Source: Henricia sp. BOLD:AAB3569 (taxonomy: Eukaryota > Echinodermata > Asteroidea > Spinulosida > Echinasteridae). From it: a DNA stretch of 64,000 nucleotides. Positions 1 through 64,000 of the stretch are shown piece by piece. The notes under the pieces are model-generated. The model was not told where the DNA came from. It saw only the letters and a program-made list of their open reading frames with translations, and did not search any database. The stretch spans positions 62,001-126,000 of the forward strand of contig JBBELK010000029.1 of assembly GCA_037783545.1 (NCBI GenBank), given 5' to 3'. Made by a program: the position numbers and the translations under genes. Positions within the stretch are counted from its first letter, which is position 1. Each line of letters opens with the position of its first letter.

Positions 1-2537
1 CTCCGCAGTTATGAAATGCTTTAATTACCTCTCGATAAAATTCACTGGTATTTAAGGCTGTAGGGTAATTCCCTAAAACATACCAACCTAAACCTTTAGC
101 ACTAGCTCTCTTGATCCAATAATCAAAATATTGTTTCCATTTTCCAGTACATGTGCTAAAACGGGTGAACCAATTTAATTTCAGACAAGTTAATCTATGT
201 TTTACATTCAAAACCTCTGTACCTCCTCTTTCCTTAGGACCTCTGACTGTATCTCTGTTAATTTTATCAGGTTTACTGTTCCAATAAAAGTCCCAAATAC
301 ATTTATCCATTTTTTTTATTGAATCATCATTACATGGCACAACACTTCCCACATAATTAATACTAGCTCCAGCATAAGTGTTGATGATGACTGCTTTTCC
401 TTTTAAAGTTAAATTCCTTCCCTTAAAACTGTTAAAAACACTCTTAATCTTGTTTATTCTGGGGTCCCAGTTGTCAGACTGGGTTACTTCATTGCCAATA
501 TAAACCCCTAAAATCTTAATCTTGTCATTGACCCAATTATACCCCCCTGGGCAATCTGTCCTCGATTTCCAGGTTCCAAGCCAGAGCCCTGTTGATTTCT
601 GAATATTTGTTTTGGATCCCGTGCCTTCATTGTATATATTTAGAATGTTTGCTAAAATCGGAAAATCTTCATCACGAGAAATAAAAACCGTCGTGTCATC
701 AGCATGCTGTATTAATTTGACTTGATCATCAGTGTATGGAATTGGGATACCCGTTAAGTTTGTATTATTTCTAATTAGACATGCCAATCCTTCTGCACAG
801 ATGGTGTACAAAAGCGGTGACAAGGGGCAACCCTGCCGGATACCTCTGGTTACGTCAAAGGGACGAGTTATATAGTTATTCACAATGACGCAACTTTTCG
901 GTCTGCTGTACAAAACCATTATGTAATCAATGAACCCCTGAGGAATGCCGAGCTTATTCATAATTTCATACATGTAATCCCATTCTATCCTGTCAAAGGC
1001 TTGTTCTTGATCAATACTTAGGAGGCCCCCTTGTTTATTGTTCATGTTAAGGTCATCTACAACATCTCTTAGAATCATTAGATTATCGTGAATATTTCTA
1101 CCTGATACCCCACTGCTTTGCTCTTCTCCAATCAAATTAGGCATACATTTGCGAAGTCGGTTAGTTAAGACTTTAGCAAGTATTTTGTAATCTACTGTCA
1201 ATAAACTAATTGGACGCCAATTTTTTAGGTCTTCCCTATCCCCTTTGTTTTTTGTATATTAATCTAATAAGAGCAGTGCTCATTGTAGAATATAACTGGG
1301 AGTAAAACTCATTGATACGCTTAACAATATATCTAAATTCTGTAAGTGGGACGCCCTCAGCGTCTTTTATAGTTGCCATAGCATTGTTCTTGGTTCTTTG
1401 ATTTTCGATAGCAAGAAAGAACTTGCTAGGTTTTTCACCTTCAGACTTATTTTTCAAATGTGTCCTTACACGAGCCTTTTCCCACTCGTTAGTTTCAATG
1501 GTTTTCAGCTGTTGTTCAAGGCGATTTAATTCATCAGTATTATGGTTTGGATTATTTGTGAGATCCCTATACTTCTTTTGAACAGCCTTTGTCTGTTGAT
1601 TATATTTAAGTGATTTTTCTTTACCATACTCTTTAAGAATTTATTTAAGTTTGCTTTTCCCCATTTCCCACCAGTCAGTGATGGTGTTATAGCAGAATTG
1701 TTTGGTTTGCCAGTATTTCCAAAAATGTGTTACTCTGTTAACACATTCCGGATCTTCAAGATTATCGTTATTACACATCCATCTGCCTGGTCCGCTTACT
1801 GTTTTTTTGTCAATTAACTTCATTAAAATGAGGTTGTGATCAGAAAACCCGACAGCATTAATAAGTATGTGTTCAAGGTTGCATATTAATTTGGCCGACA
1901 TTAGGAAGTAATCAATTCTGCTACTTGTTTTAGTACTTTTATTGTAATGTGTGTAGCCCAACTCACTAGGATGGATTGAACGCCACACATCAATCAAATT
2001 ATTTTGTTGAACCAATTTTAGAAAGGCAATACTACTCTTTTCCTTACTCATACCAAGATCAATATTACAATTGAAATCTCCTCCAATAATTAGATTTTCA
2101 GAATCAACAAGGACATCACAAAGTTTCCCAAAAAAGCAGTTTCTGGGGCCGAGAGCATTTGGAGCATACACTGAAGCAACAGTAATTTTTTGGTTGTCCA
2201 AGTTTAGTTCGCCAATAATAAATCTGCCTTCATCATCTCGCTTGATGTTGGTGAGTTTTGCTGTAATTTTATTCGAAATAAGAATTCCAACCCCCCTTGA
2301 ATTTCTCAGTCCATGACTAAAAGCGATTTCCCCACCCCACTGCTTACTCCAAAAGCTCTCGTCCTCTTTTTCACTGTGAGTCTCTTGCAAAAGAGCAACA
2401 TCGATTTTCCTTCTATGCATGTAATTAAATATTGTATCTCTTTTCATATTATTTCTCAATCCATTGCAATTTAGTGTTACTACATTAAGCGCCATAATGA
2501 AGAGACTCACAGTGAATAAAACACCTTTCATAAACAT
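1..2537 (-). pseudogene. LINE ORF2 (endonuclease/reverse transcriptase), copy 1, broken
   Basis: ORF2 starts at the ATG at 2535-2537, 18 nt after the ORF1 stop. The N-terminal 298 residues are open and hold the complete APE-type endonuclease: the N-containing start motif VVTLNCNGLRN, catalytic E52 in LLQETH, D154/N156 in GGDFNCN and the SDH motif at 232-234. Residue 299 is a stop (GAA to TAA on the sense strand, 1641-1643). Further down, an 85-codon deletion removes residues 419-503 just before the reverse transcriptase core; it is in frame, with only 2 bp of microhomology at its ends. An extra base in the T-run near 1248 then shifts the frame. The remaining RT region is still recognisable (HADD near 700, GIRQGCPLSP near 830), but the K of the motif-A segment DQEKAFD is changed to Q. 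No full-length protein is possible. Confidence 0.93.
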
Positions 2538-2555
2538 TAAGGATAATTTACCATT

Positions 2556-4327
2556 TTATTTTTTCTGGGTTGATGTACACTCGCGACCAACTGGTTGTGC
2601 TTGAATTTCTCTGTTCCTGCCTCTGCCCCGTCCTCTGGGTTGTGGGTAGGGTGTTGTTCTCCCAATTCGTTTCTTTTGACTTTTTAGTTCTTTCCATGGT
2701 CCTTGCTCATCACTTCCCTCGGCAGGTACGTTTTCAGGGTTTGTATTTGTTTCGTGGTGCTTTTCGTGGGTTATTTTCCCAGAGGGGTGTTGTTTGACTC
2801 GGTCTGCCCAGGATGGAATTGGACTATCCTCGCGGTCGTGACTTTCAGCATCTTGCGTCGTTTCCATGTCTTCAAAGTCTTCTGCTGTAGGTTCATTTAC
2901 GGGGGCTTTGGCTGTATACATGTTGTGATCTTCAGGAATATTTGTGGCTGGAGTGTTTTTATTTGCTAGTTTGTTCGACTTTTGAACTGGAGTTTTGTCT
3001 TGGTTGGTTTTTGAGGGAGTTCCTTTCCCTTTTTGAGTGTTACCCTTCTTGTTGTTCTTGTCACCTTGACTCTTATCCTCTTTATCTTTGCGAGTGTCCT
3101 CTTTATCTTTGCGAGTGTCCTCTTTATCTTTGCGAGTGTCCTCTTTATCTTTGCGGGTGTCCTTTTTATCTTTGCGAGTGTCCTCTTTATCTTTGCGAGT
3201 GTCCTCTTTATCTTTGCGAGTGTCCTTTTTATTTTGGGAGTGCCCTCCTCATCTTTGCGAGTGCCCTCCTCATCTTTGCGGGTGCCCTCTTTATCTTTGC
3301 GGGTGTCCTCTTTATCTTTGCGAGTGTCCTCTTTATCTTTGCGAGTGTCCTCTTTATCTTTGCGAGTGTCCTCTTTATCTTTGCGGGTGTCCTTTTTATC
3401 TTTGCGAGTGTCCTCTTTATCTTTGCGAGTGTCCTCCTCATCTTTGCGAGTGTCCTCCTCATCTTTGCGAGTGTCCTCCTCATCTTTGCGAGTGTCCTCC
3501 TCATCGTTGGTGGTGTCCTCTCCATCTTTGGTGGTGTCTTGCTCATCTTTGGTGGTGTCTTGCTCATCTTCGGTAGTGTCTTCCTCATCTCTGGTCATGT
3601 CCTCCTCGTCCTCTGTGTTGGTGTCTTCGTCTTGGTTGATATCGTCCTCATCTGAACTTGCATTCTCCTCTTCCGGTATGACAATCGTAGGACTTTCCAG
3701 CTCCACCTTTTCCTGTCGGTCATGCCAAGTTGATCTGTGGTCATAACTACCACAAACAAAGCACCTGCCTTTTAGTTCACAGTCTCTTGCAAAATGGCCT
3801 GGTTTCTGACAAATTTTGCACGTTTTTTGCTGTCCACGGTATTTCATGGGGAGTGAGAAGCCGGCTATTTTCACAAAACTGGGTATTGGCTTTTTAACAT
3901 TATTGACTAGCATACTCCTGACTCCAGTTGCAATGTTAGGGTCGAAATCATGCACTTGGTGCCTAACATTAACCACAGTCCCGTACGGCAATAATGCACC
4001 AATGACGGTATTATCGCTCATCTCATAAGGCACCTTTGCGTAAACAACAAGCGAATTTTGAATGTTGGCTCGTTCACATTGCATTAGTAGATCTTGTATG
4101 ATTAGCCCTCGCTGAGCTATTTGTTCGCAGTCCCGTTCGTTGTTGAAAGTCACATTGTACCAGCCGCTGTCGAGGGGAGCGATGCATTTTGTGGTTTCTA
4201 CTGTGCCTAATTCCTTCCTTATGGCGTCATACACTTCTCTTGAAATTACATTTCCGAGATCCTTCGGGTAAAACTTGATGGTATTCGGTCTCCGTAGTAC
4301 CTGACGGTTAGCCTTGGCGGCATACAT
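2556..4327 (-). pseudogene. LINE ORF1 (zinc-knuckle nucleic-acid-binding protein), copy 1, frameshifted
   Basis: The likely start is the ATG at 4325-4327, with A at -3; an upstream in-frame TTG also exists. The N-terminal part is intact, including knuckle 1 (C-X2-C-X4-H-X4-C) and knuckle 2 (C-X2-C-X4-H-X4-H), an acidic stretch, then the charged heptad array. Near 3233 a net one-base loss inside the 21-bp repeats shifts the frame; translation from the start would run into a KIKRTLA-type frame and end at 2966. The original frame continues afterwards to the TAA at 2556-2558 and encodes a basic, RG-rich tail (RGRGRGR). That tail is the best evidence in the window for the full ORF1 C-terminus, because copy 2 has lost it. 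Intact ORF1 would be about 604 residues by copy 2 repeat number. Confidence 0.88.
3079..3500 (-). repeat. 21-bp coding minisatellite in ORF1, copy 1 (about 20 units)
   Basis: Tandem 21-bp units encode the heptad D-T-R-K-D-K/E-E on the minus strand. Against copy 2 the tract is 43 bp shorter, i.e. two whole units plus one base, the latter causing the frameshift near 3233. Units at the high-coordinate end carry DEE, inner ones DKE. Because 21 is a multiple of 3, unit gain or loss leaves the frame open. Confidence 0.93.
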
Positions 4328-4530
4328 CGTGGCCAAGATGGCGGCTACACGCAAGTCTCCTGTACTTGACCACAGGAAGTAGGGCCAAAGGCCCTCGAAA
4401 AACAGTCAATCTCACCTCAATCCGGTGTTCTTAGAGTTTGTACTGAAGGTGAAATTATTAGCTGTGCAAAAGGAGCAGGATATAGGCCTCAAAAAGACTT
4501 AAAATTAAGAGCCGAAAAACTATCCGTGTC
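4328..4530 (-). other. LINE 5' UTR, copy 1
   Basis: About 203 nt between the 5S junction and the ORF1 ATG, identical in length to copy 2. On the sense strand it begins GACACGG and contains a T5 run 12-16 nt from the end. It also holds a perfect 6-bp stem with a 3-nt loop (AGGGCC/GGCCCT at 4381-4395) and a weaker CAAGT/ACTTG stem. It presumably carries the internal promoter expected in full-length LINEs, but no specific promoter element is recognisable. Confidence 0.7.
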
Positions 4531-4607
4531 TACTGACCGAGCCCAACGTTGCTTAACTGCGGTGATCAGACGGGAACCGGTGTATTCAATGTGGTATGGT
4601 CGTAGAC
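4531..4607 (-). pseudogene. 5S rRNA gene fragment (nt 1-77), cut by LINE copy 1
   Basis: Holds the 5' 77 nt of a 5S gene: the GTCTACGAC strand of helix I, box A and the intermediate element, ending ...GGTCAGTA. The LINE begins in the next base. Box C and the 3' strand of helix I are missing, so no functional 5S RNA can be made. Confidence 0.95.
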
Positions 4608-4663
4608 GAAAGCTTAACAGGTTTGCGTAATTTGAAACGTTTACAGAAGAACAATATTTTACT

Positions 4664-4673
4664 AAAAACAAAA
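4664..4673 (-). terminator. Pol III terminator of a 5S gene (representative)
   Basis: On the sense strand the gene end is followed by AC, then TTTT, G and TTTTT within 12 nt. T4 and longer runs on the non-template strand terminate RNA polymerase III. The pattern recurs in essentially every A-type unit; B-type units keep the first T4 and have T4 instead of T5 further on. Confidence 0.8.
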
Positions 4674-4675
4674 GT

Positions 4676-4793
4676 GCCTACGACACTCGGTATTCCCAGG
4701 TGGTCTCCCACCGAAGTACTGACCGAGCCCAACGTTGCTTAACTGCGGTGATCAGACGGGAACCGGTGTATTCAATGTGGTATGGTCGTAGAC
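4676..4793 (-). rRNA. 5S rRNA gene, representative complete copy
   Basis: This is the first complete unit of the array. Sense positions 1-9 (GTCTACGAC) pair with the last nine (GTCGTAGGC). Box A lies around nt 50-64 (GTTAAGCAACG), the intermediate element around nt 67-72, and box C around nt 80-97 (CGGTGGGAGACCACCTGG). The product is the 5S component of the large ribosomal subunit, transcribed by Pol III with TFIIIA bound to the internal control region. The mature 3' end is probably 1-2 nt beyond the stem, before the T4. Nucleotides 49/50 are CA in this and most units, while AA, the common metazoan form, and GC also occur in the array. Confidence 0.97.
4697..4744 (-). promoter_or_regulatory. 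5S internal control region (box A - IE - box C), representative
   Basis: Nucleotides 50-97 of the representative gene match the layout of the type 1 Pol III promoter: box A with TTAAGC, the intermediate element, and box C with TGGGAGACC. The LINE insertion point (nt 77/78) falls between the intermediate element and box C. Upstream of the gene the spacer has only a weak AT-rich AAATTA at about -26 to -21. Confidence 0.75.
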
Positions 4794-7700
4794 GAAAGCT
4801 TAACAGGTTTGCGTAATTTTAAACGTTTACAGAAGAACAATATTTTACTAAAAACAAAAGTGCCTACGACACTCGGTATTCCCAGGTGGTCTCCCACCGA
4901 AGTACCGACCGAGCCCAACGTTGCTTAACTGCGGTGATCAGACGGGAACCGGTGTATTCAATGTGGTATGGTCGTAGACGAAAGTTTAACAGGTTTGCGT
5001 AATTTGAAACGTTTACAGAAGAACAATATTTTACTAAAAACAAAAGTGCCTACGACACTCGGTATTCCCAGGTGGTCTCCCACCGAAGTACTGACCGAGC
5101 CCAACGTTGCTTAACTGCGGTAATCAGACGGGAACCGGTGTATTCAATGTGGTATGGTCGTAGACGAAAGCTTAACAGGTTTGCGTAATTTGAAACGTTT
5201 ACAGAAGAACAATATTTTACTAAAAACAAAAGTGCCTACGACACTCGGTATTCCCAGGTGGTCTCCCACCGAAGTACTGACCGAGCCCAACGTTGCTTAA
5301 CTGCGGTGATCAGACGGGAACCGGTGTATTCAATGTGGTATGGTCGTAGACGAATGCTTAACAGGTTTGCGTAATGTTAAACGTTTACTGAAGAACAATA
5401 TTTTACTCGACAAAACAAAAGTGCCTACGACACTCGGTATTCCCAGGTGGTCTCCCACCGAAGTACTGACAGAGCCCAACGTTGCTTAACTGCGGTGATC
5501 AGACGGGAACCGGTGTATTCAATGTGGTATGGTCGTAGACGAAAGCTTAACAGGTTTGCGTAATTTGAAACGTTTACAGAAGAACAATATTTTACTAAAA
5601 ACAAAAGTGCCTACGACACTCGGTATTCCCAGGTGGTCTCCCACCGAAGTACTGACCGAGCCCAACGTTGCTTAACTGCGGTGATCAGACGGGAACCGGT
5701 GTATTCAATGTGGTATGGTCGTAGACGAATGCTTAACAGGTTTGCGTAATTTGAAACGTTTACTGAAAAACAATATTTTACTCGACAAAACAAAAGTGCC
5801 TACGACACTCGGTATTCCCAGGTGGTCTCCCACCGAAGTACTGACCGAGCCCAACGTTGCTTAACTTCGGTGATCAGACGGGAACCGGTGTATTCAATGT
5901 GGTATGGTCGTAGACGAAAGCTTAACAGGTTTGCGTAATTTGAAACGTTTACAGAAGAACAATATTTTACTAAAAATAAAAGTGCCTACGACACTCGGTA
6001 TTCCCAGGTGGTCTCCCACCGAAGTACTGACCGAGCCCAACGTTGCTTAACTGCGGTGATCAGACGGGAACCGGTGTATTCAATGTGGTATGGTCGTAGA
6101 CGAATGCTTAACAGGTTTGCGTAATTTGAAACGTTTACTGAAAAACAATATTTTACTCGACAAAACAAAAGTGCCTACGACACTCGGTATTCCCAGGTGG
6201 TCTCCCACCGAAGTACTGACCGAGCCCAACGTTGCTTAACTGCGGTGATCAGACGGGAACCGGTGTATTCAATGTGGTATGGTCGTAGACGAAAGCTTAA
6301 TAGGTTTGCGTAATTTGAAACGTTTACAGAAGAACAATATTTTACTAAAAACAAAAGTGCCTACGACACTCGGTATTCCCAGGTGGTCTCCCACCGAAGT
6401 ACTGACCGAGCCCAACGTTGCTTAACTGCGGTGATCAGACGGGAACCGGTGTATTCAATGTGGTATGGTCGTAGACGAAAGCTTAACAGGTTTGCGTAAT
6501 TTTAAACGTTTACAGAAGAACAATATTTTACTAAAAACAAAAGTGCCTACGACACTCGGTATTCCCAGGTGGTCTCCCACCGAAGTACTGACCGAGCCCA
6601 ACGTTGCTTAACTTCGGTGATCAGACGGGAACCGGTGTATTCAATGTGGTATGGTCGTAGACGAATGCTTAACAGGTTTGCGTAATTTTAAACGTTTACT
6701 GAAGAACAATATTTTACTCGACAAAACAAAAGTGCCTACGACACTCGGTATTCCCAGGTGGTCTCCCACCGAAGTACTGACCGAGCCCAACGTTGCTTAA
6801 CTGCGGTGATCAGACGGGAACCGGTGTATTCAATGTGGTATGGTCGTAGACGAATGCTTAACAGGTTTGCGTAATTTTAAACGTTTACTGAAGAACAATA
6901 TTTTACTCGACAAAACAAAAGTGCCTACGACACTCGGTATTCCCAGGTGGTCTCCCACCGAAGTACTGACCGAGCCCAACGTTGCTTAACTGCGGTGATC
7001 AGACGGGAACCGGTGTATTCAATGTGGTATGGTCGTAGACGAAAGCTTAACAGGTTTGCGTAATTTGAAACGTTTACAGAAGAACAATATTTTACTAAAA
7101 ATAAAAGTGCCTACGACACTCGGTATTCCCAGGTGGTCTCCCACCGAAGTACTGACCGAGCCCAACGTTGCTTAACTGCGGTGATCAGACGGGAACCGGT
7201 GTATTCAATGTGGTATGGTCGTAAACGAAAGCTTAACAGGTTTGCGTAATTTGAAACGTTTACAGAAGAACAATATTTTACTAAAAACAAAAGTGCCTAC
7301 GACACCCGGTATTCCCAGGTGGTCTCCCACCGAAGTACTGACCGAGCCCAACGTTGCTTAACTGCGGTGATCAGACGGGAACCGGTGTATTCAATGTGGT
7401 ATGGTCGTAGACGAAAGCTTAACAGGTTTGCGTAATTTGAAACGTTTACAGAAGAACAATATTTTACTAAAAACAAAAGTGCCTACGACACTCGGTATTC
7501 CCAGGTGGTCTCACACCGAAGTACTGACCGAGCCCAACGTTGCTTAACTGCGGTGATCAGACGGGAACCGGTGTATTAAATGTGGTATGGTCGTAGACGA
7601 ATGGTTAACAGGTTTGCGTAATTTTAAACGTTTACTGAAGAACAATATTTTACTCGACAAAACAAAAGTGCCTACGACACTCGGTATTCCCAGGTGGTCT

Positions 7701-10162
7701 CCCACCGAAGTACTGACCGAGCCCAACGTTGCTTAACTGCGGTGATCAGACGGGAACCGGTGTATTCAATGTGGTATGGTCGTAGACGAAAGCTTAACAG
7801 GTTTGCGTAATTTGAAACGTTTACAGAAGAACAATATTTTACTAAAAACAAAAGTGCCTACGACACTCGGTATTCCCAGGTGGTCTCCCACCGAAGTACT
7901 GACCGAGCCCAACGTTGCTTAACTGCGGTGATCAGACGGGAACCGGTGTATTCAATGTGGTATGGTCGTAGACGAAAGCTTAACAGGTTTGCGTAATTTT
8001 AAACGTTTACAGAAGAACAATATTTTACTAAAAACAAAAGTGCCTACGACACTCGGTATTCCCAGGTGGTCTCCCACCGAAGTACTGACCGAGCCCAACG
8101 TTGCTTAACTTCGGTGATCAGACGGGAACCGGTGTATTCAATGTGGTATGGTCGTAGACGAATGCTTAACAGGTTTGCGTAATTTTAAACGTTTACTGAA
8201 GAACAATATTTTACTCGACAAAACAAAAGTGCCTACGACACTCGGTATTCCCAGGTGGTCTCCCACCGAAGTACTGACCGAGCCCAACGTTGCTTAACTG
8301 CGGTGATCAGACGGGAACCGGTGTATTCAATGTGGTATGGTCGTAGACGAATGCTTAACAGGTTTGCGTAATTTTAAACGTTTACTGAAGAACAATATTT
8401 TACTCGACAAAACAAAAGTGCCTACGACACTCGGTATTCCCAGGTGGTCTCCCACCGAAGTACTGACCGAGCCCAACGTTGCTTAACTGCGGTGATCAGA
8501 CGGGAACCGGTGTATTCAATGTGGTATGGTCGTAGACGAAAGCTTAACAGGTTTGCGTAATTTGAAACGTTTACAGAAGAACAATATTTTACTAAAAATA
8601 AAAGTGCCTACGACACTCGGTATTCCCAGGTGGTCTCCCACCGAAGTACTGACCGAGCCCAACGTTGCTTAACTGCGGTGATCAGACGGGAACCGGTGTA
8701 TTCAATGTGGTATGGTCGTAAACGAAAGCTTAACAGGTTTGCGTAATTTGAAACGTTTACAGAAGAACAATATTTTACTAAAAACAAAAGTGCCTACGAC
8801 ACTCGGTATTCCCAGGTGGTCTCCCACCGAAGTACTGACCGAGCCCAACGTTGCTTAACTGCGGTGATCAGACGGGAACCGGTGTATTCAATGTGGTATG
8901 GTCGTAGACGAAAGCTTAACAGGTTTGCGTAATTTGAAACGTTTACAGAAGAACAATATTTTACTAAAAACAAAAGTGCCTACGACACTCGGTATTCCCA
9001 GGTGGTCTCCCACCGAAGTACTGACCGAGCCCAACGTTGCTTAACTGCGGTGATCAGACGGGAACCGGTGTATTCAATGTGGTATGGTCGTAGACGAAAG
9101 CTTAACAGGTTTGCGTAATTTTAAACGTTTACAGAAGAACAATATTTTACTAAAAACAAAAGTGCCTACGACACTCGGTATTCCCAGGTGGTCTCCCACC
9201 GAAGTACTGACCGAGCCCAACGTTGCTTAACTTCGGTGATCAGACGGGAACCGGTGTATTCAATGTGGTATGGTCGTAGACGAATGCTTAACAGGTTTGC
9301 GTAATTTTAAACGTTTACTGAAGAACAATATTTTACTCGACAAAACAAAAGTGCCTACGACACTCGGTATTCCCAGGTGGTCTCCCACCGAAGTACTGAC
9401 CGAGCCCAACGTTGCTTAACTGCGGTGATCAGACGGGAACCGGTGTATTCAATGTGGTATGGTCGTAGACGAATGCTTAACAGGTTTGCGTAATTTTAAA
9501 CGTTTACTGAAGAACAATATTTTACTCGACAAAACAAAAGTGCCTACGACACTCGGTATTCCCAGGTGGTCTCCCACCGAAGTACTGACCGAGCCCAACG
9601 TTGCTTAACTGCGGTGATCAGACGGGAACCGGTGTATTCAATGTGGTATGGTCGTAGACGAAAGCTTAACAGGTTTGCGTAATTTGAAACGTTTACAGAA
9701 GAACAATATTTTACTAAAAATAAAAGTGCCTACGACACTCGGTATTCCCAGGTGGTCTCCCACCGAAGTACTGACCGAGCCCAACGTTGCTTAACTGCGG
9801 TGATCAGACGGGAACCGGTGTATTCAATGTGGTATGGTCGTAAACGAAAGCTTAACAGGTTTGCGTAATTTGAAACGTTTACAGAAGAACAATATTTTAC
9901 TAAAAACAAAAGTGCCTACGACACTCGGTATTCCCAGGTGGTCTCCCACCGAAGTACTGACCGAGCCCAACGTTGCTTAACTGCGGTGATCAGACGGGAA
10001 CCGGTGTATTCAATGTGGTATGGTCGTAGACGAAAGCTTAACAGGTTTGCGTAATTTGAAACGTTTACAGAAGAACAATATTTTACTAAAAACAAAAGTG
10101 CCTACGACACTCGGTATTCCCAGGTGGTCTAACACCGAAGTACTGACCGAGCCCAACGTTGC

Positions 10163-13100
10163 TTAACTGCGGTGATCAGACGGGAACCGGTGTATTAAAT
10201 GTGGTATGGTCGTAGACGAATGGTTAACAGGTTTGCGTAATTTTAAACGTTTACTGAAGAACAATATTTTACTCGACAAAACAAAAGTGCCTACGACACT
10301 CGGTATTCCCAGGTGGTCTCCCACCGAAGTACTGACCGAGCCCAACGTTGCTTAACTGCGGTGATCAGACGGGAACCGGTGTATTCAATGTGGTATGGTC
10401 GTAGACGAAAGCTTAACAGGTTTGCGTAATTTGAAACGTTTACAGAAGAACAATATTTTACTAAAAACAAAAGTGCCTACGACACTCGGTATTCCCAGGT
10501 GGTCTCCCACCGAAGTACTGACCGAGCCCAACGTTGCTTAACTGCGGTGATCAGACGGGAACCGGTGTATTCAATGTGGTATGGTCGTAGACGAAAGCTT
10601 AACAGGTTTGCGTAATTTTAAACGTTTACAGAAGAACAATATTTTACTAAAAACAAAAGTGCCTACGACACTCGGTATTCCCAGGTGGTCTCCCACCGAA
10701 GTACTGACCGAGCCCAACGTTGCTTAACTTCGGTGATCAGACGGGAACCGGTGTATTCAATGTGGTATGGTCGTAGACGAATGCTTAACAGGTTTGCGTA
10801 ATTTTAAACGTTTACTGAAGAACAATATTTTACTCGACAAAACAAAAGTGCCTACGACACTCGGTATTCCCAGGTGGTCTCCCACCGAAGTACTGACCGA
10901 GCCCAACGTTGCTTAACTGCGGTGATCAGACGGGAACCGGTGTATTCAATGTGGTATGGTCGTAGACGAAAGCTTAACAGGTTTGCGTAATTTGAAACGT
11001 TTACAAAAGAACAATATTTTACTAAAAACAAAAGTGCCTACGACACTCGGTATTCCCAGGTGGTCTCCCACCGAAGTACTGACCGAGCCCAACGTTGCTT
11101 AACTGCGGTAATCAGACGGGAACCGGTGTATTCAATGTGGTATGGTCGTAGAAGAAAGCTTAACAGGTTTGCGTAATTTGAAACGTTTACAGAAGAACAA
11201 TATTTTACTAAAAATAAAAGTGCCTACGACACTCGGTATTCCCAGGCGGTCTCCCACCGAAGTACTGACCGAGCCCAACGTTGCTTAACTGCGGTGATCA
11301 GACGGGAACCGGTGTATTCAATGTGGTATGGTCGTAGACGAATGCTTAACAGGTTTGCGTAATTTGAAACGTTTACTGAAGAACAATATTTTACTCGACA
11401 AAACAAAAGTGCCTACGACACTCGGTATTCCCAGGTGGTCTCCCACCGAAGTACTGACCGAGCCCAACGTTGCTTAACTGCGGTGATCAGACGGGAACCG
11501 GTGTATTCAATGTGGTATGGTCGTAGACGAATGCTTAACAGGTTTGCGTAATGTTAAACGTTTACTGAAAAACAATATTTTACTCGACAAAACAAAAGTG
11601 CCTACGACACTCGGTATTCCCAGGTGGTCTCCCACCGAAGTACTGACCGAGCCCAACGTTGCTTAACTGCGGTAATCAGACGGGAACCCGTGTATTCAAT
11701 ATGGTATGGTCGTAGACGAAAGCTTAACAGGTTTGCGTAATTTGAAACGTTTACAGAAGAACAATATTTTACTAAAAACAAAAGTGCCTACGACACTCGG
11801 TATTCCCAGGTGGTCTCCCACCGAAGTACTGACCGAGTCCAACGTTGCTTAACTGCGGTGATCAGACGGGAACCGGTGTATTCAATGTGGTATGGTCGTA
11901 GACGAATGCTTAACAGGTTTGCGTAATTTTAAACGTTTACTGAAGAACAATATTTTACTCGACAAAACAAAAGTGCCTACGACACTCGGTATTCCCAGGT
12001 GGTCTCCCACCGAAGTACTGACCGAGCCCAACGTTGCTTAACTGCGGTGATCAGACGGGAACCGGTGTATTCAATGTGGTATGGTCGTAGACGAAAGCTT
12101 AACAGGTTTGCGTAATTTGAAACGTTTACAGAAGAACAATATTTTACTAAAAACAAAAGTGCCTACGACACTCGGTATTCCCAGGTGGTCTCCCACCGAA
12201 GTACTGACCGAGCCCAACGTTGCTTAACTGCGGTGATCAGACGGGAACCGGTGTATTCAATGTGGTATGGTCGTAGACGAAAGCTTAACAGGTTTGCGTA
12301 ATTTGAAACGTTTACAGAAGAACAATATTTTACTAAAAACAAAAGTGCCTACGACACTCGGTATTCCCAGGTGGTCTCCCACCGAAGTACTGACCGAGCC
12401 CAACGTTGCTTAACTGCGGTGATCAGACGGGAACCGGTGTATTCAATGTGGTATGGTCGTAGACGAAAGCTTAACAGGTTTGCATAATTTGAAACGTTTA
12501 CAGAAGAACAATATTTTACTAAAAACAAATTAAAATGCCTACGACACTCGGTATTCCCAGGTGGTCTCCCACCGAAGTACTGACCGAGCCCAACGTTGCT
12601 TAACTGCGGTGATCAGACGGGAACCGGTGTATTCAATGTGGTATGGTCGTAGACGAATGCTTAACAGGTTTGCGTAATGTTAAACGTTTACTGAAGAACA
12701 ATATTTTACTCGACAAAACAAAAGTGCCTACGACACTCGGTATTCCCAGGTGGTCTCCCACCGAAGTACTGACCGAGCCCAACGTTGCTTAACTGCGGTG
12801 ATCAGACGGGAACCGGTGTATTCAATGTGGTATGGTCGTAGACGAAAGCTTAACAGGTTTGCGTAATTTGAAACGTTTACAGAAGAACAATATTTTACTA
12901 AAAATAAAAGTGCCTACGACACTCGGTATTCCCAGGTGGTCTCCCACCGAAGTACTGACCGAGCCCAACGTTGCTTAACTGCGGTGATCAGACGGGAACC
13001 GGTGTATTCAATGTGGTATGGTCGTAGACGAATGCTTAACAGGTTTGCGTAATTTGAAACGTTTACTGAAAAACAATATTTTACTCGACAAAACAAAAGT

Positions 13101-16100
13101 GCCTACGACACTCGGTATTCCCAGGTGGTCTCCCACCGAAGTACTGACCGAGCCCAACGTTGCTTAACTGCGGTGATCAGACGGGAACCGGTGTATTCAA
13201 TGTGGTATGGTCGTAGACGAAAGCTTAACAGGTTTGCGTAATTTGAAACGTTTACAGAAGAACAATATTTTACTAAAAACAAAAGTGCCTACGACACTCG
13301 GTATTCCCAGGTGGTCTAACACCGAAGTACTGACCGAGCCCAACGTTGCTTAACTGCGGTGATCAGACGGGAACCGGTGTATTAAATGTGGTATGGTCGT
13401 AGACGAATGGTTAACAGGTTTGCGTAATTTTAAACGTTTACTGAAGAACAATATTTTACTCGACAAAACAAAAGTGCCTACGACACTCGGTATTCCCAGG
13501 TGGTCTCCCACCGAAGTACTGACCGAGCCCAACGTTGCTTAACTGCGGTGATCAGACGGGAACCGGTGTATTCAATGTGGTATGGTCGTAGACGAAAGCT
13601 TAACAGGTTTGCGTAATTTGAAACGTTTACAGAAGAACAATATTTTACTAAAAACAAAAGTGCCTACGACACTCGGTATTCCCAGGTGGTCTCCCACCGA
13701 AGTACTGACCGAGCCCAACGTTGCTTAACTGCGGTGATCAGACGGGAACCGGTGTATTCAATGTGGTATGGTCGTAGACGAAAGCTTAACAGGTTTGCGT
13801 AATTTTAAACGTTTACAGAAGAACAATATTTTACTAAAAACAAAAGTGCCTACGACACTCGGTATTCCCAGGTGGTCTCCCACCGAAGTACTGACCGAGC
13901 CCAACGTTGCTTAACTTCGGTGATCAGACGGGAACCGGTGTATTCAATGTGGTATGGTCGTAGACGAATGCTTAACAGGTTTGCGTAATTTTAAACGTTT
14001 ACTGAAGAACAATATTTTACTCGACAAAACAAAAGTGCCTACGACACTCGGTATTCCCAGGTGGTCTCCCACCGAAGTACTGACCGAGCCCAACGTTGCT
14101 TAACTGCGGTGATCAGACGGGAACCGGTGTATTCAATGTGGTATGGTCGTAGACGAAAGCTTAACAGGTTTGCGTAATTTGAAACGTTTACAAAAGAACA
14201 ATATTTTACTAAAAACAAAAGTGCCTACGACACTCGGTATTCCCAGGTGGTCTCCCACCGAAGTACTGACCGAGCCCAACGTTGCTTAACTGCGGTAATC
14301 AGACGGGAACCGGTGTATTCAATGTGGTATGGTCGTAGAAGAAAGCTTAACAGGTTTGCGTAATTTGAAACGTTTACAGAAGAACAATATTTTACTAAAA
14401 ATAAAAGTGCCTACGACACTCGGTATTCCCAGGCGGTCTCCCACCGAAGTACTGACCGAGCCCAACGTTGCTTAACTGCGGTGATCAGACGGGAACCGGT
14501 GTATTCAATGTGGTATGGTCGTAGACGAATGCTTAACAGGTTTGCGTAATTTGAAACGTTTACTGAAGAACAATATTTTACTCGACAAAACAAAAGTGCC
14601 TACGACACTCGGTATTCCCAGGTGGTCTCCCACCGAAGTACTGACCGAGCCCAACGTTGCTTAACTGCGGTGATCAGACGGGAACCGGTGTATTCAATGT
14701 GGTATGGTCGTAGACGAATGCTTAACAGGTTTGCGTAATGTTAAACGTTTACTGAAAAACAATATTTTACTGGACAAAACAAAAGTGCCTACGACACTCG
14801 GTATTCCCAGGTGGTCTCCCACCGAAGTACTGACCGAGCCCAACGTTGCTTAACTGCGGTAATCAGACGGGAACCCGTGTATTCAATATGGTATGGTCGT
14901 AGACGAAAGCTTAACAGGTTTGCGTAATTTGAAACGTTTACAGAAGAACAATATTTTACTAAAAACAAAAGTGCCTACGACACTCGGTATTCCCAGGTGG
15001 TCTCCCACCGAAGTACTGACCGAGTCCAACGTTGCTTAACTGCGGTGATCAGACGGGAACCGGTGTATTCAATGTGGTATGGTCGTAGACGAATGCTTAA
15101 CAGGTTTGCGTAATTTTAAACGTTTACTGAAGAACAATATTTTACTCGACAAAACAAAAGTGCCTACGACACTCGGTATTCCCAGGTGGTCTCCCACCGA
15201 AGTACTGACCGAGCCCAACGTTGCTTAACTGCGGTGATCAGACGGGAACCGGTGTATTCAATGTGGTATGGTCGTAGACGAAAGCTTAACAGGTTTGCGT
15301 AATTTGAAACGTTTACAGAAGAACAATATTTTACTAAAAACAAAAGTGCCTACGACACTCGGTATTCCCAGGTGGTCTCCCACCGAAGTACTGACCGAGC
15401 CCAACGTTGCTTAACTGCGGTGATCAGACGGGAACCGGTGTATTCAATGTGGTATGGTCGTAGACGAAAGCTTAACAGGTTTGCGTAATTTGAAACGTTT
15501 ACAGAAGAACAATATTTTACTAAAAACAAAAGTGCCTACGACACTCGGTATTCCCAGGTGGTCTCCCACCGAAGTACTGACCGAGCCCAACGTTGCTTAA
15601 CTGCGGTGATCAGACGGGAACCGGTGTATTCAATGTGGTATGGTCGTAGACGAAAGCTTAACAGGTTTGCATAATTTGAAACGTTTACAGAAGAACAATA
15701 TTTTACTAAAAACAAAAGTGCCTACGACACTCGGTATTCCCAGGTGGTCTCCCACCGAAGTACTGACCGAGCCCAACGTTGCTTAACTGCGGTGATCAGA
15801 CGGGAACCGGTGTATTCAATGTGGTATGGTCGTAGACGAATGCTTAACAGGTTTGCGTAATGTTAAACGTTTACTGAAGAACAATATTTTACTCGACAAA
15901 ACAAAAGTGCCTACGACACTCGGTATTCCCAGGTGGTCTCCCACCGAAGTACTGACCGAGCCCAACGTTGCTTAACTGCGGTGATCAGACGGGAACCGGT
16001 GTATTCAATGTGGTATGGTCGTAGACGAAAGCTTAACAGGTTTGCGTAATTTGAAACGTTTACAGAAGAACAATATTTTACTAAAAATAAAAGTGCCTAC

Positions 16101-16530
16101 GACACTCGGTATTCCCAGGTGGTCTCCCACCGAAGTACTGACCGAGCCCAACGTTGCTTAACTGCGGTGATCAGACGGGAACCGGTGTATTCAATGTGGT
16201 ATGGTCGTAGACGAATGCTTAACAGGTTTGCGTAATTTGAAACGTTTACTGAAAAACAATATTTTACTCGACAAAACAAAAGTGCCTACGACACTCGGTA
16301 TTCCCAGGTGGTCTCCCACCGAAGTACTGACCGAGCCCAACGTTGCTTAACTGCGGTGATCAGACGGGAACCGGTGTATTCAATGTGGTATGGTCGTAGA
16401 CGAAAGCTTAACAGGTTTGCGTAATTTGAAACGTTTACAGAAGAACAATATTTTACTAAAAACAAAAGTGCCTACGACACTCGGTATTCCCAGGTGGTCT
16501 CCCACCGAAGTACTGACCGAGCCCAACGTT
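10163..16530. repeat. 17-unit higher-order tandem duplication in the 5S array (2 x about 3187 bp)
   Basis: Rare variants recur at 3187-bp spacing. Examples are a spacer starting gaagaaagc at 11151 and 14338, aaaagaac within acaaaagaac near 11004 and 14191, cccgtgtattcaatatgg near 11688 and 14875, and gagtccaac near 11836 and 15023. The first block also has a private 4-bp insertion in a spacer near 12530, which shortens later spacings to about 3183 bp. Boundaries are approximate. Confidence 0.85.
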
Positions 16531-16560
16531 GCTTATTAAACTGCGGTGATCAGACGGGAA
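16470..16560 (-). pseudogene. 5S rRNA gene fragment (nt 32-118), cut by the 1.3-kb insertion
   Basis: The 3' portion of a 5S gene carrying an extra 4 bp inside the box A region (gcttattaaactg instead of gcttaactg). It stops at gacgggaa, and the matching 5' part resumes at 17867. The gene is broken twice, by the small insertion and by the large one. Confidence 0.93.
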
Positions 16561-16565
16561 TTATA

Positions 16566-16597
16566 AATTCTCTTAGCATGAATATAGAAAGAGAATT
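16566..16597. repeat. 9-bp perfect inverted repeat (hairpin)
   Basis: AATTCTCTT at 16566-16574 and AAGAGAATT at 16589-16597 are perfect inverse complements separated by 14 nt. The hairpin lies 5 bp from the left junction of the 1.3-kb insertion. Its role is unknown; it could be a terminal structure of the inserted element. Confidence 0.7.
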
Positions 16598-16636
16598 GCT
16601 ATCTCATTGAAGTGTGAGAGCACCTGTTGGTGGGTG

Positions 16637-17848
16637 TGTTACGTAAGGTTGGAAGGTTTGTGCACTGGTGCGTGGAATGTGACGTGCAAAGCGGTACGCA
16701 TGCTGGGCTGTTGCAAGTCATTCGCAGTCACCGCGTCGTATAGTTCATTTTTTCAAGAAAGAGGGTTACACTCTTGTACGGTTTCATATCACTTCCATCT
16801 TTTATCTAAAAAGGTCTTAATTCCATGTCCGCATACTTTTGTTCTTTTAACCCCAATTGCCCGGGGAATATGGTTTAACACAAGATGTGTATTAATTTTA
16901 TCACGTAACTTTTCGGTATTAAGCATGACATTTGGCAAGTTCAGTAGCCAAAGATTCCCCGAGTATACTGAGCACAATATTTAAAGAGTTGTCAAATTAG
17001 TGTGCGCATGACGCATATAAATTGAATTAGGGTGCGTTTGCAAAAGTGTCATCTTAACACTGAAGTAGTATGTGGTTCATCGCATGCATTTTCTTTCAAT
17101 ATTGAGGGGCAATTTGGTCACTTCGCAGATAGGACACCGCACAACACAGGCCGTGTAGTCTTTTTTACAGCCTCTGTATGGTCATAAATGAACAAATTAA
17201 TAATAGTACTTTAACAGATAACGTTATATTTCGTTCATTCTTATTTTCCTCGAGAAATACTACCCTGGAGTCAACCAGTACGATTCTGGCTATTCGATCG
17301 CCTGCATGAGTGGGTCAGATAGGAATTTTACAGAGTATTTTTCCCGCATTATAAATTTGCAGGTTTTATCTCTGTTTTTTCGCCTATCTCAGGGTATAGG
17401 GGCAGATTGGTTGGGTTCGGACGGTGTGGTTCGTGGATGTGGGTCCGGCTGGTGTGGTGGTTAGGGTAGCCAGTTGTGTTGGTTGGGGTGGCCGGTCGTA
17501 TTGGTTGAGGTGGCTGGTTCGTATCGATTAACCAACGCGGATTGGGCATTTTAACCGATATGTTGGTCGGGCGGGCATTATCTACCGGCCGTGTTGGTCG
17601 GATTTAACCGGTCTGTCTTTGGACTGTATGTTTGTGCCAACTTTTTCTTTTAGAAATTCACTAATGTTGTTTCAACTAGTTTGATAAATCGTGATCGAGC
17701 TTTTCCAGAGCGAGATTTTTGTGTTTATTACGTGTATAAAGTTTTAAGTGGGCCTACTTAAAGTGGGCGTAGGTGACTGCAGCATCCCAGAATAAAACAG
17801 ATAAAATATAGTCCTGATGTCACGTTGTTTTATTTGATGTTACGTACA
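16637..17848 (+). mobile_element. candidate solo LTR (LTR retrotransposon)
   Basis: The segment starts TGTTACGTAAGG and ends GTTACGTACA, giving TG...CA ends with near-inverted tips (TGTTACGTAA against TGTACGTAA). Near the 3' end a TATAAA (17735-17740) is followed 51 bp later by AATAAA (17791-17796) and the end comes 52 bp after that, the order expected in an LTR. Against this, no 4-6 bp target duplication flanks it and no coding region or clear primer-binding site adjoins it. This call is inference. Confidence 0.35.
17452..17520. repeat. degenerate GT-rich tandem repeat, about 23 bp x 3
   Basis: Three imperfect units of 22-24 bp, each built on GTGTTGGTTGGGGTGGCCGG-like sequence, lie inside the 1.3-kb insertion. 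The surrounding 17400-17610 continues the theme more loosely with further ggttggtcgg-like pieces. Confidence 0.6.
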
Positions 17849-17866
17849 TCGGGGCTGAAATGAGAT

Positions 17867-17897
17867 CCGGTGTATTCAATGTGGTATGGTCGTAGAC
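17867..17897 (-). pseudogene. 5S rRNA gene fragment (nt 1-31)
   Basis: The 5' 31 nt of the 5S gene interrupted by the 1.3-kb insertion, from GTCTACGACC to ACACCGG. It is the exact continuation of the fragment ending at 16560. Confidence 0.93.
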
Positions 17898-18553
17898 GAA
17901 AGCTTAACAGGTTTGCGTAATTTGAAACGTTTACAGAAGAACAATATTTTACTAAAAACAAAAGTGCCTACGACACTCGGTATTCCCAGGTGGTCTCCCA
18001 CCGAAGTACTGACCGAGCCCAACGTTGCTTAACTGCGGTGATCAGACGGGAACCGGTGTATTCAATGTGGTATGGTCGTAGACGAATGCTTAACAGGTTT
18101 GCGTAATTTTAAACGTTTACTGAAGAACAATATTTTACTCGACAAAACAAAAGTGCCTACGACACTCGGTATTCCCAGGTGTTCTCCCACCGAAGTACTG
18201 ACCGAGCCCAACGTTGCTTAACTGCGGTGATCAGACGGGAACCGGTGTATTCAATGTGGTATGGTCGTAGACGAAAGCTTAACAGGTTTGCGTAATTTGA
18301 AACGTTTACAGAAGAACAATATTTTACTAAAAACAAAAGTGCCTACGACACTCGGTATTCCCAGGTGGTCTCCCACCGAAGTACTGACCGAGCCCAACGT
18401 TGCTTAACTGCGGTGATCAGACGGGAACCGGTGTATTCAATGTGGTATGGTCGTAGACGAATGCTGAACAGGTTTGCGTAATGTTAAACGTTTACTGAAG
18501 AACAATATTTTACTCGACAAAACAAAAGTGCCTACGACACTCGGTATTCCCAG

Positions 18554-21500
18554 GTGGTCTCCCACCGAAGTACTGACCGAGCCCAACGTTGCTTAACTGC
18601 GGTGATCAGACGGGACCGGTGTATTCAATGTGGTATGGTCGTAGACGAAAGCTTAACAGGTTTGCGTAATTTGAAACGTTTACAGAAGAACAATATTTTA
18701 CTAAAAACAAAAGTGCCTACGACACTCGGTATTACCAGGTGGTCTCCCACCGAAGTACTGACCGAGCCCAACGTTGCTTAACTGCGGTGATCAGACGGGA
18801 ACCGGTGTATTCAATGTGGTATGGTCGTAGACGAATGCTTAACAGGTTTGCGTAATGTTAAACGTTTACTGAAGAACAATATTTTACTCGACAAAACAAA
18901 AGTGCCTACGACACTCGGTATTCCCAGGTGGTCTCCCACCGAAGTACTGACCGAACCCAACGTTGCTTAACTGCGGTGATCAGACGGGAACCGGTGTATT
19001 CAATGTGGTATGGTCGTAGACGAAAGCTTAACAGGTTTGCGTAATTTGAAACGTTTACAGAAGAACAATATTTTACTAAAAACAAAAGTGCCTACGACAC
19101 TCGGTATTCCCAGGTGGTCTCCCACCGAAGTACTGACCGAGCCCAACGTTGCTTAACTGCGGTGATCAGACGGGAACCGGTGTATTCAATGTGGTATGGT
19201 CGTAGACGAAAGCTTAACAGGTTTGCGTAATTTGAAACGTTTACAGAAGAACAATATTTTACTAAAAACAAAAGTGCCTACGACACTCGGTATTCCCAGG
19301 TGGTCTCACACCGAAGTACTGACCGAGCCCAACGTTGCTTAACTGCGGTGATCAGACGGGAACCGGTGTATTCAATGTGGTATGGTCGTAGACGAATGCT
19401 TAACAGGTTTGCGTAATTTTAAACGTTTACTGAAGAACAATATTTTACTCGACAAAACAAAAGTGCCTACGACACTCGGTATTCCCAGGTGGTCTCCCAC
19501 CGAAGTACTGACCGAGCCCAACGTTGCTTAACTGCGGTGATCAGACGGGAACCGGTGTATTCAATGTGGTATGGTCGTAGACGAAAGCTTAACAGGTTTG
19601 CGTAATTTGAAACGTTTACAGAAGAACAATATTTTACTAAAAACAAAAGTGCATACGACACTCGGTATTCCCAGGTGGTCTCCCACCGAAGTACTGAACG
19701 AGCCCAACGTTGCTTAACTGCGGTGATCAGACGGGAACCGGTGTATTCAATGTGGTATGGTCGTAGACGAATGCTTAACAGGTTTGCGTAATGTTAAACG
19801 TTTACTGAAGAACAATATTTTACTCGACAAAACAAAAGTGCCTACGACACTCGGTATTCCCAGGTGGTCTCCCACCGAAGTACTGACCGAGCCCAACGTT
19901 GCTTAACTGCGGTGATCAGACGGGAACCGGTGTATTCAATGTGGTATGGTCGTAGACGAAAGCTTAACAGGTTTGCGTAATTTGAAACGTTTACAGAAGA
20001 ACAATATTTTACTAAAAACAAAAGTGCCTACGACACTCGGTATTACCAGGTGGTCTCCCACCGAAGTACTGACCGAGCCCAACGTTGCTTAACTGCGGTG
20101 ATCAGACGGGAACCGGTGTATTCAATGTGGTATGGTCGTAGACGAAAGCTTAACAGGTTTGCGTAATTTGAAACGTTTACAGAAGAACAATATTTTACTA
20201 AAAACAAAAGTGCCTACGACACTCGGTATTCCCAGGTGGTCTCCCACCGAAGTACTGACCGAGCCCAACGTTGCTTAACTGCGGTGATCAGACGGGAACC
20301 GGTGTATTCAATGTGGTATGGTCGTAGACGAAAGCTTAACAGGTTTGCGTAATTTGAAACGTTTACAGAAGAACAATATTTTACTAAAAACAAAAGTGCC
20401 TACGACACTCGGTATTCCCAGGTGGTCTCCCACCGAAGTACTGACCGAACCCAACGTTGCTTAACTGCGGTGATCAGACGGGAACCGGTGTATTAAATGT
20501 GGTACGGTCGTAGACGAATGCTTAACAGGTTTGCGTAATTTTAAACGTTTACTGAAGAACAATATTTTACTCGACAAAACAAAAGTGCCTACGACACTCG
20601 GTATTCCCAGGTGGTCTCCCACCGAAGTACTGACCGAGCCCAACGTTGCTTAACTGCGGTGATCAGACGGGAACCGGTGTATTCAATGTGGTATGGTCGT
20701 AGACGAAAGCTTAACAGGTTTGCGTAATTTGAAACGTTTACAGAAGAACAATATTTTACTAAAAACAAAAGTGCCTACGACACTCGGTATTCCCAGGTGG
20801 TCTCCCACCGAAGTACTGACCGAGCCCAACGTTGCTTAACTGCGGTGATCAGACGGGAACCGGTGTATTCAATGTGGTATGGTCGTAGACGAAAGCTTAA
20901 CAGGTTTGCGTAATTTTAAACGTTTACAGAAGAACAATATTTTACTAAAAACAAAAGTGCCTACGACACTCGGTATTCCCAGGTGGTCTCCCACCGAAGT
21001 ACCGACCGAGCCCAACGTTGCTTAACTGCGGTGATCAGACGGGAACCGGTGTATTCAATGTGGTATGGTCGTAGACGAATGCTTAACAGGTTTGCGTAAT
21101 TTTAAACGTTTACTGAAGAACAATATTTTACTCGACAAAACAAAAGTGCCTACGACACTCGGTATTCCCAGGTGGTCTCCCACCGAAGTACTGACCGAGC
21201 CCAACGTTGCTTAACTGCGGTGATCAGACGGGAACCGGTGTATTCAATGTGGTATGGTCGTAGACGAAAGCTTAACAGGTTTGCGTAATTTGAAACGTTT
21301 ACAGAAGAACAATATTTTACTAAAAACAAAAGTGCCTACGACACTCGGTATTCCCAGGTGGTCTCCCACCGAAGTACTGACCGAGCCCAACGTTGCTTAA
21401 CTGCGGTAATCAGACAGGAACCGGTGTATTCAATGTGGTATGGTCGTAGACGAAAGCTTAACAGGTTTGCGTAATTTGAAACGTTTACAGAAGAACAATA

Positions 21501-22335
21501 TTTTACTAAAAACAAAAGTGCCTACGACACTCGGTATTCCCAGGTGGTCTCCCACCGAGGTACTGACCGAGCCCAACGTTGCTTAACTGCGGTGATCAGA
21601 CGGGAACCGGTGTATTCAATGTGGTATGGTCGTAGACGAATGCTTAACAGGTTTGCGTAATGTTAAACGTTTGCTGAAGAACAATATTTTACTCGACAAA
21701 ACAAAAGTGCCTACGACACTCGGTATTCCCAGGTGGTCTCCCACCGAAGTACTGACCGAGCCCAACGTTGCTTAACTGCGGTGATCAGACGGGAACCGGT
21801 GTATTCAATGTGGTATGGTCGTAGACGAAAGCTTAACAGGTTTGCGTAATTTGAAACGTTTACAGAAGAACAATATTTTACTAAAAACAAAAGTGCCTAC
21901 GACACTGGGTATTCCCAGGTGGTCTCCCACCGAAGTACTGACCGAGCCCAACGTTGCTTAACTGCGGTGATCAGACGGGAACCGGTGTATTCAATGTGGT
22001 ATGGTCGTAGACGAATGCTTAACAGGTTTGCGTAATGTTAAACGTTTACTGAAGAACAATATTTTACTCGACAAAACAAAAGTGCCTACGACACTCGGTA
22101 TTCCCAGGTGGTCTCCCACCGAAGTACTGACCGAGCCCAACGTTGCTTAACTGCGGTGATCAGACGGGACCGGTGTATTCAATGTGGTATGGTCGTAGAC
22201 GAAAGCTTAACAGGTTTGCGTAATTTGAAACGTTTACAGAAGAACAATATTTTACTAAAAACAAAAGTGCCTACGACACTCGGTATTACCAGGTGGTCTC
22301 CCACCGAAGTACTGACCGAGCCCAACGTTGCTTAA
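18554..22335. repeat. higher-order repeat pair, 3554-bp spacing (19 units)
   Basis: A unit lacking one A in the gggaaccgg segment and followed by ggtattacc occurs at 18554-18781 and again at 22108-22335, exactly 3554 bp apart, with similar neighbours. The same 3554-bp step separates two type C cassettes (36976 and 40530). Confidence 0.7.
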
Positions 22336-25300
22336 CTGCGGTGATCAGACGGGAACCGGTGTATTCAATGTGGTATGGTCGTAGACGAATGCTTAACAGG
22401 TTTGCGTAATGTTAAACGTTTACTGAAGAACAATATTTTACTCGACAAAACAAAAGTGCCTACGACACTCGGTATTCCCAGGTGGTCTCCCACCGAAGTA
22501 CTGACCGAGCCCAACGTTGCTTAACTGGGGTGATCAGACGGGAACCGGTGTATTCAATGTGGTATGGTCGTAGACGAAAGCTTAACAGGTTTGCGTAATT
22601 TGAAACGTTTACAGAAGAACAATATTTTACTAAAAACAAAAGTGCCTACGACACTCGGTATTCCCAGGTGGTCTCCCACCGAAGTACTGACCGAGCCCAA
22701 CGTTGCTTAACTGCGGTGATCAGACGGGAACCGGTGTATTCAATGTGGTATGGTCGTAGACGAAAGCTTAACAGGTTTGCGTAATTTGAAACGTTTACAG
22801 AAGAACAATATTTTACTAAAAACAAAAGTGCCTACGACACTCGGTATTCCCAGGTGGTCTCCCACCGAAGTACTGACCGAGCCCAACGTTGCTTAACTGC
22901 GGTGATCAGACGGGAACCGGTGTATTCAATGTGGTATGGTCGTAGACGAATGCTTAACAGGTTTGCGTAATTTTAAACGTTTACTGAAGAACAATATTTT
23001 ACTCGACAAAACAAAAGTGCCTACGACACTCGGTATTCCCAGGTGGTCTCCCACCGAAGTACTGACCGAGCCCAACGTTGCTTAACTGCGGTGATCAGAC
23101 GGGAACCGGTGTATTCAATGTGGTATGGTCGTAGACGAAAGCTTAACAGGTTTGCGTAATTTGAAACGTTTACAGAAGAACAATATTTTACTAAAAACAA
23201 AAGTGCCTACGACACTCGGTATTCCCAGGTGGTCTCACACCGAAGTACTGACCGAGCCCAACGTTGCTTAACTGCGGTGATCAGACGGGAACCGGTGTAT
23301 TAAATGTGGTATGGTCGTAGACGAATGGTTAACAGGTTTGCGTAATTTTAAACGTTTACTGAAGAACAATATTTTACTCGACAAAACAAAAGTGCCTACG
23401 ACACTCGGTATTCCCAGGTGGTCTCCCACCGAAGTACTGACCGAGCCCAACGTTGCTTAACTGCGGTGATCAGACGGGAACCGGTGTATTCAATGTGGTA
23501 TGGTCGTAGACGAATGCTTAACAGGTTTGCGTAATTTGAAACGTTTACAGAAGAACAATATTTTACTAAAAACAAAAGTGCCTACGACACTCGGTATTCC
23601 CAGGTGGTCTCCCACCGAAGTACTGACCGAGCCCAACGTTGCTTAACTGCGGTGATCAGACGGGAACCGGTGTATTCAATGTGGTATGGTCGTAGACGAA
23701 AGCTTAACAGGTTTGCGTAATTTTAAACGTTTACAGAAGAACAATATTTTACTAAAAACAAAAGTGCCTACGACACTCGGTATTCCCAGGTGGTCTCCCA
23801 CCGAAGTACTGACCGAGCCCAACGTTGCTTAACTTCGGTGATCAGACGGGAACCGGTGTATTCAATGTGGTATGGTCGTAGACGAATGCTTAACAGGTTT
23901 GCGTAATTTTAAACGTTTACTGAAGAACAATATTTTACTCGACAAAACAAAAGTGCCTACGACACTCGGTATTCCCAGGTGGTCTCCCACCGAAGTACTG
24001 ACCGAGCCCAACGTTGCTTAACTGCGGTGATCAGACGGGAACCGGTGTATTCAATGTGGTATGGTCGTAGACGAAAGCTTAACAGGTTTGCGTAATTTGA
24101 AACGTTTACAGAAGAACAATATTTTACTAAAAACAAAAGTGCCTACGACACTCGGTATTCCCAGGTGGTCTCCCACCGAAGTACTGACCGAGCCCAACGT
24201 TGCTTAACTGCGGTAATCAGACGGGAACCGGTGTATTCAATATGGTATGGTCGTAGACGAAAGCTTAACAGGTTTGCGTAATTTGAAACGTTTACAGAAG
24301 AACAATATTTTACTAAAAACAAAAGTGCCTACGACACTCGGTATTCCCAGGTGGTCTCCCACCGAAGTACTGACCGAGCCCAACGTTGCTTAACTGCGGT
24401 GATCAGACGGGAACCGGTGTATTCAATGTGGTATGGTCGTAGACGAAAGCTTAACAGGTTTGCGTAATTTGAAACGTTTACAGAAGAACAATATTTTACT
24501 AAAAACAAAAGTGCCTACGACACTCGGTATTCCCAGGTGGTCTCCCACCGAAGTACTGACCGAGCCCAACGTTGCTTAACTGCGGTGATCAGACGGGAAC
24601 CGGTGTATTAAATGTGGTATGGTCGTAGACGAATGCTTAACAGGTTTGCGTAATTTTAAACGTTTACTGAAGAACAATATTTTACTCGACAAAACAAAAG
24701 TGCCTACGACACTCGGTATTCCCAGGTGGTCTCCCACCGAAGTACTGACCGAGCCCAACGTTGCTTAACTGCGGTGATCAGACGGGAACCGGTGTATTCA
24801 ATGTGGTATGGTCGTAGACGAAAGCTTAACAGGTTTGCGTAATTTTAAACGTTTACAGAAGAACAATATTTTACTAAAAACAAAAGTGCCTACGACACTC
24901 GGTATTCCCAGGTGGTCTCCCACCGAAGTACTGACCGAGCCCAACGTTGCTTAACTTCGGTGATCAGACGGGAACCGGTGTATTCAATGTGGTATGGTCG
25001 TAGACGAATGCTTAACAGGTTTGCGTAATTTTAAACGTTTACTGAAGAACAATATTTTACTCGACAAAACAAAAGTGCCTACGACACTCGGTATTCCCAG
25101 GTGGTCTCCCACCGAAATACTGACCGAGCCCAACGTTGCTTAACTGCGGTGATCAGACGGGAACCGGTGTATTCAATGTGGTATGGTCGTAGACGAAAGC
25201 TTAACAGGTTTGCGTAATTTGAAACGTTAACAGAAGAACAATATTTTACTAAAAACAAAAGTGCCTACGACACTCGGTATTCCCAGGTGGTCTCCCACCG

Positions 25301-28300
25301 AAGTACTGACCGAGCCCAACGTTGCTTAACTGCGGTAATCAGACGGGAACCGGTGTATTCAATATGGTATGGTCGTAGACGAAAGCTTAACAGGTTTGCG
25401 TAATTTTAAACGTTTACAGAAGAACAATATTTTACTAAAAACAAAAGTGCCTACGACACTCGGTATTCCCAGGTGGTCTCCCACCGAAGTACTGACCGAG
25501 CCCAACGTTGCTTAACTGCGGTGATCAGACGGGAACAGGTGTATTCAATGTGGTATGGTCGTAGACGAATGCTTAACAGGTTTGCGTAATGTTAAACGTT
25601 TACTGAAGAACAATATTTTACTCGACAAAACAAAAGTGCCTACGACACTCGGTATTCCCAGGTGGTCTCCCACCGAAGTACTGACCGAGCCCAACGTTGC
25701 TTAACTGCGGTGATCAGACGGGAACCGGTGTATTCAATGTGGTATGGTCGTAGACGAAAGCTTAACAGGTTTGCGTAATTTGAAACGTTTACAGAAGAAC
25801 AATATTTTACTAAAAACAAAAGTGCCTACGACACTCGGTATTCCCAGGTGGTCTCCCACCGAAGTACTGACCGAGCCCAACGTTGCTTAACTGCGGTGAT
25901 CAGACGGGAACCGGTGTATTCAATGTGGTATGGTCGTAGACGAATGCTTAACAGGTTTGCGTAATTTGAAACGTTTACTGAAGAACAATATTTTACTCGA
26001 CAAAACAAAAGTGCCTACGACACTCGGTATTCCCAGGTGGTCTCCCACCGAAGTACTGACCGAGCCCAACGTTGCTTAACGCCGGTGATCAGACGGGAAC
26101 CGGTGTATTCAATGTGGTATGGTCGTAGACGAAAGCTTAACAGGTTTGCGTAATTTGAAACGTTTACAGAAGAACAATATTTTACTAAAAACAAAAGTGC
26201 CTACGACACTCGGTATTCCCAGGTGGTCTCCCACCGAAGTACTGACCGAGCCCAACGTTGCTTAACTGCGGTGATCAGACGGGAACCGGTGTATTCAATG
26301 TGGTTTGGTCGTAGACGAATGCTTAACAGGTTTGCGTAATTTTAAACGTTTACTGATGAACAATATTTTACTCGACAAAACAAAAGTGCCTACGACACTC
26401 GGTATTCCCAGGTGGTCTCCCACCGAAGTACTGACCGAGCCCAACGTTGCTTAACTGCGGTGATCAGACGGGAACCGGTGTATTCAATGTGGTATGGTCG
26501 TAGACGAAAGCTTAACAGGTTTGCGTAATTTGAAACGTTTACAGAAGAACAATATTTTACTAAAAACAAAAGTGCCTACGACACTCGGTATTCCCAGGTG
26601 GTCTCCCACCGAAGTACTGACCGAGCCCAACGTTGCTTAACTGCGGTGATCAGACGGGAACCGGTGTATTCAATGTGGTATGGTCGTAGACGAAAGCTTA
26701 ACAGGTTTGCGTAATTTTAAACGTTTACAGAAGAACAATATTTTACTAAAAACAAAAGTGCCTACGACACTCGGTATTCCCAGGTGGTCTCCCACCGAAG
26801 TACTGACCGAGCCCAACGTTGCTTAACTGCGGTGATCAGACGGGAACAGGTGTATTCAATGTGGTATGGTCGTAGACGAATGCTTAACAGGTTTGCGTAA
26901 TGTTAAACGTTTACTGAAGAACAATATTTTACTCGACAAAACAAAAGTGCCTACGACACTCGGTATTCCCAGGTGGTCTCCCACCGAAGTACTGACCGAG
27001 CCCAACGTTGCTTAACTGCGGTGATCAGACGGGAACCGGTGTATTCAATGTGGTATGGTCGTAGACGAAAGCTTAACAGGTTTGCGTAATTTGAAACGTT
27101 TACAGAAGAACAATATTTTACTAAAAACAAAAGTGCCTACGACACTCGGTATTCCCAGGTGGTCTCCCACCGAAGTACTGACCGAGCCCAACGTTGCTTA
27201 ACTGCGGTGATCAGACGGGAACCGGTGTATTCAATGTGGTATGGTCGTAGACGAATGCTTAACAGGTTTGCGTAATTTGAAACGTTTACTGAAGAACAAT
27301 ATTTTACTCGACAAAACAAAAGTGCCTACGACACTCGGTATTCCCAGGTGGTCTCCCACCGAAGTACTGACCGAGCCCAACGTTGCTTAACGCCGGTGAT
27401 CAGACGGGAACCGGTGTATTCAATGTGGTATGGTCGTAGACGAAAGCTTAACAGGTTTGCGTAATTTGAAACGTTTACAGAAGAACAATATTTTACTAAA
27501 AACAAAAGTGCCTACGACACTCGGTATTCCCAGGTGGTCTCCCACCGAAGTACTGACCGAGCCCAACGTTGCTTAACTGCGGTGATCAGACGGGAACCGG
27601 TGTATTCAATGTGGTTTGGTCGTAGACGAATGCTTAACAGGTTTGCGTAATTTTAAACGTTTACTGATGAACAATATTTTACTCGACAAAACAAAAGTGC
27701 CTACGACACTCGGTATTCCCAGGTGGTCTCCCACCGAAGTACTGACCGAGCCCAACGTTGCTTAACTGCGGTGATCAGACGGGAACCGGTGTATTCAATG
27801 TGGTATGGTCGTAGACGAAAGCTTAACAGGTTTGCGTAATTTGAAACGTTTACAGAAGAACAATATTTTACTAAAAACAAAAGTGCCTACGACACTCGGT
27901 ATTCCCAGGTGGTCTCCCACCGAAGTACTGACCGAGCCCAACGTTGCTTAACTGCGGTGATCAGACGGGAACCGGTGTATTCAATGTGGTATGGTCGTAG
28001 ACGAAAGCTTAACAGGTTTGCGTAATTTTAAACGTTTACAGAAGAACAATATTTTACTAAAAACAAAAGTGCCTACGACACTCGGTATTCCCAGGTGGTC
28101 TCCCACCGAAGTACTGACCGAGCCCAACGTTGCTTAACTGCGGTGATCAGACGGGAACCGGTGTATTCAATGTGGTATGGTCGTAGACGAATGCTTAAAA
28201 GGTTTGAGTAATTATAAACGTTTACTGAAGAACAATATTTTACTCGACAAAACAAAAGTGCCTACGACACTCGGTATTCCCAGGTGGTCTCCCACCGAAA

Positions 28301-30060
28301 TACTGACCGAGCCCAACGTTGCTTAACTGCGGTGATCAGACGGGAACCGGTGTATTCAATGTGGTATGGTCGTAGACGAAAGCTTAACAGGTTTGCGTAA
28401 TTTGAAACGTTAACAGAAGAACAATATTTTACTAAAAACAAAAGTGCCTACGACACTCGGTATTCCCAGGTGGTCTCCCACCGAAGTACTGACCGAGCCC
28501 AACGTTGCTTAACTGCGGTAATCAGACGGGAACCGGTGTATTCAATATGGTATGGTCGTAGACGAAAGCTTAACAGGTTTGCGTAATTTGAAACGTTTAC
28601 AGAAGAACAATATTTTACTAAAAACAAAAGTGCCTACGACACTCGGTATTCCCAGGTGGTCTCCCACCGAAGTACTGACCGAGCCCAACGTTGCTTAACT
28701 GCGGTGATCAGACGGGAACCGGTGTATTCAATGTGGTATGGTCGTAGACGAATGCTTAACAGGTTTGCGTAATGTTAAACGTTTACTGAAGAACAATATT
28801 TTACTCGACAAAACAAAAGTGCCTACGACACTCGGTATTCCCAGGTGGTCTCCCACCGAAGTACTGACCGAGCCCAACGTTGCTTAACTGCGGTGATCAG
28901 ACGGGAACCGGTGTATTCAATGTGGTATGGTCGTAGACGAAAGCTTAACAGGTTTGCGTAATTTGAAACGTTTACAGAAGAACAATATTTTACTAAAAAC
29001 AAAAGTGCCTACGACACTCGGTATTCCCAGGTGGTCTCCCACCGAAGTACTGACCGAGCCCAACGTTGCTTAACTGCGGTGATCAGACGGGAACCGGTGT
29101 ATTCAATGTGGTATGGTCGTAGACGAATGCTTAACAGGTTTGCGTAATTTGAAACGTTTACTGAAGAACAATATTTTACTCGACAAAACAAAAGTGCCTA
29201 CGACACTCGGTATTCCCAGGTGGTCTCCCACCGAAGTACTGACCGAGCCCAACGTTGCTTAACGCCGGTGATCAGACGGGAACCGGTGTATTCAATGTGG
29301 TATGGTCGTAGACGAAAGCTTAACAGGTTTGCGTAATTTGAAACGTTTACAGAAGAACAATATTTTACTAAAAACAAAAGTGCCTACGACACTCGGTATT
29401 CCCAGGTGGTCTCCCACCGAAGTACTGACCGAGCCCAACGTTGCTTAACTGCGGTGATCAGACGGGAACCGGTGTATTCAATGTGGTATGGTCGTAGACG
29501 AATGCTTAACAGGTTTGCGTAATTTTAAACGTTTACTGAAGAACAATATTTTACTCGACAAAACAAAAGTGCCTACGACACTCGGTATTCCCAGGTGGTC
29601 TCCCACCGAAGTACTGACCGAGCCCAACGTTGCTTAACTGCGGTGATCAGACGGGAACCGGTGTATTCAATGTGGTATGGTCGTAGACGAAAGCTTAACA
29701 GGTTTGCGTAATTTGAAACGTTTACAGAAGAACAATATTTTACTAAAAACAAAAGTGCCTACGACACTCGGTATTCCCAGGTGGTCTCCCACCGAAGTAC
29801 TGACCGAGCCCAACGTTGCTTAACTGCGGTGATCAGACGGGAACCGGTGTATTCAATGTGGTATGGTCGTAGACGAAAGCTTAACAGGTTTGCGTAAATT
29901 TAAACGTTTACAGAAGAACAATATTTTACTAAAAACAAAAGTGCCTACGACACTCGGTATTCCCAGGTGGTCTCCCACCGAAGTACTGACCGAGCCCAAC
30001 GTTGCTTAACTGCGGTGATCAGACGGGAACCGGTGTATTCAATGTGGTATGGTCGTAGAC

Positions 30061-33000
30061 GAATGCTTAAAAGGTTTGAGTAATTATAAACGTTTACTGG
30101 AGAACAATATTTCACTCAAAACAAAAGTGCCTACGACACTCGGTATTCCCAGGTGGTCTCCCACCGAAGTACTGACCGAGCCCAACGTTGCTTAACTGCG
30201 GTGATCAGACGGGAACCGGTGTATTCAATGTGGTATGGTCGTAGACGAAAGCTTAAAAGGTTTGCGTAAATTTAAACGTTTACCGAAGAACAATATTTTA
30301 CTCGACAGAACAAAAGTGCCTACGACACTCGGTATTCCCAGGTGGTCTCCCACCGAAGTACTGACCGAGCCCAACGTTGCTTAACTGCGGTGATCAGACG
30401 GGAACCGGTGTATTCAATGTGGTATGGTCGTAGACGAATGCTTAAAAGGTTTGCGTAATTATAAACGTTTATTAAAAACAATATTTTACTTAAAACAAAG
30501 GTGCCTACGACACTCGGTATTCCCAGGTGGTCTCCCACCGAAGTACTGACCGAGCCCAACGTTGCTTAACTGCGGTGATCAGACGGGAACCGGTGTATTC
30601 AATGTGGTATGGTCGTAGACGAATGCTTAACAGGTTTGCGTAATTTGAAACGTTTACTGAAGAACAATATTTTACTCGACAAAACAAAAGTGCCTACGAC
30701 ACTCGGTATTCCCAGGTGGTCTCCCACCGAAGTACTGACCGAGCCCAACGTTGCTTAACGCCGGTGATCAGACGGGAACCGGTGTATTCAATGTGGTATG
30801 GTCGTAGACGAAAGCTTAACAGGTTTGCGTAATTTGAAACGTTTACAGAAGAACAATATTTTACTAAAAACAAAAGTGCCTACGACACTCGGTATTCCCA
30901 GGTGGTCTCCCACCGAAGTACTGACCGAGCCCAACGTTGCTTAACTGCGGTGATCAGACGGGAACCGGTGTATTCAATGTGGTATGGTCGTAGACGAATG
31001 CTTAACAGGTTTGCGTAATTTTAAACGTTTACTGAAGAACAATATTTTACTCGACAAAACAAAAGTGCCTACGACACTCGGTATTCCCAGGTGGTCTCCC
31101 ACCGAAGTACTGACCGAGCCCAACGTTGCTTAACTGCGGTGATCAGACGGGAACCGGTGTATTCAATGTGGTATGGTCGTAGACGAAAGCTTAACAGGTT
31201 TGCGTAATTTGAAACGTTTACAGAAGAACAATATTTTACTAAAAACAAAAGTGCCTACGACACTCGGTATTCCCAGGTGGTCTCCCACCGAAGTACTGAC
31301 CGAGCCCAACGTTGCTTAACTGCGGTGATCAGACGGGAACCGGTGTATTCAATGTGGTATGGTCGTAGACGAAAGCTTAACAGGTTTGCGTAAATTTAAA
31401 CGTTTACAGAAGAACAATATTTTACTAAAAACAAAAGTGCCTACGACACTCGGTATTCCCAGGTGGTCTCCCACCGAAGTACTGACCGAGCCCAACGTTG
31501 CTTAACTGCGGTGATCAGACGGGAACCGGTGTATTCAATGTGGTATGGTCGTAGACGAATGCTTAAAAGGTTTGAGTAATTATAAACGTTTACTGGAGAA
31601 CAATATTTCACTCAAAACAAAAGTGCCTACGACACTCGGTATTCCCAGGTGGTCTCCCACCGAAGTACTGACCGAGCCCAACGTTGCTTAACTGCGGTGA
31701 TCAGACGGGAACCGGTGTATTCAATGTGGTATGGTCGTAGACGAAAGCTTAAAAGGTTTGCGTAAATTTAAACGTTTACCGAAGAACAATATTTTACTCG
31801 ACAGAACAAAAGTGCCTACGACACTCGGTATTCCCAGGTGGTCTCCCACCGAAGTACTGACCGAGCCCAACGTTGCTTAACTGCGGTGATCAGACGGGAA
31901 CCGGTGTATTCAATGTGGTATGGTCGTAGACGAATGCTTAAAAGGTTTGCGTAATTATAAACGTTTATTAAAAACAATATTTTACTTAAAACAAAGGTGC
32001 CTACGACACTCGGTATTCCCAGGTGGTCTCCCACCGAAGTACTGACCGAGCCTAACGTTGCTTAACTGCGGTGATCAGACGGGAACCGGTGTATTCAATG
32101 TGGTATGGTCGTAGACGAATGCTTAAAAGGTTTGCGTAATTATAAACGTTTATTAAAAAACAATATTTTACTTAAAACAAAAGTGCCTACGACACTCGGT
32201 ATTCCCAGGTGGTCTCCCACCGAAGTACTGACCGAGCCCAACGTTGCTTAACTGCGGTGATCAGACGGGAACCGGTGTATTCAATGTGGTATGGTCGTAG
32301 ACGAAAGCTTAACAGGTTTGCGTAATTTGAAACGTTTACAGAAGAACAATATTTTACTAAAAACAAAAGTGCCTACGACACTCGGTATTCCCAGGTGGTC
32401 TCCCACCGAAGTACTGACCGAGCCCAACGTTGCTTAACTGCGGTAATCAGACGGGAACCGGTGTATTCAATATGGTATGGTCGTAGACGAAAGCTTAACA
32501 GGTTTGCGTAATTTGAAACGTTTACAGAAGAACAATATTTTACTAAAAACAAAAGTGCCTACGACACTCGGTATTCCCAGGTGGTCTCCCACCGAAGTAC
32601 TGACCGAGCCCAACGTTGCTTAACTGCGGTGATCAGACGGGAACCGGTGTATTCAATGTGGTATGGTCGTAGACGAAAGCTTAACAGGTTTGCGTAATTT
32701 GAAACGTTTACAGAAGAACAATATTTTACTAAAAACAAAAGTGCCTACGACACTCGGTATTCCCAGGTGGTCTCCCACCGAAGTACTGACCGAGCCCAAC
32801 GTTGCTTAACTGCGGTGATCAGACGGGAACCGGTGTATTAAATGTGGTATGGTCGTAGACGAATGCTTAACAGGTTTGCGTAATTTTAAACGTTTACTGA
32901 AGAACAATATTTTACTCGACAAAACAAAAGTGCCTACGACACTCGGTATTCCCAGGTGGTCTCCCACCGAAGTACTGACCGAGCCCAACGTTGCTTAACT

Positions 33001-36000
33001 GCGGTGATCAGACGGGAACCGGTGTATTCAATGTGGTATGGTCGTAGACGAATGCTTAACAGGTTTGCGTAATGTTAAACGTTTACTGAAGAACAATATT
33101 TTACTCGACAAAACAAAAGTGCCTACGACACTCGGTATTCCCGGGTGGTCTCCCACCGAAGTACTGACCGAGCCCAACGTTGCTTAACTGCGGTGATCAG
33201 ACGGGAACCGGTGTATTCAATGTGGTATGGTCGTAGACGAAAGCTTAACAGGTTTGCGTAATTTGAAACGTTTACAGAAGAACAATATTTTACTAAAAAC
33301 AAAAGTGCCTACGACACTCGGTATTCCCAGGTGGTCTCCCACCGAAGTACTGACCGAGCCCAACGTTGCTTAACTGCGGTGATCAGACGGGAACCGGTGT
33401 ATTCAATGTGGTATGGTCGTAGACGAATGCTTAACAGGTTTGCGTAATTTGAAACGTTTACTGAAGAACAATATTTTACTCGACAAAACAAAAGTGCCTA
33501 CGACACTCGGTATTCCCAGGTGGTCTCCCACCGAAGTACTGACCGAGCCCAACGTTGCTTAACTGCGGTGATCAGACGGGAACCGGTGTATTCAATGTGG
33601 TATGGTCGTAGACGAAAGCTTAACAGGTTTGCGTAATTTGAAACGTTTACAGAAGAACAATATTTTACTAAAAACAAAAGTGCCTACGACACTCGGTATT
33701 CCCAGGTGGTCTCCCACCGAAGTACTGACCGAGCCCAACGTTGCTTAACTGCGGTGATCAGACGGGAACCGGTGTATTCAATGTGGTATGGTCGTAGACG
33801 AATGCTTAACAGGTTTGCGTAATGTTAAACGTTTACTGAAGAACAATATTTTACTCGACAAAACAAAAGTGCCTACGACACTCGGTATTCCCAGGTGGTC
33901 TCCCACCGAAGTACTGACCGAGCCCAACGTTGCTTAACTGCGGTGATCAGACGGGAACCGGTGTATTCAATGTGGTATGGTCGTAGACGAAAGCTTAACA
34001 GGTTTGCGTAATTTGAAACGTTTACAGAAGAACAATATTTTACTAAAAACAAAAGTGCCTACGACACTCGGTATTCCCAGGTGGTCTCCCACCGAAGTAC
34101 TGACCGAGCCCAACGTTGCTTAACTGCGGTGATCAGACGGGAACCGGTGTATTCAATGTGGTATGGTCGTAGACGAATGCTTAACAGGTTTGCGTAATGT
34201 TAAACGTTTACTGAAGAACAATATTTTACTCGACAAAACAAAAGTGCCTACGACACTCGGTATTCCCAGGTGGTCTCCCACCGAAGTACTGACCGAGCCC
34301 AACGTTGCTTAACTGCGGTGATCAGACGGGAACCGGTGTATTCAATGTGGTATGGTCGTAGACGAAAGCTTAACAGGTTTGCGTAATTTGAAACGTTTAC
34401 AGAAGAACAATATTTTACTAAAAACAAAAGTGCCTACGACACTCGGTATTCCCAGGTGGTCTCCCACCGAAGTACTGACCGAGCCCAACGTTGCTTAACT
34501 GCGGTGATCAGACGGGAACCGGTGTATTCAATGTGGTATGGTCGTAGACGAATGCTTAACAGGTTTGCGTAATTTGAAACGTTTACTGAAGAACAATATT
34601 TTACTCGACAAAACAAAAGTGCCTACGACACTCGGTATTCCCAGGTGGTCTCCCACCGAAGTACTGACCGAGCCCAACGTTGCTTAACGCCGGTGATCAG
34701 ACGGGAACCGGTGTATTCAATGTGGTATGGTCGTAGACGAAAGCTTAACAGGTTTGCGTAATTTGAAACGTTTACAGAAGAACAATATTTTACTAAAAAC
34801 AAAAGTGCCTACGACACTCGGTATTCCCAGGTGGTCTCCCACCGAAGTACTGACCGAGCCCAACGTTGCTTAACTGCGGTGATCAGACGGGAACCGGTGT
34901 ATTCAATGTGGTATGGTCGTAGACGAATGCTTAACAGGTTTGCGTAATTTTAAACGTTTACTGAAGAACAATATTTTACTCGACAAAACAAAAGTGCCTA
35001 CGACACTCGGTATTCCCAGGTGGTCTCCCACCGAAGTACTGACCGAGCCCAACGTTGCTTAACTGCGGTGATCAGACGGGAACCGGTGTATTCAATGTGG
35101 TATGGTCGTAGACGAAAGCTTAACAGGTTTGCGTAATTTGAAACGTTTACAGAAGAACAATATTTTACTAAAAACAAAAGTGCCTACGACACTCGGTATT
35201 CCCAGGTGGTCTCCCACCGAAGTACTGACCGAGCCCAACGTTGCTTAACTGCGGTGATCAGACGGGAACCGGTGTATTCAATGTGGTATGGTCGTAGACG
35301 AAAGCTTAACAGGTTTGCGTAATTTTAAACGTTTACAGAAGAACAATATTTTACTAAAAACAAAAGTGCCTACGACACTCGGTATTCCCAGGTGGTCTCC
35401 CACCGAAGTACTGACCGAGCCCAACGTTGCTTAACTGCGGTGATCAGACGGGAACCGGTGTATTCAATGTGGTATGGTCGTAGACGAATGCTTAAAAGGT
35501 TTGAGTAATTATAAACGTTTACTGGAGAACAATATTTCACTCAAAACAAAAGTGCCTACGACACTCGGTATTCCCAGGTGGTCTCCCACCGAAGTACTGA
35601 CCGAGCCCAACGTTGCTTAACTGCGGTGATCAGACGGGAACCGGTGTATTCAATGTGGTATGGTCGTAGACGAAAGCTTAAAAGGTTTGCGTAAATTTAA
35701 ACGTTTACCGAAGAACAATATTTTACTCGACAGAACAAAAGTGCCTACGACACTCGGTATTCCCAGGTGGTCTCCCACCGAAGTACTGACCGAGCCCAAC
35801 GTTGCTTAACTGCGGTGATCAGACGGGAACCGGTGTATTCAATGTGGTATGGTCGTAGACGAATGCTTAAAAGGTTTGCGTAATTATAAACGTTTATTAA
35901 AAACAATATTTTACTTAAAACAAAGGTGCCTACGACACTCGGTATTCCCAGGTGGTCTCCCACCGAAGTACTGACCGAGCCTAACGTTGCTTAACTGCGG

Positions 36001-39000
36001 TGATCAGACGGGAACCGGTGTATTCAATGTGGTATGGTCGTAGACGAATGCTTAAAAGGTTTGCGTAATTATAAACGTTTATTAAAAAACAATATTTTAC
36101 TTAAAACAAAAGTGCCTACGACACTCGGTATTCCCAGGTGGTCTCCCACCGAAGTACTGACCGAGCCCAACGTTGCTTAACTGCGGTGATCAGACGGGAA
36201 CCGGTGTATTCAATGTGGTATGGTCGTAGACGAAAGCTTAACAGGTTTGCGTAATTTGAAACGTTTACAGAAGAACAATATTTTACTAAAAACAAAAGTG
36301 CCTACGACACTCGGTATTCCCAGGTGGTCTCCCACCGAAGTACTGACCGAGCCCAACGTTGCTTAACTGCGGTAATCAGACGGGAACCGGTGTATTCAAT
36401 ATGGTATGGTCGTAGACGAAAGCTTAACAGGTTTGCGTAATTTGAAACGTTTACAGAAGAACAATATTTTACTAAAAACAAAAGTGCCTACGACACTCGG
36501 TATTCCCAGGTGGTCTCCCACCGAAGTACTGACCGAGCCCAACGTTGCTTAACTGCGGTGATCAGACGGGAACCGGTGTATTCAATGTGGTATGGTCGTA
36601 GACGAAAGCTTAACAGGTTTGCGTAATTTGAAACGTTTACAGAAGAACAATATTTTACTAAAAACAAAAGTGCCTACGACACTCGGTATTCCCAGGTGGT
36701 CTCCCACCGAAGTACTGACCGAGCCCAACGTTGCTTAACTGCGGTGATCAGACGGGAACCGGTGTATTCAATGTGGTATGGTCGTAGACGAAAGCTTAAC
36801 AGGTTTGCGTAATTTTAAACGTTTACAGAAGAACAATATTTTACTAAAAACAAAAGTGCCTACGACACTCGGTATTCCCAGGTGGTCTCCCACCGAAGTA
36901 CTGACCGAGCCCAACGTTGCTTAACTGCGGTGATCAGACGGGAACCGGTGTATTCAATGTGGTATGGTCGTAGACGAATGCTTAAAAGGTTTGAGTAATT
37001 ATAAACGTTTACTGGAGAACAATATTTCACTCAAAACAAAAGTGCCTACGACACTCGGTATTCCCAGGTAGTCTCCCACCGAAGTACTGACCGAGCCCAA
37101 CGTTGCTTAACTGCGGTGATCAGACGGGAACCGGTGTATTCAATGTGGTATGGTCGTAGACGAAAGCTTAAAAGGTTTGCGTAAATTTAAACGTTTACCG
37201 AAGAACAATATTTTACTCGACAGAACAAAAGTGCCTACGACACTCGGTATTCCCAGGTGGTCTCCCACCGAAGTACTGACCGAGCCCAACGTTGCTTAAC
37301 TGCGGTGATCAGACGGGAACCGGTGTATTCAATGTGGTATGGTCGTAGACGAATGCTTAAAAGGTTTGCGTAATTATAAACGTTTATTAAAAACAATATT
37401 TTACTTAAAACAAAGGTGCCTACGACACTCGGTATTCCCAGGTGGTCTCCCACCGAAGTACTGACCGAGCCTAACGTTGCTTAACTGCGGTGATCAGACG
37501 GGAACCGGTGTATTCAATGTGGTATGGTCGTAGACGAATGCTTAAAAGGTTTGCGTAATTATAAACGTTTATTAAAAAACAATATTTTACTTAAAACAAA
37601 AGTGCCTACGACACTCGGTATTCCCAGGTGGTCTCCCACCGAAGTACTGACCGAGCCCAACGTTGCTTAACTGCGGTGATCAGACGGGAACCGGTGTATT
37701 CAATGTGGTATGGTCGTAGACGAAAGCTTAACAGGTTTGCGTAATTTGAAACGTTTACAGAAGAACAATATTTTACTAAAAACAAAAGTGCCTACGACAC
37801 TCGGTATTCCCAGGTGGTCTCCCACCGAAGTACTGACCGAGCCCAACGTTGCTTAACTGCGGTAATCAGACGGGAACCGGTGTATTCAATATGGTATGGT
37901 CGTAGACGAAAGCTTAACAGGTTTGCGTAATTTGAAACGTTTACAGAAGAACAATATTTTACTAAAAACAAAAGTGCCTACGACACTCGGTATTCCCAGG
38001 TGGTCTCCCACCGAAGTACTGACCGAGCCCAACGTTGCTTAACTGCGGTGATCAGACGGGAACCGGTGTATTCAATGTGGTATGGTCGTAGACGAAAGCT
38101 TAACAGGTTTGCGTAATTTGAAACGTTTACAGAAGAACAATATTTTACTAAAAACAAAAGTGCCTACGACACTCGGTATTCCCAGGTGGTCTCCCACCGA
38201 AGTACTGACCGAGCCCAACGTTGCTTAACTGCGGTGATCAGACGGGAACCGGTGTATTAAATGTGGTATGGTCGTAGACGAATGCTTAACAGGTTTGCGT
38301 AATTTTAAACGTTTACTGAAGAACAATATTTTACTCGACAAAACAAAAGTGCCTACGACACTCGGTATTCCCAGGTGGTCTCCCACCGAAGTACTGACCG
38401 AGCCCAACGTTGCTTAACTGCGGTGATCAGACGGGAACCGGTGTATTCAATGTGGTATGGTCGTAGACGAATGCTTAACAGGTTTGCGTAATGTTAAACG
38501 TTTACTGAAGAACAATATTTTACTCGACAAAACAAAAGTGCCTACGACACTCGGTATTCCCGGGTGGTCTCCCACCGAAGTACTGACCGAGCCCAACGTT
38601 GCTTAACTGCGGTGATCAGACGGGAACCGGTGTATTCAATGTGGTATGGTCGTAGACGAAAGCTTAACAGGTTTGCGTAATTTGAAACGTTTACAGAAGA
38701 ACAATATTTTACTAAAAACAAAAGTGCCTACGACACTCGGTATTCCCAGGTGGTCTCCCACCGAAGTACTGACCGAGCCCAACGTTGCTTAACTGCGGTG
38801 ATCAGACGGGAACCGGTGTATTCAATGTGGTATGGTCGTAGACGAATGCTTAACAGGTTTGCGTAATTTGAAACGTTTACTGAAGAACAATATTTTACTC
38901 GACAAAACAAAAGTGCCTACGACACTCGGTATTCCCAGGTGGTCTCCCACCGAAGTACTGACCGAGCCCAACGTTGCTTAACTGCGGTGATCAGACGGGA

Positions 39001-41130
39001 ACCGGTGTATTCAATGTGGTATGGTCGTAGACGAAAGCTTAACAGGTTTGCGTAATTTGAAACGTTTACAGAAGAACAATATTTTACTAAAAACAAAAGT
39101 GCCTACGACACTCGGTATTCCCAGGTGGTCTCCCACCGAAGTACTGACCGAGCCCAACGTTGCTTAACTGCGGTGATCAGACGGGAACCGGTGTATTCAA
39201 TGTGGTATGGTCGTAGACGAATGCTTAACAGGTTTGCGTAATGTTAAACGTTTACTGAAGAACAATATTTTACTCGACAAAACAAAAGTGCCTACGACAC
39301 TCGGTATTCCCAGGTGGTCTCCCACCGAAGTACTGACCGAGCCCAACGTTGCTTAACTGCGGTGATCAGACGGGAACCGGTGTATTCAATGTGGTATGGT
39401 CGTAGACGAAAGCTTAACAGGTTTGCGTAATTTGAAACGTTTACAGAAGAACAATATTTTACTAAAAACAAAAGTGCCTACGACACTCGGTATTCCCAGG
39501 TGGTCTCCCACCGAAGTACTGACCGAGCCCAACGTTGCTTAACTGCGGTGATCAGACGGGAACCGGTGTATTCAATGTGGTATGGTCGTAGACGAATGCT
39601 TAACAGGTTTGCGTAATTTGAAACGTTTACTGAAGAACAATATTTTACTCGACAAAACAAAAGTGCCTACGACACTCGGTATTCCCAGGTGGTCTCCCAC
39701 CGAAGTACTGACCGAGCCCAACGTTGCTTAACGCCGGTGATCAGACGGGAACCGGTGTATTCAATGTGGTATGGTCGTAGACGAAAGCTTAACAGGTTTG
39801 CGTAATTTGAAACGTTTACAGAAGAACAATATTTTACTAAAAACAAAAGTGCCTACGACACTCGGTATTCCCAGGTGGTCTCCCACCGAAGTACTGACCG
39901 AGCCCAACGTTGCTTAACTGCGGTGATCAGACGGGAACCGGTGTATTCAATGTGGTATGGTCGTAGACGAATGCTTAACAGGTTTGCGTAATTTTAAACG
40001 TTTACTGAAGAACAATATTTTACTCGACAAAACAAAAGTGCCTACGACACTCGGTATTCCCAGGTGGTCTCCCACCGAAGTACTGACCGAGCCCAACGTT
40101 GCTTAACTGCGGTGATCAGACGGGAACCGGTGTATTCAATGTGGTATGGTCGTAGACGAAAGCTTAACAGGTTTGCGTAATTTGAAACGTTTACAGAAGA
40201 ACAATATTTTACTAAAAACAAAAGTGCCTACGACACTCGGTATTCCCAGGTGGTCTCCCACCGAAGTACTGACCGAGCCCAACGTTGTTTAACTGCGGTG
40301 ATCAGACGGGAACCGGTGTATTCAATGTGGTATGGTCGTAGACGAAAGCTTAACAGGTTTGCGTAATTTTAAACGTTTACAGAAGAACAATATTTTACTA
40401 AAAACAAAAGTGCCTACGACACTCGGTATTCCCAGGTGGTCTCCCACCGAAGTACTGACCGAGCCCAACGTTGCTTAACTGCGGTGATCAGACGGGAACC
40501 GGTGTATTCAATGTGGTATGGTCGTAGACGAATGCTTAAAAGGTTTGAGTAATTATAAACGTTTACTGGAGAACAATATTTCACTCAAAACAAAAGTGCC
40601 TACGACACTCGGTATTCCCAGGTGGTCTCCCACCGAAGTACTGACCGAGCCCAACGTTGCTTAACTGCGGTGATCAGACGGGAACCGGTGTATTCAATGT
40701 GGTATGGTCGTAGACGAAAGCTTAAAAGGTTTGCGTAAATTTAAACGTTTACCGAAGAACAATATTTTACTCGACAGAACAAAAGTGCCTACGACACTCG
40801 GTATTCCCAGGTGGTCTCCCACCGAAGTACTGACCGAGCCCAACGTTGCTTAACTGCGGTGATCAGACGGGAACCGGTGTATTCAATGTGGTATGGTCGT
40901 AGACGAATGCTTAAAAGGTTTGCGTAATTATAAACGTTTATTAAAAACAATATTTTACTTAAAACAAAGGTGCCTACGACACTCGGTATTCCCAGGTGGT
41001 CTCCCACCGAAGTACTGACCGAGCCTAACGTTGCTTAACTGCGGTGATCAGACGGGAACCGGTGTATTCAATGTGGTATGGTCGTAGACGAATGCTTAAA
41101 AGGTTTGCGTAATTATAAACGTTTATTAAA
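30061..41130. repeat. type C spacer cassettes, five copies
   Basis: A run of three divergent spacers recurs in fixed order. C1 has tttgagtaattataaacg and ends actcaaaac; C2 starts gaaagcttaaaagg and has accgaag and cgacagaac; C3 starts gaatgcttaaaagg and has tattaaaaacaat. Runs begin at about 30061, 31557, 35486, 36976 and 40530, spaced 1496, 3929, 1490 and 3554 bp. In the last four a fourth spacer similar to C3 follows. The 5S genes between these spacers are normal, so the spacers diverged while the genes stayed conserved. Confidence 0.85.
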
Positions 41131-41559
41131 AAACAATATTTTACTTAAAACAAAAGTGCCTACGACACTCGGTATTCCCAGGTGGTCTCCCACCGAAGTA
41201 CTGACCGAGCCCAACGTTGCTTAACTGCGGTGATCAGACGGGAACCGGTGTATTCAATGTGGTATGGTCGTAGACGAAAGCTTAACAGGTTTGCGTAATT
41301 TGAAACGTTTACAGAAGAACAATATTTTACTAAAAACAAAAATGCCTACGACACTCGGTATTCCCAGGTGGTCTCCCACCGAAGTACTGACCGAGCCCAA
41401 CGTTGCTTAACTGCGGTAATCAGACGGGAACCGGTGTATTCAATATGGTATGGTCGTAGACGAAAGCTTAACAGGTTTGCGTAATTTGAAACGTTTACAG
41501 AAGAACAATATTTTACTAAAAACAAAAGTGCCTACGACACTCGGTATTCCCAGGTGGTC

Positions 41560-44500
41560 TCCCACCGAAGTACTGACCGAGCCCAACGTTGCTTAACTGC
41601 GGTGATCAGACGGGAACCGGTGTATTCAATGTGGTATGGTCGTAGACGAAAGCTTAACAGGTTTGCGTAATTTGAAACGTTTACAGAAGAACAATATTTT
41701 ACTAAAAACAAAAGTGCCTACGACACTCGGTATTCCCAGGTGGTCTCCCACCGAAGTACTGACCGAGCCCAACGTTGCTTAACTGCGGTGATCAGACGGG
41801 AACCGGTGTATTAAATGTGGTATGGTCGTATACGAATGCTTAACAGGTTTGCGTAATTTTAAACGTTTACTGAAGAACAATATTTTACTCGACAAAACAA
41901 AAGTGCCTACGACACTCGGTATTCCCAGGTGGTCTCCCACCGAAGTACTGACCGAGCCCAACGTTGCTTAACTGCGGTGATCAGACGGGAACCGGTGTAT
42001 TCAATGTGGTATGGTCGTAGACGAATGCTTAACAGGTTTGCGTAATGTTAAACGTTTACTGAAGAACAATATTTTACTCGACAAAACAAAAGTGCCTACG
42101 ACACTCGGTATTCCCAGGTGGTCTCCCACCGAAGTACTGACCGAGCCCAACGTTGCTTAACTGCGGTGATCAGACGGGAACCGGTGTATTCAATGTGGTA
42201 TGGTCGTAGACGAAAGCTTAACAGGTTTGCGTAATTTGAAACGTTTACAGAAGAACAATATTTTACTAAAAACAAAAGTGCCTACGACACTCGGTATTCC
42301 CAGGTGGTCTCCCACCGAAGTACTGACCGAGCCCAACGTTGCTTAACTGCGGTGATCAGACGGGAACCGGTGTATTCAATGTGGTATGGTCGTAGACGAA
42401 TGCTTAACAGGTTTGCGTAATTTGAAACGTTTACTGAAGAACAATATTTTACTCGACAAAACAAAAGTGCCTACGACACTCGGTATTCCCAGGTGGTCTC
42501 CCACCGAAGTACTGACCGAGCCCAACGTTGCTTAACTGCGGTGATCAGACGGGAACCGGTGTATTCAATGTGGTATGGTCGTAGACGAAAGCTTAACATG
42601 TTTGCGTAATTTGAAACGTTTACAGAAGAACAATATTTTACTAAAAACAAAAGTGCCTACGACACTCGGTATTCCCAGGTGGTCTCCCACCGAAGTACTG
42701 ACCGAGCCCAACGTTGCTTAACTGCGGTGATCAGACGGGAACCGGTGTATTCAATGTGGTATGGTCGTAGACGAATGCTTAACAGGTTTGCGTAATTTGA
42801 AACGTTTACTGAAGAACAATATTTTACTCGACAAAACAAAAGTGCCTACGACACTCGGTATTCCCAGGTGGTCTCCCACCGAAGTACTGACCGAGCCCAA
42901 CGTTGCTTAACTGCGGTGATCAGACGGGAACCGGTGTATTCAATGTGTATGGTCGTAGACGAAAGCTTAACAGGTTTGCGTAATTTGAAACGTTTACAGA
43001 AGAACAATATTTTACTAAAAACAAAAGTGCCTACGACACTCGGTATTCCCTGGTGGTCTCCCACCGAAGTACTGACCGATCCCAACGTTGCTTAACTGCG
43101 GTGATCAGACGGGAACCGGTGTATTCAATGTGGTATGGTCTTAGACGAATGCTTAACAGGTTTGCGTAATTTTAAACGTTTACTGAAGAACAATATTTTA
43201 CTCGACAAAACAAAAGTGCCTACGACACTCGGTATTCCCAGGTGGTCTCCCACCGAAGTACTGACCGAGCCCAACGTTGCTTAACTGCGGTGATCAGACG
43301 GGAACCGGTGTATTCAATGTGGTATGGTCGTAGACGAAAGCTTAACAGGTTTGCGTAATTTGAAACGTTTACAGAAGAACAATATTTTACTAAAAACAAA
43401 AGTGCCTACGACACTCGGTATTCCCAGGTGGTCTCCCACCGAAGTACTGACCGAGCCCAACGTTGCTTAACTGCGGTGATCAGACGGGAACCGGTGTATT
43501 AAATGTGGTATGGTCGTATACGAATGCTTAACAGGTTTGCGTAATTTTAAACGTTTACTGAAGAACAATATTTTACTCGACAAAACAAAAGTGCCTACGA
43601 CACTCGGTATTCCCAGGTGGTCTCCCACCGAAGTACTGACCGAGCCCAACGTTGCTTAACTGCGGTGATCAGACGGGAACCGGTGTATTCAATGTGGTAT
43701 GGTCGTAGACGAATGCTTAACAGGTTTGCGTAATGTTAAACGTTTACTGAAGAACAATATTTTACTCGACAAAACAAAAGTGCCTACGACACTCGGTATT
43801 CCCAGGTGGTCTCCCACCGAAGTACTGACCGAGCCCAACGTTGCTTAACTGCGGTGATCAGACGGGAACCGGTGTATTCAATGTGGTATGGTCGTAGACG
43901 AAAGCTTAACAGGTTTGCGTAATTTGAAACGTTTACAGAAGAACAATATTTTACTAAAAACAAAAGTGCCTACGACACTCGGTATTCCCAGGTGGTCTCC
44001 CACCGAAGTACTGACCGAGCCCAACGTTGCTTAACTGCGGTGATCAGACGGGAACCGGTGTATTCAATGTGGTATGGTCGTAGACGAATGCTTAACAGGT
44101 TTGCGTAATTTGAAACGTTTACTGAAGAACAATATTTTACTCGACAAAACAAAAGTGCCTACGACACTCGGTATTCCCAGGTGGTCTCCCACCGAAGTAC
44201 TGACCGAGCCCAACGTTGCTTAACTGCGGTGATCAGACGGGAACCGGTGTATTCAATGTGGTATGGTCGTAGACGAAAGCTTAACATGTTTGCGTAATTT
44301 GAAACGTTTACAGAAGAACAATATTTTACTAAAAACAAAAGTGCCTACGACACTCGGTATTCCCAGGTGGTCTCCCACCGAAGTACTGACCGAGCCCAAC
44401 GTTGCTTAACTGCGGTGATCAGACGGGAACCGGTGTATTCAATGTGGTATGGTCGTAGACGAATGCTTAACAGGTTTGCGTAATTTGAAACGTTTACTGA

Positions 44501-44940
44501 AGAACAATATTTTACTCGACAAAACAAAAGTGCCTACGACACTCGGTATTCCCAGGTGGTCTCCCACCGAAGTACTGACCGAGCCCAACGTTGCTTAACT
44601 GCGGTGATCAGACGGGAACCGGTGTATTCAATGTGTATGGTCGTAGACGAAAGCTTAACAGGTTTGCGTAATTTGAAACGTTTACAGAAGAACAATATTT
44701 TACTAAAAACAAAAGTGCCTACGACACTCGGTATTCCCTGGTGGTCTCCCACCGAAGTACTGACCGATCCCAACGTTGCTTAACTGCGGTGATCAGACGG
44801 GAACCGGTGTATTCAATGTGGTATGGTCTTAGACGAATGCTTAACAGGTTTGCGTAATTTTAAACGTTTACTGAAGAACAATATTTTACTCGACAAAACA
44901 AAAGTGCCTACGACACTCGGTATTCCCAGGTGGTCTCCCA
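41560..44940. repeat. nine-unit tandem duplication, 2 x 1688 bp
   Basis: Private variants recur exactly 1688 bp apart: cgtatacgaatg (41829/43517), taacatgtttgcg (42596/44284), a one-base deletion giving aatgtgtatgg (42944/44632), attccctggtgg (43047/44735) and ggtcttagacg (43140/44828). I saw no difference between the two halves by eye, so this is a very recent duplication. Outer limits are approximate. Confidence 0.9.
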
Positions 44941-47900
44941 CCGAAGTACTGACCGAGCCCAACGTTGCTTAACTGCGGTGATCAGACGGGAACCGGTGTA
45001 TTCAATGTGGTATGGTCGTAGACGAAAGCTTAACAGGTTTGCGTAATTTGAAACGTTTACAGAAGAACAATATTTTACTAAAAACAAAAGTGCCTACGAC
45101 ACTCGGTATTCCCAGGTGGTCTCCCACCGAAGTACTGACCGAGCCCAACGTTGCTTAACTGCGGTGATCAGACGGGAACCGGTGTATTCAATGTGGTATG
45201 GTCGTAGACGAAAGCTTAACAGGTTTGCGTAATTTGAAACGTTTACATAAGAACAATATTTTACTAAAAACAAAAGTGCCTACGACACTCGGTATTCCCA
45301 GGTGGTCTCCCACCGAAGTACTGACCGAGCCCAACGTTGCTTAACTGCGGTGATCAGACGGGAACCGGTGATTCAATGTGGTATGGTCGTAGACGAAAGC
45401 TTAACAGGTTTGCGTAATTTGAAACGTTTACAGAAGAACAATATTTTACTAAAAACAAAAGTGCCTACGACACTCGGTATTCCCAGGTGGTCTCCCACCG
45501 AAGTACTGACCGAGCCCAACGTTGCTTAACTGCGGTGATCAGACGGGAACCGGTGTATTCAATGTGGTATGGTCGTAGACGAATGCTTAACAGGTTTGCG
45601 TAATTTGAAACGTTTACTGAAGAACAATATTTTACTCGACAAAACAAAAGTGCCTACGACACTCGGTATTCCCAGGTGGTCTCCCACCGAAATACTGACC
45701 GAGCCCAACGTTGCTTAACTGCGGTGATCAGACGGGAACCGGTGTATTCAATGTGGTATGGTCGTAGACGAAAGCTTAACAGGTTTGCGTAATTTGAAAC
45801 GTTTACAGAAGAACAATATTTTACTAAAAACAAAAGTGCCTACGACACTCGGTATTCCCAGGTGGTCTCCCACCGAAGTACTGACCGAGCCTAACGTTGC
45901 TTAACTGCGGTGATCAGACGGGAACCGGTGTATTCAATGTGGTATGGTCGTAGACGAATGCTTAACAGGTTTGCGTAATTTGAAACGTTTACTGAAGAAC
46001 AATATTTTACTCGACAAAACAAAAGTGCCTACGACACTCGGTATTCCCAGGTGGTCTCCCACCGAAGTACTGACCGAGCCCAACGTTGCTTAACTGCGGT
46101 GATCAGACGGGAACCGGTGTATTCAATGTGTATGGTGGTAGACGAAAGCTTAACAGGTTTGCCTAATTTGAAACGTTTACAGAAGAACAATATTTTACTA
46201 AAAACAAAAGTGCCTACGACACTCGGTATTCCCAGGTGGTCTCCCACCGAAGTACTGACCGAGCCCAACGTTGCTTAACTGCGGTGATCAGACGGGAACC
46301 GGTGTATTCAATGTGGTATGGTCGTAGACGAATGCTTAACAGGTTTGCGTAATTTTAAACGTTTACTGAAGAACAATATTTTACTCGACAAAACAAAAGT
46401 GCCTACGACACTCGGTATTCCCAGGTGGTCTCCCACCGAAGTACTGACCGAGCCCAACGTTGCTTAACTGCGGTGATCAGACGGGAACCGGTGTATTCAA
46501 TGTGGTATGGTCGTATACGAAAGCTTAACAGGTTTGCGTAATTTGAAACGTTTACAGAAGAACAATATTTTACTAAAAACAAAAGTGCCTACGACACTCG
46601 GTATTCCCAGGTGGTCTCCCACCGAAGTACTGACCGAGCCCAACGTTGCTTAACTGCGGTGATCAGACGGGAACCGGTGTATTCAATGTGGTATGGTCGT
46701 AGTCGAAAGCTTAACAGGTTTGCGTAATTTGAAACGTTTACAGAAGAACAATATTTTACTAAAAACAAAAGTGCCTACGACACTCGGTATTCCCAGGTGG
46801 TCTCCCACCGAAGTACTGACCGAGCCCAACGTTGCTTAACTGCGGTGATCAGACGGGAACCGGTGTATTCAATGTGGTATGGTCGTAGACGAAAGCTTAA
46901 CAGGTTTGCGTAATTTGAAACGTTTACAGAAGAACAATATTTTACTAAAAACAAAAGTGCCTACGACACTCGGTATTCCCAGGTGGTCTCCCACCGAAGT
47001 ACTGACCGAGCCCAACGTTGCTTAACTGCGGTGATCAGACGGGAACCGGTGTATTAAATGTGGTATGGTCGTAGACGAATGCTTAACAGGTTTGCGTAAT
47101 TTTAAACGTTTACTGAAGAACAATATTTTACTCGACAAAACAAAAGTGCCTACGACACTCGGTATTCCCAGGTGGTCTCCCACCGAAGTACTGACCGAGC
47201 CCAACGTTGCTTAACTGCGGTGATCAGACGGGAACCGGTGTATTCAATGTGGTATGGTCGTAGACGAAAGCTTAACAGGTTTGCGTAATTTGAAACGTTT
47301 ACAGAAGAACAATATTTTACTAAAAACAAAAGTGCCTACGACACTCGGTATTCCCAGGTGGTCTCCCACCGAAGTACTGACCGAGCCCAACGTTGCTTAA
47401 CTGCGGTGATCAGACGGGAACCGGTGTATTCAATGTGGTATGGTCGTAGACGAAAGCTTAACAGGTTTGCGTAATTGTAAACGTTTACAGAAGAACAATA
47501 TTTTACTAAAAACAAAAGTGCCTACGACACTCGGTATTCCCAGGTGGTCTCCCACCGAAGTACCGACCGAGCCCAACGTTGCTTAACTGCGGTGATCAGA
47601 CGGGAACCGGTGTATTCAATGTGGTATGGTCGTAGACGAATGCTTAACAGGTTTGCGTAATTTTAAACGTTTACTGAAGAACAATTTTTTACTAAAAACA
47701 AAAGTGCCTACGACACTCGGTATTCCCAGGTGGTCTCCCACCGAAGTACTGACCGAGCCCAACGTTGCTTAACTGCGGTAATCAGACGGGAACCGGTGTA
47801 TTCAATGTGGTATGGTCGTAGACGAAAGCTTAACAGGTTTGCGTAATTTGAAACGTTTACAGAAGAACAATATTTTACTAAAAACAAAAGTGCCTACGAC

Positions 47901-50900
47901 ACTCGGTATTCCCAGGTGGTCTCCCACCGAAGTACTGACCGAGCCCAACGTTGCTTAACTGCGGTGATCAGACGGGAACCGGTGTATTCAATGTGGTATG
48001 GTCGTAGACGAAAGCTTAACAGGTTTGCGTAATTGTAAACGTTTACAGAAGAACAATATTTTACTAAAAACAAAAGTGCCTACGACACTCGGTATTCCCA
48101 GGTGGTCTCCCACCGAAGTACCGACCGAGCCCAACGTTGCTTAACTGCGGTGATCAGACGGGAACCGGTGTATTCAATGTGGTATGGTCGTAGACGAATG
48201 CTTAACAGGTTTGCGTAATTTTAAACGTTTACTGAAGAACAATATTTTACTCGACAAAACAAAAGTGCCTACGACACTCGGTATTCCCAGGTGGTCTCCC
48301 ACCGAAGTACTGACCGAGCCCAACGTTGCTTAACTGCGGTGATCAGACGGGAACCGGTGTATTCAATGTGGTATGGTCGTAGACGAAAGCTTAACAGGTT
48401 TGCGTAATTTGAAACGTTTACAGAAGAACAATATTTTACTAAAAACAAAAGTGCCTACGACACTCGGTATTCCCAGGTGGTCTCCCACCGAAGTACTGAC
48501 CGAGCCCAACGTTGCTTAACTGCGGTAATCAGACGGGAACCGGTGTATTCAATGTGGTATGGTCGTAGACGAAAGCTTAACAGGTTTGCGTAATTTGAAA
48601 CGTTTACAGAAGAACAATATTTTACTAAAAACAAAAGTGCCTACGACACTCGGTATTCCCAGGTGGTCTCCCACCGAAGTACCGACCGAGCCCAACGTTG
48701 CTTAACTGCGGCGATCAGACGGGAACCGGTGTATTCAATGTGGTATGGTCGTAGACGAATGCTTAACAGGTTTGCGTAATTTTAAACGTTTACTGAAGAA
48801 CAATATTTTACTCGACAAAACAAAAGTGCCTACGACACTCGGTATTCCCAGGTGGTCTCCCACCGAAGTACTGACCGAGCCCAACGTTGCTTAACTGCGG
48901 TGATCAGACGGGAACCGGTGTATTCAATGTGGTATGGTCGTAGACGAATGCTTAACAGGTTTGCGTAATTTGAAACGTTTACTGAAAAACAATATTTTAC
49001 TCGACAAAACAAAAGTGCCTACGACACTCGGTATTCCCAGGTGGTCTCCCACCGAAGTACTGACCGAGCCCAACGTTGCTTAACTGCGGTGATCAGACGG
49101 GAACCGGTGTATTCAATGTGGTATGGTCGTAGACGAAAGCTTAACAGGTTTGCGTAATTTGAAACGTTTACAGAAGAACAATATTTTACTAAAAATAAAA
49201 GTGCCTACGACACTCGGTATTCCCAGGTGGTCTCCCACCGAAGTACTGACCGAGCCCAACGTTGCTTAACTGCGGTGATCAGACGGGAACCGGTGTATTC
49301 AATGTGGTATGGTCGTAGACGAATGCTTAACAGGTTTGCGTAATTTGAAACGTTTACTGAAGAACAATATTTTACTCGACAAAACAAAAGTGCCTACGAC
49401 TCTCGGTATTCCCAGGTGGTCTCCCACCGAAGTACTGACCGAGCCAAACGTTGCTTAACTGCGGTGATCAGACGGGAACCGGTGTATTCAATGTGGTATG
49501 GTCGTAGACGAAAGCTTAACAGGTTTGCGTAATTTGAAACGTTTACAGAAGAACAATATTTTACTAAAAACAAAAGTGCCTACGACACTCGGTATTCCCA
49601 GGTGGTCTCCCACCGAAGTACTGACCGAGCCCAACGTTGCTTAACTGCGGTGATCAGACGGGAACCGGTGTATTCAATGTGGTATGGTCGTAGACGAATG
49701 CTTAACAGGTTTGCGTAATTTTAAACGTTTACTGAAGAACAATATTTTACTCGACAAAACAAAAGTGCCTACGACACTCGGTATTCCCAGGTGGTCTCCC
49801 ACCGAAGTACTGACCGAGCCCAACGTTGCTTAACTGCGGTGATCAGACGGGAACCGGTGTATTCAATGTGGTATGGTCGTAGACGAAAGCTTAACAGGTT
49901 TGCGTAATTTGAAACGTTTACAGAAGAACAATATTTTACTAAAAACAAAAGTGCCTACGACACTCGGTATTCCCAGGTGGTCTCCCACCGAAGTACTGAC
50001 CGAGCCCAACGTTGCTTAACTGCGGTGATCAGACGGGAACCGGTGTATTCAATGTGGTATGGTCGTAGACGAAAGCTTAACATGTTTGCGTAATTTGAAA
50101 CGTTTACAGAAGAACAATATTTTACTAAAAACAAAAGTGCCTACGACACTCGGTATTCCCAGGTGGTCTCCCACCGAAGTACTGACCGAGCCCAACGTTG
50201 CTTAACTGCGGTGATCAGACGGGAACCGGTGTATTCAATGTGGTATGGTCGTAGACGAAAGCTTAACAGGTTTGCGTAATTTGAAACGTTTACAGAAGAA
50301 CAATATTTTACTAAAAACAAAAGTGCCTACGACACTCGGTATTCCCAGGTGGTCTCCCACCGAAGTACTGACCGAGCCCAACGTTGCTTAACTGCGGTGA
50401 TAAGACGGGAACCGGTGTATTCAATGTGGTATGGTCGTAGACGAAAGCTTAACAGGTTTGCGTAATTTGAAACGTTTACAGAAGAACAATATTTTACTAA
50501 AAACAAAAGTGCCTACGACACTCGGTATTCCCAGGTGGTCTCCCACCGAAGTACTGACCGAGCCCAACGTTGCTTAACTGCGGTGATCAGACGGGAACCG
50601 GTGTATTCAATGTGGTATGGTCGTAGACGAATGCTTAACAGGTTTGCGTAATGTTAAACGTTTACTGAAGAACAATATTTTACTCGACAAAACAAAAGTG
50701 CCTACGACACTCGGTATTCCCAGGTGGTCTCCCACCGAAGTACTGACCGAGCCCAACGTTGCTTAACTGCGGTGATCAGACGGGAACCGGTGTATTCAAT
50801 GTGGTATGGTCGTAGACGAAAGCTTAACAGGTTTGCGTAATTTGAAACGTTTACAGAAGAACAATATTTTACTAAAAACAAAAGTGCCTACGACACTCGG

Positions 50901-52196
50901 TATTACCAGGTGGTCTCCCACCGAAGTACTGACCGAGCCCAACGTTGCTTAACTGCGGTGATCAGACGGGAACCGGTGTATTCAATGTGGTATGGTCGTA
51001 GACGAATGCTTAACAGGTTTGCGTAATGTTAAACGTTTACTGAAGAACAATATTTTACTCGACAAAACAAAAGTGCCTACGACACTCGGTATTCCCAGGT
51101 GGTCTCCCACCGAAGTACTGACCGAGCCCAACGTTGCTTAACTGCGGTGATCAGACGGGAACCGGTGTATTCAATGTGGTATGGTCGTAGACGAAAGCTT
51201 AACAGGTTTGCGTAATTTGAAACGTTTACAGAAGAACAATATTTTACTAAAAACAAAAGTGCCTACGACACTCGGTATTCCCAGGTGGTCTCCCACCGAA
51301 GTACTGACCGAGCCCAACGTTGCTTAACTGCGGTGATCAGACGGGAACCTGTGTATTCAATGTGGTATGGTCGTAGACGAATGCTTAACAGGTTTGCGTA
51401 ATTTGAAACGTTTACTGAAGAACAATATTTTACTCGACAAAACAAAAGTGCCTACGACACTCGGTATTCCCAGGTGGTCTCCCACCGAAGTACTGACCGA
51501 GCCCAACGTTGCTTAACTGCGGTGATCAGACGGGAACCGGTGTATTCAATGTGGTATGGTCGTAGACGAAAGCTTAACAGGTTTGCGTAATTTGAAACGT
51601 TTACAGAAGAACAATATTTTACTAAAAACAAAAGTGCCTACGACACTCGGTATTCCCAGGTGGTCTCCCACCGAAGTACTGACCGAGCCCAACGTTGCTT
51701 AACTGCAGTGATCAGACGGGAACCGGTGTATTCAATGTGGTATGGTCGTAGACGAATGCTTAACAGGTTTGCGTAATTTGAAACGTTTACTGAAGAACAA
51801 TATTTTACTCGACAAAACAAAAGTGCCTACGACACTCGGTATTCCCAGGTGGTCTCCCACCGAAGTACTGACCGAGCCCAACGTTGCTTAACTGCGGTGA
51901 TCAGACGGGAACCGGTGTATTCAATGTGGTATGGTCGTAGACGAAAGCTTAACAGGTTTGCGTAATTTGAAACGTTTACAGAAGAACAATATTTTACTAA
52001 AAACAAAAGTGCCTACGACACTCGGTATTTCCAGGTGGTCTCCCACCGAAGTACTGACCGAGCCCAACGTTGCTTAACTGCGGTGATCAGACGGGAACCG
52101 GTGTATTCAATGTGGTATGGTCGTAGACGAAAGCTTAACAGGTTTGCGTAATTTGAAACGTTTACAGAAGAACAATATTTTACTAAAAACAAAAGT

Positions 52197-52236
52197 GCCT
52201 ACGACACTCGGTATTCCCAGGTGGTCTCCCACCGAA
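52197..52236 (-). pseudogene. 5S rRNA gene fragment (nt 79-118), 3' flank of LINE copy 2
   Basis: Contains box C and the 3' strand of helix I. On the plus strand it ends accgaa and is followed directly by the T11 of the LINE poly(A) tail. Nucleotide 78 (g on the plus strand) is missing compared with the flank of copy 3. The rest of this gene is at 58217-58293. Confidence 0.95.
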
Positions 52237-52267
52237 TTTTTTTTTTTCTGAGAGGAGTTAGACTCCA

Positions 52268-52273
52268 TTTATT
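52268..52273 (-). promoter_or_regulatory. AATAAA polyadenylation signal, LINE copy 2
   Basis: AATAAA on the sense strand ends about 20 nt before the A11 tail, with a small GGAGT/ACTCC hairpin in between. The spacing is standard for Pol II 3' end formation and argues that the LINE RNA is a polyadenylated Pol II transcript. Confidence 0.8.
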
Positions 52274-52380
52274 AACACATCTCCATGCATACAGTATCTA
52301 CAATTTACGTACTTCGTACATAATTAAGTTACTTTATATGTATGTATATGATAAAAATTGCAACAATAGGACGTCTGAAA

Positions 52381-55300
52381 CTAGAATGCATAGTTCAATT
52401 GTTCCCCATCCATCGAACAAATAGCCCTATTTTGAGTGTAAATTTGTTCAAAATCCCTGCGGTGTAATCTTTTGACTTCCATACGTAAGTATTGTTTTAG
52501 TTGTCTTTTATATACACCAAGTATGTCAGGAACGTATGTATTTTTCTCTTGCGCTGCAGACAGAGATATTTGAACCCTTAAGTTCCAAATAACACGAAAA
52601 ACCTTACAAAAAAGCACACAAGCAGTACTATTAATTCCTGGACCAATACCAAGGACTCTACAAATATCATTTAAATAAAAATGTTTGTCATCACCGTATT
52701 TTCGGAGCAAATTTTCAACAAAATTCCATGTCTCAAAGGTTTTACAGCAATAAATAAAAAGGTGCTCTGTAGTCTCTTGATTTTCATTACAAATTAAACA
52801 TCTGTCATTTTCAGTAATCCCTATTTTATACAATAGATCTCTTGTTGGCAAAATCCTGTGTTTAATTTTAAACCATAAATCTCTATCATTTGGATCAATT
52901 AATTTACTATATCCCCTTTTCCAACTTAAGGTCCAGTTCGGAGGAGAAGTCCTATTAAAAATTATTTCCCATTTTTGTTCGGCTTTGGGTTTTACAAAGG
53001 TCTTTATTACCAAGTTTCTATACATGAATTTCATTAATGATTTGTTAAGAACATAATAATCTGCATCATTTTCATAATTACTAATTTCTAGCATATTGCA
53101 TATATGGTTTTCTGGTCCACTCCTTGTTTCCTTTAAAAGGTTTGGTCTAATATTAACTCTTAAATCATTCATTGTTCTGGTAACAGTACCAGGTCTAATA
53201 TCATATTGTTTGGAAATCAATGTGAGTGACTTGAGTTTATCACCTGACATAACATCACCTAGTTTTTTTATTCCATTTTCACTTAACATTTTACCAACAA
53301 GTTTTTTTTGTTTGTTGCCCGTTAGTAGGGCATTTTGCCACAGTGGGACGTTGTGTGCTTCTTGCTTACAGGAGATAACTAAGTTAATACGTCCTCCGCA
53401 GTTATGAAATGCTTTAATTACCTCTCGATAAAATTCACTGGTATTTAAGGCTGTAGGGTAATTCCCTAAAACATACCAACCTAAACCTTTAGCACTAGCT
53501 CTCTTGATCCAATAATCAAAATATTGTTTCCATTTTCCAGTACATGTGCTAAAACGGGTGAACCAATTTAATTTCAGACAAGTTAATCTATGTTTTACAT
53601 TCAAAACCTCTGTACCTCCTCTTTCCTTAGGACCTCTGACTGTATCTCTGTTAATTTTATCAGGTTTACTGTTCCAATAAAAGTCCCAAATACATTTATC
53701 CATTTGTTTTATTGAATCATCATTACATGGCACAACACTTCCCACATAATTAATACTAGCTCCAGCATAAGTGTTGATGATGACTGCTTTTCCTTTTAAA
53801 GTTAAATTCCTTCCCTTAAAACTGTTAAAAACACTCTTAATCTTGTTTATTCTGGGGTCCCAGTTGTCAGACTGGGTTACTTCATTGCCAATATAAACCC
53901 CTAAAATCTTAATCTTGTCATTGACCCAATTATACCCCCCTGGGCAATCTGTCCTCGATTTCCAGGTTCCAAGCCAGAGCCCTGTTGATTTCTGAATATT
54001 TGTTTTGAATCCCGTGCCTTCATTGTATATATTTAGAATGTTTGCTAAAATCGGAAAATCTTCATCACGAGAAATAAAAACCGTCGTGTCATCAGCATGC
54101 TGTATTAATTTGACTTGATCATCAGTGTATGGAATTGGGATACCCGTTAAGTTTGTATTATTTCTAATTAGACATGCCAATCCTTCTGCACAGATGGTGT
54201 ACAAAAGCGGTGACAAGGGGCAACCCTGCCGGATACCTCTGGTTACGTCAAAGGGACGAGTTATATAGTTATTCACAATGACGCAACTTTTCGGTCTGCT
54301 GTACAAAACCATTATGTAATCAATGAACCCCTGAGGAATGCCGAGCTTATTCATAATTTCATACATGTAATCCCATTCTATCCTGTCAAAGGCTTTTTCT
54401 TGATCAATACTTAGGAGCCCCCCTTGTTTATTGTTCATGTTAAGGTCATCTACAACATCTCTTAGAATCATTAGATTATCGTGAATATTTCTACCTGATA
54501 CCCCACTGCTTTGCTCTTCTCCAATCAAATTAGGCATACATTTGCGAAGTCGGTTAGTTAAGACTTTAGCAAGTATTTTGTAATCTACTGTCAATAAACT
54601 AATTGGACGCCAATTTTTTAGGTCTTCCCTATCCCCTTTGTTTTTGTATATTAATCTAATAAGAGCAGTGCTCATTGTATTTGGAAGTGAACCTCCTTCT
54701 TTGCATTCTTGAAAAACACTCAAAAGATCATCTTTAAGAATAGTCCAAAACTTGAGATAAAACTCTACTGTCAGCCCATCAATACCGGGTGATTTATCTT
54801 TATTCATTTGCTGGAGAGCAAGTGTAATTTCAGCTCCTGAAATATTACTTTCCAAAATCTCAGGTTCCTCGATTTCGTGTGAGTTGACATCATCTATAAT
54901 TGTTTGTTGCTCATGGGGGTCAGTGCCATTAGTAGAATATAACTGGGAGTAAAACTCATTGATACGCTTAACAATATATCTAAATTCTGTAAGTGGGACG
55001 CCCTCAGCGTCTTTTATAGTTGCCATAGCATTGTTCTTGGTTCTTTGTTTTTCGATAGCAAGAAAGAACTTGCTAGGTTTTTCACCTTCAGACTTATTTT
55101 TCAAATGTGTCCTTACACGAGCCTTTTCCCACTCGTTAGTTTCAATGGTTTTCAGCTGTTGTTCAAGGCGATTTAATTCATCAGTATTATGGTTTGGATT
55201 ATTTGTGAGATCCCTATACTTCTTTTGAACAGCCTTTGTCTGTTGATTATATTTAAGTGATTTTTCTTTACCATACTCTTTAAGAATTTCTTTAAGTTTG

Positions 55301-56184
55301 CTTTTCCCCATTTCCCACCAGTCAGTGATGGTGTTATAGCAGAATTGTTTGGTTTGCCAGTATTTCCAAAAATGTGTTACTCTGTTAACACATTCCGGAT
55401 CTTCAAGATTATCGTTATTACACATCCATCTGCCTGGTCCGCTTACTGTTTTTTTGTCAATTAACTTCATTAAAATGAGGTTGTGATCAGAAAACCCGAC
55501 AGCATTAATAAGTATGTGTTCAAGGTTGCATATTAATTTGGCCGACATTAGGAAGTAATCAATTCTGCTACTTGTTTTAGTACTTTTATTGTAATGTGTG
55601 TAGCCCAACTCACTAGGATGGATTGAACGCCACACATCAATCAAATTATTTTGTTGAACCAATTTTAGAAAGGCAATACTACTCTTTTCCTTACTCATAC
55701 CAAGATCAATATTACAATTGAAATCTCCTCCAATAATTAGATTTTCAGAATCAACAAGGACATCACAAAGTTTCCCAAAAAAGCAGTTTCTGGGGCCGAG
55801 AGCATTTGGAGCATACACTGAAGCAACAGTAATTTTTTGGTTGTCCAAGTTTAGTTCGCCAATAATAAATCTGCCTTCATCATCTCGCTTGATGTTGGTG
55901 AGTTTTGCTGTAATTTTATTCGAAATAAGAATTCCAACCCCCCTTGAATTTCTCAGTCCATGACTAAAAGCGATTTCCCCACCCCACTGCTTACTCCAAA
56001 AGCTCTCGTCCTCTTTTTCACTGTGAGTCTCTTGCAAAAGAGCAACATCGATTTTCCTTCTATGCATGTAATTAAATATTGTATCTCTTTTCATATTATT
56101 TCTCAATCCATTGCAATTTAGTGTTACTACATTAAGCGCCATAATGAAGAGACTCACAGTGAATAAAACACCTTTCATAAACAT
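52381..56184 (-). CDS. LINE ORF2 protein: APE endonuclease + reverse transcriptase (copy 2, intact)
   Basis: A 1267-residue protein that nicks target DNA and reverse transcribes the element RNA onto the nick. Endonuclease, residues 15-240: LNCNGLRN (22-29), catalytic E52 in QETH, Y124 in SVYAPN, D154 and N156 in GGDFNCN, R207/D209 in SRIDYF, S232-D233-H234. Reverse transcriptase, about 450-800: LKNWRPISLL (522-531), motif A D594 in SIDQEKAFD, motif B RGIRQGCPLSP (649-659), and motif C HADD (696-699), with H where most LINEs have Y or F. C-terminal zinc motif C1129-X2-C1132-X8-H1141-X4-C1146, typical of L1-like elements. The start is the first ATG after the ORF1 end; M15 (MALNVV), right before the endonuclease, is an alternative. 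The length is normal for L1/Tx1 ORF2. I see no inactivating change. Confidence 0.96.
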   Translation of the reverse strand: MFMKGVLFTVSLFIMALNVVTLNCNGLRNNMKRDTIFNYMHRRKIDVALLQETHSEKEDESFWSKQWGGEIAFSHGLRNSRGVGILISNKITAKLTNIKRDDEGRFIIGELNLDNQKITVASVYAPNALGPRNCFFGKLCDVLVDSENLIIGGDFNCNIDLGMSKEKSSIAFLKLVQQNNLIDVWRSIHPSELGYTHYNKSTKTSSRIDYFLMSAKLICNLEHILINAVGFSDHNLILMKLIDKKTVSGPGRWMCNNDNLEDPECVNRVTHFWKYWQTKQFCYNTITDWWEMGKSKLKEILKEYGKEKSLKYNQQTKAVQKKYRDLTNNPNHNTDELNRLEQQLKTIETNEWEKARVRTHLKNKSEGEKPSKFFLAIEKQRTKNNAMATIKDAEGVPLTEFRYIVKRINEFYSQLYSTNGTDPHEQQTIIDDVNSHEIEEPEILESNISGAEITLALQQMNKDKSPGIDGLTVEFYLKFWTILKDDLLSVFQECKEGGSLPNTMSTALIRLIYKNKGDREDLKNWRPISLLTVDYKILAKVLTNRLRKCMPNLIGEEQSSGVSGRNIHDNLMILRDVVDDLNMNNKQGGLLSIDQEKAFDRIEWDYMYEIMNKLGIPQGFIDYIMVLYSRPKSCVIVNNYITRPFDVTRGIRQGCPLSPLLYTICAEGLACLIRNNTNLTGIPIPYTDDQVKLIQHADDTTVFISRDEDFPILANILNIYNEGTGFKTNIQKSTGLWLGTWKSRTDCPGGYNWVNDKIKILGVYIGNEVTQSDNWDPRINKIKSVFNSFKGRNLTLKGKAVIINTYAGASINYVGSVVPCNDDSIKQMDKCIWDFYWNSKPDKINRDTVRGPKERGGTEVLNVKHRLTCLKLNWFTRFSTCTGKWKQYFDYWIKRASAKGLGWYVLGNYPTALNTSEFYREVIKAFHNCGGRINLVISCKQEAHNVPLWQNALLTGNKQKKLVGKMLSENGIKKLGDVMSGDKLKSLTLISKQYDIRPGTVTRTMNDLRVNIRPNLLKETRSGPENHICNMLEISNYENDADYYVLNKSLMKFMYRNLVIKTFVKPKAEQKWEIIFNRTSPPNWTLSWKRGYSKLIDPNDRDLWFKIKHRILPTRDLLYKIGITENDRCLICNENQETTEHLFIYCCKTFETWNFVENLLRKYGDDKHFYLNDICRVLGIGPGINSTACVLFCKVFRVIWNLRVQISLSAAQEKNTYVPDILGVYKRQLKQYLRMEVKRLHRRDFEQIYTQNRAICSMDGEQLNYAF

Positions 56185-56202
56185 TAAGGATAATTTACCA
56201 TT

Positions 56203-56440
56203 TTATTTTTTCTGGGTTGATGTACACTCGCGACCAACTGGTTGTGCTTGAATTTCTCTGTTCCTGCCTCTGCCCCGTCCTCTGGGTTGTGGGTAGGGTG
56301 TTGTTCTCCCAATTCGTTTCTTTTGACTTTTTAGTTCTTTCCATGGTCCTTGCTCATCACTTCCCTCGGCAGGTACGTTTTCAGGGTTTGTATTTGTTTC
56401 GTGGTGCTTTTCGTGGGTTATTTTCCCAGAGGGGTGTTGA
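56203..56440 (-). pseudogene. detached C-terminal part of ORF1, copy 2
   Basis: This is the continuation of ORF1 beyond the 4-bp deletion, out of frame with the start. It encodes about 80 residues, rich in lysine and with the RGRGRGR tract, ending at TAA (56203-56205). In copy 1 the equivalent segment is in frame with the preceding SWADRV segment, which shows that copy 2 carries the deletion. Confidence 0.8.
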
Positions 56441-58013
56441 CTCGGTCTGCCCAGGATGGAATTGGACTATCCTCGCGGTCGTGACTTTCAGCATCTTGCG
56501 TCGTTTCCATGTCTTCAAAGTCTTCTGCTGTAGGTTCATTTACGGGGGCTTTGGCTGTATACATGTTGTGATCTTCAGGAAGATTTGTGGCTGGAGTGTT
56601 TTTATTTGCTAGTTTGTTCGACTTTTGAACTGGAGTTTTGTCTTGGTTGGTTTTTGAGGGAGTTCCTTTCCCTTTTTGAGTGTTACCCTTCTTGTTGTTC
56701 TTGTCACCTTGACTCTTATCCTCTTTATCTTTGCGAGTGTCCTCTTTATCTTTGCGAGTGTCCTCTTTATCTTTGCGAGTGTCCTCTTTATCTTTGCGGG
56801 TGTCCTTTTTATCTTTGCGAGTGTCCTCTTTATCTTTGCGAGTGTCCTCTGTATCTTTGCGAGTGTCCTTTTTATCTTTGCGAGTGCCCTCCTCATCTTT
56901 GCGAGTGCCCTCCTCATCTTTGCGGGTGCCCTCTTTATCTTTGCGGGTGTCCTCTTTATCTTTGCGAGTGTCCTCTTTATCTTTGCGAGTGTCCTCTTTA
57001 TCTTTGCGAGTGTCCTCTTTATCTTTGCGGGTGTCCTTTTTATCTTTGCGAGTGTCCTCTTTATCTTTGCGTGTGTCCTCTTTATCTTTGCGAGTGTCCT
57101 TTTTATCTTTGCGAGTGTCCTCCTCATCTTTGCGAGTGTCCTCCTCATCTTTGCGAGTGTCCTCCTCATCTTTGCGAGTGTCCTCCTCATCGTTGGTGGT
57201 GTCCTCTCCATCTTTGGTGGTGTCTTGCTCATCTTTGGTGGTGTCTTGCTCATCTTCGGTAGTGTCTTCCTCATCTCTGGTCATGTCCTCCTCGTCCTCT
57301 GTGTTGGTGTCTTCGTCTTGGTTGATATCGTCCTCATCTGAACTTGCATTCTCCTCTTCCGGTATGACAATCGTAGGACTTTCCAGCTCCACCTTTTCCT
57401 GTCGGTCATGCCAAGTTGATCTGTGGTCATAACTACCACAAACAAAGCACCTGCCTTTTAGTTCACAGTCTCTTGCAAAATGGCCTGGTTTCTGACAAAT
57501 TTTGCACGTTTTTTGCTGTCCACGGTATTTCATGGGGAGTGAGAAGCCGGCTATTTTCACAAAACTGGGTATTGGCTTTTTAACATTATTGACTAGCATA
57601 CTCCTGACTCCAGTTGCAATGTTAGGGTCGAAATCATGCACTTGGTGCCTAACATTAACCACAGTCCCGTACGGCAATAATGCACCAATGACGGTATTAT
57701 CGCTCATCTCATAAGGCACCTTTGCGTAAACAACAAGCGAATTTTGAATGTTGGCTCGTTCACATTGCATTAGTAGATCTTGTATGATTAGCCCTCGCTG
57801 AGCTATTTGTTCGCAGTCCCGTTCGTTGTTGAAAGTCACATTGTACCAGCCGCTGTCGAGGGGAGCGATGCATTTTGTGGTTTCTACTGTGCCTAATTCC
57901 TTCCTTATGGCGTCATACACTTCTCTTGAAATTACATTTCCGAGATCCTTCGGGTAAAACTTGATGGTATTCGGTCTCCGTAGTACCTGACGGTTAGCCT
58001 TGGCGGCATACAT
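56418..58013 (-). CDS. LINE ORF1 protein, zinc-knuckle, C-terminally truncated by frameshift (copy 2)
   Basis: 531 residues from the ATG at 58011-58013 (A at -3); an in-frame TTG nine codons upstream would add nine residues. ORF1 proteins of LINEs bind the element RNA in the ribonucleoprotein particle. Numbered from the upstream TTG: an N-terminal domain to about 165, knuckle 1 C179-X2-C182-X4-H187-X4-C192, knuckle 2 C198-X2-C201-X4-H206-X4-H211, an acidic DE-rich stretch about 225-280, then about 22 heptads of the D-T-R-K-D-K-E type. The protein ends SWADRVNTPLGK because a 4-bp deletion near 56440 shifts the frame; the true family C-terminus is about 80 residues longer and basic. The knuckles are intact, so RNA binding may be partly retained. 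Confidence 0.9.
   Translation of the reverse strand: MYAAKANRQVLRRPNTIKFYPKDLGNVISREVYDAIRKELGTVETTKCIAPLDSGWYNVTFNNERDCEQIAQRGLIIQDLLMQCERANIQNSLVVYAKVPYEMSDNTVIGALLPYGTVVNVRHQVHDFDPNIATGVRSMLVNNVKKPIPSFVKIAGFSLPMKYRGQQKTCKICQKPGHFARDCELKGRCFVCGSYDHRSTWHDRQEKVELESPTIVIPEEENASSDEDDINQDEDTNTEDEEDMTRDEEDTTEDEQDTTKDEQDTTKDGEDTTNDEEDTRKDEEDTRKDEEDTRKDEEDTRKDKKDTRKDKEDTRKDKEDTRKDKKDTRKDKEDTRKDKEDTRKDKEDTRKDKEDTRKDKEGTRKDEEGTRKDEEGTRKDKKDTRKDTEDTRKDKEDTRKDKKDTRKDKEDTRKDKEDTRKDKEDTRKDKEDKSQGDKNNKKGNTQKGKGTPSKTNQDKTPVQKSNKLANKNTPATNLPEDHNMYTAKAPVNEPTAEDFEDMETTQDAESHDREDSPIPSWADRVNTPLGK
56722..57186 (-). repeat. 21-bp coding minisatellite in ORF1, copy 2 (about 22 units)
   Basis: Tandem 21-bp units encode alternating acidic and basic heptads. 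The tract has two more units than copy 1. Sub-patterns (DEE, DKE, DKK and EGT variants) mark internal duplications. All units are in frame. Confidence 0.93.
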
Positions 58014-58216
58014 CGTGGCCAAGATGGCGGCTACACGCAAGTCTCCTGTACTTGACCACAGGAAGTAGGGCCAAAGGCCCTCGAAAAACAGTCAATCTCA
58101 CCTCAATCCGGTGTTCTTAGAGTTTGTACTGAAGGTGAAATTATTAGCTGTGCAAAAGGAGCAGGATATAGGCCTCAAAAAGACTTAAAATTAAGAGCCG
58201 AAAAACTATCCGTGTC
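58014..58216 (-). other. LINE 5' UTR, copy 2
   Basis: Same length and nearly the same sequence as in copy 1. The sense strand starts GACACGG with T5 at nt 12-16. Stems are AGGGCC-aaa-GGCCCT at 58067-58081 and CAAGT/ACTTG at 58038-58054. The first base follows 5S nt 77 directly, so both known 5' ends are full length and identical. Confidence 0.75.
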
Positions 58217-58293
58217 TACTGACCGAGCCCAACGTTGCTTAACTGCGGTGATCAGACGGGAACCGGTGTATTCAATGTGGTATGGTCGTAGAC
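58217..58293 (-). pseudogene. 5S rRNA gene fragment (nt 1-77), 5' flank of LINE copy 2
   Basis: The 5' 77 nt of the 5S gene occupied by LINE copy 2, ending ...GGTCAGTA at the element. It keeps box A and the intermediate element but lacks box C. Confidence 0.95.
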
Positions 58294-61169
58294 GAAAGCT
58301 TAACAGGTTTGCGTAATTTGAAACGTTTACAGAAGAACAATATTTTACTAAAAACAAAAGTGCCTACGACACTCGGTATTCCCAGGTGGTCTCCCACCGA
58401 AGTACTGACCGAGCCCAACGTTGCTTAACTGCGGTGATCAGACGGGAACCGGTGTATTCAATGTGGTATGGTCATAGACGAATGCTTAACAGGTTTGCGT
58501 AATTTTAAACGTTTACTGAAGAACAATATTTTACTCGACAAAACAAAAGTGCCTACGACACTCGGTATTCCCAGGTGGTCTCCCACCGAAGTACTGACCG
58601 AGCCCAACGTTGCTTAACTGCGGTGATCAGACGGGAACCGGTGTATTCAATGTGGTATGGTCGTAGACGAAAGCTTAACAGGTTTGCGTAATTTGAAACG
58701 TTTACAGAAGAACAATATTTTACTAAAAACAAAAGTGCCTACGACACTCGGTATTCCCAGGTGGTCTCCCACCGAAGTACTGACCGAGCCCAACGTTGCT
58801 TAACTGCGGTGATCAGACGGGAACCGGTGTATTCAATGTGGTATGGTCGTAGACGAAAGCTTAACAGGTTTGCGTAATTTGAAACGTTTACAGAAGAACA
58901 ATATTTTACTAAAAACAAAAGTGCCTACGACACTCGGTATTCCCAGGTGGTCTCCCACCGAAGTACTGACCGAGCCCAACGTTGCTTAACTGCGGTGATC
59001 AGACGGGAACCGGTGTATTCAATGTGGTATGGTCGTAGACGAAAGCTTAACAGGTTTGCGTAATTTGAAACGTTTACAGAAGAACAATATTTTACTAAAA
59101 ACAAAAGTGCCTACGACACTCTGTATTCCCAGGTGGTCTCCCACCGAAGTACTGACCGAGCCCAACGTTGCTTAACTGCGGTGATCAGACGGGAACCGGT
59201 GTATTCAATGTGGTATGGTCGTAGACGAAAGCTTAACCGGTTTGCGTAATTTGAAACGTTTACAGAAGAACAATATTTTACTAAAAACAAAAGTGCCTAC
59301 GACACTCGGTATTCCCAGGTGGTCTCCCACCGAAGTACTGACCGATCCCAACGTTGCTTAACTGCGGTGATCAGACGGGAACTTGTGTATTCAATGTGGT
59401 ATGGTCGTAGACGAATGCCTAACAGGTTTGCGTAATTTTAAACGTTTACTGAAGAACAATATTTTACTCGACAAAACAAAAGTGCCTACGACACTCGGTA
59501 ATCCCAGGTGGTCTCCCACCGAAGTACTGACCGAGCCCAACGTTGCTTAACTGCGGTGATCAGACGGGAACCGGTGTATTCAATGTGGTATGGTCGTAGA
59601 CGAATGCTTAACAGGTTTGCGTAATGTTAAACGTTTACTGAAGAACAATATTTTACTCGACAAAACAAAAGTGCCTACGACACTCGGTATTCCCAGGTGG
59701 TCTCCCACCGAAGTACTGACCGAGCCCAACGTTGCTTAACTGCGGTGATCAGACGGGAACCGGTGTATTCAATGTGGTATGGTCGTAGACGAAAGCTTAA
59801 CAGGTTTGCGTAATTTGAAACGTTTACAGAAGAACAATATTTTACTCGACAAAACAAAAGTGCCTACGACACTCGGTATTCCCAGGTGGTCTCCCACCGA
59901 AGTACTGACCGAGCCCAACGTTGCTTAACTGCGGTGATCAGACGGGAACCGGTGTATTCAATGTGGTATGGTCGTAGACGAAAGCTTAACAGGTTTGCGT
60001 AATTTGAAACGTTTACAGAAGAACAATATTTTACTAAAAACAAAAGTGCCTACGACACTCGGTATTCCCAGGTGGTCTCCCACCGAAGTACTGACCGAGC
60101 CCAACGTTGCTTAACTGCGGTGATCAGACGGGAACCGGTGTATTCAATGTGGTATGGTCGTAGACGAAAGCTCAACAGGTTTGCGTAATTTGAAACGTTT
60201 ACAGAAGAACAATATTTTACTAAAAACAAAAGTGCCTACGACACTCGCTATTCCCAGGTGGTCTCCCACCGAAGTACTGACCGAGCCCAACGTTGATTAA
60301 CTGCGGTGATCAGACGGGAACCGGTGTATTCAATGTGGTATGGTCATAGACGAATGCTTAACAGGTTTGCGTAATTTTAAACGTTTACTGAAGAACAATA
60401 TTTTACTCGACAAAACAAAAGTGCCTACGACACTCGGTATTCCCAGGTGGTCTCCCACCGAAGTACTGACCGAGCCCAACGTTGCTTAACTGCGGTGATC
60501 AGACGGGAACCGGTGTATTCAATGTGGTATGGTCGTAGACGAAAGCTTAACAGGTTTGCGTAATTTGAAACGTTTACAGAAGAACAATATTTTACTAAAA
60601 ACAAAAGTGCCTACGACACTCGGTATTCCCAGGTGGTCTCCCACCGAAGTACTGACCGAGCCCAACGTTGCTTAACTGCGGTGATCAGACGGGAACCGGT
60701 GTATTCAATGTGGTATGGTCGTAGACGAAAGCTTAACAGGTTTGCGTAATTTGAAACGTTTACAGAAGAACAATATTTTACTAAAAACAAAAGTGCCTAC
60801 GACACTCGGTATTCCCAGGTGGTCTCCCACCGAAGTACTGACCGAGCCCAACGTTGCTTAACTGCGGTGATCAGACGGGAACCGGTGTATTCAATGTGGT
60901 ATGGTCGTAGACGAAAGCTTAACAGGTTTGCGTAATTTGAAACGTTTACAGAAGAACAATATTTTACTAAAAACAAAAGTGCCTACGACACTCGGTATTC
61001 CCAGGTGGTCTCCCACCGAAGTACTGACCGAGCCCAACGTTGCTTAACTGCGGTGATCAGACGGGAACCGGTGTATTCAATGTGGTATGGTCGTAGACGA
61101 AAGCTTAACAGGTTTGCGAAATTTTAAACGTTTACTGAAGAACAATATTTTACTCGACAAAACAAAAGT

Positions 61170-61210
61170 GCCTACGACACTCGGTATTCCCAGGTGGTCT
61201 CCCACCGAAG
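61170..61210 (-). pseudogene. 5S rRNA gene fragment (nt 78-118), 3' flank of LINE copy 3
   Basis: The 3' part of the 5S gene occupied by LINE copy 3. The plus strand reads ccgaag followed directly by T10, so here nucleotide 78 is kept and the insertion is clean. Confidence 0.95.
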
Positions 61211-61242
61211 TTTTTTTTTTCTCTGAGAGGAGTTAGACTCCA

Positions 61243-61248
61243 TTTATT
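61243..61248 (-). promoter_or_regulatory. AATAAA polyadenylation signal, LINE copy 3
   Basis: The same AATAAA as in copy 2, ending 22 nt before the A10 tail. Confidence 0.8.
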
Positions 61249-61355
61249 AACACATCTCCATGCATACAGTATCTACAATTTACGTACTTCGTACATAATT
61301 AAGTTACTTTATATGTATGTATATGATAAAAATTGCAACAATAGGACGTCTGAAA

Positions 61356-63998
61356 CTAGAATGCATAGTTCAATTGTTCCCCATCCATCCAACAAATAGC
61401 CCTATTTTGAGTGTAAATTTGTTCAAAATCCCTGCGGTGTAATCTTTTGACTTCCATACGTAAGTATTGTTTTAGTTGTCTTTTATATACACCAAGTATG
61501 TCAGGAACGTATGTATTTTTCTCTTGCGCTGCAGACAGAGATATTTGAACCCTTAAGTTCCAAATAACACGAAAAACCTTACAAAAAAGCACACAAGCAG
61601 TACTATTAATTCCTGGACCAATACCAAGGACTCTACAAATATCATTTAAATAAAAATGTTTGTCATCACCGTATTTTCGGAGCAAATTTTCAACAAAATT
61701 CCATGTCTCAAAGGTTTTACAGCAATAAATAAAAAGGTGCTCTGTAGTCTCTTGATTTTCATTACAAATTAAACATCTGTCATTTTCAGTAATCCCTATT
61801 TTATACAATAGATCTCTTGTTGGCAAAATCCTGTGTTTAATTTTAAACCATAAATCTCTATCATTTGGATCAATTAATTTACTATATCCCCTTTTCCAAC
61901 TTAAGGTCCAGTTCGGAGGAGAAGTCCTATTAAAAATTATTTCCCATTTTTGTTCGGCTTTGGGTTTTACAAAGGTCTTTATTACCAAGTTTCTATACAT
62001 GAATTTCATTAATGATTTGTTAAGAACATAATAATCTGCATCATTTTCATAATTACTAATTTCTAGCATATTGCATATATGGTTTTCTGGTCCACTCCTT
62101 GTTTCCTTTAAAAGGTTTGGTCTAATATTAACTCTTAAATCATTCATTGTTCTGGTAACAGTACCAGGTCTAATATCATATTGTTTGGAAATCAATGTGA
62201 GTGACTTGAGTTTATCACCTGACATAACATCACCTAGTTTTTTTATTCCATTTTCACTTAACATTTTACCAACAAGTTTTTTTTGTTTGTTGCCCGTTAG
62301 TAGGGCATTTTGCCACAGTGGGACGTTGTGTGCTTCTTGCTTACAGGAGATAACTAAGTTAATACGTCCTCCGCAGTTATGAAATGCTTTAATTACCTCT
62401 CGATAAAATTCACTGGTATTTAAGGCTGTAGGGTAATTCCCTAAAACATACCAACCTAAACCTTTAGCACTAGCTCTCTTGATCCAATAATCAAAATATT
62501 GTTTCCATTTTCCAGTACATGTGCTAAAACGGGTGAACCAATTTAATTTCAGACAAGTTAATCTATGTTTTACATTCAAAACCTCTGTACCTCCTCTTTC
62601 CTTAGGACCTCTGACTGTATCTCTGTTAATTTTATCAGGTTTACTGTTCCAATAAAAGTCCCAAATACATTTATCCATTTGTTTTATTGAATCATCATTA
62701 CATGGCACAACACTTCCCACATAATTAATACTAGCTCCAGCATAAGTGTTGATGATGACTGCTTTTCCTTTTAAAGTTAAATTCCTTCCCTTAAAACTGT
62801 TAAAAACACTCTTAATCTTGTTTATTCTGGGGTCCCAGTTGTCAGACTGGGTTACTTCATTGCCAATATAAACCCCTAAAATCTTAATCTTGTCATTGAC
62901 CCAATTATACCCCCCTGGGCAATCTGTCCTCGATTTCCAGGTTCCAAGCCAGAGCCCTGTTGATTTCTGAATATTTGTTTTGGATCCCGTGCCTTCATTG
63001 TATATATTTAGAATGTTTGCTAAAATCGGAAAATCTTCATCACGAGAAATAAAAACCGTCGTGTCATCAGCATGCTGTATTAATTTGACTTGATCATCAG
63101 TGTATGGAATTGGGATACCCGTTAAGTTTGTATTATTTCTAATTAGACATGCCAATCCTTCTGCACAGATGGTGTACAAAAGCGGTGACAAGGGGCAACC
63201 CTGCCGGATACCTCTGGTTACGTCAAAGGGACGAGTTATATAGTTATTCACAATGACGCAACTTTTCGGTCTGCTGTACAAAACCATTATGTAATCAATG
63301 AACCCCTGAGGAATGCCGAGCTTATTCATAATTTCATACATGTAATCCCATTCTATCCTGTCAAAGGCTTTTTCTTGATCAATACTTAGGAGCCCCCCTT
63401 GTTTATTGTTCATGTTAAGGTCATCTACAACATCTCTTAGAATCATTAGATTATCGTGAATATTTCTACCTGATACCCCACTGCTTTGCTCTTCTCCAAT
63501 CAAATTAGGCATACATTTGCGAAGTCGGTTAGTTAAGACTTTAGCAAGTATTTTGTAATCTACTGTCAATAAACTAATTGGACGCCAATTTTTTAGGTCT
63601 TCCCTATCCCCTTTGTTTTTGTATATTAATCTAATAAGAGCAGTGCTCATTGTATTTGGAAGTGAACCTCCTTCTTTGCATTCTTGAAAAACACTCAAAA
63701 GATCATCTTTAAGAATAGTCCAAAACTTGAGATAAAACTCTACTGTCAGCCCATCAATACCGGGTGATTTATCTTTATTCATTTGCTGGAGAGCAAGTGT
63801 AATTTCAGCTCCTGAAATATTACTTTCCAAAATTTCAGGTTCCTCGATTTCGTGTGAGTTGACATCATCTATAATTGTTTGTTGCTCATGGGGGTCAGTG
63901 CCATTAGTAGAATATAACTGGGAGTAAAACTCATTGATACGCTTAACAATATATCTAAATTCTGTAAGTGGGACGCCCTCAGCGTCTTTTATAGTTGC
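61356..63998 (-). CDS. LINE ORF2 protein, copy 3, partial (residues 388-1267)
   Basis: An open frame of 880 codons running off the window edge; no stop separates it from the edge, and the upstream part presumably encodes the endonuclease as in copy 2. It contains the whole reverse transcriptase (SIDQEKAFD, RGIRQGCPLSP, HADD) and the C-terminal CX2CX8HX4C motif. Differences from copy 2 are few, for example S for F in GTGSKTN and W for S in the CWMDGEQ segment at the C-terminus. As far as visible it is intact and could be a source of active protein. Confidence 0.95.
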   Translation of the reverse strand, partial: ATIKDAEGVPLTEFRYIVKRINEFYSQLYSTNGTDPHEQQTIIDDVNSHEIEEPEILESNISGAEITLALQQMNKDKSPGIDGLTVEFYLKFWTILKDDLLSVFQECKEGGSLPNTMSTALIRLIYKNKGDREDLKNWRPISLLTVDYKILAKVLTNRLRKCMPNLIGEEQSSGVSGRNIHDNLMILRDVVDDLNMNNKQGGLLSIDQEKAFDRIEWDYMYEIMNKLGIPQGFIDYIMVLYSRPKSCVIVNNYITRPFDVTRGIRQGCPLSPLLYTICAEGLACLIRNNTNLTGIPIPYTDDQVKLIQHADDTTVFISRDEDFPILANILNIYNEGTGSKTNIQKSTGLWLGTWKSRTDCPGGYNWVNDKIKILGVYIGNEVTQSDNWDPRINKIKSVFNSFKGRNLTLKGKAVIINTYAGASINYVGSVVPCNDDSIKQMDKCIWDFYWNSKPDKINRDTVRGPKERGGTEVLNVKHRLTCLKLNWFTRFSTCTGKWKQYFDYWIKRASAKGLGWYVLGNYPTALNTSEFYREVIKAFHNCGGRINLVISCKQEAHNVPLWQNALLTGNKQKKLVGKMLSENGIKKLGDVMSGDKLKSLTLISKQYDIRPGTVTRTMNDLRVNIRPNLLKETRSGPENHICNMLEISNYENDADYYVLNKSLMKFMYRNLVIKTFVKPKAEQKWEIIFNRTSPPNWTLSWKRGYSKLIDPNDRDLWFKIKHRILPTRDLLYKIGITENDRCLICNENQETTEHLFIYCCKTFETWNFVENLLRKYGDDKHFYLNDICRVLGIGPGINSTACVLFCKVFRVIWNLRVQISLSAAQEKNTYVPDILGVYKRQLKQYLRMEVKRLHRRDFEQIYTQNRAICWMDGEQLNYAF

Positions 63999-64000
63999 CA

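Follow-up and report, generated by a model that had tools for sequence, protein, structure and literature searches.

A LINE found at one nucleotide position of array-type 5S rRNA genes in the echinoderm Henricia

The genome of Henricia sp. very probably carries a young, recently active L1-like LINE with an APE-type endonuclease that integrates at a single nucleotide of array-type 5S rRNA genes. The window, which is the whole 64,000-nucleotide stretch of DNA analysed (C29:62001-126000), belongs to an assembly of 740.7 Mb in 2,104 contigs. A LINE with one-nucleotide 5S specificity had been predicted from the window, and the genome-wide counts agree with it: nt 77 of 5S adjoins 64 of the 65 detected 5' ends, and nt 78 or 79 adjoins 43 of the 47 exact 3' ends.

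Junctions in the window and across the genome

Three copies (A, B, and C) of a LINE of ~6 kb interrupt the 5S array of the window (Table 1). Rfam returned 264 matches at or above the gathering score, all of them 5S among the 150 matches listed. Among 260 intervals between matches, the unit size was 186 bp (154) or 189 bp (92), and the two sizes are interleaved. The minus strand carries both the 5S genes and the ORFs of the element, so all LINE copies in the window have the 5S sense orientation given in the original prediction. Its junctions were also recovered at the same bases. The two 5' junctions (4530/4531 and 58216/58217) both read ...GTCAGTA/GACACGG and fall after 5S nt 77. The 3' junction 61210/61211 reads A10/C78 (nt 77/78) and the 3' junction 52236/52237 reads A11/T79 (nt 78/79), where the single base C78 is absent. 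Outside indels, copies A, B, and C are 99.8-99.9% identical; the window alone is therefore compatible with duplication of one insertion, which the whole genome largely excludes (see below).

Table 1. Features of the window (positions of the whole stretch)
Feature	Position	Strand	Evidence
LINE copy A, 5' part, ~255-bp internal deletion in ORF2; runs past window	1..4530	-	ORFs, junction
5S rDNA array, ~255 units, mostly 186/189 bp	4531..52236	-	Rfam matches, tandem repeats (TRF), unit intervals
5S nt 79-119, 3' half of copy B target gene, C78 lost	52196..52236	-	junction
LINE copy B, complete, 5,980 bp including A11 tail	52237..58216	-	junctions, ORFs, comparison with genomic copies
A11 tail of copy B	52237..52247	-	junction
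ORF2, 1,253 aa (MALNVV... to stop)	52381..56142	-	ORF list
C-terminal zf-RVT of ORF2	52726..52977	-	Pfam PF13966 E=3e-9
Reverse transcriptase domain (RVT_1) of ORF2	53893..54633	-	Pfam PF00078 E=6.6e-35
APE-type endonuclease domain of ORF2	55483..56127	-	Pfam PF03372 E=5.1e-16; aligned to human L1 endonuclease
ORF1 of copy B, ATG to stop, 531 aa	56418..58013	-	ORF list
21-bp tandem repeat within ORF1, encodes EDTRKDK-like heptads	56719..57293	-	TRF
CCHC zinc knuckle in ORF1	57465..57512	-	Pfam PF00098 E=1.7e-6, above cut-off
5S nt 1-77, 5' half of copy B target gene	58217..58293	-	junction
5S rDNA array, ~16 units	58217..61210	-	Rfam matches, tandem repeats (TRF)
LINE copy C, 3' part, 3' junction A10/C78; runs past window	61211..64000	-	junction, sequence comparison

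We searched the assembly for 5' ends of the element. A 70-nt query gave 40 scored matches among 69 candidates; all 40 were fetched and every one joins 5S after nt 77. A 19-nt junction pattern, which joins the 8 nt of 5S ahead of the site to the element start, occurs exactly in 62 places, and the element start alone occurs exactly in 59. The union of these searches comprises 65 distinct 5' ends on 16 contigs. The 5' flanks were read for 51 of them: 50 are at 5S nt 77, two of which (L051 and L053) carry a SNP among the 8 nt of 5S next to the junction, and one (L052) is off-target. The remaining 14 rest on the 19-nt junction pattern with its 8 nt of 5S. All read 5S junctions have one common 5' nucleotide and one orientation.

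The 3' ends gave a similar picture. An exact 26-nt tail used as the query was found 47 times genome-wide, and 43 of these tails pass through a mostly-A stretch into TTCGGT of 5S; the junction is at nt 78 for 36 of them and at nt 79 for 7. The other four are L053 and L072, where 5S resumes at ~nt 119, L081, which is at nt 78 with a SNP, and C827:231116. We also read five 3' ends that lack a known 5' partner within 15 kb or have only one at a distance of 14 kb, and four of them are at nt 78. The fifth, L092, is at ~nt 102; together with L053 and L072, it shows that 3' precision is not absolute. We could read 21 5S copies at both ends, a set that leaves out L052 (off-target), loci without both ends, and loci longer than 6.5 kb. 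Most of these copies show neither duplication nor loss of the target (15 of 21, with junctions at 77/78), four lose one base (77/79), and two lose nt 78 to ~nt 118 (~41 nt). Twenty of them measure 5.8-6.05 kb, and L053 measures 5.4 kb.

When up to three mismatches were allowed, the 3' ends numbered 69. Those with 0-1 mismatch, 61 in number, are without exception on contigs bearing 5S-inserted 5' ends, and six of the eight with 2-3 mismatches are on contigs that bear none. One of these six is L052, the one whose flanks were read, an old copy outside 5S. L052 and the five other divergent 3' ends, on C698, C1124, C1398, C2, and C415, would fit a LINE with broad specificity, found in 5S only through selection or through the abundance of 5S arrays. 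However, 33,557 sites of ~186 bp amount to about 6 Mb of arrays in a genome of 741 Mb, and yet every 3' end with 0-1 mismatch is on a contig with 5S insertions. Since the read 5S junctions also share their 5' nucleotide and orientation, we regard broad specificity as almost certainly wrong. Tabulated genome-wide against the 5S gene, most copies are in 5S at nt 77/78, as the prediction would have it. The contrary outcome, with most copies outside 5S, did not occur: the young copies are found solely on contigs with 5S insertions.

Separate insertions and array duplication

A shared junction may also reflect common descent, in which case unequal crossing-over and gene conversion of the 5S array would have multiplied one initial insertion or a small number of them. 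The near identity of the three window copies would be explained in this way. So would pairs of loci that match beyond the element: L059 and L078 are the same in both flanks, and L079 and L080 have the same 5' flank. Moreover, the similarity of 5' flanks correlates with that of 3' flanks among the 21 copies (r=0.56, p=0.005). Most of the evidence, however, speaks against such descent. Among the 5' flanks of 40 copies, 28 are distinct at 150 bp and 35 at 400 bp, and flank identity does not follow element identity (r=-0.001). Mantel tests on the 21 copies gave the same result for the element versus the 5' flank (r=-0.04, p=0.52) and versus the 3' flank (r=0.17, p=0.19). Identical 300-bp element heads are carried by flanks that are 76-100% identical (128 pairs, mean 94%). 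The uninterrupted A runs at the junction range from A4 (C142:2241227) to A33 (C213:1097252), and the copies are not uniform in where the host sequence resumes, most having nt 78 at the junction and others nt 79. A single origin, or a few, spread by exchange within the arrays is thus highly improbable.

Because most flanks are distinct and element and flank are uncorrelated, many separate insertions are probable. Gene conversion can also diversify flanks, and we infer a separate origin for most copies with this in mind. Some copies are nevertheless array or haplotype duplicates. Loci L021, L022, and L041-L044 have a common 191-bp flank unit. The window copies have close counterparts on C455, L078 for copy B (element and flanks) and L090 for copy C (3' flank). 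The two contigs, C29 and C455, may therefore represent haplotypes or segments that were duplicated. Insertion events are therefore fewer than copies, and both processes probably act. The possibility, raised with the original prediction, that all copies come from one duplicated insertion does not hold in view of the many different 5S flanks, but it was right in part, since array duplication supplies some of the copy number.

The copies differ little from each other. With the ORF1 repeat masked, pairwise divergence among the 21 copies averages 0.60% and reaches 1.16% at most. ORF2 has a length of at least 1,244 aa in 12 of 31 scanned loci (not all of them whole elements), eleven of which are uninterrupted at exactly 1,253 aa; it is interrupted in a sizeable share of the copies that were read. 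The raw dN/dS of the eleven 1,253-aa ORF2s was 0.40 when summed over 55 non-independent pairs. The low divergence and the many intact ORF2s suggest that the family is young and that it was recently active.

The element and its relatives

The end of ORF1 in copy B is frame-shifted relative to other copies, whose ORF1s are mostly 563-632 aa and mostly end in PVGRECTSTQKK. The number of units in the 21-bp repeat of ORF1 differs from copy to copy. We compared ORF2 with solved structures (phmmer, PDB). Its best relative is human LINE-1 ORF2p, which has the same EN-RT order and aligns over residues 23-891 (E=3.9e-96); the search also returned L1-derived endonucleases, R2-type elements, and one cellular AP endonuclease. 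Judged by its sequence, the element is an L1-like APE LINE, where the comparison extends to an L1-like EN-RT protein only.

We considered two other kinds of LINE. Human L1 inserts at many T/A-rich sites, and dispersed, largely non-specific insertion as in mammalian L1 was rejected because the young copies are confined to 5S contigs and to one 5S nucleotide. R2 is specific for 28S genes and thus resembles the element in having a single rRNA-gene site, as well as in target-primed reverse transcription if our reading of the junctions is correct. The endonuclease of R2 is restriction-like. An R2 or other early-branched site-specific LINE was set aside because the element has an N-terminal APE domain instead, and no restriction-like (PD-(D/E)xK) domain was among the Pfam matches. 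The R2 entries in the PDB also scored far lower than L1 (E=5.9e-25).

To our knowledge, 5S-specific LINEs were known only from fish, in the form of Mutsu, the primary reports of which are said to be those of Kojima and Fujiwara (2004) and Locati et al. (2017). Separate Mutsu subfamilies use the maternal and the somatic 5S genes, at sites that distinguish the two types. The element described here is ~6.0 kb long with a 21-bp repeat array in ORF1, and we know of no such array in Mutsu. The sources that cite Mutsu describe it as 5S rRNA-specific non-LTR retrotransposons of zebrafish (PMC3706591, PMC11202950); going by that description, 5S rRNA gene specificity is common to both. Mutsu is given as ~5.5 kb with two ORFs and UTRs (PMC11202950), and the element here has ORF1 and ORF2 in 5,980 bp. 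Its host is an echinoderm, whereas that of Mutsu is a fish.

Other elements are alike in some of these respects. Keno and other Tx1-clade LINEs are described as having an APE-type endonuclease and specificity for multicopy RNA genes (PMC4640811, PMC6136364), but the target of Keno is the U2 snRNA genes rather than 5S. The APE-type endonuclease is presented as a property of the Tx1 and R1 clades (PMC4640811), and the element has one (PF03372, Table 1), as in the Tx1 clade. A Jockey-like LINE of Tribolium freemani is regularly found in 5S rDNA arrays, like the element here; its description speaks of interrupted satellite/5S arrays and of no single-nucleotide 5S target (PMC11202950). Dada-5S of fish is likewise reported to target 5S rRNA genes, but these are DNA transposons and not retrotransposons (PMC8869645).

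We found no 5S-targeting LINE in an echinoderm in the open literature, searched mainly by title and abstract, and a literature search with the exact 5S start sequence returned no paper. No relative of the element was found in IMG/VR (1 pattern stretch), GTDB contigs (6 pattern stretches), or phage records. The kind of element is already known from zebrafish, and the host phylum is probably new. A new host lineage had been suggested with the prediction, and the mitochondrial code supports it. COX1 is on a contig of 16,221 bp; 699 bp of it, scored against the best solved COX1, gave 398.2 bits under code 5 and 425.8 bits under code 9. The gain comes from the codons AAA and ATA, which under code 9 match conserved Asn and conserved Ile positions, respectively. 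Echinoderms and flatworms share this code, which makes an echinoderm the most likely host and sets the host apart from fish; COX1 residues would point to a starfish. Targeting of 5S, a safe-haven strategy known before from zebrafish, can thus be studied in a second system for comparing target choice, with dozens of junctions readable in one assembly.

Two 5S types and the integration site

The array-type target 20-mer occurs 33,557 times genome-wide when exact matches are counted, and with 64 insertions its occupancy is ~0.2%. The canonical metazoan 5S pattern, also counted as exact matches, occurs six times. Four of these matches are complete genes, identical at 119 of 119 positions and dispersed in different surroundings. 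We left out the other two as incomplete: L085 is truncated and diverges after nt 102, and L088 is chimeric at an array edge. The canonical type is in none of the read 5' flanks, but such genes are too few for this to carry statistical weight. The insertion bond adjoins bases that distinguish the types (CTTCGG in the array type versus CTTGGA), making a direct cleavage test possible.

We asked whether the array type could be a decayed 5S pseudogene satellite, in which case the LINE would target a satellite and no functional rRNA gene. Of the 119 positions, 15 distinguish the array type from the canonical one. At nt 49, the array type has C in place of A, with A49 in only eight units of the window, and one of the 34 pairs of the Rfam structure is broken in it. 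The other 33 pairs, however, are kept, with a two-sided change at 68-107, and the array gene is followed on its 3' side by a terminator-like T run. The Rfam scores are also close: 109.7-111.1 bits for the array type among the 150 window matches listed (of 264) and 115.2 bits for the canonical type. A pseudogene satellite is thus unlikely.

The layout, a mass tandem 5S type and a few dispersed genes of another type, is as in the dual 5S of zebrafish. By analogy, it fits an oocyte-type array, and the dispersed canonical genes may serve other tissues or stages. Available accounts give ~20,000 oocyte and 400 somatic 5S genes for Xenopus, ~9,000 5S genes for zebrafish, and, for pike, ~20,000 by sequencing and >200,000 by slot blot (PMC6562748, PMC5437419). 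In zebrafish, they put the maternal 5S genes on Chr4, with 12 somatic genes located on Chr18 (PMC11075544), and three functional 5S variants are reported for the sea urchin Paracentrotus (PMC6562748). We tentatively propose, as a possibility that we hold to be clearly short of even, that this echinoderm has a dual 5S system like those of zebrafish and Xenopus (>33,000 putative oocyte-type genes and a handful of canonical ones), that the LINE is adapted to the array type, and that, if it nicks and repairs the arrays in the germline, it may contribute to their expansion. If so, the coupling between a 5S-targeting LINE and oocyte-type 5S amplification would be ancient in deuterostomes or would have arisen at least twice. 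This raises the question of whether 5S-targeting LINEs help to create or maintain giant 5S arrays.

How might the element reach its site? The steps that we propose combine general LINE biology with the junctions, and they start from what can be read directly: the position, the orientation, the A tails, an intact EN-RT ORF2, and the many different host 5S units. The 3' junction places the opening of the antisense strand between nt 78 and 77. The ORF2 endonuclease would nick this strand at 5'-CCGAAG^TACTGAC-3', and in target-primed reverse transcription, the freed antisense 3' end would then act as the primer at the poly(A) tail. The location of the 5' junction (nt 77) implies a sense-strand cut at this bond as well, which would result in an essentially blunt insertion, and the cDNA would normally be complete to the exact 5' end of the element. 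Each insertion would split a 5S gene, and unequal exchange in the array would both multiply and delete copies. The cost of a split gene would be small because >33,000 target sites exist and ~0.2% of them are occupied. The endonuclease is a candidate for tools that insert retrotransposons site-specifically at a multicopy site.

Two observations concern the unusual copies. In the two copies with ~41-nt losses, the 5' junction is still that of nt 77, which would fit a first nick able to stray downstream. The off-target L052 has direct repeats of 13 bp that differ at one base (CTGGCTCCAAATG / CTGGTTCCAAATG), and an extra TA precedes its element start. TA is also 5S nt 76-77, and one possible reading of this single case is that the RNA of the element starts inside 5S.

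Copy number and variants of the array-type 5S genes

Across the whole assembly, we counted the exact target site of the array-type 5S gene 33,557 times, a figure that may include both haplotypes (the window contributes 4531-52236 and 58217-61210). The portions of PMC6562748 and PMC5437419 that treat these genes put the Xenopus oocyte 5S at ~20,000 copies and the pike 5S at ~20,000 by sequencing and >200,000 by slot blot. The count here, possibly of two haplotypes, exceeds the Xenopus oocyte number and the pike sequencing figure.

Within the window units, the dominant array-type gene carries C at nt 49, versus A in the canonical type; A49 is present in 8 units. The 186- and 189-bp units of window 4531-52236 are two spacer subtypes that appear interleaved rather than in blocks. 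Copies B and C, the LINE copies at 52237-58216 and from 61211, are closely matched on another contig, C455, by L078 and L090. The window's contig and C455 may be either haplotypes or a duplicated segment of the array.

The four complete canonical-type genes are dispersed and mutually identical; 15 of their 119 positions set them apart from the array type. They could form a somatic-type 5S set.

Features located in the window and the assembly
Feature	Locus	Position
21-bp repeat array within LINE ORF1		window 3076-3627 and 56719-57313
Old off-target LINE copy	L052	C1051:276500-285200
Complete canonical-type 5S genes (n=4)	L083, L084, L086, L087	contigs C161, C525, C340

LINE copies of unusual structure or site

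The off-target copy has a direct repeat of ~13 bp, and an additional TA, the dinucleotide of 5S nt 76-77, precedes the element start. In three other copies (L053, L072 and L092), the 3' junction is shifted downstream inside the 5S unit, to about nt 119, 119 and 102, respectively. ORF1 is mostly 563-632 aa long, and the number of its 21-bp units varies from copy to copy.

Three copies are interrupted: L056 and L060 by ~3.5 kb and ~2.3 kb of other sequence, and L057, where the element match spans only 348 bp. These interruptions are perhaps nested insertions.

Mitochondrial contigs

COX1 occurs three times on contig C955, at a 16,221-bp period, and once on C2104, a contig of 16,221 bp. C955 is a concatenated mitochondrial contig within the assembly.
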